Source: Oscillospiraceae bacterium (lineage in GTDB: Bacteria; Bacillota; Clostridia; Oscillospirales; Oscillospiraceae). Taken from it: 39,258 bases of DNA. The translations under genes and the position numbers were made by a program. Below are positions 1 through 39,258 of the stretch, one piece after another. The stretch lies in contig JAGBBD010000066.1 in NCBI GenBank assembly GCA_017938625.1, forward strand, positions 1 through 39,258. Direction: 5' to 3'. Under the pieces are notes generated by a model. The model was not told the DNA's origin, made no database searches, and worked only from the letters and a program-made list of their open reading frames with translations. Within the stretch, counting starts at the first letter, position 1, and each line of letters starts with the position of its first letter.

Positions 1-1
1 A

Positions 2-211
2 CTTCTCGGAAACGAGCCTCAGTCGGTCGGACCGCAAAACGCGCCAATGGCGGTACATCTTGCACTACTGTCTGCTGATGTTATCTTGCTTGAGGGGATT
101 CGTTTGGCAGAGGTGTCCGAGGGTATCTATTTCTTAAATGCAGCTCCGCTGAATTTGGCGGGTGCAGATGGTTCACCGTGCAGAGCGGTGTTGATAGATA
201 CTGAAAGGTAA
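2..211 (+). CDS. Cyclase-family protein, C-terminal fragment
   Basis: Only the last 69 codons are present; the 5' part lies left of the window. The visible residues read GNEPQS, then ILLEGIRLAEV, then LNLAGADGSPCRAVLI before a TAA stop. An LEG(I/L)-L stretch followed by P-L-x-L-x-GADG-x-P-x-RA is how the C terminus of the cyclase / kynurenine-formamidase-like family (PF04199) ends. Members are metal-dependent hydrolases; the metal-binding N-terminal motif cannot be checked here, so the substrate is unknown. A strong intrinsic terminator follows 37 bases after the stop, so this gene is the end of its transcription unit. Confidence 0.75.
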   Translation, partial: LLGNEPQSVGPQNAPMAVHLALLSADVILLEGIRLAEVSEGIYFLNAAPLNLAGADGSPCRAVLIDTER

Positions 212-247
212 ATTCCAATTTATCGAACGGTTGTGTTCTGTTAATAT

Positions 248-283
248 ACTTCCCTCCGTTATTTTGACGGAGGGAAGTTCTTT
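248..283 (+). terminator. Intrinsic terminator after the cyclase-family gene
   Basis: An 11-bp perfect inverted repeat (248-258 with 268-278, core CTTCCCTCCG) with a 9-nt loop is followed by TCTTTATAT. It separates the cyclase-family gene from the next promoter. Confidence 0.85.
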
Positions 284-327
284 ATATCCCAAATCAGTCC
301 AAAAGGTAAAAGGGAGAAATTTTGTCC

Positions 328-356
328 TTGACGGACATTGAGTTTTGGTAGATAAT
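328..356 (+). promoter_or_regulatory. Sigma-A promoter of the ROK kinase-pgi unit
   Basis: TTGACG (328-333), a 17-nt spacer and GATAAT (351-356) lie just upstream of the kinase start at 380. Transcription would begin near 363, giving a very short leader that contains the AAGGAAGTG ribosome binding site. Confidence 0.75.
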
Positions 357-379
357 GTTTATTGTAAGGAAGTGATAAT

Positions 380-1321
380 ATGTACCGAGTCGGTATTGAC
401 ATTGGAGGCACCAGTATCAAGATCGGTGTCGTGGACGATGCTCTGCAGATCGTGCGGCGCAGCGCCATTCCCTTCCGCTGTGTGGGCGGCGAAGCTGTTG
501 CCGCCATGATCGCAGAGGAAATACATAAGCTTCTGGCGCAGGAGCCGAAGATCGAAAAGATCGAGAGTGTGGGCGTTGTCCTGCCGGGCAGCATCGACAA
601 AACACAGAGCATCGTTCTGGATGCACACAATCTGGATTTTCATAACGTTCCCTTCCGCGCCCAGCTGCAGGCACAGTTCCCGGAGCTGCAGGTCTATCTT
701 GCCAATGATGCAGACGGTGCGGCACTGGCAGAACTGGGCCGAGGCGCTTTTGAAGGCTGCAAAACCGCCGTGCTGCTGACCCTGGGTACCGGTGTAGGCG
801 GCGGCGTAATCCTTGGCGGCAAGCTGTTTTCCGGCGGCACAGGTCTTGGTGCAGAGCTGGGACACATGACTCTGGTCAACGGCGGTGAATACTGCACCTG
901 CGGCAACCACGGCTGTGTGGAAGCCTACTGCTCCGCCACCGCTCTCAAGCGTGACGGCATCCGCGCCATGAAAGCGCATCCGGAAAGTCTGCTGGCAAAA
1001 AAGTCCGGCGGCGATGAAGCTCTCATTGACGCCAAATTCGTCATCGACTGTGCCAAGGAAGGTGATGAGACTGCTATGGCAGTATTTGATGCCTATGTGG
1101 ACCATCTGGCAGCTGCCTGCATCAGTGTGGTGCACATTCTCGATCCGGAAGTCATCGCCATCGGCGGCGGCGTGTGCCATGCGGGAGAATTCCTGTTTGA
1201 GCCCCTGCGCCGTGGTATCGATGAAAAATGCTTCTTCTCCGAACACGGGAAGATCGTCCCTGCTGTCATGGGCAATGACGCCGGCATCGTCGGCGCTGCC
1301 ATGCTGGCACTCAATGCGTAA
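380..1321 (+). CDS. ROK-family sugar kinase (glucokinase-like)
   Basis: A 313-residue cytoplasmic ATP-dependent hexose kinase of the ROK family. Visible hallmarks are the N-terminal phosphate-binding motif [14 protein letters not shown] (residues 5-18), the catalytic aspartate in LANDADGAA (D110), the second phosphate loop GTGVGGG (136-142), the sugar-contacting ELGHM (159-163) and the ROK zinc cluster [10 protein letters not shown] (172-181). Length matches bacterial glucokinases (about 300-320). The start is supported by AAGGAAGTG 5-7 nt upstream. It is followed after 23 nt by glucose-6-phosphate isomerase under the same promoter, which favours glucose as substrate and an upper-glycolysis role; N-acetylmannosamine or another hexose cannot be excluded from sequence alone. 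Confidence 0.9.
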
Positions 1322-1344
1322 TTATTAATGTGGAGGTAACAACC

Positions 1345-2628
1345 ATGCTTCATTTTGACCGCACCGGCGCTGCCGGTTTCTGCTCCGAGGTAGACAAAAC
1401 CAAGTGTGCTGCTGCCATCGATACCCTGGTCAAGGGTACCGGCGAAGGCAACGACTTCATCGGCTGGGTGGATCTGCCCGTCAACTATGACAAGGAAGAG
1501 TTCAGCCGCATTCAGGCAGCTGCAAAGAAGATCTGCTCCGATTCCAAGGCTTTGGTCGTCATCGGTATCGGCGGCTCCTATCTTGGCGCAAGAGCCGTCA
1601 TTGAGCTGCTCAAGAGCCCCAACTACAACGCACTGCCCAAGAGCACTCCCGACATTTACTTCATCGGCAACGGTCTGGCAGCTGACGCTGTGGCAGAGAC
1701 CATCGCCATGATCGGTGATCGTGATTTCTCCGTCAACGTCATCTCCAAGTCCGGCACCACCACCGAACCCGCTATTGCCTTCCGTATGTTCAAGAAGCTG
1801 CTGGAAGACAAGTACGGCAAGGAAGGTGCAAAAGAGCGCATCTATGCCACTACCGACAAAGCCCGCGGCGCACTGAAGACCATGTCCAATAACGAAGGCT
1901 ATGAGACCTTTGTGGTGCCCGACAATGTGGGCGGTCGCTACAGCGTGCTCACTGCCGTGGGTCTGCTGCCCATCGCCTGCGCCGGTATCGACATTGAGGC
2001 ACTGATGGCAGGTGCGCAGAAGGAACGCGAAGAGTGTCTGACCAAGGGCACCGAGTCCGTTGCCGCACAGTATGCCGCACAGCGCCAGGCTCTGTACAAC
2101 AAGGGTCTGAAGGTGGAAGTGCTGGCAGCTTATGAGCCTGCATTCCGCTTCATGGCCGAGTGGTGGAAGCAGCTTTACGGCGAAAGCGAAGGCAAGGACG
2201 GCATCGGCATTTTCCCCGCTTCCGTGGATCTGACTGCCGATCTGCACTCCATGGGTCAGTACATCCAGGACGGCGAGCGTTTCCTGCAGGAGACCGTGGT
2301 GTTCTTCGACAAGTGCCGCACCTCTATGGTCGTGCCTTCCGACGAAGAAAATCTCGATGGTCTCAACTATCTGGCAGGCCGTGAACTGAGCTATGTCAAT
2401 GAAAAGGCCATGGAAGCCACTAAGGCTGCCCACATCGACGGCGGCGTGCCTGTTTCCGTCCTGCATCTGGACAGCATCTGTGAAGAAGAGGTGGGCAGAC
2501 TCATCTACTTCTTTGAGTTCGCCTGCGGCGTTTCCGGCTACATGTCCGGTGTCAACCCCTTCAACCAGCCCGGTGTGGAAGCTTACAAGAAGAATATGTT
2601 CAAGCTTCTGGGCAAGCCCGGTTATTGA
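1345..2628 (+). CDS. pgi: Glucose-6-phosphate isomerase
   Basis: Interconverts glucose 6-phosphate and fructose 6-phosphate in the cytoplasm. The 427-residue product has the sugar-isomerase signature [12 protein letters not shown] (about 73-84), the phosphate-binding SKSGTTTEP (134-142), the [10 protein letters not shown] segment carrying catalytic residues, and the C-terminal family signature [15 protein letters not shown] place the start at ATG 1345 because GGAGG (1332-1336) sits 8 nt upstream; an in-frame GTG at 1330 overlaps that ribosome binding site and is unlikely. It is the second gene of a kinase-isomerase pair that together would convert glucose to fructose 6-phosphate. A bidirectional terminator follows. 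Confidence 0.96.
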
Positions 2629-2644
2629 TCCGTCATTTATGCAT

Positions 2645-2680
2645 AAAAAAATCTCTCCGCATAGCGGAGAGATTTTTTTA
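2645..2680. terminator. Bidirectional terminator between pgi and nagA
   Basis: The 8-bp stem CTCTCCGC (2653-2660) / GCGGAGAG (2664-2671) has a 3-nt loop, an A-run on the left and a T-run on the right, so it can end both converging units. Confidence 0.9.
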
Positions 2681-2687
2681 TGTAGTA

Positions 2688-3809
2688 TTATTTGCCGCCG
2701 AGGTAGACCTTTTGGATATTGTAATCCTTGTCGCAAACCACAAAGTCAGCCAGCTTGCCGGGAGCAATAGAACCAACCTTGTCCTGTGCACCAAGGGCGC
2801 AGGCAGGATTATAGGTGGCAGCACGGACAGCATCTTCTTCCTTGATGCCAAATGCCATGGCATTTTTCATGCACTGGAACAGATTGGTGGCTGAGCCTGC
2901 CAGCGTACCGTCTGCCAGCTTGGCAACACCACCTGCCAGGAAGATCTGCTGACCGCCCAGCTCATATTCGCCATCGGGCATGCCGCAGCAGCGCAGGGCA
3001 TCGGAAACCAGAATCATCCGCTCGCCGCCAAACATGGAAAATGCCAGACGGACAGATGCGGGATGGATATGCATACCATCGGAGATGATCTCCGCACGAA
3101 CATGGTCTGCTTCCACAGCAGCAGGGATCACACCGGGATTGCGGTGATGGATGCCGGGCATAGCATTATACAGATGGGTCAGATGGGTCGCACCCTTCTC
3201 AAAAGCTTCCTTTGCATGATCGTAATCAGAGTCGGTATGGGCAACGGACACGGTGCACAGTTCCTTTGCCTTTTCCACAAACTCTGCCGCACCGGGCAGC
3301 TCCGGCGCCACATCCACGATGCGCACCAGTCCGCCGCAACCTTCATACAGCTTCTTAAAGCCCTCAAAGTCGGGAGCTTTCAGATAGGCGCCATTCTGTG
3401 CGCCTTTTTTCTTTTCGGAAAAATAAGGGCCTTCCATCTGGATGCCCATGAGTCTGGCATGACCCTCGGGTGCTTCGTCATGAAGCTGCTTGGCTGTGGC
3501 AAATGCCTTTTCCAGCACATCGTAAGGCAGAGTCATGGAGGCAGGGGCAAAGGAAGTGATGCCGTTCTCAGCCAGATACTTTGCCATTTTCTTCAGACCT
3601 TCATAGTCACCATCGGAGAAGTCTGCGCCGGAGTTACCGTGGTTATGGACATCGATCAGACCGGGAATGACAGTAGCACCGCCAAGATCCACAGCATCTG
3701 CCGGGACCTCATCGGGCAGCACCTGTGTGAACACACCGTCCTTTACCTCAAAGGCACCGGTACGGAATGTAAAATCAGAGCAGTAAATTCTTGCGTTTTG
3801 AAAGAACAT
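2688..3809 (-). CDS. nagA: N-acetylglucosamine-6-phosphate deacetylase
   Basis: Amidohydrolase that removes the acetyl group of GlcNAc-6-phosphate to give glucosamine-6-phosphate. The 373-residue protein has the metal-binding HNHG (H55, H57), MEGPY (E126), metal and substrate histidines at H191 (AHTDSDY) and H212 (THLYNAMPG), SDGMHIHP (about 243-250) and the catalytic aspartate in LVSDAL (D270). I start it at 3809 because GGAGG (3817-3821) lies 7 nt upstream; an in-frame start 18 nt earlier would include the ribosome binding site in the coding region. It is 14 nt downstream of a ROK-family gene in the same operon, consistent with amino-sugar catabolism or cell-wall recycling. No nagB is in view. 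Confidence 0.95.
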   Translation of the reverse strand: MFFQNARIYCSDFTFRTGAFEVKDGVFTQVLPDEVPADAVDLGGATVIPGLIDVHNHGNSGADFSDGDYEGLKKMAKYLAENGITSFAPASMTLPYDVLEKAFATAKQLHDEAPEGHARLMGIQMEGPYFSEKKKGAQNGAYLKAPDFEGFKKLYEGCGGLVRIVDVAPELPGAAEFVEKAKELCTVSVAHTDSDYDHAKEAFEKGATHLTHLYNAMPGIHHRNPGVIPAAVEADHVRAEIISDGMHIHPASVRLAFSMFGGERMILVSDALRCCGMPDGEYELGGQQIFLAGGVAKLADGTLAGSATNLFQCMKNAMAFGIKEEDAVRAATYNPACALGAQDKVGSIAPGKLADFVVCDKDYNIQKVYLGGK

Positions 3810-3823
3810 AGCGTTTCCTCCGA

Positions 3824-5206
3824 TCACTTTTTGATCTCGGGCAGACTTGCTGCTGCAGCAGACTGTCCGACACGGCGGGTCTTTTCATCGGGGAGCATGA
3901 CCTCCACCTTTTCTGCCACTGCCGGGAACTCATCTGCCAGCACTGCCTTGCAGGTGGCAAGAATGGTATCGCCGCCCTTACCGGACATGACTCTGCCCAG
4001 CAGCATCAGATGGCGGATATCATAGTAGTGGCTGTACTGCACCACAGCATAAGCAAGGTAGGTACCAATATCACGGAAGATCTTCTGTGCTCTTGCATCG
4101 TCAGCTTCCATGAGTGCCTGCACCACTTTCAGCTTTTCTGCAGGGGTCAGCTTGGGATCGATCTCGATACCGGCTCGGGGAGCCAGCTTGATAACAGCAT
4201 CCTGAGAGAAATACTTGCAGCCCACACCGAAGTCTGTAGACCATTCGTCCTGCATGGCGTCTTCGTTCAGATCCACAGGTGCAAAGGCCAGCTCACTGAT
4301 CCAGCCAAGGACATTCTTATCCTTATCCACATAGCCGACCGCCTCACTGGTGCCCATAGCAAGACCCATGATAGAGCCGCAGTCCATGCCGATGGCGCCT
4401 GCCAGCGCGGAAACGTCACCATCATTGGCGACCACGATGGGAACATTGCCCATCTCTGCAGCAGCACGGTCATAGACCGTCTTGACCTCGTCCCAGCGGT
4501 CTCTGGGCACACAGTAGAAGATACTGGAGATCATGGGCGCATTACCGATAAACACACCTGCGGAGGATACACCGATGGCATCCACACGAGGCATTTTGGA
4601 GGCAGCGGTACGGAAGCTGTCAAGGATGCCTTCATACTGATAGTTGGGATCGGGATTGGTCTTGGGATGCCAGACCACTTCCTCGGAATAAACGCACTCA
4701 CCGTCGATCACGGCAGACACCTTGCGGTCAGAGCCGCCTGCATCAAAGCCAATACGGCAGCCATCCATATGTCCGCCCATGGGACGGGCTGTTTCGTTTG
4801 CTTCGGGGCACTGCTCCAGAGGCAGAGAGATGATCTCCAGCTCACGCTCGTAGAGCTTCTGGAAGAAGTCTGCATCAAAGGCACGTTCGCCTGCGGGCGC
4901 ATAGGACTGCTTCAGCTTCTGTGCGATCTCATCGCAGCCGCAGACATACACGCGGAAACCGCCGATGGACCAGAGCAGGAACTTCATATAACGCTCCACA
5001 AAGCGGTAGTCCGCCTGCTGCATCTCCGGGGTGCCGTAAATGAAGCTCTTGCGCACAGAGATCTGACCCTCGTTGCGCTCCACAGCAATGGCAATGGGCT
5101 TGGACGCGCCTTTCAGATAAGCCTGCATCCAGACGCCAAAGGGAATAAAGCCGGGATCCAGTTCCGGCACGTGTTTCATATCATACTCAATTCCTAAATA
5201 TCTCAT
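3824..5206 (-). CDS. ROK-family protein with an N-terminal extension, in operon with nagA
   Basis: A 460-residue protein whose second half (from about residue 150) is a ROK kinase core: GFDAGGSDRKVSAVI as first phosphate motif (153-167), VVANDGDVSALAG with the candidate catalytic aspartate D262, and LAMGTSEAVG in place of the usual GTGxGG loop (282-291). The zinc motif CxCGxxGCxE of most ROK proteins is absent, and residues 1-150 match no domain I recognise. There is no obvious N-terminal winged helix, so a sugar kinase is more likely than a NagC-type repressor. The first gene of the ROK-nagA operon, it could phosphorylate GlcNAc or a related amino sugar before NagA; that is inference. Start supported by AAGGAGG just upstream. 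Confidence 0.8.
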   Translation of the reverse strand: MRYLGIEYDMKHVPELDPGFIPFGVWMQAYLKGASKPIAIAVERNEGQISVRKSFIYGTPEMQQADYRFVERYMKFLLWSIGGFRVYVCGCDEIAQKLKQSYAPAGERAFDADFFQKLYERELEIISLPLEQCPEANETARPMGGHMDGCRIGFDAGGSDRKVSAVIDGECVYSEEVVWHPKTNPDPNYQYEGILDSFRTAASKMPRVDAIGVSSAGVFIGNAPMISSIFYCVPRDRWDEVKTVYDRAAAEMGNVPIVVANDGDVSALAGAIGMDCGSIMGLAMGTSEAVGYVDKDKNVLGWISELAFAPVDLNEDAMQDEWSTDFGVGCKYFSQDAVIKLAPRAGIEIDPKLTPAEKLKVVQALMEADDARAQKIFRDIGTYLAYAVVQYSHYYDIRHLMLLGRVMSGKGGDTILATCKAVLADEFPAVAEKVEVMLPDEKTRRVGQSAAAASLPEIKK

Positions 5207-5249
5207 AAGGTTGACCTCCTTGTGATTTTGTAGATGCTCCTACTATTTT

Positions 5250-5278
5250 ATTATAATCGGTCGCAGAAATCATGTCAA
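5250..5278 (-). promoter_or_regulatory. Consensus promoter of the ROK-nagA operon
   Basis: On the minus strand TTGACA (5278-5273), a 17-nt spacer and TATAAT (5255-5250): a full sigma-A consensus match about 45 nt upstream of the start codon. Confidence 0.9.
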
Positions 5279-5295
5279 CCGAAGTTACCAAGTTT

Positions 5296-5316
5296 TTCGC
5301 AACTTTCGGTTGCGAA
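5296..5316. promoter_or_regulatory. Inverted repeat upstream of the ROK-nagA promoter
   Basis: A perfect 8-bp inverted repeat, TTCGCAAC (5296-5303) and GTTGCGAA (5309-5316) with 5 nt between, lies 18 nt upstream of the -35 box. It is well placed for an activator or a second operator of a sugar-responsive regulator; the regulator is unknown. Confidence 0.5.
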
Positions 5317-5323
5317 CAGACAT

Positions 5324-5353
5324 AAAAAAAGCGGTGCAGAAACTCTGCACCGC
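5324..5353 (-). terminator. Terminator of the CofE-like gene
   Basis: A 10-bp perfect stem (5331-5340 with 5344-5353, GCGGTGCAGA) with a 3-nt loop is followed on the minus strand by seven T residues. Confidence 0.9.
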
Positions 5354-5365
5354 TTTGCATCTTGC

Positions 5366-6562
5366 TTAGTCTGTGGTATAATTGTCAAAGTAGCCCTGGA
5401 TATAGACAACAGGAGTGCCCTTATCGCCGGAGCCGGAGGTCAGATCACACAAAGAGCCGATCAGATCGGTCAGCTGTCTGGGCGTCGTGCCCTGAGATGC
5501 CATGGTACCGAACAAGTCGCCTTCCTTTTCCTTGATGGACTTGGAGATGGCTTCCTTCAGTTCCGCACCGGAGAGATTGGCATAGTCATTATCTGCCAGA
5601 TACTTCAGCTTCAGCTCATTGGGAGTGCCGATGAGACCGTCGGTGAAGGCAGGAGAAACGACAGGGTCTGCCAGTTCCCAGATCTTGCCCTGAGGATCCT
5701 TGAAAGCACCGTCGCCATAGACCATGACTTCCACATGCTTTCCGGTCTTCTTCAGCATCTCGTCCTGGATGGCAACCACCAGATCCTTACACTCGTTGGG
5801 GAACAGCTTGATCTTATCTTCGGTAGACTTGTTGGAGCCCAGAAGACCATACTTGCTGTTGTAGCCGCTGCCGTTGACAGGAGCATTGAGAATGTCGTCC
5901 AGACCGCAGACAGCCTTGGCGCCATTTTCGCGCAGGATGCGCTTGGTACGTGCTCTGGTATGGATATCGCAGTTGATGACACAGTCGGTGTAGTCCAATA
6001 TCGCCTTTGCCTGATTGCCGAACACGAATTCGACCTCTGCGCCCTCTTCACGGACGATGCCGGTATACAGATCCACATAGTCCATGCCGGTAAACTCGTG
6101 AGGATTGGAGCCAAAGATCTCACGATACTTTTTCAGATCCAGCACATCGGTGTAAGGATTGACACCGGATGCATCCAGCTGGTCAAGAGAGAACAGGGAG
6201 TTGCCCACTTCATCGGTGGGATAGCTGAGCATGATGACGACCTTCTTGCAGCCTCTTGCGATGCCGCGCAGGTTGATGGAGAAACGGTTACGGGACAGGA
6301 TGGGGAAAATAACGCCCACCGTCTCGCCGCCCAGTTTAGCCTTGACATCTGCCGCAATATCGTCTACAGTTGCGTAGTTACCCTGTGCACGAGCCACGAT
6401 AGATTCGGTCATGGCGATCACGTCACGGTCACGGACTGCGAAGCCATCTTCGCTGGCTGCAGCTTCCAGAACGCTGTCAACAACGATCTTGACCAGATCA
6501 TCGCCTTCCCGGATAATAGGGCAGCGAATGCCGCGGGAAATCGTACCGACTCTTCTTTCCAT
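5366..6562 (-). CDS. Coenzyme F420-0:L-glutamate ligase (CofE-like) family protein
   Basis: A 398-residue protein that I assign to the CofE / F420-0 gamma-glutamyl ligase family (PF01996) from the opening VGTISRGIRCPIIREGDD, the motif AMTESIVARAQGNY and the SNKSTEDKIKLFP / VYGDGAFKDP segments. In F420 producers the enzyme adds glutamate to F420-0; many Clostridia carry this stand-alone homologue without other F420 genes, so its physiological substrate is uncertain. The start at 6562 is preceded by GGAGG (6574-6570); an upstream in-frame start would add 17 residues with no ribosome binding site. Monocistronic, with its own promoter and terminator. Confidence 0.75.
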   Translation of the reverse strand: MERRVGTISRGIRCPIIREGDDLVKIVVDSVLEAAASEDGFAVRDRDVIAMTESIVARAQGNYATVDDIAADVKAKLGGETVGVIFPILSRNRFSINLRGIARGCKKVVIMLSYPTDEVGNSLFSLDQLDASGVNPYTDVLDLKKYREIFGSNPHEFTGMDYVDLYTGIVREEGAEVEFVFGNQAKAILDYTDCVINCDIHTRARTKRILRENGAKAVCGLDDILNAPVNGSGYNSKYGLLGSNKSTEDKIKLFPNECKDLVVAIQDEMLKKTGKHVEVMVYGDGAFKDPQGKIWELADPVVSPAFTDGLIGTPNELKLKYLADNDYANLSGAELKEAISKSIKEKEGDLFGTMASQGTTPRQLTDLIGSLCDLTSGSGDKGTPVVYIQGYFDNYTTD

Positions 6563-6601
6563 ATTAATGCCTCCAATTAAGGTATGAAAGTTTTCGGTGA
6601 C

Positions 6602-6631
6602 ATTATAGCACATATGATGTGCTCTTCACAA
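6602..6631 (-). promoter_or_regulatory. Promoter with palindromic spacer before the CofE-like gene
   Basis: Minus-strand TATAAT (6607-6602) with TTGTGA (6631-6626) 18 nt upstream. The spacer holds the inverted repeat AGCACAT-atg-ATGTGCT (6607-6623), which would place a repressor directly over the promoter. Confidence 0.6.
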
Positions 6632-6761
6632 GCGGTCTGAAAAAATTGGCAAAAAATTTTTTGTAGAATCTTTTGCTTCATTCAGCGACATTTTTTTACA
6701 TTTTCCACATGATTACAAAAACTTCCTTAAATAAGCACAAATTTACACAGAGGTGGTCCTT

Positions 6762-7529
6762 ATGAAAAACACGGTTTTGGCATGGTTTGATCGGCTTCCC
6801 TTCCCCGTCCAATGGCGGCAGGAAGTAGCGGAAGCAGCAGAGAATTTTTCTCCCGACGCGGAACGTACCCCCATGTGGGGTCTGCTCCACGCCCTGTGCC
6901 GCTGCGACTCGCTGGAAAGGCGTTATGAGGAAAAAGGCATTGACAAAACGATTCTCATGGCGACCCTTGGCGATATTGTCGTGTGGGCAGAAAACCAGTA
7001 TCTTGTCCACAAAACAGTGGGGCTTTCCGATGCCGCCTGGCTGGAAGGGCACCTGGATATGAAGCTGTTCCGCCTTGGCAGACTGCAATTCAAAATGGAG
7101 AGCGCCATCTGCGGCAGCGAACGGTACGGCCTGAAAGAAGGAGATCCTGTTATTGAGATCCATATCCCACAGGGTGAACCCATGAAGTTGGAAGACGTCC
7201 ACGCAGCTTACAGGCTGGCAAAGACCTTCTTTGCAAAATACTTTCCGGAACATTCCTACCGTTATTTTACCTGCGGAAGCTGGCTTTTAGACAAAAATTT
7301 CAAGGATTTTTTGAAAGAAACTTCCAATATTCTGAAGTTTGCATCGGAATTTGACGTCATTCACTGGGCACCCTCCAACGATGCCATGCGCAGGCTTTTC
7401 GAGCTCAACCCCAACAAGGGCCCTGAAAACTCTTTTCAGAGAAATGTGCGCACCTTTGTGGAAGGCGGCGGACAGACGCTGGAGGGCTACGGCATTCTGA
7501 CATGGGACGGGTGGGACGATGATCACTGA
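6762..7529 (+). CDS. Acyltransferase-domain protein (DUF5596 / GNAT-like C-terminal type)
   Basis: A 255-residue cytoplasmic protein resembling the Firmicutes acyltransferase-domain family with a DUF5596-like N-terminal half and a GNAT-like C-terminal half. Family-typical blocks are MATLGDIVVWAENQ, the HLDMKLFRLGRLQF segment, EIHIPQGEPM, the AYRLAKTFF / CGSWLLD region and SNILKFASEFDV. The acyl donor and target are unknown. The start is taken at ATG 6762 because GAGGTGG (6750-6756) is its ribosome binding site; an in-frame GTG at 6753 falls inside that site. It overlaps the following TrmH gene by 11 nt, so the two are translationally coupled. Confidence 0.75.
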   Translation: MKNTVLAWFDRLPFPVQWRQEVAEAAENFSPDAERTPMWGLLHALCRCDSLERRYEEKGIDKTILMATLGDIVVWAENQYLVHKTVGLSDAAWLEGHLDMKLFRLGRLQFKMESAICGSERYGLKEGDPVIEIHIPQGEPMKLEDVHAAYRLAKTFFAKYFPEHSYRYFTCGSWLLDKNFKDFLKETSNILKFASEFDVIHWAPSNDAMRRLFELNPNKGPENSFQRNVRTFVEGGGQTLEGYGILTWDGWDDDH

Positions 7530-8310
7530 AATCACCGATTTTCTCGCGCCGGAACTGGATGTTTACGCGCGACTGACAGAGAATCAGCTGCTCAACAGAG
7601 AGCACCCGGAAGAAGGGCTTTTCATTGCGGAAAGCCCCAAGGTCATTGAGCGCGCCTTGGATGCAGGCTGCGTGCCGGTGTCCTTTCTGATCGAAAAAAA
7701 GCATCTGGAAACACAAGCCAGGGACATTCTTGCCCGCTGCAGCCAGATCCCTGTGTACACAGCAGAATTTGATGTGCTGACCCAGCTTACCGGCTTTGCC
7801 CTTACAAGAGGTATGCTCTGCGCCATGCACCGCCCCATGCACAAGACACCCGAGGAAATTTGCCGGACTGCGCGGCGTGTGGCAGTTCTGGAGGATGTGA
7901 TGAATCCCACCAATATCGGTGCCATTTTCCGCTCGGCAGCCGCTTTGGGAATGGATGCTGTGCTGCTGACAAAAGCCTGCAGTGACCCTCTCTACCGCCG
8001 CGCCATCCGCGTGAGTATGGGAACCGTATTTCAGGTGCCGTGGACATGGATCGAAGACATCAATCAGCTGAAAGAGCTTGGTTTTAAGACCGCCGCCATG
8101 GCGCTGAAAGAAGACACGCTCTCCATTCGGGACGAACGTCTGCGGCAATGTGAAAAGCTTGCCATCGTGCTTGGTACAGAAGGAGACGGATTAGCAGAAA
8201 GCACCATTGCAGAATGTGATTTCACCGTAAAAATTCCCATGACCCACGGAGTGGACAGTCTCAACGTAGCTGCCGCCAGCGCCGTAGCATTCTGGGAACT
8301 GGGACAATAA
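7519..8310 (+). CDS. TrmH/SpoU-family RNA 2'-O-methyltransferase
   Basis: A 263-residue SPOUT methyltransferase that transfers a methyl group from SAM to a ribose 2'-OH in tRNA or rRNA. All three family motifs are present: NPTNIGAIFRSA (129-140), LGTEGDGL (218-225) and IPMTHGVDSLNVAAASAV (239-256), forming the trefoil-knot SAM site. Residues 1-100 look like the N-terminal substrate-binding domain common in rlmB/TrmH-like enzymes. The target nucleotide cannot be predicted. It overlaps the upstream acyltransferase gene and is 10 nt ahead of an SGNH hydrolase, so the three probably form one operon. Confidence 0.92.
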   Translation: MITEITDFLAPELDVYARLTENQLLNREHPEEGLFIAESPKVIERALDAGCVPVSFLIEKKHLETQARDILARCSQIPVYTAEFDVLTQLTGFALTRGMLCAMHRPMHKTPEEICRTARRVAVLEDVMNPTNIGAIFRSAAALGMDAVLLTKACSDPLYRRAIRVSMGTVFQVPWTWIEDINQLKELGFKTAAMALKEDTLSIRDERLRQCEKLAIVLGTEGDGLAESTIAECDFTVKIPMTHGVDSLNVAAASAVAFWELGQ

Positions 8311-8320
8311 GGAGAAAGAC

Positions 8321-8944
8321 ATGAAAACAATACTATTTCAAGGTGACTCTATTACGGATTGCCTGCGTTACCGAGAAGATCCCTATCATCTCGGCAGCGG
8401 GTATGCCGTCATAACAGCCGGGAGGATCGGCGTGAATTTCCCCGGCAAATACAGATTTCTCAACAAAGGGATCGGCGGCAATCGCAGCGTAGATCTCTAT
8501 GCCAGAGTGAAATGCGATATCATCGCTCTGAAGCCGGACATCCTCACCATTCTCATCGGCGTCAATGACACATGGCACGAGCTGGCGCATCAAAACGGCG
8601 TCAGCGTGGAGCGATACGAGCAGCTGTATGATATGCTGCTGTGCGATGTGAAAGCGGCGCTTCCTCAGACAAAGATCGTTCTGCTGGAGCCTTTTGTGCT
8701 GCCAGGAAGCGGTGTGGAGCCATACTACGACGCCTTCGCGCAGGACGTAAGAAATCGGCAGGTCGTGAGCAAACGGTTGGCGGACAAGCATGGGCTTTCC
8801 TATGTGTTTCTGCAGAAAACGTTGGAGAATTTTGCGCAAAAGACTTCCAATGACAATGTGCTCCTTGACGGGGTACACCCCTCCCCCACCGGTCACGCGC
8901 TTATCGCCGATGCGCTGTATCGTGTGCTTGAGCCTATACTATAA
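8321..8944 (+). CDS. SGNH/GDSL-family hydrolase
   Basis: A 207-residue esterase/lipase-like enzyme. All SGNH blocks are visible: GDSITD with nucleophile S10, GIGGNRS (50-56), IGVND with N82, and DGVHPSPTGH with catalytic D183 and H186. There is no signal peptide, so it acts inside the cell, possibly as a deacetylase or on lipid or carbohydrate esters; specificity is unknown. AGGAG lies directly upstream of the ATG. Last gene of the acyltransferase-TrmH-hydrolase unit and followed by a 15-bp bidirectional hairpin. Confidence 0.9.
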   Translation: MKTILFQGDSITDCLRYREDPYHLGSGYAVITAGRIGVNFPGKYRFLNKGIGGNRSVDLYARVKCDIIALKPDILTILIGVNDTWHELAHQNGVSVERYEQLYDMLLCDVKAALPQTKIVLLEPFVLPGSGVEPYYDAFAQDVRNRQVVSKRLADKHGLSYVFLQKTLENFAQKTSNDNVLLDGVHPSPTGHALIADALYRVLEPIL

Positions 8945-8977
8945 GAAAATGCAGCCCATGGAGGGCTGCATTTTCTT
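8943..8977. terminator. Bidirectional terminator between the SGNH hydrolase and clpB
   Basis: A perfect 15-bp inverted repeat (8943-8957 with 8963-8977) has GC core GCAGCCC and an ATGGA loop, flanked by A-rich and T-rich arms; it overlaps the clpB stop codon. Confidence 0.9.
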
Positions 8978-11570
8978 ATGCGATAAACAGATCATCATCT
9001 TTCACATCCACCGTAATGGTCTGACCGGGCAGGATATCGCCGCGGAGGATCTTACGGGCGATGAGTGTCTCCACCGTATGCTGCACATAGCGGCGAAGGG
9101 GTCTTGCGCCGTACTGAGGATCGTAAGCAGCTTCAATGATATGCTCCTTTGCCTGCTGCGTAAGGTGACACTTCAGCTGCTTGTCAGCCAGACGCTTGTT
9201 CAGATCCGCAAGCTGCAGATCGATGATGGCAGTGATATGGCGCTTATCCAGAGGCTTATAGAACACGATCTCGTCCAGACGGTTGAGGAACTCCGGACGG
9301 AAGGTGCGGCGCAGAAGCTGCTCCACTTGCTCTTTTGCCTCGGGCAGGATCTCACCGTTTTCGTCCATACCGTCCAGCAGGTACTGGCTACCCAGATTGG
9401 AGGTCATGATCAAAATGGTATTTTTAAAGTCCACGGTACGTCCCTGAGAGTCGGTGATGCGCCCATCATCCAAGACCTGCAAAAGCACATTGAACACGTC
9501 CGGGTGCGCCTTTTCCACCTCGTCAAACAGCACCACACAGTAGGGCTTGCGGCGAACAGCTTCTGTCAGCTGACCACCCTCCTCATAGCCCACATAGCCG
9601 GGAGGCGCGCCAATAAGACGGGAGACGGAGAACTTCTCCATATACTCGGACATATCGATGCGCACCAGATTCTTTTCATCATCAAACAGCGCCTGTGCCA
9701 AAGCCTTGGCAAGCTCCGTCTTGCCCACGCCTGTGGGACCAAGGAAGAAGAACGAGCCAATGGGACGATCGGGATCCTGAATGCCGGCGCGGCTGCGGAG
9801 GATGGCTTCCGTCACAGCGGTGACAGCTTCATCCTGCCCCACCACACGCTCGTGGAGCGTCTCATCCAAATGGAGCAGCTTTTCCCGTTCCCCTTCCATA
9901 AGCCTTGAAACAGGAATACCTGTCCAGCGCTCTACGATTCTGGCGATCTCATCTTCTGTGATCTTGTTGCGAAGCAAGCTGCTTTCCTTGGCGTTCTGCG
10001 CCAGCTTTTCCTCCTGCTCCAACTGCTTTTGCAGCTCCGGCAGAGTGCCGTATTTCAGCTTCGCCGCTGTCTCGTAGTCACCCTTGTCCTGCGCAGCTTC
10101 CATCTCCCGGTTGGTCTGCTCCATCTGCTCACGCAGAGACTGCACCTTGGAAATGGCGCTTTTTTCATTTTCCCACTTGGTCTTCATGGTGTTGAAGACA
10201 TCACGACTCTCTGCCAGTTCCTTCTGCAGATCCTCCAACCGCGCCTGAGACAGCGGATCTGTCTCGTTTTTCAGCGCCACTTCCTCGATCTCCAGTTGGA
10301 TGATCTTACGGCGGATCACATCCAGCTCTGTGGGCATGGAATCCATCTCTGTGCGGATCATGGCACAGGCCTCATCAATGAGGTCGATGGCCTTGTCCGG
10401 CAGGAAGCGGTCTGTGATATAGCGGTTGGAAAGAGTCGCTGCCGCAACGATGGCAGGGTCTGTAATCTTGACACCATGGAAAACCTCGTAGCGCTCCTCC
10501 AGACCGCGCAAAATGGCAATGGTATCTTCCACCGTAGGCTCCGATACCAGCACCGTCTGGAAACGGCGCTCCAAAGCAGGGTCTTTTTCAATATACTGAC
10601 GGTATTCATCCAAGGTGGTGGCGCCGATGCAGTGCAGTTCGCCGCGTGCCAGCATGGGCTTGAGCAGATTGCCTGCATCCATGGCACCGTCTGTCTTGCC
10701 GGCGCCCACAATGGTGTGCAGCTCATCGATAAAGAGCAGGATCCTGCCCTCGGACTGCTTGACCTCATTGAGAACGGCTTTCAGACGCTCTTCAAATTCG
10801 CCGCGATACTTGGCGCCTGCGATCAGCGCGCCCATATCCAGAGCAAACACAGTCTTATCCTGCAGGCTCTTGGGCACATCGCCACGGACGATTCGCTGGG
10901 CAAGACCCTCAGCGATGGCAGTTTTGCCCACGCCCGGCTCACCGATGAGAACAGGATTGTTCTTCGTTTTTCTCGACAGTATGCGGATCACATTTCTGAT
11001 CTCATCATCTCTGCCGATGACAGGGTCCATTTTCTTTTCCCGCGCCTGTTTCACAAGATCCGTGCCGTATTTTTCCAGCGCTTCATAGGTCGCTTCCGGA
11101 TCATCGGTGGTCACGCGCTGATTGCCGCGGACTGCCTGCAAGGTTTTCAGACACTCTTCCCGTGTCAGACGATAGGTATCAAAAAGCTTCTTTACTGTCC
11201 CATCTGCCGTTTCGATCAGCGCCAGCAGCAAGTGCTCCACGGATACGAAGTCATCCTTCATGGCCTGTGCCGTGTCCTCTGCCTTCTGCAAAGTCTGCTC
11301 CACGGCATGAGAGATGTAGAACTCCCCGGCTTTGCGCCCGGAGCCTGTCACGGCAGGCAGCTTGGAGAGCTCCTGCTGCACGGCTGCGTCAAGGCTCTCT
11401 ATGGTCATGCCCATACGCTTGAGCAGCTGAGGCACCAGTCCCGCCTCCTGGCGCAACAGGGCTGCCAGCAGGTGTACCTGCTCCATCTGCTGATGATCAC
11501 TGCGAATAGTCAGTTCCTGCGCCGCTTGAATGGCTGCAAGGGACTTCTGCGTAAACTTCTGTGCATTCAT
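8976..11570 (-). CDS. clpB: ATP-dependent disaggregase ClpB
   Basis: Hexameric AAA+ chaperone that extracts polypeptides from aggregates together with DnaK. The 864 residues match full-length ClpB: Clp N domain repeats (1-150), first AAA+ module with Walker A GEPGVGKT (210-217), the [14 protein letters not shown] Walker B region and the [10 protein letters not shown] pore segment; a coiled-coil middle domain (about 395-530); and a second module with [10 protein letters not shown], the [13 protein letters not shown] pore loop and the C-terminal [15 protein letters not shown] sensor region. The middle domain distinguishes it from ClpC. Start fixed by GGAGGTG 4-10 nt upstream. A HrcA-type CIRCE operator lies in the leader, so expression is heat-shock regulated. 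Confidence 0.98.
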
Positions 11571-11591
11571 AACAGCACCTCCGATTTTATT

Positions 11592-11618
11592 TTAGCACTC
11601 TCAACGTTAGAGTGCTAA
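11592..11618. promoter_or_regulatory. CIRCE operator (HrcA binding site)
   Basis: A perfect match to TTAGCACTC-N9-GAGTGCTAA, located between the clpB promoter and its start codon. This is the established operator of the heat-shock repressor HrcA. Confidence 0.98.
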
Positions 11619-11631
11619 TTCATTTTTCTTC

Positions 11632-11660
11632 AGTGTAATCCTTTTCCCCGGCAAAGTCAA
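11632..11660 (-). promoter_or_regulatory. clpB promoter
   Basis: Minus-strand TTGACT (11660-11655), 17-nt spacer, TACACT (11637-11632). Transcription would start at the edge of the CIRCE element, so bound HrcA blocks it. Confidence 0.85.
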
Positions 11661-11824
11661 TATGCGCTTCGTTACATTTTTGTGAACTTTATGGTTTACA
11701 TAAATTATTTCCCCGTTTAACAAAGATTTAACAATTGTGCGCGAACTTATTTTATATTTGCATCCTATAATAAAGGCACAAAAGCGATTTTCTTTTTCAT
11801 TTTCCCCTCTTTTCTTCTTTTTAC

Positions 11825-11865
11825 AAAGCAAACCCGGCGAGCTGGTCGCTCGCCGGGTTTGCTTT
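11825..11865. repeat. 18-bp perfect inverted repeat
   Basis: Arms 11825-11842 and 11848-11865 (core AACCCGGCGAGC) with a TGGTC loop. It has the shape of a strong terminator but neither side ends in a clean T-run; it insulates the clpB promoter from the small-RNA promoter. Bases 11661-11824 next to it are AT-rich and I see nothing else there. Confidence 0.7.
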
Positions 11866-11869
11866 CTTA

Positions 11870-11898
11870 TTGATTTTCAGAACATTCTATGGTACACT
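11870..11898 (+). promoter_or_regulatory. Promoter of the 6S-like RNA
   Basis: TTGATT (11870-11875), a 17-nt spacer and TACACT (11893-11898), with no protein-coding gene downstream on this strand. Confidence 0.6.
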
Positions 11899-11901
11899 CT
11901 G

Positions 11902-12064
11902 AGCACCTTGTTACATTTTCATTGCTTCGCATCAATGGCAATCACTGGCAAGGTCGCCGCGCTGATAAATGCGAAGGTACCAGTCTGCCGGAACCTCTTT
12001 ACAGTGCGGCGTTTACAATACTGCTAAAACACCCACCTTGCCATAAACAGCAGGTGGGTGTTTT
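11902..12064 (+). ncRNA. ssrS: Small structured RNA, candidate 6S RNA
   Basis: A promoter upstream and a terminator hairpin at the 3' end delimit a ~160-nt transcript without a convincing reading frame. Its ends pair: AGCA (11902-11905) with TGCT (12022-12025) and TTGT (11908-11911) with ACAA (12015-12018). An upper arm pairs GGCA (11937-11940) and ACTGG (11944-11948) with CCAGT (11980-11984) and TGCC (11986-11989). A wide unpaired region lies between the two, which is the closed-stem / central-bubble / upper-stem layout of 6S RNA. The 3' strand reads TTACAGTGCGGCG, similar to the TTACAGCCTGCGGCGG segment of E. coli 6S. Known 6S RNA sequesters sigma-70 holoenzyme. Identification rests on architecture, hence moderate confidence. 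Confidence 0.55.
12026..12064 (+). terminator. Terminator of the 6S-like RNA
   Basis: A 13-bp stem, AAAACACCCACCT (12026-12038) with AGGTGGGTGTTTT (12052-12064), ends in four T residues. Confidence 0.8.
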
Positions 12065-12115
12065 ATGTGAACGCCATCTCAGTTTGTTCACAACCTATCG
12101 TCTTAAAGCGATCCT

Positions 12116-13108
12116 TTAGAACGCGTATTTGGTGGTGCTTTCGTAAGTTTCGCCGGCTTTCAGAATGCAGGTGGGCCATTCGGGATGGTGGATGGAGTCG
12201 GGGAAGTGCTGGGTCTCCAGACAGAAGCCGTAGCGGCGGTGGTAGATGGCGCCGTTTTTGCCCTTGCGGAACTTCATAAAGTTGCCGGAATAGAACTGCA
12301 CACCGGGCTCGGTGGTGGTGACGGTCATGGTGATGCCGGACTGAGCGCCCTTGACCACAGCGGCAGGAGAGGAAGAAATAATAAAGTTTGAGTCATAGCC
12401 GCCGGAGAGCTTGACGCAGTCTTCGTCGGCATCGATGCGCTCACCGATCATGTGAGGTGTGAGGAAATCCATGGCAGTGCCCTGCACAGGTGCCAATTCA
12501 CCGGTGGGCAGGCAGCCCTCATCACCGGCACAGTAACGATCCGCGCCAAGCCGGATGGTATGGGAGAGGATATCGCCCTTGCCGTCGAGATTAAAATAGG
12601 TATGGTTGGTCAAATTCAGAATGGTATCGGCATCGGTAGTCGCCCAATACTTGAGCTGGATGGCTTTGCCCTCCAGCGTCACGGTGACTTTGACCTGCAG
12701 ATTGCCGGGGTAGTTCTCTTCACCGTCCACGGAAAGATAGGAGCAGACGATGCCGTTTTCGGTCTCTTCCACGTTCCAGATCTTGGCGTCAAAGCCTTCC
12801 TTGCCGCCGTGGAGATGGTTTTTGCCGTCGTTGGCATAGAGGTGATAGTTCTTGCCATTCAGCTCGAAGCAGCTTCCCGCAATGCGGTTGCCCACTCTGC
12901 CGATGGTGGCACCAAGATAGCCGTCGTTGGCAACGTACTCTTCAATGGTATCGTAGCCCAGCACCACGTCCACACCATCCACCACAAGGCTGCGGATGGT
13001 CACACCGTAGTCCAGAACTTCTGCCTGCACTACACCGTTATCCATGCACCAACAGGTGACGGCTCTGCCGTCTGCCAGAGTACCGAAAGGTCTTTTTGTA
13101 ATATTCAT
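12116..13108 (-). CDS. galM: Aldose 1-epimerase (galactose mutarotase)
   Basis: Interconverts alpha and beta anomers of galactose and other aldoses. The 330-residue protein shows the family's sugar-binding and catalytic residues: GRVGNRIAG (R71/R75), NHLHGG (H98, H100), NHTYFNL with the catalytic histidine H169, GYDSNF, and the catalytic glutamate in CLETQHFPD (E298). Length is typical. GGAGAG lies 7-12 nt upstream of the ATG. It stands alone between the 6S-like RNA and its own divergent promoter, with no other Leloir-pathway gene in view. Confidence 0.95.
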   Translation of the reverse strand: MNITKRPFGTLADGRAVTCWCMDNGVVQAEVLDYGVTIRSLVVDGVDVVLGYDTIEEYVANDGYLGATIGRVGNRIAGSCFELNGKNYHLYANDGKNHLHGGKEGFDAKIWNVEETENGIVCSYLSVDGEENYPGNLQVKVTVTLEGKAIQLKYWATTDADTILNLTNHTYFNLDGKGDILSHTIRLGADRYCAGDEGCLPTGELAPVQGTAMDFLTPHMIGERIDADEDCVKLSGGYDSNFIISSSPAAVVKGAQSGITMTVTTTEPGVQFYSGNFMKFRKGKNGAIYHRRYGFCLETQHFPDSIHHPEWPTCILKAGETYESTTKYAF

Positions 13109-13135
13109 GGAACGCTCTCCTTTGTTTTTTCTTTC

Positions 13136-13164
13136 ATTGTATCACACGGGAAATATTTGAACAA
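13136..13164 (-). promoter_or_regulatory. galM promoter
   Basis: Minus-strand TTGTTC (13164-13159), 17-nt spacer, TACAAT (13141-13136). Its -35 box shares bases with the divergent promoter of the DUF4317 gene. Confidence 0.75.
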
Positions 13165-13185
13165 GTCGAAGTTTTATGATAGAAT
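13157..13185 (+). promoter_or_regulatory. Promoter of the DUF4317 gene
   Basis: TTGAAC (13157-13162), 17-nt spacer, TAGAAT (13180-13185), overlapping the galM -35 box head to head. Confidence 0.75.
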
Positions 13186-13212
13186 GAATGCAGTTTTCTT
13201 TTGGAGGTACAT

Positions 13213-14343
13213 ATGAACGAAAGAGAAGTTTCCGAGCTGCGGCGCCGGTTCCGTCCGGATAAGAGCAACATCACAAAAGTGCGCGGCTGTTATGTCAATG
13301 ATAAGGGTGAGATCCTCAGTCAGTTTTCCACCTCTGTGGCGCTGATGCTGGAGGACGAAAAAGAAAAAGTGCTGGCAGTGCTGAAAAAAGCCCTGTCCGG
13401 TGCGCTGGGCAAAAATCTCATGGAGATCTCCTTCCCCACCAAGCAGGTCATGGAGGGCGCGGAGCACCGTCTGCTGCGCGATCTGAAGGACAGCCGTCTG
13501 GAGGATGAGGAAGCCTGCACAAAGCTCTATGAAAAGATCATCAAGACTGTGTCAATGGACAGCAACTATCTGATTCTGCTGGCATATGACGCTTACGATG
13601 TGCCCTTTAAGGGCAAGGACGGCAATGGGTTTTCCGAAGGCTCCGATCAGGTATTTACCTATGTGGTGTGCAGCATCTGCCCGGTGAGGCTTTCCAAGTC
13701 GGGACTGAGCTTCCACGCACAGGAACAGGAGTTCCACAACGCCAAGACCGACTGGCTGGTGGCTGCGCCGGAGCTGGGGTTCCTCTTCCCTGCCTTTGAT
13801 GACCGCAGCAGCAATCTCTACGGTGCGCTGGCTTACACAAGAGATGTTTCCGACAACCATCAGGAATTTGTGGAAACCGTGTTCGGTGCACAGGCTCCCA
13901 TGGCGGCCGCCGTGCAGAAGGACACCTTCCAGACCATGCTGGGCTCCGCGCTGGAAGAGGATTGCAGCATCAAGGTGGTGCAGTCCGTTCACGCCCAGTT
14001 CTCCGATATGATCGAAGAGCACAAGCAGAGCAAGGAAAAAGAGCCTCTGACCGTCTCCAAGCCGGAGGTCAATTTCATGCTCAAATCCAGCGGTGTGCCG
14101 GAAGAAAAGATCAAGGCATTCTCCGATCGCTTTGATGAGGAATTTGGCGCACAGGCAGATCTCAGACCAAAAAATCTGGTAGATCCCGGCAAGTTCCACA
14201 TCCAGACGCCGGACGTAAAAATTCAGGTCGCCCCCGAAAAACGGGATCTGGTGGAGACCAGAATTCTGGGTGGCGTGAAGTACATTCTCATCCGTGCCGA
14301 GGAAGGTGTGGAAGTCAACGGCGTCAGCGTGGAAATTTTGTAA
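13213..14343 (+). CDS. DUF4317-family protein
   Basis: A 376-residue soluble protein that I recognise as the Firmicutes DUF4317 family from its opening NEREVSELRRRFRPDKSNIT and the segments VRGCYVNDKGEI, DSNYLILLAYDAYDVP and CSICPVRLSKSGL. Function is unknown in the family. The C-terminal 100 residues are charged and include PEVNFMLKSSGVPEEKI. The start at 13213 is set by GGAGG (13203-13207). Monocistronic, transcribed divergently from galM. Confidence 0.85.
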   Translation: MNEREVSELRRRFRPDKSNITKVRGCYVNDKGEILSQFSTSVALMLEDEKEKVLAVLKKALSGALGKNLMEISFPTKQVMEGAEHRLLRDLKDSRLEDEEACTKLYEKIIKTVSMDSNYLILLAYDAYDVPFKGKDGNGFSEGSDQVFTYVVCSICPVRLSKSGLSFHAQEQEFHNAKTDWLVAAPELGFLFPAFDDRSSNLYGALAYTRDVSDNHQEFVETVFGAQAPMAAAVQKDTFQTMLGSALEEDCSIKVVQSVHAQFSDMIEEHKQSKEKEPLTVSKPEVNFMLKSSGVPEEKIKAFSDRFDEEFGAQADLRPKNLVDPGKFHIQTPDVKIQVAPEKRDLVETRILGGVKYILIRAEEGVEVNGVSVEIL

Positions 14344-14372
14344 AAAAAGTTGAATTTTTGTGTAAAAACCAT

Positions 14373-14401
14373 TTGACATCCATGATAGTGACTGCTATAA
14401 T
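14373..14401 (+). promoter_or_regulatory. Consensus promoter of the rplU operon
   Basis: TTGACA (14373-14378), 17 nt, TATAAT (14396-14401): a complete consensus, as expected for a ribosomal-protein operon. Confidence 0.93.
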
Positions 14402-14407
14402 GGATAA

Positions 14408-14482
14408 GCCGCGTCGAAGAGGTTGAAGTTGAGGTATGCCCTCACGCCTCAAGAGCGAGTCTACAAAAAAGGTAGGTGCAAA
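14408..14482 (+). ncRNA. Putative ribosomal protein L21 leader
   Basis: The ~80-nt untranslated leader between the promoter and rplU folds at least one hairpin, TTGAGG (14429-14434) with CCTCAA (14447-14452), and ends in AAGGTAGGTG before the start. Firmicutes rplU genes are known to carry an autoregulatory L21 leader at this position; I have not matched the consensus base by base. Confidence 0.5.
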
Positions 14483-14486
14483 GAAA

Positions 14487-14798
14487 ATGCAGGCAGTTAT
14501 CGTGACCGGCGGCAAGCAGTACAGCGTCAAGGAGGGCGACGTCCTCTACATTGAAAAGCTGAACGCTGAAGCCGACTCCACCGTGACCTTCGATCAGGTG
14601 CTGGCAGTCCTGGACGGCGAGAACTCTAAGTTCGGCGCTCCCGTGGTCGCCGGTGCTTCCGTGGAAGGCAAGGTCCTGAAGAACGGTAAGGGCAAGAAGA
14701 TCGTGGTCTTCAAGTACCGCGCCAAGAAGGACTCCAAGTCCAAGCAGGGCCATCGTCAGCCTTACACCAAGGTGCAGATCGAAAAGATCTCCGTGTAA
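14487..14798 (+). CDS. rplU: 50S ribosomal protein L21
   Basis: A 103-residue protein of the exact family length. It begins [18 protein letters not shown], has the [21 protein letters not shown] core and ends with the RNA-binding [21 protein letters not shown] segment typical of L21, which binds 23S rRNA domain I near L20. The start is ATG 14487; an in-frame upstream start at 14436 lies in the structured leader and would add 17 non-conserved residues. The stop codon overlaps the next start by one base. Confidence 0.98.
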
Positions 14799-15127
14799 TG
14801 ACGAGAGTCGAGTTTTTCGATCAGGACGGTAAGATCTGCGGATTTTCCGTCATGGGCCACAGCGGCTATGCAGAAGCAGGCGCGGACATCGTCTGTGCAG
14901 CTGTTTCCACTGCCGTACAATTTGCCGAGACGACCATCACCGATGTGCTGGGCGTACAGGCAAAGACCAAGGTGAACGAAAGCAAGGCCCAAATCACCTT
15001 GACACTCCCCGCTTCCTACGAGGATGAAGAAGCTGTTCAGGCTGTCCTCACAGGAATGATGCTCACCTTGTGCGAGCTGCGGGACCAATACCCTGATCAT
15101 ATCGAAGTAATAATGGAGGTGCAATAA
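14798..15127 (+). CDS. prp: Ribosomal-processing cysteine protease Prp
   Basis: A 109-residue protease that in Firmicutes removes the N-terminal extension of L27 before ribosome assembly. The catalytic dyad is visible in the motif [18 protein letters not shown], with H21 and C33. It lies between rplU and rpmA, the conserved location, and its start codon shares a base with the rplU stop (TAATG), so translation is coupled. Its substrate is encoded next door and has the expected cleavage site. Prp is essential where tested in Staphylococcus aureus. Confidence 0.95.
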
Positions 15128-15128
15128 T

Positions 15129-15410
15129 ATGCTGAAGATCAGCTTCCAGTTCTTCGCCCACAAGAAGGGCGGCGGCTCCACCAAGAACGGCCGTGACTCC
15201 GAGTCCAAGCGTCTGGGCGTGAAGCGCGCTGACGGTCAGTTCGTTCTGGCCGGCAACATCCTGGTTCGCCAGAGAGGCACGCACATTCATCCCGGTACCA
15301 ATGTTGGCATCGGCAGCGACGACACCCTGTTTGCTCTGATTGACGGTAAGGTCAAGTTCGAGCGCATGGGCAAGGATCGCAAGAAGTGCTCTGTGTACGC
15401 TGAGCAGTAA
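15129..15410 (+). CDS. rpmA: 50S ribosomal protein L27 with cleavable N-terminal extension
   Basis: A 93-residue L27. The first nine residues, MLKISFQFF, are the Firmicutes-type extension; Prp cleavage after them exposes AHKKGGGS, the mature N terminus that reaches the peptidyl transferase centre. The rest ([36 protein letters not shown]) is standard. GGAGGTG at the very end of prp serves as its ribosome binding site. A terminator follows directly, so rplU-prp-rpmA is a closed operon. Confidence 0.98.
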
Positions 15411-15416
15411 TTTGCC

Positions 15417-15450
15417 AAAAAAGGGTGTTGCTTCGCAACGCCCTTTTTTC
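15417..15450 (+). terminator. Terminator of the rplU operon
   Basis: AAAAAAGGGTGTTGC pairs with GCAACGCCCTTTTTT around a 3-nt loop (GTTGC 15427-15431 with GCAAC 15435-15439). Confidence 0.9.
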
Positions 15451-15493
15451 TTTGAATTGGACATACTATATCCCACCGAAATGAGGTGCAGTT

Positions 15494-16768
15494 ATGTTTG
15501 TAGATAAAGTAAGGATCTCTGTCAAAGCCGGCAACGGCGGCAACGGCGCCGTTGCCTTCCACCGCGAAAAGTTCGTGGCACAGGGCGGCCCCGACGGCGG
15601 TGACGGCGGAACCGGCGGCAGCATCGTGCTGCGTGTGGACGACAACATGTCCACCCTGATGGACTTCCGCTATAAAAGAAAATACTCCGCGCCCAACGGC
15701 GGTGACGGTGAAGGCGGCAGACGCCGCGGCAAAAACGGCGAAAACCTGATCATCCGTGTGCCCAGAGGTACCGTGGTCAGAGACGCCGAGACCAACGAGG
15801 TCATCAAGGATATGTCCGACTCCGAGGATTTTGTTCTGTGCAAAGGCGGACGCGGCGGCTGGGGCAACAAGCATTTTGCCACCCCCACCCGACAGGTGCC
15901 TCGCTTTGCCAAGGGCGGTCTGCCCGGCGAGACCCACGATGTGGTCTTTGAGCTGAAGCTCCTTGCCGATGTGGGTCTGGTCGGCTTCCCCAATGTGGGC
16001 AAGTCCACTCTGCTTTCCGTGACCTCCAACGCAAGACCCAAGATCGCCAACTACCACTTCACTACCCTGTACCCCAATCTGGGTGTGATCTACGTGGAAG
16101 AGGGCGTATCCTTTGTCATGGCGGACATCCCCGGCATCATTGAAGGCGCTGCGGACGGTCTGGGCCTTGGCCACGACTTCTTGCGGCACATTGATCGCTG
16201 CCGACTGCTGGTGCACATCGTAGATGTGTCCGGCTCTGAGGATCGCGACCCTGTGGAGGACTTCGAAAAGATCAACCAGGAGCTTGCCCAGTACTCCCCG
16301 GATCTGGCAGCCCGTCCCATGATCGTGGCTGCAAACAAGGTGGATCTGATTCCCGAGGGCAGCGACAATCTGGACAGATTGAAGGCTTATGTGACCAAGC
16401 TTGGCTATGAGTTCTACGAGATCTCCGCTGCCACCCATCAGGGCACTCATCGTCTGGTGCAGACCGTTGCCGCGAAGCTGCGTGAGCTGCCTCCTGTGAC
16501 CGTGTATGAGCCTGAATATGTGAAGCCTCTGGCCGAAGCCGGCAGTTCCGACGAGCTGCAGATCCAGCAGTACGACGATCTGTGGGTCGTTTCCGGCGCA
16601 TGGATGGAGCGATTGCTGGCTGATGTCAATTTTGAAGACTACGAATCCCGGATGTACTTTGACCGTCAGCTGCGTCAGTCCGGCCTGTTTGACCGTCTGG
16701 AAGCTATGGGCATTCAGGACGGTGACACTGTGAGCATTTACGATCTGGAGTTTGAGTATGCCAAGTAA
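15494..16768 (+). CDS. obgE: GTPase Obg/CgtA
   Basis: Essential GTPase involved in 50S subunit maturation and stress control. The 424 residues contain the glycine-rich Obg fold (1-158, e.g. AGNGGNGAVAFHREKF), the G domain with G1 GFPNVGKST (164-172), the FTTLYPNLG switch I region, G3 DIPG (211-214) and NKVD, and a C-terminal OCT domain (about 350-424) as in Bacillus Obg. It follows the L27 operon, as in many Firmicutes. TGAGGTG is the ribosome binding site. The stop overlaps the next small gene by 11 nt. Confidence 0.97.
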   Translation: MFVDKVRISVKAGNGGNGAVAFHREKFVAQGGPDGGDGGTGGSIVLRVDDNMSTLMDFRYKRKYSAPNGGDGEGGRRRGKNGENLIIRVPRGTVVRDAETNEVIKDMSDSEDFVLCKGGRGGWGNKHFATPTRQVPRFAKGGLPGETHDVVFELKLLADVGLVGFPNVGKSTLLSVTSNARPKIANYHFTTLYPNLGVIYVEEGVSFVMADIPGIIEGAADGLGLGHDFLRHIDRCRLLVHIVDVSGSEDRDPVEDFEKINQELAQYSPDLAARPMIVAANKVDLIPEGSDNLDRLKAYVTKLGYEFYEISAATHQGTHRLVQTVAAKLRELPPVTVYEPEYVKPLAEAGSSDELQIQQYDDLWVVSGAWMERLLADVNFEDYESRMYFDRQLRQSGLFDRLEAMGIQDGDTVSIYDLEFEYAK

Positions 16769-16997
16769 GTACCACAGGCTCACAGTCCCCACTCCCGACG
16801 GCTATGAGGCCGACGCCAACATGGCCATTGAGCGGCTGGGACGACTGGAAGATGCCATTGACCGTCTGCACAAGGAATATGAGCAGACCTTGGACGCGCT
16901 GCAGCGTCTGGAGGGCAAGGAAAAGACAGCCACCTATCGTCAGCTTATGGCAAACAAATTATCCATTCAGGAATTGATGCTCCGTCTGGGGCTATGA
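16758..16997 (+). CDS. Small helical hypothetical protein downstream of obgE
   Basis: A 79-residue acidic protein that I do not recognise. After a short N terminus (PSKYHRLTVPTPDGYE) it is almost entirely predicted helix with heptad-like leucine spacing (LGRLEDAIDRLHKEYEQTL), so a small coiled coil. The start at 16758 is chosen over a TTG at 16752 because GGAG (16747-16750) is well spaced. It overlaps obgE by 11 nt and is the last host-type gene before a terminator and the prophage boundary. Confidence 0.7.
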   Translation: MPSKYHRLTVPTPDGYEADANMAIERLGRLEDAIDRLHKEYEQTLDALQRLEGKEKTATYRQLMANKLSIQELMLRLGL

Positions 16998-17033
16998 GAA
17001 AAGGACTGCTTTGCAGGCTCAATTAGTAAGATA

Positions 17034-17076
17034 AATGCAGAAAAAGGTTAAATGCCTTTTTCTGCATTATTTTTTT
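17034..17076 (+). terminator. Terminator at the end of the obgE unit
   Basis: The 14-bp stem AATGCAGAAAAAGG (17034-17047) / CCTTTTTCTGCATT (17055-17068) is followed by ATTTTTTT. It marks the last host signal before the prophage-like genes. Confidence 0.92.
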
Positions 17077-17116
17077 ATCCAGATCAGGCAAGGAAAATAG
17101 AAACGAGGTGACAAAG

Positions 17117-17395
17117 GTGAGAAAGCTGACGCTTGATGACCGCAGAAAGATTGAAAAGATGTGGAACGATAACGCATCCCCCCTCAAGATCGCTGCCGAG
17201 TTGGAGATCAGCCAGTGTACCGTGTACACGGAGTTGAAGCGCGGGCAGAAAACGGACCAGTGGACCGGCGAGGTCACACTTGATAAGAACTTCCGGCCTG
17301 CATACAGCGCCGAGCGGGGCGAAAGAACCTACCAGAGCAACTTGAGGAAGCGCGGTCGCAGACCCAAGAACGCCAAAGCCGTGAAGGGAGCATAA
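17117..17395 (+). CDS. Small helix-turn-helix DNA-binding protein, first prophage gene
   Basis: About 92 residues with an N-terminal helix-turn-helix (LTLDDRRKIEKMW / LKIAAELEISQCTVYTELKRG), similar to the HTH_38 module at the front of IS30-type transposases, then a basic tail (RKRGRRPKNAKAVKG). There is no DDE catalytic domain, so this is a stand-alone regulator or DNA-binding protein and not a transposase remnant. GTG 17117 has GAGGTG 6 nt upstream; GTG 17108 in the same frame is possible. Its promoter is not evident. Confidence 0.7.
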   Translation: MRKLTLDDRRKIEKMWNDNASPLKIAAELEISQCTVYTELKRGQKTDQWTGEVTLDKNFRPAYSAERGERTYQSNLRKRGRRPKNAKAVKGA

Positions 17396-17399
17396 GAAG

Positions 17400-17624
17400 A
17401 TGACCTATTTTGAGAAGATCACGCAGTCGCCGGAAGCGCTGGGCGCGTTTCTGGCGTCGCTCCCCATAGTGGAAGGCCCCTGGGACACCGAGTTTAACCG
17501 GAGATGCTGCGCCGGGTGTAGCCTGGTCGAATGTGACGGCGGGGACGGATGCCCGCATGAGGACAAAAGAAACAACCCGGCGTGGTGGCTGGGCATGGAG
17601 GTAATTGACAATGAGAACCAGTAG
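17400..17624 (+). CDS. Small cysteine-rich phage protein
   Basis: A 74-residue protein of unknown function, with cysteines spaced CCAGC...C...C (residues about 36-51) that could bind one metal ion. It starts 4 nt after the HTH gene and its 3' end overlaps the transglycosylase start by 14 nt. It ends with TAG, showing that this codon is used as a stop in the prophage. Confidence 0.65.
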   Translation: MTYFEKITQSPEALGAFLASLPIVEGPWDTEFNRRCCAGCSLVECDGGDGCPHEDKRNNPAWWLGMEVIDNENQ

Positions 17625-18231
17625 AGCGGACCGTTTTTATATGGGTATGTTGGCGGCGGTCATCTGCCTGTGTATGGGTATCATCGGAATTATGGACGAG
17701 GCGCACGCCGAAGCCATGGCGGAGCGGGAGGCGGCCCGGGCGGCTGCACAGACCCATGTCATCAAGGCGGTGGAGATCGTGGAGATCACCCCGGCGGTCT
17801 ATACATATCTTTCGCAGGTAGAAGCGGCGGAGCCTCTGCTGCCGGTCGAGGAGGCGGACGCCTTCACCCCGTGGCCCTCTGTACCGCTGGCTTACGATCT
17901 GCAAGAAGTCCTGTGGGAGGAGTGCCAGGAACACAATATTGAATATGAGTTAGCCCTGGGCCTGATCGAAGTGGAGAGCACCTTCCGAACGGATGCCGTC
18001 AGCTACGTCGGGTGCTACGGCCTGATGCAGCTCAATCCCCAGTATTTCCCCTCTGACCTGTCGCCTGCCGACAACATCCGGTACGGAATAGAGTTCTTGG
18101 AGGAAAAGCTGGACCAGTACGCCGGAGACCTGGGCGCGGCCCTGACTGCCTACAATGCCGGACACGACACCGGCAACCGCGAGTATGCCGAGAAGGTCAT
18201 GGCGGCGGCGGGAAGGTGGCGCGAACAGTGA
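17611..18231 (+). CDS. Membrane-anchored lytic transglycosylase (SLT domain)
   Basis: A 206-residue protein with an N-terminal membrane helix (residues 9-28, MGMLAAVICLCMGIIGIM), an alanine-rich linker and a soluble lytic transglycosylase domain (about 95-200). The SLT motifs are present: ALGLIEVESTF with the expected catalytic glutamate E122, GCYGLMQLNP (135-143) and ALTAYNAG. It would cleave peptidoglycan outside the membrane. ATG 17611 follows GGAGG with 11 nt spacing. It lies in the early/middle region and not beside a tail module, so a role in lysis is uncertain. Confidence 0.85.
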   Translation: MRTSRADRFYMGMLAAVICLCMGIIGIMDEAHAEAMAEREAARAAAQTHVIKAVEIVEITPAVYTYLSQVEAAEPLLPVEEADAFTPWPSVPLAYDLQEVLWEECQEHNIEYELALGLIEVESTFRTDAVSYVGCYGLMQLNPQYFPSDLSPADNIRYGIEFLEEKLDQYAGDLGAALTAYNAGHDTGNREYAEKVMAAAGRWREQ

Positions 18232-18479
18232 GTATCTGTAAAGGCTGCGGCGCGCATATCGACTGGATACATACGAAGGCGGGAAAGACGATGCCGGTAG
18301 ACGAGGAACCGGTCATGGTCATCGAAGGCGAGGGCCGGGACGTGTTCGTTACAGACGAGGGCGACACGATCACCGGGCGGAGAGCACTCCCGCAGGAAGA
18401 ACGCCGGGAGCTGCCGGTGGCGTTCGTTCCGCACTGGGCAACCTGCCCGGCGGCGGGACAGTTCAGGAGGAAACGGTGA
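18228..18479 (+). CDS. Small zinc-finger-like phage protein
   Basis: About 83 residues: an N-terminal CKGCG knuckle, the stretch HIDWIHTKAGKTMPVDEEPV and a C-terminal HWATCP pair, suggesting one zinc site. Similar small proteins are frequent in Firmicutes phages, with no known function. GTG 18228 has AAGGTGG upstream; an in-frame GTG at 18216 is the alternative. Confidence 0.65.
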   Translation: MSICKGCGAHIDWIHTKAGKTMPVDEEPVMVIEGEGRDVFVTDEGDTITGRRALPQEERRELPVAFVPHWATCPAAGQFRRKR

Positions 18480-18685
18480 ACAAAGAGCTGCGAGCTGACT
18501 ACACCCGCACGTGCGAAGGGTGCCCACACATCATTGAAGAAGCGTGGGACAAGGGCCGGATGTGCTTTCGGTGCTTCGCCCCGGGCCGCTGCCATGGGTA
18601 CGTTGTCGGCGTCGAGCGATACCTGCCATATATTCCGGCGTGGTGCCCGGAGCTGGCAAAGGAGGATTTATGTACGACGAATTGA
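18476..18685 (+). CDS. Small cysteine-rich phage protein
   Basis: 69 residues with cysteines in CEGCPH, CFRCF, RCHG and WCPEL. It starts with a GTG that overlaps the previous stop (GTGA) and has GGAGG upstream. No domain recognised; a metal-binding fold is likely. Confidence 0.65.
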   Translation: MNKELRADYTRTCEGCPHIIEEAWDKGRMCFRCFAPGRCHGYVVGVERYLPYIPAWCPELAKEDLCTTN

Positions 18686-19089
18686 TCGAGAGCTTACGCG
18701 CAGTGGATTTTATAGACTGTACCGATTACCCGGCAAACGTAATGAAAGATTGCGCGGACGCTGCTGCTGCCCTTGAGGCCATGAACAACATCCTGGAACA
18801 GGCCCGTGGCGAGCGGGATGCGGTGACGAAGCGGATGATTGAGCTGGAACAGACCACGGGAAAGCTGACCCGGGAGCGGGACGCTGCTGTGGCTGATCTT
18901 ACAAACATCATCGGTGAGATCGAGAGCGTCCGCCAGCGGTACGGCATCGACAATGCCGACGCCGACGAGGCCTTGTCTGATCTCTGCGGCGGCTACTGCG
19001 CCGCCAGCGGGAAGATGTGCTACAAAGAGGGGCTTGCCTTCCGGTGCGACAACTTCCGGTGGCGGGGAGCGGAGGAGGAACGAGTATGA
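18670..19089 (+). CDS. Coiled-coil phage protein with a C-terminal cysteine cluster
   Basis: 139 residues. The middle (about 30-85) is a long helix rich in E, R and L (LEQARGERDAVTKRMIELEQ), predicted to be a coiled coil; the C terminus has LCGGYCA, KMCYKE and FRCDNFRW. GGAGG (18661-18665) fixes the start at 18670, which overlaps the previous gene by 16 nt. Function unknown. Confidence 0.65.
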   Translation: MYDELIESLRAVDFIDCTDYPANVMKDCADAAAALEAMNNILEQARGERDAVTKRMIELEQTTGKLTRERDAAVADLTNIIGEIESVRQRYGIDNADADEALSDLCGGYCAASGKMCYKEGLAFRCDNFRWRGAEEERV

Positions 19090-19658
19090 CCAGCTTTGTG
19101 TTTATGTGGGAAGGCCCGGACGGCGAACGAAAGTGGGAAGCAGTAAAGAAAGGACAGACGGCGGGCTTTATGGAGAAACTTCTGACCGAGTACGGCGTAC
19201 ACCCGGCAACGGTGATGGTGGCCTATGCACCCATCCTGTTTCACTGGGTATGGAAGGAGTACCACAAAGGCCTATCCGATGTCAATTTCCACAATATCAA
19301 CGAGGAAATCTACGGCACGGAGCCTGCCGAGATCAGCAAGCACAAGCCTGTGGATGTTCCGGTGCGCGAAAAGCCGGTTGTAAAGTTTGGCTGGCTGGCA
19401 CCGGATGGCCGCTTTTTCAACTGCCAATATGGCGGCCACTCAAATCTTGCGGACAAAATCGTGGGCGACATTCAGTACATCGCAAACCCGGAGCGACATT
19501 TGGAGGAACTGGGATGGGCGAAGGTGTTGAGCGGCGGCGGTACAGGCAAGCAGTACGCTATCGGAATGGGTATCGAAAAGAAGCTGACGGACGCCCAGCT
19601 TAAAACGCTTCAACGCATGGAGCTGGACACGGCCTACGGCATATCTTATTTGCTTTGA
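19086..19658 (+). CDS. Phage protein of unknown function
   Basis: 190 residues, soluble, no recognised domain. Residues 1-65 (FVFMWEGPDG, FHWVWKEYHKGLSDVNF) and 105-190 (FGWLAPDGRFFNCQYGGHSNLADKI; ELGWAKVLSGG) look like two small alpha/beta units around a basic linker. The second half resembles phage proteins that open with WL(A/S)PDGTFY. It starts in an ATGA overlap with the preceding stop. Confidence 0.7.
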   Translation: MTSFVFMWEGPDGERKWEAVKKGQTAGFMEKLLTEYGVHPATVMVAYAPILFHWVWKEYHKGLSDVNFHNINEEIYGTEPAEISKHKPVDVPVREKPVVKFGWLAPDGRFFNCQYGGHSNLADKIVGDIQYIANPERHLEELGWAKVLSGGGTGKQYAIGMGIEKKLTDAQLKTLQRMELDTAYGISYLL

Positions 19659-19673
19659 AAGGTGGCGAATACC

Positions 19674-20096
19674 ATGGCGATAAAAAACTATACCTCCGGC
19701 GTGGATGTGTTCACAAGCCTGGGGGAAATCCAAGGGGCGCTCGCCGGGCACGGTGCGCGGCAGATCATGGTGGAATACGACGACAAGGGACGCCCTACCG
19801 GCGTGACCTTTTCCATTGATACACCTGTTGGGCGGCGGGGCTTCATGCTCCCGGCAAACATTGACGGTGTTTTGTTCGTATTCAAGCAGCAGAAGCTCAA
19901 GGGAGATCGAGAGCAGGCGGAGCGAACCGGCTGGCGAAATATCCGGGACTGGGTGCTGGCACAAATGGCGATCATTGAGGCCGGAATGGCGAGCATCGAC
20001 GAGGTTTTCCTGCCCTATCTGACCGACGGGCACGGGAATACACTGTACAAGCTGTATTCCTCGGGCGGCCTAATGCTGGGGGATGGCGGCGTATGA
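19674..20096 (+). CDS. Conserved phage hypothetical protein
   Basis: 140 residues opening MAIKNYTSGVDVFTSLGEIQ, a start seen in a family of Firmicutes phage proteins of unknown role. No motifs of catalysis are evident; the composition is that of a small globular protein. AAAGGTGG lies 6-13 nt before ATG 19674, which I prefer over the GTG at 19662 inside that site. It ends in an ATGA overlap with the ASCH gene. Confidence 0.7.
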   Translation: MAIKNYTSGVDVFTSLGEIQGALAGHGARQIMVEYDDKGRPTGVTFSIDTPVGRRGFMLPANIDGVLFVFKQQKLKGDREQAERTGWRNIRDWVLAQMAIIEAGMASIDEVFLPYLTDGHGNTLYKLYSSGGLMLGDGGV

Positions 20097-20611
20097 GCAA
20101 GGCCGTACTTATCAGCATACGCCCGGAGTGGTGCGAGAAAATTGTCGGCGGCAGAAAGACGCTGGAATTACGAAAGACTGCACCGACAATAAAACCACCA
20201 TTTAAGTGCTATATCTACTGCACCAAGTTCAAATACGGAGAAATACTGTGCTTCCCACAGTATAAAACAGGAAAGGTCATCGGCGAGTTCGTGTGCGACC
20301 GGCTTTTCCCATACTGCCAAGCGAAGCCGATAGAGAACGCGGCGGACGTTGAGCGGCAGTCGTGCCTCACCAGAAAAGAAGTGTGGGAGTATGCGCCGGA
20401 AGGAAATCCTGTCGGCTGGCACATCTCCGATCTCGTAGTCTACGACGAACCGAAGGAGCTGGCCGAGTTCTACAAAAACGGCACGTTGAGCAACGAGGCA
20501 TTTTGCGAGACCACTTATGACGGGAAGAGAAGCTATGCGGACTACCTGTTTACCAGAGTGGTGCGGAAGCCGCCGCAGAGCTGGTGCTATGTTGAGGAGG
20601 AAATCACATGA
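20093..20611 (+). CDS. ASCH-domain (PUA-like) protein
   Basis: 172 residues. The opening SKAVLISIRPEWCEKIVGG followed by KTLELRKTAP and CYIYCTKF is the ASCH/PUA-like fold, a small beta-barrel that binds RNA or modified nucleotides. The later VIGEFVCDRLFPY strand and the GWHISDLVVYDEPKEL segment fit the same family. Phage versions are common; RNA binding or nucleotide recognition during infection is the likely role but is not shown. Coupled to both neighbours by ATGA overlaps. Confidence 0.8.
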   Translation: MSKAVLISIRPEWCEKIVGGRKTLELRKTAPTIKPPFKCYIYCTKFKYGEILCFPQYKTGKVIGEFVCDRLFPYCQAKPIENAADVERQSCLTRKEVWEYAPEGNPVGWHISDLVVYDEPKELAEFYKNGTLSNEAFCETTYDGKRSYADYLFTRVVRKPPQSWCYVEEEIT

Positions 20612-20895
20612 GTATGACCTACGAGCGGGCTGTGGAGATACTGGACCCGCAGCACCGGGAGCATTACCCGAGTATTGAACCGGTAAATGAAGCCTGCCGC
20701 ATGGGCATGGAGGCCCTGAAAAAGCAAATCCCTACCGCGCCCGCGTTGAGCGGCGACGGGTTCGCCGATGGTGCGCTCGTATATGACACATGGGAGTGCC
20801 CGAACTGCGGGAAGCAGTACGAAGTCGAATATGAAAAGCACGATTACTGCCCGAGCTGCGGGCAGGCGATAGATTGGAGTGAAAACCATGGATGA
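20608..20895 (+). CDS. Small zinc-ribbon protein
   Basis: 95 residues. The N-terminal half is helical (TYERAVEILDPQHREHY); the C-terminal half is a zinc ribbon, WECPNCGKQYEVEYE then DYCPSCGQAIDW (cysteines at about 63, 66, 82 and 85). Unknown function. Starts in an ATGA overlap with the ASCH gene and overlaps the next mini-gene by 8 nt. Confidence 0.72.
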   Translation: MSMTYERAVEILDPQHREHYPSIEPVNEACRMGMEALKKQIPTAPALSGDGFADGALVYDTWECPNCGKQYEVEYEKHDYCPSCGQAIDWSENHG

Positions 20896-21052
20896 AAAAG
20901 CTGTTTACACCTGCGTAGATCAGGAGCACGACGCCTGGCGCTGCCGCCGGTGCGGGTACATTGAAAACTTCGAGGCGGACGGCCCGGAGGAAAACGGCTG
21001 GCATTTCTGCCCCGGCTGCGGGCGGGAGATCGTGACGGAGGAAACCGCATGA
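20888..21052 (+). CDS. 54-residue zinc-ribbon mini-protein
   Basis: A short gene, MDEKAVYTCVDQEHDAWRC..., with two CxxC knuckles (CRRCG and CPGCG) separated by about 24 residues; essentially the whole protein is one zinc ribbon. It overlaps the previous gene by 8 nt and the next by 4 (ATGA), as its neighbours do, which supports it as real despite its size. Confidence 0.7.
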   Translation: MDEKAVYTCVDQEHDAWRCRRCGYIENFEADGPEENGWHFCPGCGREIVTEETA

Positions 21053-21240
21053 GGCCGGTGCCGCGTTGCGAGGGGTGCCATTACTGCGTGAAAAGGCCTA
21101 CGTTCTCCGGCGGGAAAATCCGTCTTTGGTGCGCACACCGCATTTTCCAATGGCGGGCGCTGCACATGAGATGGATTAGCTCAAAGGAGCGGGGCAAAAA
21201 CTCCCCGCGCTGGTGCCCATTGAGGGGAGGCGGCGCATGA
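21049..21240 (+). CDS. Small cysteine-rich phage protein
   Basis: 63 residues, basic, with CEGCHYC, LWCAHR and RWCPLRGGG. Probably binds one metal ion. It is linked to both neighbours by ATGA overlaps. No family recognised. Confidence 0.65.
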   Translation: MRPVPRCEGCHYCVKRPTFSGGKIRLWCAHRIFQWRALHMRWISSKERGKNSPRWCPLRGGGA

Positions 21241-21413
21241 ACCTGTGGCAGACGATGGCGCTGGTGCCGCTGGGTATTCTGGCTCTGTTCGCTGTCTGTG
21301 TGGCGGTGCTGGGGCTGGTGCTGGGTGCGCTGGACCGGGAGAATGACCGCCTGCGCAAGGAGAACAAGGAGCTGCGCGAGAAGCTGAAAAGCGAAGATAC
21401 CTATATAAATTAA
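21237..21413 (+). CDS. Small single-span membrane protein with coiled-coil tail
   Basis: 58 residues: a hydrophobic helix (about 3-31, TMALVPLGILALFAVCVAVL) followed by a charged helix with leucine heptads (LRKENKELREKLK). The layout, one membrane span plus a cytoplasmic or external coiled coil, is seen in phage superinfection-immunity, spanin-like or anchoring proteins; none can be chosen. Starts in an ATGA overlap with the previous stop; a perfect AAAGGAGG for the next gene begins at its own stop codon. Confidence 0.6.
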   Translation: MNLWQTMALVPLGILALFAVCVAVLGLVLGALDRENDRLRKENKELREKLKSEDTYIN

Positions 21414-21429
21414 AGGAGGACAAGCTGTT

Positions 21430-22344
21430 ATGAGCGAGCTATATCTGAAATTCGGATAGGCCCAGTTGAAGGTAGAGGGCGATGCCGATCTGGTGGAGCG
21501 GGAGCGCAAGGTGTTCCTTGATCGTCTGGACCGCCAGACCAACAAGGCCACCGAGGCGGTGAACGGACTGATCAAGGCCATGAAGGTGTCGCCTGTGACC
21601 GCCGCCCGGGAGGGCAAGGTGGGCGAGAGCCAGACCGTGGAGGTGCTGGACAGCGCAACGGAGAAACCGGGCGCGAAAATCACGGGTGCGTACAACATGG
21701 ACGAACTGTGCCGGATGCGCAGCGTGGTCGGCGGCCATACGTGCCCGGCCCTGCTGAAACAGCGCAAAGAGCAAGGCCGCCTGGACCAGATACTCAAACC
21801 GTTCACCGAGATCGACGTGCCCCTGACCACAGGCGGCACCGTCACTGTGGTCTGCGGCTATGTGACACCCACCACGGCCCGTTTCGTATTCAAGGACTGC
21901 TGGGACGAGCACGTGATGAACCAGGAGAACACCAACAAGACCGGCTATTACAAGAGCGCTGCCCGCAAGCACATTTTGGAGGACATTCTGCCCAACATCG
22001 CCCCCGAGTGGCGGGAGATCATCGTGCCCCGTACCATCGTGGAGATCATTGACGGCGAGCGGGTGGAATACAACGACGCCATGTGGATGCCCTCTGCGAC
22101 GGACGTGTTCGGCGCGCCGGAATGGGCATGGTGGAAAGACGAGGGCGACGACTTCCAGCTCCCGATCTTCAAGAAGGAGCGGGACCGCGTGAAGGAGTGC
22201 GGCGATAACGGGACGTATCCCTGGTGGCTCCGCTCCGTGTATGCGACCAACACGCACTCCTTCTGCTATGTGCCCGCGGACGGCAGTGCGACCACCGCCT
22301 ACGCCTACAATTCGCATGGCTTCGCGCCGGGCTTTGACATCTAA
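21430..22344 (+). CDS. DUF6273-type protein, interrupted by an in-frame TAG at codon 10
   Basis: The ideal ribosome binding site AAAGGAGG and ATG 21430 open a frame reading MSELYLKFG, then TAG (21457-21459), then AQLKVEGDADLVERE and 292 more residues without interruption. Without the amber the protein would be 304 residues. The N-terminal third is helical; the middle (about 80-240) has TEIDVPLTTGGTVTVVCGYV and WMPSATDVFG; the C terminus (PWWLRSVYATNTHSFCY to the end) has the WWLRS...F-x-V...G-x-AP-x-F pattern of DUF6273, a C-type-lectin-like fold. A truncated product could start from TTG 21466, which has no clear ribosome binding site. It may be a nonsense mutant, a readthrough gene or reinitiating. 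The 3' end may be a hypervariable region. Confidence 0.7.
21457..21459 (+). other. In-frame amber codon
   Basis: TAG replaces codon 10 directly between GGA and GCC of the DUF6273-type gene. One base change from GAG, CAG or AAG would create it. Confidence 0.9.
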
Positions 22345-22359
22345 TCAAAAATCAAAAAA

Positions 22360-22385
22360 ATCCCTGGCGCGAAAGCGCCGGGGAT
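22360..22385 (+). promoter_or_regulatory. GC-rich GAAA-loop hairpin after the DUF6273-type gene
   Basis: An 11-bp stem, ATCCCTGGCGC (22360-22370) with GCGCCGGGGAT (22375-22385, one T-G pair), closes on a GAAA tetraloop 15 nt past the stop. No T-run follows, so it is not a standard terminator. Such hairpins are known just after the variable repeat of diversity-generating retroelements. Confidence 0.6.
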
Positions 22386-22410
22386 AGTCCAAACAAAGGA
22401 GAACTGTTCG

Positions 22411-22812
22411 ATGGTGAGTTTTGACATCTGCGCGGGCAACCCAGGGGCACTAACTTTCCTGATGCAGGCCTACGACGTCAATATGTTCCGGGCGGAGCGC
22501 GGCTTCCAACGGATGCAGGACAACGGCATCACGGGAAGCAAGCTGTATATGCTGTGGAACGACTGCTGCGACCGGGATACGGAGCTGGCGCTGTGGGCCA
22601 TGGAAAATATGGCTGTGCCAGAGATTGTGCAGCACATCAACTACGAGGGAGGCCGAGGGCTTCCCATCGAAAAGGAAAAGGTAAACTGGTGGGCACGTGC
22701 GCCGGTCGATTACGGCGGATGTGGCCCAGCTCGCTATGTGCTGGACGCCGAGGACAAGAGGCGTGAAGAAGCGAAGCGGAGAGACCCGAAAAGCGGGCCT
22801 TTCCTGCTGTAA
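22411..22812 (+). CDS. Conserved phage hypothetical protein
   Basis: 133 residues, soluble, mixed helix and turn, opening VSFDICAGNPGALTFLMQAY. Residues 40-75 (GITGSKLYMLWNDCCDRDTELAL) are the most structured part; the C terminus is basic. Comparable proteins occur in Firmicutes prophages without known role. AAAGGAG lies 9 nt upstream of the ATG. A hairpin region follows, ending this sub-operon. Confidence 0.7.
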   Translation: MVSFDICAGNPGALTFLMQAYDVNMFRAERGFQRMQDNGITGSKLYMLWNDCCDRDTELALWAMENMAVPEIVQHINYEGGRGLPIEKEKVNWWARAPVDYGGCGPARYVLDAEDKRREEAKRRDPKSGPFLL

Positions 22813-22820
22813 AAAAAGTA

Positions 22821-22864
22821 TTCTCCCCCGGCGCTCGCTGTGGGAAGCGAAAACCGGGGGAGAA
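22821..22864. terminator. Long hairpin, likely terminator
   Basis: TTCTCCCCCGG (22821-22831) pairs with CCGGGGGAGAA (22854-22864), with a further CGCT/AGCG pair inside. The poly-T side (TACTTTTTTT) is on the minus strand, so it ends leftward transcripts better than rightward ones. Confidence 0.5.
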
Positions 22865-22894
22865 AAATCAAGATTTTGCTGTGCGATGGTGTAA

Positions 22895-22911
22895 TTGACA
22901 CAATATATTGT
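22895..22911. promoter_or_regulatory. TTGACA overlapping a 12-bp palindrome
   Basis: TTGACA (22895-22900) is fused to the palindrome ACAATATATTGT (22900-22911) in the 230-bp gap before the Rep-like gene. A -10 box at the right distance is not clear; it may be an operator or an origin-associated site. Confidence 0.4.
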
Positions 22912-22977
22912 ACCACAATGTGCAGCATAAGTCAATAGAGCAGCCACGGAGGCCGGGTGCCGCCGGGGTGAAGGTAG

Positions 22978-22995
22978 CGCAGCCGAAAGGCTGCG
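22978..22995. repeat. GAAA-loop hairpin upstream of the Rep-like gene
   Basis: A 7-bp perfect stem CGCAGCC / GGCTGCG closes on GAAA, 48 nt before the start codon at 23043. Confidence 0.6.
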
Positions 22996-23042
22996 ACCGG
23001 GCTTGTAATGGGTATTATCCTTGCTGCGAAAAGAGGGTACAG

Positions 23043-23858
23043 ATGGTAAACAGATCATTTATGCGGGAGAAGGTCATCCACTGTGGGAAGAACTACCTTG
23101 CCCCGGAGATATATCCGTACAGCGGACAGCAACAGCGGGCCGTGGGACGGAAGCGGGGCAAGAAACAGGCGGTTTCCTCTCCGAAACAGAAGAACCTCAA
23201 TGACCGGAGGGCAAAGCGGTATTTTGTGCAGCTTGCCAACAGCAACTTTGGAGCTGACGATCTGGCCGTCCATTTGAGCTACGCCCCGGAGTTCCTGCCG
23301 GAGACCGAGGAGGAAGCCATGAAGATCGTGACCAAGTATCTGCGCAGGGTGGCATATCAGCGGAAGAAAGAGGGCCTTCCCCCTCTCAAGTATCTGCTGG
23401 TGACACAGGTAGGCCGAAAAAAGAACGGCACCCACCGTCTGCATCATCATATCCTGATGAACGGCGGTTTAGACCGTGATACCGTGGAAAGTTTGTGGTG
23501 GAAGGTCAAAGGCACAAAGGAACGGGAGCCGGTCATGTACGGATGGGCCAATGCCGACCGCCTCAAGCCCAACAAGAAGGGCATCGCAAGCATGGCCGGA
23601 TACATGGTGCAGGACAGCGCCGGTAAGAAGCACTGGACACAATCGCAGAACCTTGAAAAGCCTTGGCACCGGAACCCCAACGACTGCAAATACACCCGCC
23701 GTCAGTTGGACAAGATCGGTAAGCTGCCAGAGGACAGCGAGGAGTTCAAGCGGTTTTGGGAAAAACAGTACCGAGGGTGGGAGCTGGTAGATTGCGAGAA
23801 GATGTTCAACGAGCAAACGGGATGGCATTTTTACCTGACCATGCGACGAGCGTGTTAG
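23043..23858 (+). CDS. HUH-type Rep-like protein (ORF2/G2P-like replication domain)
   Basis: 271 residues. The core resembles the replication-associated ORF2/G2P domain of rolling-circle Reps: VHLSYAPEFLPETEEEA (76-92), YLLVTQVGRKKNGTHRLHHH with the histidine cluster at 134-136 for metal binding, GGLDRDTVESLWWK, GWANADRLKPN, and AGYMVQDS with Y187 as candidate nicking tyrosine. Such enzymes cut one DNA strand and stay covalently attached. The start at 23043 has AGAGGG upstream; a longer frame to 22908 has no start signal and overlaps hairpins. It heads the HD-RecU sub-operon, so phage DNA replication is the likely role, though rolling-circle replication by this phage is inference. Confidence 0.75.
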   Translation: MVNRSFMREKVIHCGKNYLAPEIYPYSGQQQRAVGRKRGKKQAVSSPKQKNLNDRRAKRYFVQLANSNFGADDLAVHLSYAPEFLPETEEEAMKIVTKYLRRVAYQRKKEGLPPLKYLLVTQVGRKKNGTHRLHHHILMNGGLDRDTVESLWWKVKGTKEREPVMYGWANADRLKPNKKGIASMAGYMVQDSAGKKHWTQSQNLEKPWHRNPNDCKYTRRQLDKIGKLPEDSEEFKRFWEKQYRGWELVDCEKMFNEQTGWHFYLTMRRAC

Positions 23859-23880
23859 AAAACGGATTGGAGGAAACTGC

Positions 23881-24432
23881 ATGACAAACGAGGAAATCTT
23901 CAAAGAACTGTACCGGAAGCACATCCGGCGGGAGGGAGCCGAGGAGCTGCTGACCTGGCTGGAACAGGAGACAGACTTCTTTGAGGCACCGGCCAGCACA
24001 AAGCATCATCTGGCATACCCGGGCGGACTGGTTGAGCACAGTATCAACGTGTTCAAGGAGCTGCGGAAGGTGGTCATCGACAACGAGCCGACCATGGAAG
24101 CCGTGGCGATCTGTGCGCTGCTGCATGACATCTGCAAAGCGAATACATACGTGCGGGAGCATCATGCGGGGCCGGGGCCTGTTCTGGTCTACACCAAAAA
24201 GGACCAGTTTCCGTTTGGTCACGGGGAAAAGTCTGTGTTCCTGATCTGCCGGTACATGAAGCTGACCGAGGAGGAAGCCCTGGCAATCCGTTGGCACATG
24301 GGCGCGTGGGATGAAGCCGTAAGGGGTGGAAGCCGGGCGCTGAATGAGGCCATGGTGATGCACCGCGTCGTGTATGAGCTGCACGCGGCGGATATGCGGG
24401 CAACACACATCGCGGAGGCTGGTCTGGCATGA
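23881..24432 (+). CDS. HD-domain hydrolase
   Basis: 183 residues of an HD-superfamily phosphohydrolase. Metal ligands are visible at H53 (GGLVEHS), H82-D83 (LLHDICKAN), the GHGEKSV segment and RWHMGAWD. Many phages carry such a protein; it may act on (d)NTPs, nucleotides or signalling nucleotides, and the substrate is not predictable here. GGAGG lies 6 nt before ATG. It overlaps recU by 4 nt (ATGA). Confidence 0.85.
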   Translation: MTNEEIFKELYRKHIRREGAEELLTWLEQETDFFEAPASTKHHLAYPGGLVEHSINVFKELRKVVIDNEPTMEAVAICALLHDICKANTYVREHHAGPGPVLVYTKKDQFPFGHGEKSVFLICRYMKLTEEEALAIRWHMGAWDEAVRGGSRALNEAMVMHRVVYELHAADMRATHIAEAGLA

Positions 24433-24998
24433 AGAAACGACAAAGCGCGCTGGATAGATACCGGGCCAGCGTGAGCAACAACCGGGGCCATGACTTCGAG
24501 GAAGCAATCAAGCAGGCCTGCATTTTGTACGCCAGTCAAGGCCGGGCGAAGGTGGAAAAGACGCCGGAGCCGTTTCGTGTACTGGAAAAGCGGGAGGGCG
24601 GCATTTTTGTGGGCCGCTTCACCGCCCATGCGCAGCCGGACTTTCAAGGCACGCTGGATGGTGGCCGCAGCATCATCTTTGAGGCAAAGTACACCACCAC
24701 GGAGAGCATGAAGCGGGATGTGCTGACCGAAACACAGATGGAGACCTTGGAGGACCACCACCGGAAGGGTGCAATGGCCGGGGTCTGCGTGGGCATCCAG
24801 GACCGTTTCTTTTTCGTGCCCTGGGAGGTATGGCGGGACATGAAAAAATACATGGGCCGCCTGTATGTGACGGCGGAGGACCTGGAAGGCCTGCGGGTAC
24901 GGTTCACCGGCGCGGTCCTGTTTTTGGACTATGTACACAAAGTCGATGGCCGCTGGTTGAGCGGCGAAGAATGTGATATTGACAGATGGAGGAAATGA
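24429..24998 (+). CDS. recU: Holliday-junction resolvase RecU-like nuclease
   Basis: 189 residues with the RecU layout: NNRGHDFEEAI near the N terminus, a K-x-P-E-P-F stretch, then the nuclease core AQPDFQGTLDGGRSIIFEAKY holding the acidic and lysine metal-site residues, and the TQMETLEDHHRKGAMAGV helix. RecU resolves four-way junctions made in replication and recombination. Phage copies are common beside replication genes, as here with the Rep-like and HD proteins. The start is in an ATGA overlap. Confidence 0.87.
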   Translation: MKKRQSALDRYRASVSNNRGHDFEEAIKQACILYASQGRAKVEKTPEPFRVLEKREGGIFVGRFTAHAQPDFQGTLDGGRSIIFEAKYTTTESMKRDVLTETQMETLEDHHRKGAMAGVCVGIQDRFFFVPWEVWRDMKKYMGRLYVTAEDLEGLRVRFTGAVLFLDYVHKVDGRWLSGEECDIDRWRK

Positions 24999-25000
24999 CC

Positions 25001-25243
25001 ATGGCAATCATCAATTTTGTTTTTGCGAACTTTTGGACCTGGCTGGGCGCGCTCATTCTGGTCGCTACGCTGCTGGGCGGCGTGGCTGACATCATCAAGG
25101 CCGCAAAGAAGCCGGAGCGGACCATCCGCGTCACCAGCTACGGCGACAAGACCAGCATCGTGCAGATCGACAACGCCACCCCGGAGGATGTGCGTAGAGC
25201 CGTGAACTGTTTTCACACAACGAAGCCCATGCGCTTTGACTGA
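25001..25243 (+). CDS. Small membrane protein
   Basis: 80 residues: one hydrophobic helix (about 3-28, INFVFANFWTWLGALILVATLL) and a soluble tail (IRVTSYGDKTSIVQIDNATPEDVRRAV). GGAGG (24988-24992) sets the start at 25001, just after the recU stop. Function unknown. Confidence 0.65.
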   Translation: MAIINFVFANFWTWLGALILVATLLGGVADIIKAAKKPERTIRVTSYGDKTSIVQIDNATPEDVRRAVNCFHTTKPMRFD

Positions 25244-25255
25244 AAGGGGTAACGT

Positions 25256-25885
25256 ATGAAGCTGAAAAAAGTAGGGGCGCTGTGTAACAGCGTGAATATT
25301 TACCGACTGCATGACAAGGTAGACAGCACCGGAGAGATCGTGCAGTGGCTCGGGGATGGGAACGCAACCTATCCCCTCCTTGGCTTGCCGTACATGAACG
25401 AGGAAAGTCTGTACCGGATGTTCGACGTGACGGAGAAGAAGCAGGACAAGGCGTATTTTACCCATGAGGCCATGCCCGAGGCGCTGGACGTGGACGACGT
25501 GAGCAAAACGGACCAGGTGGCGGAGGACATGGGCATCACGATCTCCTACGGCGGGACGGTGCTGCTGCCCTTGAGCTATACCGGCGGGATTTTGTATATC
25601 CAGAGCAAATACCTGGGGCCGCTGGAAGATCAGGCGGATTTCTTGCAGCTCTATGTACGCCGGAACGAGAGCGGCGGGCGCTATGTTGTAGCAAAAACGG
25701 GTATGCTGATCGCGGGCGTTATCTATCCGTATAATGCCATGCAGGAAGGTTTTGTATCCCGCTTGGAGGAAGTGGCCGCGATGACGCGCCGGGAGCTGGA
25801 ACGCTGCCGGTCGATCACACCGCCCGTCGAGGAGCCGGACGAGGACCAGACAAGCATTTTGGAGGGCGAAGATGGCGAAACGTAA
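25256..25885 (+). CDS. Phage protein of unknown function
   Basis: 209 residues, soluble and acidic at the C terminus (PPVEEPDEDQTSILEGEDGE). The body has IYRLHDKVDSTGEIVQWLGD, GITISYGGTVLLPLSYTGG and ERCRSI near the end of a long helix. I recognise no family. AAGGGG is its ribosome binding site, and its 3' end overlaps the next mini-gene by 14 nt. Confidence 0.7.
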   Translation: MKLKKVGALCNSVNIYRLHDKVDSTGEIVQWLGDGNATYPLLGLPYMNEESLYRMFDVTEKKQDKAYFTHEAMPEALDVDDVSKTDQVAEDMGITISYGGTVLLPLSYTGGILYIQSKYLGPLEDQADFLQLYVRRNESGGRYVVAKTGMLIAGVIYPYNAMQEGFVSRLEEVAAMTRRELERCRSITPPVEEPDEDQTSILEGEDGET

Positions 25886-26051
25886 ACAGCCTATGCCCAG
25901 TTATTACGGCAAGAACATCGCCCAGCACGCCCAGCGGCGCTTTTTGGCCCGATGGGAGGCGGAACACCCGAAGAAGCGGGACCGTATTTTGCTGGCAGAT
26001 GAATTGGAGACTGCTCCTGACCGGGAACGGGAGGAACAGCCGGAGGAATAA
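25872..26051 (+). CDS. 59-residue highly charged protein
   Basis: Reads MAKRKQPMPSYYGKNIAQHA and continues as one charged helix ending REREEQPEE. GGAGGG lies 6-11 nt upstream, and it overlaps the preceding gene by 14 nt. Basic N half and acidic C half; perhaps a small nucleic-acid-binding or adaptor protein. Function unknown. Confidence 0.6.
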   Translation: MAKRKQPMPSYYGKNIAQHAQRRFLARWEAEHPKKRDRILLADELETAPDREREEQPEE

Positions 26052-26073
26052 GCAAAAGAATTGAGGCTGACAG

Positions 26074-26559
26074 ATGCGCGAAAAAAATGTGAAAGAGATC
26101 ATCCGGTATTACTACGAGATACCCGAGATGATGCGCCTACTCAAGGCGGAACAATGGGAACAGGAAACCTTGTATGACACCCTGAAAGGAACCGACAGCG
26201 ACGGTATGCCGGGCGGCGGAGGACCGGGAAAACCGGTAGAGGCCGCTGTGATACGGCTGGAAACCATGGGCGTCTATGAGAGGCTGCAAGAGATACACGT
26301 GCGGCTGCTGGTTTTGGAGGGCGACGCCGCTGCTGTGCGGGGCTGCTTGGACGAGCTTTCGGGTAAGTACAAGAGCATCTTGCAAATGAGGCACAAATGT
26401 CATCACAGTTGGGCCGGTATTTCTGTACGTATGGGAGCGCCCGACAGCACTGTGAGGAGCTGGCACGACAAAGCGGTGGTTTGCCTGGGGGAAGCCCTGG
26501 ACGAGGTGCCTATGGTAGAGGAACTTTTGGGCCGTGCTTCGCGCGCGCGTACATATTAA
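26074..26559 (+). CDS. Sigma-70 region 4-like phage transcription regulator
   Basis: 161 residues, helical. The C-terminal part (SGKYKSILQMRHKCHHSWAG then ISVRMGAPDSTVRSWHDKAV) is a helix-turn-helix of the sigma region 4 / ArpU-RinA type found in regulators at the end of early phage operons that switch on late genes. It is the last rightward gene before the leftward operon, 6.6 kb ahead of the packaging genes. The late promoters it would act on are not visible. Confidence 0.68.
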   Translation: MREKNVKEIIRYYYEIPEMMRLLKAEQWEQETLYDTLKGTDSDGMPGGGGPGKPVEAAVIRLETMGVYERLQEIHVRLLVLEGDAAAVRGCLDELSGKYKSILQMRHKCHHSWAGISVRMGAPDSTVRSWHDKAVVCLGEALDEVPMVEELLGRASRARTY

Positions 26560-26744
26560 GCGGCGAAGAAAAATTGTGCCGCCGGAGGCCGTGTCCCGCC
26601 TGCTGCAAGGCGTTGAAGGCTGCCGGTCGGTTTGGTGCTGATCTCTTTCTATATCAAGTGTTTTTCTGTCAGTGAATATGCGCGCGCAAAAGCTGTTTCC
26701 GGCGGGAACGAATAGCGCGGAGAAAAACAATTTGCGAATAGCGC

Positions 26745-26786
26745 AAAAATACCCCGGCGGGCCGTTGATCGCGGCTTGCCGGGGTA
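26745..26786. terminator. Terminator between converging prophage operons
   Basis: TACCCCGGC (26750-26758) pairs with GCCGGGGTA (26778-26786); on the minus strand the stem runs into ATTTTTG, so it chiefly ends the leftward operon. Bases 26560-26744 hold no gene that I can support, only a repeated CGAATAGCGC (two copies). Confidence 0.85.
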
Positions 26787-26810
26787 CGTTCGTTTTGTGG
26801 CGGTTTTTTG

Positions 26811-27020
26811 TTAGTCGGGGGTGTTGATCTCAAGGGGCTGGCCTTCGCGGGTCATGCGCTCAATGCAGGCTTGTAGGACGTAGGCCTGTACACTTTGCCC
26901 GGCGGCGGCTGCTGCTGCCCGGATGGCCGCGCCAACGGGCTTCATGGGGCGGGCGCTGATGCGGTCGCACTTGGCGTTGTATTTGTCGTTGCCACGGCGC
27001 TTGTATTCGGGAATTGCCAT
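26811..27020 (-). CDS. Small ribbon-helix-helix-like protein
   Basis: 69 residues. The pattern YNAKCDRISARPMKPVGAAI, then an alanine-rich helix and SVQAYVLQACIERM, looks like a ribbon-helix-helix (Arc/MetJ-type) DNA-binding fold and resembles small RHH proteins of Firmicutes mobile elements. GAGGAGG precedes the ATG. It is the last gene of the leftward operon; its dyad could in principle recognise the palindromic operators found at that operon's promoters, which is speculation. Confidence 0.65.
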   Translation of the reverse strand: MAIPEYKRRGNDKYNAKCDRISARPMKPVGAAIRAAAAAAGQSVQAYVLQACIERMTREGQPLEINTPD

Positions 27021-27023
27021 GGG

Positions 27024-27284
27024 TCACTCCTCCTCTGTTTTGTGGTCCGTCAGGTCGATCATTGTGATCTCTGGCGGCGGCGGGACCATTTTGTGATACA
27101 CGCCGTTTTCGTAATGCTCGTCGGTCACGCCGTCGTACCAGGTAATATCCCCGTGGCGGAGCTGTGCGGCCTCCATGCGCTGCCGGGCCTGATCTTCTGT
27201 GAAACCGTCGAAAATGTGGCGCGTGCCGTCGGCGAACTGGGCCACCAGACGGAACGCGGGAAAGACTTCTTGTGTTTTGTCCAT
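27024..27284 (-). CDS. Hypothetical protein with its own operator-controlled promoter
   Basis: 86 residues, soluble, opening MDKTQEVFPAFRLVAQFADG and ending in a proline run (MVPPPPEI) and acidic tail. No family recognised. Its start is preceded by CACAAAACGGAGG, and 22 nt upstream of the ATG is the -10 box of an internal promoter whose spacer is a palindromic operator. Three nt separate it from the RHH gene downstream. Confidence 0.65.
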   Translation of the reverse strand: MDKTQEVFPAFRLVAQFADGTRHIFDGFTEDQARQRMEAAQLRHGDITWYDGVTDEHYENGVYHKMVPPPPEITMIDLTDHKTEEE

Positions 27285-27305
27285 AGAGCATCCTCCGTTT
27301 TGTGT

Positions 27306-27334
27306 AGTATAACACGATGCCGTGTTGTTGTCTA
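27306..27334 (-). promoter_or_regulatory. Internal promoter of the leftward operon with operator in the spacer
   Basis: Minus-strand TAGACA (27334-27329), 17 nt, TATACT (27311-27306). The spacer contains ACACGATGCCGTGT (27312-27325), the same operator as at the operon's first promoter. Confidence 0.75.
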
Positions 27335-27348
27335 TGGGTTATTTTGGG

Positions 27349-27585
27349 TTAGCGTGGCTGGTAAACAGTGGCCGGGCGGGGTGCAGCCACGGCCTCCTTG
27401 CGGGTTTTGTAGATGGTCTGGCCGACCTCGGCGGCGGGATAATAGCGCTTGTAGTCGCACAGCTTGGCGTTCTTTTTGGTGGCGACGGAGAACCAGTCGC
27501 CGTGCCAGCTATCCAAATACCAGCGCTGCACGGTTCCGTCGCGCTCTTTTGTGTACAGGGGCGTGCCAATGGGAGCGATGAACAT
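27349..27585 (-). CDS. Small hypothetical protein
   Basis: 78 residues opening MFIAPIGTPLYTKERDGTVQ; aromatic and basic (WYLDSWHGDWF, CDYKRYY), likely a small beta-rich domain. The start is ATG 27585, 8 nt after GGAGG of the motif CACAAAACGGAGG; an earlier GTG would use that site itself. No family recognised. Confidence 0.6.
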   Translation of the reverse strand: MFIAPIGTPLYTKERDGTVQRWYLDSWHGDWFSVATKKNAKLCDYKRYYPAAEVGQTIYKTRKEAVAAPRPATVYQPR

Positions 27586-27607
27586 AGTTTGCACCTCCGT
27601 TTTGTGG

Positions 27608-27973
27608 TCAATGGGTGGGGCACTGAAACAGGACGTTCAGCGCGTGCTTTTTGGCAAGGCGGTTGATGCGGTCGGCGTTGGTGTTGCCCAGGGCGAACAC
27701 GGCGATAAAATTGACGTGGCAATCGTCCTCGGTAAAGATGGGCTTGCAGTCCACACCCAGCATCCGCAGGTGGGTCACGACGTTGGACATGGTCATAACC
27801 TCGTCCAGCGCGTCCAGGTAGCACTCTTTGTACAGGTCTGCGCCGTAGTGATCGCGGACAGCATCGAGCTTTTCCGTGTCGAACAGCTCAACAAAGGGTT
27901 CGTATTTGTGCGGGGCGTCCAGATGGGCCTTGATGATCTCGTTTCGGCAGGGCCAGTAACCGGCAGACTTCAT
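27608..27973 (-). CDS. Hypothetical protein
   Basis: 121 residues, soluble, with a helical middle (DAVRDHYGADLYKECYLDAL) and a strand-rich end (CHVNFIAVFALGNTNADRINRLA). Ribosome binding site AAAGGAC. No family recognised. The first of the repeated leader sequences lies directly upstream. Confidence 0.62.
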   Translation of the reverse strand: MKSAGYWPCRNEIIKAHLDAPHKYEPFVELFDTEKLDAVRDHYGADLYKECYLDALDEVMTMSNVVTHLRMLGVDCKPIFTEDDCHVNFIAVFALGNTNADRINRLAKKHALNVLFQCPTH

Positions 27974-28020
27974 TTTGTGTCCTTTCTGCCCTTTACCCTG
28001 GGCGGCGGGTTTTGTATGGG

Positions 28021-28062
28021 GTGCCGTCGCTTTGTCCGGTGCGGCGGCTCCAAGGTATCCGG
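28021..28062 (-). repeat. Intercistronic leader repeat, copy 1 (divergent)
   Basis: On the minus strand CGGATACCTT, then CGCACCGGACAAAGCGAC. It sits between the stop at 28068 and the start at 27973, the shortest and least similar to copies 2 and 3 in its flanks. Confidence 0.75.
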
Positions 28063-28067
28063 TTTTG

Positions 28068-29051
28068 TCAATTCAGGTTCAGGGCGCGGCGGGCGGCGCT
28101 TTCTGCGTTTTGGGTGAGCTGGCGCTGCCATGCGTTGTAGCGGGGAGACCAGCGGAAACCGTTGCTTTTCAGGGCGGCGCGGGTCTCCTCGTCGGGCTTC
28201 TCGTCAAAGAGGATTTGGAGGCGGTCGGCTTCCAGGTTGCGGACGATCTCGCCGCCGTCGAACTTTGTGCTTTCGGCGGGCTGGGCCTGCTGGGTCTGGC
28301 GCTGGTCCAGCTCGGCCAGGCGGGCCTCCACGCGCTTGATCTTGCCGCGCAGGCTGGTCAACTCATAGTCGGGCATGGGCTTTTGTGCCCAGCTATAAGA
28401 GCTGCTGATACTCTCGTTCATTTTGGCGGCGGTCGCGTCGGACAGCTCCGGGAAGCCCTTCATGGTTTTGTGTTTGCGATAGTAGGCGTTCATGGCCTTG
28501 CCGGTGTCCAGCTTGGATTGCAGGTTTTGGAGCTGATCTTGCAGCATCTCCCGGGCGTGAGGGTCGGCCAGATCGACCGCGCCGGTGCCCACGCTGCGGA
28601 TTTTGTCAAGGATGCTCTGGATGTCGTTGTATTCGTGCATGAGGGTGTCGCGGCGGGAGTTCTGCTTCTCCTTTTTGCGTACAGGGAAATTGGAGCCGCC
28701 GGAAACAAGGATTGAGGGGCAAGAGGCCTCGTTTCTGTAATAGTCGTTGTAGTAGGCGGCAAGGCGGCGGGCGTAGCGGTCCAGAAGGGCATCCAGTTTG
28801 TCGTGATAGAAGGGGCTGACGGCCTTTTTCTGGCGCTCCACCAGCTCGGCGGCCTGGTCCACGGCGGCCCGGTATTCTGCCGTTGCGCTGCCGGGCTTGT
28901 AGTCCCGCATAGAGTTCATGTCATTAGCTCGGCGGGCGGTCTCCTCGTTGATCTCGTAGTAGGTTTTTGTGGTCGGGGCCTGCTGGGTTTTGGTCTCCTC
29001 GGCGGCGGGTTCCTCCGCTGCTTGGTCGATCATGTTGATTTGTTCGTACAT
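28068..29051 (-). CDS. Large helical protein with a C-terminal GFRWS module
   Basis: 327 residues, largely helical (YRAAVDQAAELVERQKKAV; QDQLQNLQSKLDTGKAMNAY), with a C-terminal piece DEETRAALKSNGFRWSPRYN then AWQRQLT. That last module occurs at the end of antirestriction/ArdC-like and related mobile-element proteins in Firmicutes. The N-terminal 40 residues are low-complexity and acidic. GGAGG 7-11 nt upstream. Role unknown; a counter-defence or replication-associated function is inference from the company it keeps. Confidence 0.7.
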   Translation of the reverse strand: MYEQINMIDQAAEEPAAEETKTQQAPTTKTYYEINEETARRANDMNSMRDYKPGSATAEYRAAVDQAAELVERQKKAVSPFYHDKLDALLDRYARRLAAYYNDYYRNEASCPSILVSGGSNFPVRKKEKQNSRRDTLMHEYNDIQSILDKIRSVGTGAVDLADPHAREMLQDQLQNLQSKLDTGKAMNAYYRKHKTMKGFPELSDATAAKMNESISSSYSWAQKPMPDYELTSLRGKIKRVEARLAELDQRQTQQAQPAESTKFDGGEIVRNLEADRLQILFDEKPDEETRAALKSNGFRWSPRYNAWQRQLTQNAESAARRALNLN

Positions 29052-29072
29052 GGTGCGTTCCTCCTTTTTGGG

Positions 29073-29135
29073 TTTTGTGGCCGGTGGCCTGGGGTCGGGT
29101 CGCTTTGTCCGGTGCGGCCCGCGAAGGTATCCGGG
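29073..29135 (-). repeat. Intercistronic leader repeat, copy 2
   Basis: 63 nt that match copy 3 at 62 positions. Minus strand contains GGATACCTTCGCGGGCCGCA, CCGGACAAAGCGACCC and CCACCGGCCACAAAA. GGCCG and CGGCC within it can pair. It lies between a stop (29142) and a start (29051). Confidence 0.9.
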
Positions 29136-29141
29136 CGGGGG

Positions 29142-29714
29142 TCAATCCATCTGGCAATATGTGAGGGCGTCATATCCCATCTCCCGCAGTGCTTTTGTCA
29201 TAGCCTCGGCGGCGGTCTCGACTTTGCAGGCCTGGCCGGGAATGGGGAAGCATATCACAAAGCGATTGAAGCAGCTCCACTTGAAGCAGCCGCCGCCCGC
29301 CTCCTTGCAAGCCTGTTCGACTTTGGCGGCGTTCCATCTTGTGAGGCGGAGCGCGGGCGCGTCCATGTTGCAAGTGCCGGTGTCCTCCACCTGGGCGGCG
29401 GCCTCCTGGCCGATTTTGTAAACGGCGCGGAGATCGTCGCGGAGCTGGGCATATTTGCCGGTCAGGGGTTTTGTATCCGGTTTTGTGGCCGGGGTTACAT
29501 AGCGGTCATAAAGCCGATTGTAGGCGCTGCGGGCCTCGTCCAGGCTGTAAGCGTCGATCATGGCAAGCTCCCCGCCGCCGGTGCGAAGGGCGGCAACCTC
29601 GAAGCGGTCCGGGGCGATCTCGGCGGCGTCAATGATGATGTGAACGCCGTTTTTGTCGGGGCCTGCATAGTGCAGATCGGCGGTGTTTTGGTGGGCGCGT
29701 TCGTATGCTGTCAT
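29142..29714 (-). CDS. Hypothetical protein
   Basis: 190 residues. N-terminal strand-rich part (GVHIIIDAAEIAPDRFEVAAL), central helices, and a C-terminal region with GGGCFKWSCFNRFVICFPIPG and four cysteines. It ends KALREMGYDALTYCQMD. GGAGG is 8 nt before ATG. No domain recognised; it resembles proteins found in operons of Firmicutes conjugative and phage elements. Confidence 0.65.
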   Translation of the reverse strand: MTAYERAHQNTADLHYAGPDKNGVHIIIDAAEIAPDRFEVAALRTGGGELAMIDAYSLDEARSAYNRLYDRYVTPATKPDTKPLTGKYAQLRDDLRAVYKIGQEAAAQVEDTGTCNMDAPALRLTRWNAAKVEQACKEAGGGCFKWSCFNRFVICFPIPGQACKVETAAEAMTKALREMGYDALTYCQMD

Positions 29715-29735
29715 GGTGTTCTACCTCCTGTTTTG

Positions 29736-29942
29736 TTAAATAACTGCGTCGTCAGCGGTGACAATGCAAACGCCGCGTTTCCCGCTGATGTATTCGTTAC
29801 CGCCCTCGTCGGAGTAGTGCTTGCAACCGCTGTGCTTCTTTTTGCCGGTGAAATCGTCGCGGGTGTATTCCCATTCCGGGCGGCGGGTCAGCTTGCCGAC
29901 GATCTCAAAACCGACGCTTTTTGCATACTCTCGAATGGTCAT
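29736..29942 (-). CDS. Small conserved hypothetical protein
   Basis: 68 residues opening MTIREYAKSVGFEIVGKLTR, then a WEYTRDDFTGKKKHSGCKHY segment and a strand-rich end. A helix-turn-strand mini-domain of unknown role. Start preceded by CACAAAACGGAGG. Copy 3 of the leader repeat is directly upstream. Confidence 0.62.
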   Translation of the reverse strand: MTIREYAKSVGFEIVGKLTRRPEWEYTRDDFTGKKKHSGCKHYSDEGGNEYISGKRGVCIVTADDAVI

Positions 29943-29965
29943 CTTGTATAACCTCCGTTTTGTGT

Positions 29966-30028
29966 TTTTGTGGCCGGTGGCCTGGGGTCGGGTCGCTTTG
30001 TCCGGTGCGGCCCGCGAAGGTGTCCGGG
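29966..30028 (-). repeat. Intercistronic leader repeat, copy 3
   Basis: Differs from copy 2 at a single base over 63 nt (GGACACC in place of GGATACC on the minus strand). It lies between the stop at 30036 and the start at 29942. Confidence 0.9.
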
Positions 30029-30035
30029 GTCCGTA

Positions 30036-30953
30036 TCAGGCGACGCGGACATAGAACGCGGATTTTTTGTTGCTCCATTTTGCGCCTGCTGCCTTGATGG
30101 CGTCGGCGTGCTTCTCGGTCTCACCGGCCAGCCATACCACCGGCGCGGCGGTCTGTGCGCCCTTGATGGTAGCGGTGACGCCTTCCAGGCCTGCGAAGCG
30201 GGCCGCGATCAGCTCGGCGGCGGTTTTGGGTTCGGGCTTCTCGTTGACGGGTTCGGCCTGGGGAGCGCTGCGCAGGGCTTCCAGCTCGGCGGCCTGCTGG
30301 GCGATCTGTGCCCGGAGTGCTTCGATCTCGTCTTGTGCCTGGGCGATCTCGGCCCGGGCGGCGGTCAGCTTGTCGCGGAGCTTGTCGGCCTCGGCGGCGG
30401 TTTTGGTTTTGTCGGCCTGGGTGAAATAGGCCTTGACGGCCTCGGCGGGTTTGGTCTCGGGGCGGATGGGCATGACCATGGCGAACGGCTCACCGTCCAT
30501 ATAAGCCACAGCGCCGGAGGTGGCACCGGCGGCGCGGAAGGTAGCGCCGGGATGCAGGGCGGAAATATACTTGCAGTTGTAGAAGGCTGCAAAATCCTTG
30601 TCGGCGCTGTAATAGCTCCATGCAAGGGCCTTTTCCGTGTCCAGGTTCAGCGGGCAGCGGGTCAGCGTTCCGCCGGTCTCGGCGGCCTTGGTGGCGTCGG
30701 TGAAGATTTTCACGGCGTCGAACGTGGCCCCGTCCTGCTTCTCGCCGTTGGTGATCGTCCAGTTGCCAGGCTCGCAGCAGGTGACGGGCTGCGCGGCTGC
30801 GGCGTATTCTGCGCCGGTCATCTTGTACAGAACGTAGCCGGTACAGATGTAAATTGTGCCGTCGTCGGCGGTGCGGCAGATGATCTTGTCGGAGCCTTTC
30901 AGGGCCTTTGTTGCGTCGGGGGTGTAGTTGCCCATAACCTTGATTTTTTTCAT
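30036..30953 (-). CDS. Hypothetical protein with coiled coil and C-terminal GAKWS module
   Basis: 305 residues. Residues 1-170 form a globular part (DKIICRTADDGTIYICTGYV; WSYYSADKDFAAFYNCKYIS); 190-235 a coiled coil (KLRDKLTAARAEIAQAQDEI); the C-terminal 60 end with KHADAIKAAGAKWSNKKSAF, resembling the last module of the 28068-29051 protein. GGAGG lies 9 nt upstream. I cannot name the family; similar proteins occur in Firmicutes mobile elements. Confidence 0.67.
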   Translation of the reverse strand: MKKIKVMGNYTPDATKALKGSDKIICRTADDGTIYICTGYVLYKMTGAEYAAAAQPVTCCEPGNWTITNGEKQDGATFDAVKIFTDATKAAETGGTLTRCPLNLDTEKALAWSYYSADKDFAAFYNCKYISALHPGATFRAAGATSGAVAYMDGEPFAMVMPIRPETKPAEAVKAYFTQADKTKTAAEADKLRDKLTAARAEIAQAQDEIEALRAQIAQQAAELEALRSAPQAEPVNEKPEPKTAAELIAARFAGLEGVTATIKGAQTAAPVVWLAGETEKHADAIKAAGAKWSNKKSAFYVRVA

Positions 30954-30973
30954 GTCGTTTGACCTCCAAAAAG

Positions 30974-31051
30974 TTTTTGTTTGGCCCTGTCGGGCTGGGG
31001 CTGGGTTGCTTTGTGCGGTGCAGCCCTGCTAAAGTATCCGCTTGCCGGGGT
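30974..31051 (-). repeat. Intercistronic leader repeat, copy 4 (divergent)
   Basis: Minus strand GGATACTTTAGCAGGGCTGC, CACAAAGCAACCCAGCCCC, then CAAACAAAAA before GGAGG. GGGCTG replaces GGGCCG and CAGCCC replaces the CGGCC partner, a possible compensatory change. Confidence 0.75.
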
Positions 31052-31465
31052 TCAGCGCTTGGACTTTTCGACCTGTAAGGCGTTGAAAAGGTGAGCTTTT
31101 GCCATGTAAAAATGCGGGTCGCTCTCGGGGGCATCTTCACCGGCAGCGGCGGCAGCTTCTCGGGTGGCCTTGCCGGGCTTGTCGGTGTACTTCCAGAGAT
31201 TGCACACAAGCGCGGCGTGCTGGCCCTTCTTCACGCTGAACCCCATGCGCTTCCACTCTGCGAAGGTGTGGAAAGTTTCGGCGGCCAGCATGGCGTTAAA
31301 ATAATCGTCGGCGTTGGCGTCGCTTCCCTCGGGGATGGTGATTGTTACGCTCGCCCGGCGGGCGGTGATCTTCTCGGCGGGGTAGATTGCACTGACCAGC
31401 TCGGCAAGCTGGGCGGGAGTGAAGGAGCTGCGGACGGTCTCGAAAATGATTTCGTTGTTAGTCAT
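31052..31465 (-). CDS. ArdC N-terminal-like protein, first gene of the leftward operon
   Basis: 137 residues. The stretch TFAEWKRMGFSVKKGQHAAL then VCNLWKY is like the ssDNA-binding domain of ArdC-type antirestriction proteins (W..LGf.VrKGekg...v..w), without the metallopeptidase part. The start is ATG 31465 with AAAGGA upstream; a frame open further upstream merely crosses the operators. It is the first gene behind the operator-controlled promoter at 31541-31570. An antirestriction role is inference. Confidence 0.62.
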   Translation of the reverse strand: MTNNEIIFETVRSSFTPAQLAELVSAIYPAEKITARRASVTITIPEGSDANADDYFNAMLAAETFHTFAEWKRMGFSVKKGQHAALVCNLWKYTDKPGKATREAAAAAGEDAPESDPHFYMAKAHLFNALQVEKSKR

Positions 31466-31510
31466 GGCGTTTTTCCTTTCCGGCCTTGTCGGCCTGTCCT
31501 GTTGTCGTTG

Positions 31511-31524
31511 ACACGGTGCCGTGT
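31511..31524. promoter_or_regulatory. Operator, downstream site
   Basis: ACACGGTGCCGTGT, two 6-bp arms around TG, about 10 nt downstream of the predicted start of leftward transcription. Confidence 0.75.
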
Positions 31525-31540
31525 CGCTTGCTGTGCCCAA

Positions 31541-31570
31541 ACTGTAACACGGTGCCGTGTCGTTTGTCAA
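31541..31570 (-). promoter_or_regulatory. Main promoter of the leftward operon with operator in the spacer
   Basis: Minus-strand TTGACA (31570-31565), 18 nt, TACAGT (31546-31541). The spacer is filled by ACACGGTGCCGTGT (31547-31560), identical to the downstream site 36 bp away. Confidence 0.78.
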
Positions 31571-31582
31571 GCACTTTTTTTC

Positions 31583-31628
31583 GAGGTCGGCGGGTTCCCC
31601 CTACGGGGGAAAATATTTTTTCGACCTC
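31583..31628. repeat. Nested inverted repeat
   Basis: GAGGTCG (31583-31589) pairs with CGACCTC (31622-31628), enclosing TTCCCCC (31595-31601) and GGGGGAA (31605-31611). It separates the leftward promoter from the rightward small-RNA promoter. Confidence 0.65.
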
Positions 31629-31635
31629 TGCGGCG

Positions 31636-31664
31636 TTGATTTTTCGGCGGCGGTGTGGTATCCT
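31636..31664 (+). promoter_or_regulatory. Promoter of the candidate small RNA
   Basis: TTGATT (31636-31641), 17-nt spacer, TATCCT (31659-31664); start predicted near 31671. Confidence 0.55.
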
Positions 31665-31670
31665 GTGAAC

Positions 31671-31757
31671 GTGTCCAGGGCGGCGGCGAACTCGCCGCCC
31701 GGACGGTTTCGGAAAGCGTCGGGGGAAGTCGTGGAGGACGGCCCCGGCGCTTTTACT
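31671..31757 (+). ncRNA. Candidate ~87-nt prophage small RNA
   Basis: From the predicted start the transcript opens directly into a strong hairpin: GTCC-a-GGGCGGCG (31673-31685) with CGCCGCCC-GGAC (31693-31704). A short linker containing GGTTTCGG follows, then a terminator, AAAGCGTCGGGG (31713-31724) with CCCCGGCGCTTT (31742-31753, one G-U) and TTTT. Promoter, 5' hairpin, linker and terminator make a compact sRNA layout. The 3' end is antisense to the last codon of the small gene at 31753-31890. No family recognised. Confidence 0.5.
31713..31756. terminator. Terminator of the candidate sRNA, overlapping the small-gene stop
   Basis: A 12-bp stem with one G-U pair and flanking A- and T-runs; it can serve both the rightward RNA and the leftward small gene. 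Confidence 0.7.
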
Positions 31758-31890
31758 TGTTCAGCAGGTCGAGGAGCCGCCGCCGGAACTCGTCAAGGTC
31801 TTTGCACTCGTTGGCGAGTACAAGGAGCCGGAGCCGTTCGGCCTCTCGCGCCTGTTGTACAAGCAATTCGCTTGCGGTGGGCGTGGTCAT
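31753..31890 (-). CDS. 45-residue helical protein
   Basis: Reads MTTPTASELLVQQAREAERL and continues as one helix with leucine repeats, ending LLDLLNK. GGGAGG lies 6 nt upstream of the ATG, a clear ribosome binding site. Likely a small coiled-coil or dimerising protein. It sits upstream of the leftward operon's main promoter, in a position where phages often have a small regulator, but it shows no helix-turn-helix. Unknown function. Confidence 0.6.
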   Translation of the reverse strand: MTTPTASELLVQQAREAERLRLLVLANECKDLDEFRRRLLDLLNK

Positions 31891-32014
31891 GTTCACCTCC
31901 CCTTTCTGGTCGCCGCTGTCGGCGGTTCGCTGGGCGTTGGCCGTGTGGCCTTCGCTTGGCCCGAATGATAGCGGCGATTTTTTGCGCCGTCAATACCCCC
32001 AAAACCGTTCCCAC

Positions 32015-32033
32015 GGTCCCCCTAAAGGGGACC
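32015..32033. repeat. Hairpin in the non-coding stretch 31891-32149
   Basis: GGTCCCC / GGGGACC with a CTAAA loop, extended by TTCCC and GGGAA outside. The stretch also has two copies of TGCACAAAAT (32047-32056, 32081-32090) and minus-strand TATAAT (32101-32096). No gene is supported here. Confidence 0.6.
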
Positions 32034-32159
32034 TGGGAATTATTTTTGCACAAAATTCCGTGGCGGTTTTTCGTGGAAAATGCACAAAATGGGGGATTAT
32101 AGGGGGCATATATAACCAGGCTATCAAGACACCAGACCGGGCGCGGTAAATGCCCCCGG

Positions 32160-32580
32160 CGGCGGCAGGCGGCGAAGATCGGCAGGGCGGCAGACTGGGC
32201 GAGATGCCACCGGCAGACCGCAGGCCATCGCCACCGGCAGACCGGCACCGGCTCGCCCCTCATGCGTGCGCACCTGCGAGGCCTGCACCGGCAGACCGGC
32301 ACAGCGGCGGCAGGCCAGCAGGCCAGACCAACGGCAGGCCATCGCCACCGGCAGACCGCAGGCCACCGGCTCACACACGCACGCACACGAAGCAGGCAGC
32401 AGCACAGCGCAGGCCATAGGCACGGCAGACCAACGGCAGGCCATCGCCTGCACCCATGCCCCAGCACACGCAAGGACCGCAGCCACTCCACCGCACCGCC
32501 ACAGCCAGCCCGCCAAGGCCACAAGCCAAACGCACGCACGCGAAGCAACACACGCGCCCGCGCTAATACCCCCACCCCTT
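32160..32580. repeat. T-poor, C-rich repetitive block
   Basis: By my count about 21 T in 420 nt on the + strand (5%). It contains a 25-nt exact repeat at 32220-32244 and 32334-32358 (core GGCCATCGCCACCGGCAGAC), another repeat (AGACCAACGGCAGGCCATCG) near 32325 and 32427, and many GGCAGACC and CACACGCACGCA tracts. Frames stay open on both strands simply because stop codons need T (or A on the other strand); no ribosome binding site or protein-like sequence supports a gene. Confidence 0.8.
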
Positions 32581-32936
32581 GCCCCTCCCCCAAACGGCGG
32601 CGGGTCCTCCTGGCGGCAGGCGGCTCCTTTGCGGGTTCGAGAGCGCAAAAATTGGTTAGGTATGATACAATTTTTTCATTTCCGGTGGGGCCGGGCCGAA
32701 AAATGGAGGGGGGTCAAAAAATTGGAGCGGGGGCCAAAAGGGCGGAGTGCAGCGCGGCGGGGCTTATCCTGGGAGCGGATGATCTTTGTATTCCTATATG
32801 GAACCGCGCGCGTGCGTGAGGAGGCAGGGGCATAAATGCCCTTACCACGGAGCGGGGTTTTACCGCGCCCGGAAAAAATATTTTTCAGAGTTAGCAACTT
32901 TCGCAGGTTTTCGGTGGTATATTGGTATCGTGCAGT
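32581..32936. other. Non-coding stretch
   Basis: No gene is supported. It has a T-rich patch (ACAATTTTTTCATTT near 32668), repeated AAAAATTGG, a GGGGCAT/ATGCCCT inverted repeat (32827-32842) and the AT-rich GAAAAAATATTTTTC near 32872. Its place between the early and packaging modules suits a control or packaging region. Confidence 0.5.
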
Positions 32937-32967
32937 AAAGGCTCATGGAGAAATCCATGGGCTTTTT
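32937..32967 (+). terminator. GAAA-loop terminator before the packaging module
   Basis: AAAGGCTCATGGA (32937-32949) pairs with TCCATGGGCTTTT (32954-32966, two G-U pairs) around GAAA, followed by TTC. It would end rightward transcripts entering from the left. Confidence 0.75.
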
Positions 32968-33199
32968 CTATTGATTGGGGTCCGCCCGGTCGTGGAAAAC
33001 CAGGCGGGTTTCGTTCCTTTACCGCTGAAAGGGTCAGGGTTAAAGTCCCCCCTGGCCGTGGCGGGCCGCTGCACACGCCGGGAGCTGGTAAGAGCGGCGG
33101 GCACGGGACACGTGACGCAAGACGGGTCACTCCCGCCTCCCGGCCAATTCTGAATGAAACGCGGAGGCGACAGACACCGGAGATAAAGGGGGCGAGCGG
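32968..33199. other. Leader of the packaging operon, possible cos region
   Basis: No gene is seen between the terminator and the first terminase gene. The segment holds GTGAC...GTCAC inverted repeats (about 33110-33128) and GC-rich stretches. In lambda-type phages with Nu1/GpA terminases the cos site lies immediately upstream of the small-terminase gene, so this is the expected place; no cohesive-end sequence can be identified by eye. Confidence 0.35.
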
Positions 33200-33997
33200 A
33201 TGCCGAAGCGGAGCGAAAAGCGGGACGCCGCCAAGGCTGAATACCTCGCCCGGAAAAGCCGGGGTGAACAGGTTGATCTCCAAGCGCTGGCGGAGAGCCT
33301 GGGCGTGAAGTACCAGACTTTGCGAAACTGGAAGTCGGCGGATGAATGGGAGAAGGCACTGCCAAAGAAAAAGCGCGGCGGCCAGCCGGGAAACCAGAAC
33401 AGCGCCGGACATAAAAACGCCGCCGGGAGCCACAAGGGCGCACCGGCAGGCAATAAGAACGCGGAAAAGGATGGAGCTTACAGCGCCATCTTTTTTGATA
33501 TGTTGACCGAGGCCGAGCGGGAACTGATGGAAAAGACGCCGGTGGGCAGCCGGGCGGCTCTGGAACACGAGATGCAGATACTCAAGTTCCGGGAGCACCG
33601 GATACTCACCAAGATCGCGGAATACGAAGCGGCCCCGGAGGACGAGCTGTACCTGAACAGCGTGCTTGATATGCGCGTGCCCGGCGGCAGGGGCGACCAG
33701 CGGAATGATGGTGCCCGGCAGCAGATGGGAATGTACAGCAAGGACAGCGCCTTTGCCCGGGCGATGAAGTTGCAGGACGCACTCTACAAGGTGCAGGGCC
33801 GTATCGCCAAGATCGCGGACAGCCTGCGGGCGCTGGAAGAAAACGAGAAACGGCTGGAACTGGAAAAGGCCAGACTGGAAATCCTGCGGATGCGGGCGAC
33901 GGGCGTGGTGGAGACACCGGACCCGGAGATCGACGAGGACGGCGTGGATGCGCCGGAGCGGGACCTGGAAGGCCTTGACTGTGAGGAGGGCCTATGA
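33200..33997 (+). CDS. Terminase small subunit, PBSX type
   Basis: 265 residues. The N terminus is a helix-turn-helix (LAESLGVKYQTLRNWKSADEW), followed by the low-complexity linker GGQPGNQNSAGHKNAAGSHK and GNKNAEKDGAYSAIFF, which is the signature of PBSX-type phage terminase small subunits (PF10668-like). The rest is helical. It would recognise phage DNA for packaging. Start ATG 33200 follows AAAGGGGG. It overlaps a second small-terminase-like gene by 4 nt (ATGA). Confidence 0.82.
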   Translation: MPKRSEKRDAAKAEYLARKSRGEQVDLQALAESLGVKYQTLRNWKSADEWEKALPKKKRGGQPGNQNSAGHKNAAGSHKGAPAGNKNAEKDGAYSAIFFDMLTEAERELMEKTPVGSRAALEHEMQILKFREHRILTKIAEYEAAPEDELYLNSVLDMRVPGGRGDQRNDGARQQMGMYSKDSAFARAMKLQDALYKVQGRIAKIADSLRALEENEKRLELEKARLEILRMRATGVVETPDPEIDEDGVDAPERDLEGLDCEEGL

Positions 33998-34473
33998 AGC
34001 TCTATACAAGTAAGGTCGTAGCCGACTGGCTGGGACTGACGGAGCGGCGGGTGCGCCAGCTCCGGGACGAGGGCATCATTGAAGAACATTCGCCCGGCCT
34101 CTACGATCTGCGCGCCACCACGCGCCGGTATATCTCCTACCTGCGGAGCGGCAGCCTTGCCGACGAGCGGGCGCGGCTGACCAAAGCAAAGCGCGAGGCG
34201 GCGGAGATGGAGAACGATCTGCGCCGGGGCGAGCTGCACAGGACGGACGAGATCGAGGCCGGAATTAAGACCATGCTTTTGAATATTCGCGGGCGCTTCC
34301 TGTCCCTGCCTGCGAAGTTATCTCCCGCGCTGGCTACCATGGGAGGAGATCAGGCCAGCATTTTCGACGAGCTGAAAAAGGCCATCGACGAAACGCTTGA
34401 GGAGCTGCGGGATTTCAACGTGGCCTTTGCGATGCGGGAGGAAGATGGAGATGGAGAAGAAAAAGAAACATAA
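33994..34473 (+). CDS. Terminase small subunit, Nu1-like
   Basis: 159 residues with an N-terminal winged helix (TSKVVADWLGLTERRVRQLR, then DEGII and LYDLRATTRRYISYLR) as in lambda gpNu1, a charged linker helix (RLTKAKREAAEMENDLRRGE) and a C-terminal helix pair that would contact the large subunit. gpNu1 binds cosB next to cos. Its pairing with a GpA-type large terminase just downstream is the expected lambda arrangement, while the preceding PBSX-type gene is extra. Confidence 0.85.
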   Translation: MKLYTSKVVADWLGLTERRVRQLRDEGIIEEHSPGLYDLRATTRRYISYLRSGSLADERARLTKAKREAAEMENDLRRGELHRTDEIEAGIKTMLLNIRGRFLSLPAKLSPALATMGGDQASIFDELKKAIDETLEELRDFNVAFAMREEDGDGEEKET

Positions 34474-34615
34474 ATGCGAGGGGTGCATTTGGAAGCTGTG
34501 GGCGGGCGAGGGAAAAGTTGTGTGTATGTTCCCGAAGTGCCGCAGGGCAGCGTATGAACGCATTTGGCTGAAACAGCGAAGTGAGGTCCATGAGAAAAAA
34601 GACCAGGACAGTTAA
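34451..34615 (+). CDS. 54-residue cysteine-rich phage protein
   Basis: Opens MEKKKKHKCEGCIWKLWAG and has a second cysteine pair in VCMFPKCRR; a basic, probably zinc-binding mini-protein. ATG 34451 is 9 nt after GGAGG, better spaced than ATG 34445. It overlaps the Nu1-like gene by 23 nt and the large terminase by 26 nt. Confidence 0.6.
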   Translation: MEKKKKHKCEGCIWKLWAGEGKVVCMFPKCRRAAYERIWLKQRSEVHEKKDQDS

Positions 34616-36428
34616 GTTAGCGCCGCAGACGGCGGAGATGTTTGCCCGCTGCGTGGCGGTGCTGACGCCGCCCCCGGAGCTTACCCTGTCCCAGTGGGCG
34701 GATACCTACCGGATGTTGAGCGCGGAAAACAGCGCCGCGCCAGGACGGTGGCACACGGACAACGCGCCGTATCAGCGCGAGATCATGGACGCCATTGGCG
34801 ACCCTCATGTGCGCAAGGTGGTGGTGAAGACCGCCGCGCAGATCGGCAAGACGGCCATGCTGATGAATATGCTGGGCTACTATATGCACTACTTCCCGGC
34901 ACCGGTTCTGGTCATGCAGCCTACGCTCGACATGGCACAGACCTTCTCCAAGGATTTCCTCGCTCCCATGATACGAGATACGCCGGTGCTGCGGGTGCTG
35001 GTAGACACCAAAAGCCGATACTCCGGCAACACAATACTGAAAAAGAACTTTCCGGGCGGACACGTGACCATCATCGGCGCGAACAGCCCGGCGAGCCTTG
35101 CCAGCCGACCGATCAAGGTTGTGCTGTGCGACGAGGTGGACCGCTATCCGGCCAGCGCCGGTACAGAAGGCGACCCCCTGCTGCTGGCCCAAAAGCGACA
35201 GACCACCTTTTGGGACAAGAAAACGGTCATCGTTTCGACGCCGACCATCAAGGGCAGCAGCCGAATTGAGACCGAGTTTCAGGAGACCACCCGGGAAGAA
35301 TGGAACGTGCCGTGCCCAAAGTGCGGCCACTACCAGCCTTTGCGGTGGGCCAACATCGTATTTGACCGGAACGACCTGACAAAGGGCATCCGGCACAGAT
35401 GCGAGCGCTGCGGCGAGGAGAGCGGAGAATACGCCTGGAAGGCGCAGGAGATCAACGGGCGCTTTGTGGCGGAAAACCCGGGCGCGGCAGCAAGAGGCTT
35501 CCACCTGAATACCCTGGCATCCACCTTCTGCGGATGGCATGAGGTTGTGGAAAAGTTTCTGCTTGCCAAGGAGCTGCTGGACCAGGGCGACCCGGAGAAG
35601 ATGAAAACCTGGGTCAATACCGAGCTGGGCGAGACCTGGGAGGAGCCGGGCGAGCGGCTTGAGGATACCGAGCTGGTGAACCGACGCGAAATCTATGACG
35701 CACAGGTGCCGGAGGGCGTTCTGGTGCTGACGGCGGGCGTAGACGTTCAGGATGACCGCTTTGAGGTGGAAGTCGTGGGCTGGGGCGTCGGCAAGGAGAG
35801 CTGGGGCATCCGTTATCAGAAGATATACGGCGATATGCTGAAAGAACAGGTGTGGCGCGATCTGGACGACTTCCTGATGACGCCGTTCTACAAGAAGGAC
35901 GGGACGCAGCTTTCCATCCTATGCACCTGCATCGACAGCGGCGGACACCACACCGACCAGGTGTACCGCTTCACCAAAGAGCGGTACGAGCGCCGCATAT
36001 TCGCCATCAAGGGCAAGGGCGGGCAGGAGGTTCCCTACCTGCGCAATCCGTCCACCAACAACCGCGTCAAGACGCCGCTGTTCATCATCGGCGTAGACGC
36101 AGGCAAGGCCCTTTTGTACCAGAGATTGAAGCACGAAACCAAGGGACCGAACTACTGCCACTTCCCGCTGAACGAGGAAGCCGGATACGACGAGCAATAC
36201 TTCCGGGGACTGACCAGCGAGAAAATGGTGGTGCGCTTCCGCAAGGGGCGCAGCGTAGTGGTATGGGAGATCAAGGACGCGAGCTACAAGAGAAACGAGC
36301 CGCTGGACCTGCGCAACTATGCCACCGCCGCCCTGGAAATCGCAAACCCGGTGCTGCAAAGATCGGAGCAGGACGTGGAGCGGAGGCCAAGAACAACGGG
36401 ACGCCGACGCTTGAGTGGAGGTATTTGA
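34590..36428 (+). CDS. Phage terminase large subunit, GpA family
   Basis: 612-residue packaging motor and nuclease of the lambda gpA family (PF05876). The ATPase half has the Walker A-like TAAQIGKT (81-88), Walker B VVLCDEVDRYP (177-187) and the coupling STPT (216-219); a zinc knuckle follows (CPKCGH, C242/C245 and CERCGE, C271/C274); the nuclease half starts at AGVDVQDDRFEVEV with metal-site D386 and continues to CIDSGGHHTDQV and the ENXX-like GLTSEKMVVRF region. The start at ATG 34590 is chosen over GTG 34581, which overlaps the ribosome binding site. Next gene starts 1 nt after its stop. Confidence 0.95.
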   Translation: MRKKTRTVKLAPQTAEMFARCVAVLTPPPELTLSQWADTYRMLSAENSAAPGRWHTDNAPYQREIMDAIGDPHVRKVVVKTAAQIGKTAMLMNMLGYYMHYFPAPVLVMQPTLDMAQTFSKDFLAPMIRDTPVLRVLVDTKSRYSGNTILKKNFPGGHVTIIGANSPASLASRPIKVVLCDEVDRYPASAGTEGDPLLLAQKRQTTFWDKKTVIVSTPTIKGSSRIETEFQETTREEWNVPCPKCGHYQPLRWANIVFDRNDLTKGIRHRCERCGEESGEYAWKAQEINGRFVAENPGAAARGFHLNTLASTFCGWHEVVEKFLLAKELLDQGDPEKMKTWVNTELGETWEEPGERLEDTELVNRREIYDAQVPEGVLVLTAGVDVQDDRFEVEVVGWGVGKESWGIRYQKIYGDMLKEQVWRDLDDFLMTPFYKKDGTQLSILCTCIDSGGHHTDQVYRFTKERYERRIFAIKGKGGQEVPYLRNPSTNNRVKTPLFIIGVDAGKALLYQRLKHETKGPNYCHFPLNEEAGYDEQYFRGLTSEKMVVRFRKGRSVVVWEIKDASYKRNEPLDLRNYATAALEIANPVLQRSEQDVERRPRTTGRRRLSGGI

Positions 36429-36429
36429 T

Positions 36430-36666
36430 ATGGCAGTTTTTAGCAAGGAACTGTGTCAAAGAAAACTGAATACCTGGCTGGCGGCGGAGGAAGCCGTGGC
36501 GACCGGCCAGAGCTACCAGATCGGAACACGTATGCTGACGCGGGCCGACCTGAAACAAATCAGGGCGCAGATGGAATACTGGGCGGGCAAGCTGACCGAA
36601 GCCGAAGCCGCCGAGAAGCACGGCGGCAGGAACCGCCTGTACCGCTTTGTGCCCCGTGACGTGTAA
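36430..36666 (+). CDS. Small head-tail joining (gpW / DUF6148-like) protein
   Basis: 78 residues with a helical N half (FSKELCQRKLNTWLAAEEAV) and the segment GQSYQIGTRMLTRADLKQIR typical of gpW/DUF6148 proteins that sit between terminase and portal and help join the tail to filled heads. GGAGG is upstream at 36417-36421. The position is exactly as in lambda (A-W-B). Confidence 0.85.
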   Translation: MAVFSKELCQRKLNTWLAAEEAVATGQSYQIGTRMLTRADLKQIRAQMEYWAGKLTEAEAAEKHGGRNRLYRFVPRDV

Positions 36667-36675
36667 GGAGGGGCC

Positions 36676-38286
36676 ATGGCGAAGAACTTTATCGACCGAT
36701 GCGTGGAGGCGGTGGCCCCGGTCCACGCGCTGCGCAGAAGCGCGGCCAGATCGGCGCTGCAATTCGTGAACAGCGGATATGGAAACTACGGGGCCAACCT
36801 GACAAAAAAGAGTATGCGGGGCTGGGAATACCACGGTGGCAGCTCCAAGGAGGACATCGAGGACAACATCGACGTACTCCGCCAGAGAAGTCGAGACGCC
36901 TACATGGGCGTGCCCGTGGCAACATCGGCCCTCAAAACCCTGCGGACCAACGTGGTTGCGGGCGGTCTGGTGCCTGCGCCGCAGATCGACGGCGAATACC
37001 TGGGGCTGACGGCGGAGCAGACGGAGGAGCTGCAAGAGCAGATCATCCGGGAGTTCTCCCTGTGGGCCGACACCACGGACTGCGACATGGACGGGCTGGG
37101 CAACTTCTACAAGCTGCAACAGCTCGCCTATATGGGCTACCTGATGAATGGTGACGCCTTCGCCACCTTGCCCGTGAGCGAGCGGGTGGGCCAGCCGTAT
37201 AACCTGCGCGTGCGGGTGATGGAAGCGGACCGGGTATGCAGCCCGGACGGTTACGACAGACTGGTGCCCTGCGAGGTCTACGGCCACCAGGTACACAGCA
37301 TCATTCAGGGCGTGGAAATCAACGAGGAGGGGCTGGTGGTAGCCTACTGGGTATGCAACCGGCATCCTCTGTCCAACAGCTCCGTAACGCCTGCGAGCCT
37401 GAAATGGACGCGGGTGGAAGCACGCGGAGCCTTGAGCGGGCGGCGTAACATCGTCCACGTTATTACCCGGGAGCGGGCGGGGCAGCTTCGCGGCGTACCC
37501 ATTCTGGCACCGGTGCTGGAAGCGCTCAAACAGCTTGGCAGATACACAGAGGCCGAGATCAACGCGGCGGTCATCTCCGCCATGTTTACGGTGTTCGTGC
37601 AGCCGCAGTCGGCAACGGATGATCGGCCTTTCGGTGAGATGCTGCCGGACAATGAGCTGATCGACGCCGCAGACCCCAGCACGATTGAGCTGGGAAGCGG
37701 CGCAATCGTGGGGCTGAACCCGGGCGAGACCGTGGCCTTTGCCGACCCGAAGCACCCCAACGCCGGGTATGACAAGTTCACCGACGCCATGATTAAACAG
37801 ATCGGGTCTGCACTGGAAATCCCGCCGGAGGTCATGGTGAAGATGTTCTCCACAAGTTACAGCGCAGCACGCGGCGCGCTGAACGAGTTCTGGCGCTCCT
37901 GCGGCGTCCAGCGCGACGACTTTGTGGACAGCTTTTGCCAGCCTATCTATGAGGAGTGGCTGGCGGAGGCGGTGGCCCGGGGCCGCATCAAAGCGCCGGG
38001 CTTCTTCCAGGACCCGGCGATCAGGAAAGCATATTGCGGGTGTGTATGGCCGGGACCGGCCCGCACCAGTCTGAACCCTGTGCAGGAAGTGTCCGCCGCC
38101 TTGAAGCGCGTGGACGCAGGTTTCTCCACGGCCCAGGAGGAAACCGCCCAAATGACGGGCGGCAACTACAACCGCAACATCCGGCAGCGGGTGGCGGAGG
38201 CCAAGAGAAAGCAGGAAGTGGACGAGATCATCAAACCGGCAACCGCCGCCCAGGAAGGCGGCCCCGGGAACGAAGGAGGAAATTAA
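36676..38286 (+). CDS. Phage portal protein, lambda gpB family
   Basis: 536 residues forming the dodecameric portal at the DNA-entry vertex. Family features: KKSMRGWEYHGGSSKEDI, the long helix with DVLRQRSRDAYMGVPVATSA, LKTLRTNVVAGGLVPAPQID, ERVGQPYNLRVRVMEADRVC, VITRERAGQLRGVPILAPVL and IGSALEIPPEVMVKMFSTSY. Length and order match PF05136 portals. AGGAGGGG upstream. The stop lies 1 nt before the protease start. Confidence 0.95.
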   Translation: MAKNFIDRCVEAVAPVHALRRSAARSALQFVNSGYGNYGANLTKKSMRGWEYHGGSSKEDIEDNIDVLRQRSRDAYMGVPVATSALKTLRTNVVAGGLVPAPQIDGEYLGLTAEQTEELQEQIIREFSLWADTTDCDMDGLGNFYKLQQLAYMGYLMNGDAFATLPVSERVGQPYNLRVRVMEADRVCSPDGYDRLVPCEVYGHQVHSIIQGVEINEEGLVVAYWVCNRHPLSNSSVTPASLKWTRVEARGALSGRRNIVHVITRERAGQLRGVPILAPVLEALKQLGRYTEAEINAAVISAMFTVFVQPQSATDDRPFGEMLPDNELIDAADPSTIELGSGAIVGLNPGETVAFADPKHPNAGYDKFTDAMIKQIGSALEIPPEVMVKMFSTSYSAARGALNEFWRSCGVQRDDFVDSFCQPIYEEWLAEAVARGRIKAPGFFQDPAIRKAYCGCVWPGPARTSLNPVQEVSAALKRVDAGFSTAQEETAQMTGGNYNRNIRQRVAEAKRKQEVDEIIKPATAAQEGGPGNEGGN

Positions 38287-38287
38287 C

Positions 38288-39258
38288 GTGCCTAATCGGT
38301 TTTGGAAGTTCCAGAACATCGCCGGTGGCTGCGCCGAGCTGCTGCTGTACGGCGACATCTCTGACAGCACGTGGTGGGGCGACGAAGTGACGCCCAAGCA
38401 GTTCGCGGAGGACCTGGACAACCTGGGAGCCGTGAGCGAGATCACGGTGCGCATCAACAGCGGCGGCGGTGACGTTTTCGCCGCGCAGACCATCGGCAAT
38501 CTGCTGGAACAGCATCCGGCAAACGTGGTGGCCCGCATTGACGGCCTGTGTGCCAGCTCTGCGACCATCGTGGCCTGCCACTGCAACAGAGTGGTAGCGG
38601 CCAACGACAGCACCTACATGGTCCACCCTGTGCGGCTGGGTCTGCTGGGCTATTATGACGCAACCACCATGCAGCAGTACATCAACGCCCTTGCGACCAT
38701 CAAGGAGAACATCATCAGCCTGTACGCCAAAAAGACGGGCCGAGAGAAGGACGAAGTGACCGCATGGATGGACGCGACAAGCTGGTGGACGGCCAACGAG
38801 GCCAAGGCCAACGGCTTTGTGGACGAGCTGACCGACGAGGGAGAAAAGCCCGTGGTGGAAAACCGCAGCGGCGTTCTGTTCGTCAACAGCGTGGACACGC
38901 ATCTGCCTTTTGACAAGGCACCCAACACTGTGCAGAACAGTTTGGCAGCACCCACCGCCGCCGGACGTTTTGTAAATAACCCCGTGACCGAGAGGCCGGG
39001 AGAAATCAACGAGGAGGTACAGAACATGGAAATCAAGACTGTGGACGATCTGCGTCAGGCCTATCCTGCGCTGGTTGACCAAATCGAGCAGGCGGCGGCT
39101 GAACGTGCTACCAATGACGAGCGGGCGCGCATCCGCGACATCGAGGAGATGGCCCTGCCCGGCAGCGAGGCAATTACCGCCGAAGCCAAGTACACCAAGC
39201 CCATCAGCGCAAGCGACTACGCAAAGGCCGCTATGAAGCGCGCCAAGGAGCAGGGTGC
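38288..39258 (+). CDS. ClpP-like prohead protease (S14), 3' end beyond the window
   Basis: GTG 38288, 8-12 nt after GGAGG, opens 323 codons and continues past the right edge. Residues 15-190 are a ClpP fold: VRINSGGGDVFAAQTIGNLL, GLCASSATIVA with catalytic S90, and MVHPVRLG with H113. In lambda-like phages this enzyme (gpC type) processes the scaffold and head proteins. After residue about 200 comes a different segment (EINEEVQNMEIKTVDDLRQA) and a helical region that may be a scaffold part or link to a major-capsid region. Truncated by the window. Confidence 0.92.
   Translation, partial: MPNRFWKFQNIAGGCAELLLYGDISDSTWWGDEVTPKQFAEDLDNLGAVSEITVRINSGGGDVFAAQTIGNLLEQHPANVVARIDGLCASSATIVACHCNRVVAANDSTYMVHPVRLGLLGYYDATTMQQYINALATIKENIISLYAKKTGREKDEVTAWMDATSWWTANEAKANGFVDELTDEGEKPVVENRSGVLFVNSVDTHLPFDKAPNTVQNSLAAPTAAGRFVNNPVTERPGEINEEVQNMEIKTVDDLRQAYPALVDQIEQAAAERATNDERARIRDIEEMALPGSEAITAEAKYTKPISASDYAKAAMKRAKEQG

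Follow-up and report, generated by a model that had tools for sequence, protein, structure and literature searches.

Why should a single hexamer, ACAAAA, recur on one strand of a GC-rich operon? The window analysed here is a whole stretch of 39,258 nucleotides from an Oscillospiraceae bacterium, and an earlier note had listed 26 copies of the word in it and read them as a nucleic-acid signal. We asked where the copies lie, what accompanies them in related operons, and how far codon choice accounts for them.

ACAAAA in the leftward operon

All 26 listed TTTTGT positions exist, each within 4 nt, and with the further sites 26793 and 26806 the leftward mRNA strand of the interval 26790-30985 carries 28 ACAAAA (TTTTGT on the + strand) against 0 on the opposite strand, bearing out the strand asymmetry claimed before. 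Over the whole window the + strand shows 46 TTTTGT and 16 ACAAAA. The interval has a G+C of 0.602. A first-order Markov model expects 2.6 copies, and ACAAAA is the top-enriched hexamer on the operon strand; the expectation rises to 26 under a fourth-order model, in which the pentamers ACAAA and CAAAA are already accounted for. Sixteen copies lie in coding sequence and 12 do not lie wholly within it (among the latter, 2 are past the last gene and 1 shares bases with a start codon). The coding copies do nominally fall in all three frames, as had been stated, with 5 in frame 0, 10 in frame 1 and a single one of the 16 in frame 2.

The copies belong to the leftward operon of a prophage, whose features are given here in order of transcription:

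31541..31570, - strand: operon promoter-like site TTGACA-18-TACAGT, a consensus match only
31052..31465, - strand: first gene, 137 aa, ArdC N-terminal-like (Pfam ArdcN, E 4.9e-4, 20.7 bits, under the cut-off of 22.6)
30989..31041, - strand: RAGATH-5 copy 1, leader of the 305-aa gene (RF02685, 61.9 bits, gathering score 50)
30954..30988, - strand: A-rich spacer with one ACAAAA (30975), then GGAGG
30036..30953, - strand: 305-aa gene, function unknown
29976..30027, - strand: RAGATH-5 copy 2, leader of the 68-aa gene (RF02685, 59.2 bits)
29943..29975, - strand: A/C-rich spacer with two ACAAAA (29958, 29966), then GGAGG
29736..29942, - strand: 68-aa gene, no family match (Pfam, PHROGs)
29715..29735, - strand: leader (A)CAAAAC-AGGAGG without a RAGATH-5 element, ACAAAA at 29731
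29142..29714, - strand: 190-aa gene, phrog_23592, function unknown
29083..29134, - strand: RAGATH-5 copy 3, leader of the primase-like gene (RF02685, 61.2 bits)
29052..29082, - strand: A/C-rich spacer with ACAAAA (29073), then GGAGG
28068..29051, - strand: 327-aa gene, phrog_19458 labelled primase (E 1.4e-129), no Pfam match
28010..28062, - strand: RAGATH-5 copy 4 (divergent), leader of the 121-aa gene (46.4 bits, below 50, E 2e-5)
27608..27973, - strand: 121-aa gene, no family match (Pfam, PHROGs), with a 79% relative in locus L028
27586..27607, - strand: leader ACAAAAC-GGAGG without a RAGATH-5 element, ACAAAA at 27600
27349..27585, - strand: 78-aa gene
27285..27348, - strand: leader ACAAAAC-GGAGG with an internal promoter-like site and an operator-like palindrome
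27024..27284, - strand: 86-aa gene, phrog_29799
26811..27020, - strand: 69-aa gene, phrog_13890, weak NikA/ParD-type matches below cut-off
26750..26786, no strand assigned: strong terminator-like inverted repeat past the last gene (listed for the + strand; on the - strand ATTTTT follows directly)

The 137-aa protein matches phrog_34979 (E 2.8e-29), a PHROG of unknown function, and for most operon proteins the Pfam scan gave no function. Those relatives of the operon that bear organism names are mostly clostridial.

RAGATH-5 elements at gene junctions

The earlier note on ACAAAA does not mention the RAGATH-5 RNAs, an Rfam family (RF02685) of type ribozyme. Three of the four copies match the model along its full 53 positions and exceed the curated cut-off (59.2-61.9 bits); the fourth falls just below it. 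They begin 5-10 nt past the stop codons of four genes and lie 31-36 nt ahead of the next start. An Rfam cmscan of the whole window returned RAGATH-5 only, with no twister-sister or hammerhead match (a BASRCI414 match at E 0.59 was taken as chance), and no further copies were found elsewhere in the genome assembly, which is 71% complete.

For comparison we built a model, R1, from 17 RAGATH-5 elements including the window's four, which match it by construction, so that the R1 score of copy 4 is not independent. A RAGATH-5 pattern scan of viral contigs gave at least 120 stretches, making the RAGATH-5 set a sample; among the 120 loci listed, 20 match R1 (14/95 and 6/25) and 100 do not. Across 16 distinct rows of the hairpin, 4 of the 8 pairs are changed on both sides and 4 are invariant, with 93.6% of cells paired, although the pair of columns 15/43 is unpaired in 7/13. 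Many positions beyond the stem are invariant in the 17 sequences. The cmscan structure line, which cannot depict pseudoknots, shows a single hairpin, to which the present set adds two features. Among the matches listed (56 cores), covariation joins the hairpin loop to the 5' tetramer in a 4-bp pseudoknot: at its positions 1-2, 100 of 112 cells are paired against 75.6 +- 3.4 on shuffling (0/5000 shuffles as high), while position 1 is unpaired in 12/56. A simple search also places a hairpin right behind the CCCCA box in 32 of these 56 listed cores.

Related operons carry established ribozymes at equivalent junctions. Our junction table holds 126 elements, 100 of them with genes called on both flanks; outside the window, genes were called by simple, uncurated scripts (ATG plus a Shine-Dalgarno-like word). 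Upstream of the primase-like family F00 stand 14 twister-sister elements, 7 RAGATH-5 (among the matches listed) and 1 hammerhead II; five of those 7 come from pattern-fetched loci, and the window plus protein-fetched loci alone give 14:2:1. The junction between the ardC-like and 305-aa families (F01|F02) holds RAGATH-5 in 8 of the matches listed, 6 of them from pattern-fetched loci, and hammerhead II once. At F04|F00 we found 3 twister-sister and 2 RAGATH-5, and at F01|F11 one hammerhead II (38.0 bits, cut-off 37) and one RAGATH-5, these RAGATH-5 counts again being among the matches listed. In L028 a twister-sister follows the homologue (77% identical) of the 305-aa gene, in the slot that RAGATH-5 occupies in the window; behind it comes a different gene, and then one of 88% identity. 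Median distances from element to start are also similar, at 33 nt for twister-sister, 35 nt for RAGATH-5 (among the matches listed) and 27 nt for hammerhead II. RAGATH-5 thus appears to be exchanged with established ribozyme classes at orthologous sites, which supports, but does not alone define, a self-cleaving ribozyme; slot sharing speaks of equivalent position, not of catalysis.

Several loci were removed before counting. Copies or near-copies dropped were L029, L033 and L035 (of L002, L006 and L034), and elements of L093, L135, L187 and L083 were dropped as copies (of L030, L028 and L171). The junction table also excludes the RAGATH-5 of L068, L069, L071, L072 and L074-L077 (3-kb pieces), those of L085 and L129 for their low scores, and an incomplete twister-sister at the end of L032.

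A/C-rich spacers in the leaders

Nine ACAAAA copies lie at most 45 nt upstream of a start codon, mostly in A/C-rich spacers adjoining the Shine-Dalgarno sequence. The word occurs in 8 of 9 operon leaders, compared with 6/173 in the host and 1/27 in the rest of the window. Most operon genes without a RAGATH-5 element carry the same kind of spacer, and the 121-aa gene, behind copy 4, has no clear A/C spacer by its Shine-Dalgarno. The feature extends to related operons in the form CAAAA, found in 76/131 leaders of ribozyme-bearing relatives versus 17/128 in distant relatives without ribozymes. It is present in 45/54 spacers behind twister-sister, 21/41 behind RAGATH-5 (among the matches listed) and 4/5 behind hammerhead II, whereas exact ACAAAA is found in only 18/54 and, among the matches listed, 17/41 for the first two. 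Spacer A+C is lower after RAGATH-5 (0.69 vs 0.86), perhaps partly because the Rfam model ends inside the following hairpin. Such spacers account for the ACAAAA copies in the leaders. ACAAAA sites are predicted to be unpaired with a probability of 0.89, against an average of 0.50, which is not above other hexamers of five A and one C (0.91), and the 30 nt before starts are predicted to exceed coding sequence only slightly in openness (0.59 vs 0.49).

Coding copies and lysine codons

The earlier note had held that codon choice does not explain the copies. On plain codon usage this stood: synonymous swaps give 5.2 +- 1.8 coding ACAAAA against the 16 seen, with a maximum of 12 in 3000 shuffles, under the line of 20 that the note had drawn, and ACAAAA ranks first among operon hexamers by synonymous-swap z. 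It held only in part once codons were chosen by the next base, since this context-keeping null raises the expectation to 10.9 and reaches 16 in 10/3000 shuffles, a figure uncorrected for the choice of this hexamer. Operon lysines are written AAA in 25/32 cases before A and 6/30 before C, and in ribozyme-bearing relatives in 236/382 and 81/329, respectively. Lysine AAA before A creates CAAAA runs and hence coding ACAAAA, and about half of the coding copies come from this habit of the operon family (AAA before A, AAG before C). The context-keeping null gives no reason for the preference, and part of the coding excess stays beyond it; as the null absorbs part of any real signal, the leftover is a minimum estimate. 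Outside the operon, too, observed counts exceed those expected with codon context kept, both in the rest of the window (14 vs 7.6) and in the host sample (78 vs 60.6), so that the residue is not peculiar to the operon.

At the coding sites conservation is weakly informative. Thirteen can be aligned with relatives of at least 55% identity, and most lie at non-conserved residues; where residues are conserved, ACAAAA is retained in 26/30 cases, of which 18 are one protein motif, HKT, leaving 8/11.

A proposed cut message and its alternatives

We consider it probable that the prophage message is cut at RAGATH-5 into gene-sized pieces, each headed by an unstructured spacer. RAGATH-5 would act as a self-cleaving ribozyme on the polycistronic RNA, with twister-sister and hammerhead ribozymes doing the equivalent cutting in sister operons. 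The A/C-rich, G/U-poor spacer (ACAAAA, CCAAAA), usually between RAGATH-5 and the Shine-Dalgarno sequence, is predicted to be single-stranded in a message of 60% G+C and may aid ribosome loading in a standby or A-rich enhancer role. Both cleavage by RAGATH-5 and this role of the spacer are what we infer from the arrangement. For the broader proposal, that RAGATH-5 forms a small self-cleaving class in which the 5' strand pairs with the hairpin loop (pseudoknot NCGG:CCGN), and that it has changed places with twister-sister and hammerhead ribozymes one slot at a time in mRNAs of this prophage family that are cut at many junctions, we put the chances at about even.

The strongest alternative, which we still regard as unlikely, holds that translation and composition together account for the entire pattern: leaders and coding sequence of a GC-rich message would favour A-rich stretches free of structure, and RAGATH-5 would serve as a leader that binds a protein or ligand rather than as a ribozyme. 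The equal predicted openness of ACAAAA and its sister hexamers fits this, and the invariant RAGATH-5 positions outside the stem would suit a binding site as well. However, RAGATH-5 shares its slots and flanking gene families with two established ribozyme classes, whose spacing is similar, and up to seven copies per locus (L193) would be hard to square with a metabolite sensor.

A dedicated word, by which an RNA-binding (or strand-specific DNA-binding) protein encoded by the element would coat the leftward transcript at all 28 copies, whether in leaders or in coding sequence, seems improbable to us. Its first rank, overall and by z, the excess left under the context-keeping null and the retention at conserved residues speak for such a word, as does a weak correlation between leader and coding counts over 30 operons (rho 0.44, p 0.015, rows not independent). 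Yet CCAAAA and CAAAAC are likewise over-represented in operon coding sequence under synonymous swaps, and in the pooled coding sequence of 17 relatives ACAAAA comes only sixth when the many words are ranked by z (86 vs 38.7). Nor is the word itself kept across homologous operons, a check the earlier note had proposed: L028 holds 20 copies, L001 11 and L002 4, its rank among near relatives runs from 1 (L028) to 583 (L002), and L191 and L193 have ACGAAA in its place with little ACAAAA (L009 has both). For ACGAAA the leader-coding correlation is not significant (rho 0.26, p 0.16), and a parallel shift of leader and coding word between lineages was set aside. No RNA-binding gene for ACAAAA was identified among the operon proteins scanned with Pfam and PHROGs. 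The dedicated signal was thus demoted to a minor rival on the first-order Markov, codon-permutation, synonymous-swap and context-keeping nulls and the 17 near relatives (13 distant ones were added for leaders and lysine codons; coding-swap tests left out L010-L027 and L038-L041 as distant, partial or short). What survives of the signal first proposed is a recurring leader feature and an excess over plain codon usage.

That codon or composition bias alone, with the copies clustered by chance, explains the pattern is very improbable, for although synonymous swaps show a mild excess in the host (78 vs 50.6) and the rest of the window (14 vs 6.5), none of the 3000 shuffles reaches the operon's coding count, nearly all its leaders carry the word, and no 4,196-base single-strand stretch of the host sample (285,636 bases, one stretch of at most 20 kb from each of 20 of the 68 contigs of the same genome) holds more than 8.

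Relation to known systems

Prophage transcripts cut by multiple hammerhead ribozymes provide a precedent; in the accessible part of PMC3088659, individual genes are flanked by several self-cleaving RNAs, and one such group neighbours an anti-restriction gene. In contrast to those prophages, as that part describes them, the slots here hold RAGATH-5, of which cleavage is presumed, and the relatives mainly twister-sister (RF02681), which has an A/C-rich spacer behind it in sister operons and does not occur in the window. In E. coli, A-rich sequence upstream of starts promotes initiation, and reporter expression was lost when A was replaced by C and lowered when it was replaced by U (PMC7043885, available portion); a C-rich spacer need not therefore act like the A-rich enhancer. 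An A-rich leader upstream of the start is common to our spacers and to such initiation sequences and ribosome standby sites (PMC7043885, PMC3936740), but, going by the available portions of both, the spacer here differs in being A/C-rich and in going together with a strong Shine-Dalgarno and, in many cases, with ribozyme-type elements. Background on RAGATH RNAs is given in PMC8216279 and PMC6154101, and PMC8191799 and PMC11507696 concern RAGATH-18, not RAGATH-5, all four in their accessible parts; a search that left most subscription papers outside found no paper on RAGATH-5 activity among the titles listed. The exchange at orthologous junctions and the covarying pseudoknot supply a definite structure, along with natural constructs on which RAGATH-5 cleavage could be tested directly, and the operon family is a setting for asking what cutting a phage message at its gene junctions does. 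In one relative, L116, RAGATH-5 directly abuts a shortened twister-sister remnant, possibly a stage of ribozyme turnover.

Candidate ribozymes at gene junctions

The leftward operon (mRNA on the minus strand) carries four RAGATH-5 RNAs (Rfam RF02685), a candidate ribozyme class said to come from the same search as hatchet, pistol and twister-sister. Three of these elements are above the Rfam cut-off and one, the divergent copy 4, is below it; all are on the mRNA strand, and each lies 5-10 nt past a stop codon and 31-36 nt ahead of the next start codon. No further RAGATH-5 was found in the source genome, which is 71% complete, and a survey of 300 genomes of the family, including the window's own, gave a match in 8, above cut-off in 7. 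The arrangement is of a known kind, here with a candidate class of ribozyme, and makes a better finding than the hexamer ACAAAA, on which the earlier note had centred.

Loci from other genomes and viral contigs carry L numbers here; a search with the operon's primase-like protein yielded 27 genomic loci and 15 viral-contig loci. Among the near relatives (L001-L009, L028-L037 and L042), twister-sister ribozymes occupy many gene junctions, with a maximum of seven in L042, and other classes occur too, namely hammerhead II in L001 and RAGATH-5 in L005, L008, L028 and L030. Across L010-L025 and L038-L041, none of the Rfam ribozyme families scanned reached its cut-off. DUF3800-VIII RNA (RF03075) was seen opposite the operon strand in L005, L007, L009, L037, L083 and L174.

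The collected elements, in which the RAGATH-5 set is a sample drawn in part from among the matches listed by a pattern scan of viral contigs, number 126 (71 twister-sister, 50 RAGATH-5 and 5 hammerhead II), 100 of them lying between two called genes. Flanking genes were clustered into families and a junction was defined by both flanking families; by this definition, four junctions hold more than one element class, including the double element in L116. RAGATH-5 occupies the junction between the ardC-like gene and the 305-aa gene in 8 loci, six of them pattern-fetched and the other two being the window and L028; in L001 this junction holds hammerhead II. Ahead of the primase-like family we counted 14 twister-sister, 7 RAGATH-5 (5 from pattern-fetched loci) and 1 hammerhead II; L009 has the primase-like gene with no counted element immediately ahead of it. 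Median spacing for twister-sister, RAGATH-5 and hammerhead II, respectively, is 2, 9 and 8 nt on the stop-codon side of the element and 33, 35 and 27 nt on the start-codon side.

In L116 (3195-3320), a RAGATH-5 at 3203 directly adjoins a twister-sister match at 3245-3299, which is marginal (34.8 bits, cut-off 34) and by eye shortened, retaining the 3' half and missing a middle part. The alignment has a common 3' half and a poorly placed 5' part. Judged from its sequence, L116 may represent a snapshot of turnover between the two classes.

Hammerhead and twister are described in PMC8216279 as apparently interchangeable at some locations, and a search of such regions as having yielded hatchet, pistol and twister-sister. 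Slot exchange is thus already known as a route to ribozymes, and what is added here is its application to RAGATH-5 with orthologous junctions. Natural side-by-side constructs are now at hand for assaying any activity of RAGATH-5.

RAGATH-5 structure

Across 56 distinct cores, the 5' tetramer of RAGATH-5 pairs with the loop tetramer after GCA. Position 1 of this pseudoknot is G-C in 17, C-G in 24, U-A in 2, A-U in 1 and unpaired in 12; position 2 is C-G in 54 and G-C in 2, and positions 3 and 4 are invariant. Both G-C cases are TGGG with CCCA, in two loci (L161 and L181) whose hairpins differ. Other natural forms include CCGG with CCGG, GCGG with CCGC and, as a mismatched one, CCGG with CCGC. 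Paired cells at positions 1 and 2 number 100 of 112 versus 75.6 ± 3.4 after shuffling (maximum 89 among 5000), a strength that is overstated because shuffling takes no account of relatedness. One step outward, pairing occurs in 10 of 56; one step inward, all cores have A-A. A simple search found a hairpin 3' of the CCCCA box in 32 of the 56 cores. In the window this hairpin is GCCC/GGGC in copy 1 and GGCC/GGCC in copies 2 and 3, and it is absent from copy 4. Elsewhere, six RAGATH-5 elements were seen in L191 (8363-12274) and seven in L193 (2710-7516), with an ACGAAA-type spacer replacing ACAAAA.

The ACAAAA hexamer

A direct count of ACAAAA in the operon interval 26790-30985 gave 28 on the minus strand and 0 on the plus strand. 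All 26 sites listed earlier are real, within 4 nt, with two additional ones at 26793 and 26806, and the claimed lack of plus-strand copies was borne out. ACAAAA is the top over-represented hexamer of the operon strand (2.6 expected, first-order Markov), and the densest comparable stretch in a 285,636-base sample of the source genome has 8. Sixteen copies are coding; the other 12 lie at least partly outside coding sequence.

Nine copies lie no more than 45 nt upstream of a start codon; the one at 27038 is coding as well, and the one at 28010 belongs to the 3' edge of RAGATH-5 copy 4 and not to a Shine-Dalgarno-adjacent spacer. Operon leaders with at least one copy number 8 of 9; the corresponding figures are 6 of 173 for the host and 1 of 27 for the window outside the operon. 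Ribozyme-bearing relatives have CAAAA in 76 of their 131 leaders, versus 17 of 128 in distant relatives without ribozymes.

Composition of the element-to-Shine-Dalgarno spacer
Twister-sister (n=54): A 0.50, C 0.36; CAAAA 45/54, ACAAAA 18/54
RAGATH-5 (n=41): A 0.42, C 0.27; CAAAA 21/41, ACAAAA 17/41
Hammerhead II (n=5): A 0.58, C 0.25; CAAAA 4/5, ACAAAA 4/5

The leader word itself varies, ACGAAA occurring 10 times in L191 and 8 in L193, with ACAAAA twice in each. In predicted pairing, the unpaired probability of ACAAAA sites (0.89) is like that of other 5A1C hexamers (0.91), and openness in the 30 nt ahead of starts (0.59) is only slightly above that of coding sequence (0.49). Because the word varies and its openness is much like that of other 5A1C hexamers, we read ACAAAA as the local form of an initiation spacer predicted to be unstructured, not as a fixed recognition word.

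Codon choice had been dismissed as an explanation. This holds for synonymous swaps, under which 5.2 ± 1.8 coding copies are expected and none of 3000 shuffles reaches the 16 observed, and fails in part for lysine. Reading frames are uneven (NAC-AAA-A 10, ACA-AAA 5, NNA-CAA-AA 1), and the operon uses AAA for 25 of its 32 lysine codons that precede A versus 6 of 30 that precede C. The corresponding values are 0.48 and 0.33 in the host sample, 236/382 and 81/329 in ribozyme-bearing relatives, and 201/400 and 73/251 in distant relatives. When swaps keep the next base, 10.9 copies are expected and 10 of 3000 shuffles reach 16, a p-value weakened by the post hoc choice of hexamer. Under the same null an excess persists in the non-operon part of the window (14 observed, 7.6 expected) and in the host sample (78 observed, 60.6 expected). 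Lysine codon habit therefore accounts for about half of the excess in coding sequence, and what remains is modest and not operon-specific. ACAAAA enrichment is a real feature, for the most part accounted for and of modest interest on its own.

Prophage setting

The region is a prophage, since the plus-strand genes at 33200-38286 and 22908-24998 include terminase subunits and portal on one side and a replication initiator and Holliday junction resolvase on the other. Nine ORFs lying between 3063 and 19603 were compared with PHROGs, and eight of them gave no hit at E 0.001. A sequence scan gave three perfect copies of one motif:

31547-31560, minus strand, ACACGGCANCGTGT
31511-31524, minus strand, ACACGGCANCGTGT
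27312-27325, minus strand, ACACGGCANCGTGT

Two of the three are within spacers of promoter-like sites (31570-31541 and 27334-27306), and allowing 2 mismatches gave 6 matches at 4 places versus 1.1 expected. These copies are possibly operators of a prophage repressor. By eye, the proteins encoded at 28068-29051 (the primase-like gene, 327 aa) and 30036-30953 (the 305-aa gene), both on the minus strand, have a similar W-containing C-terminal segment.
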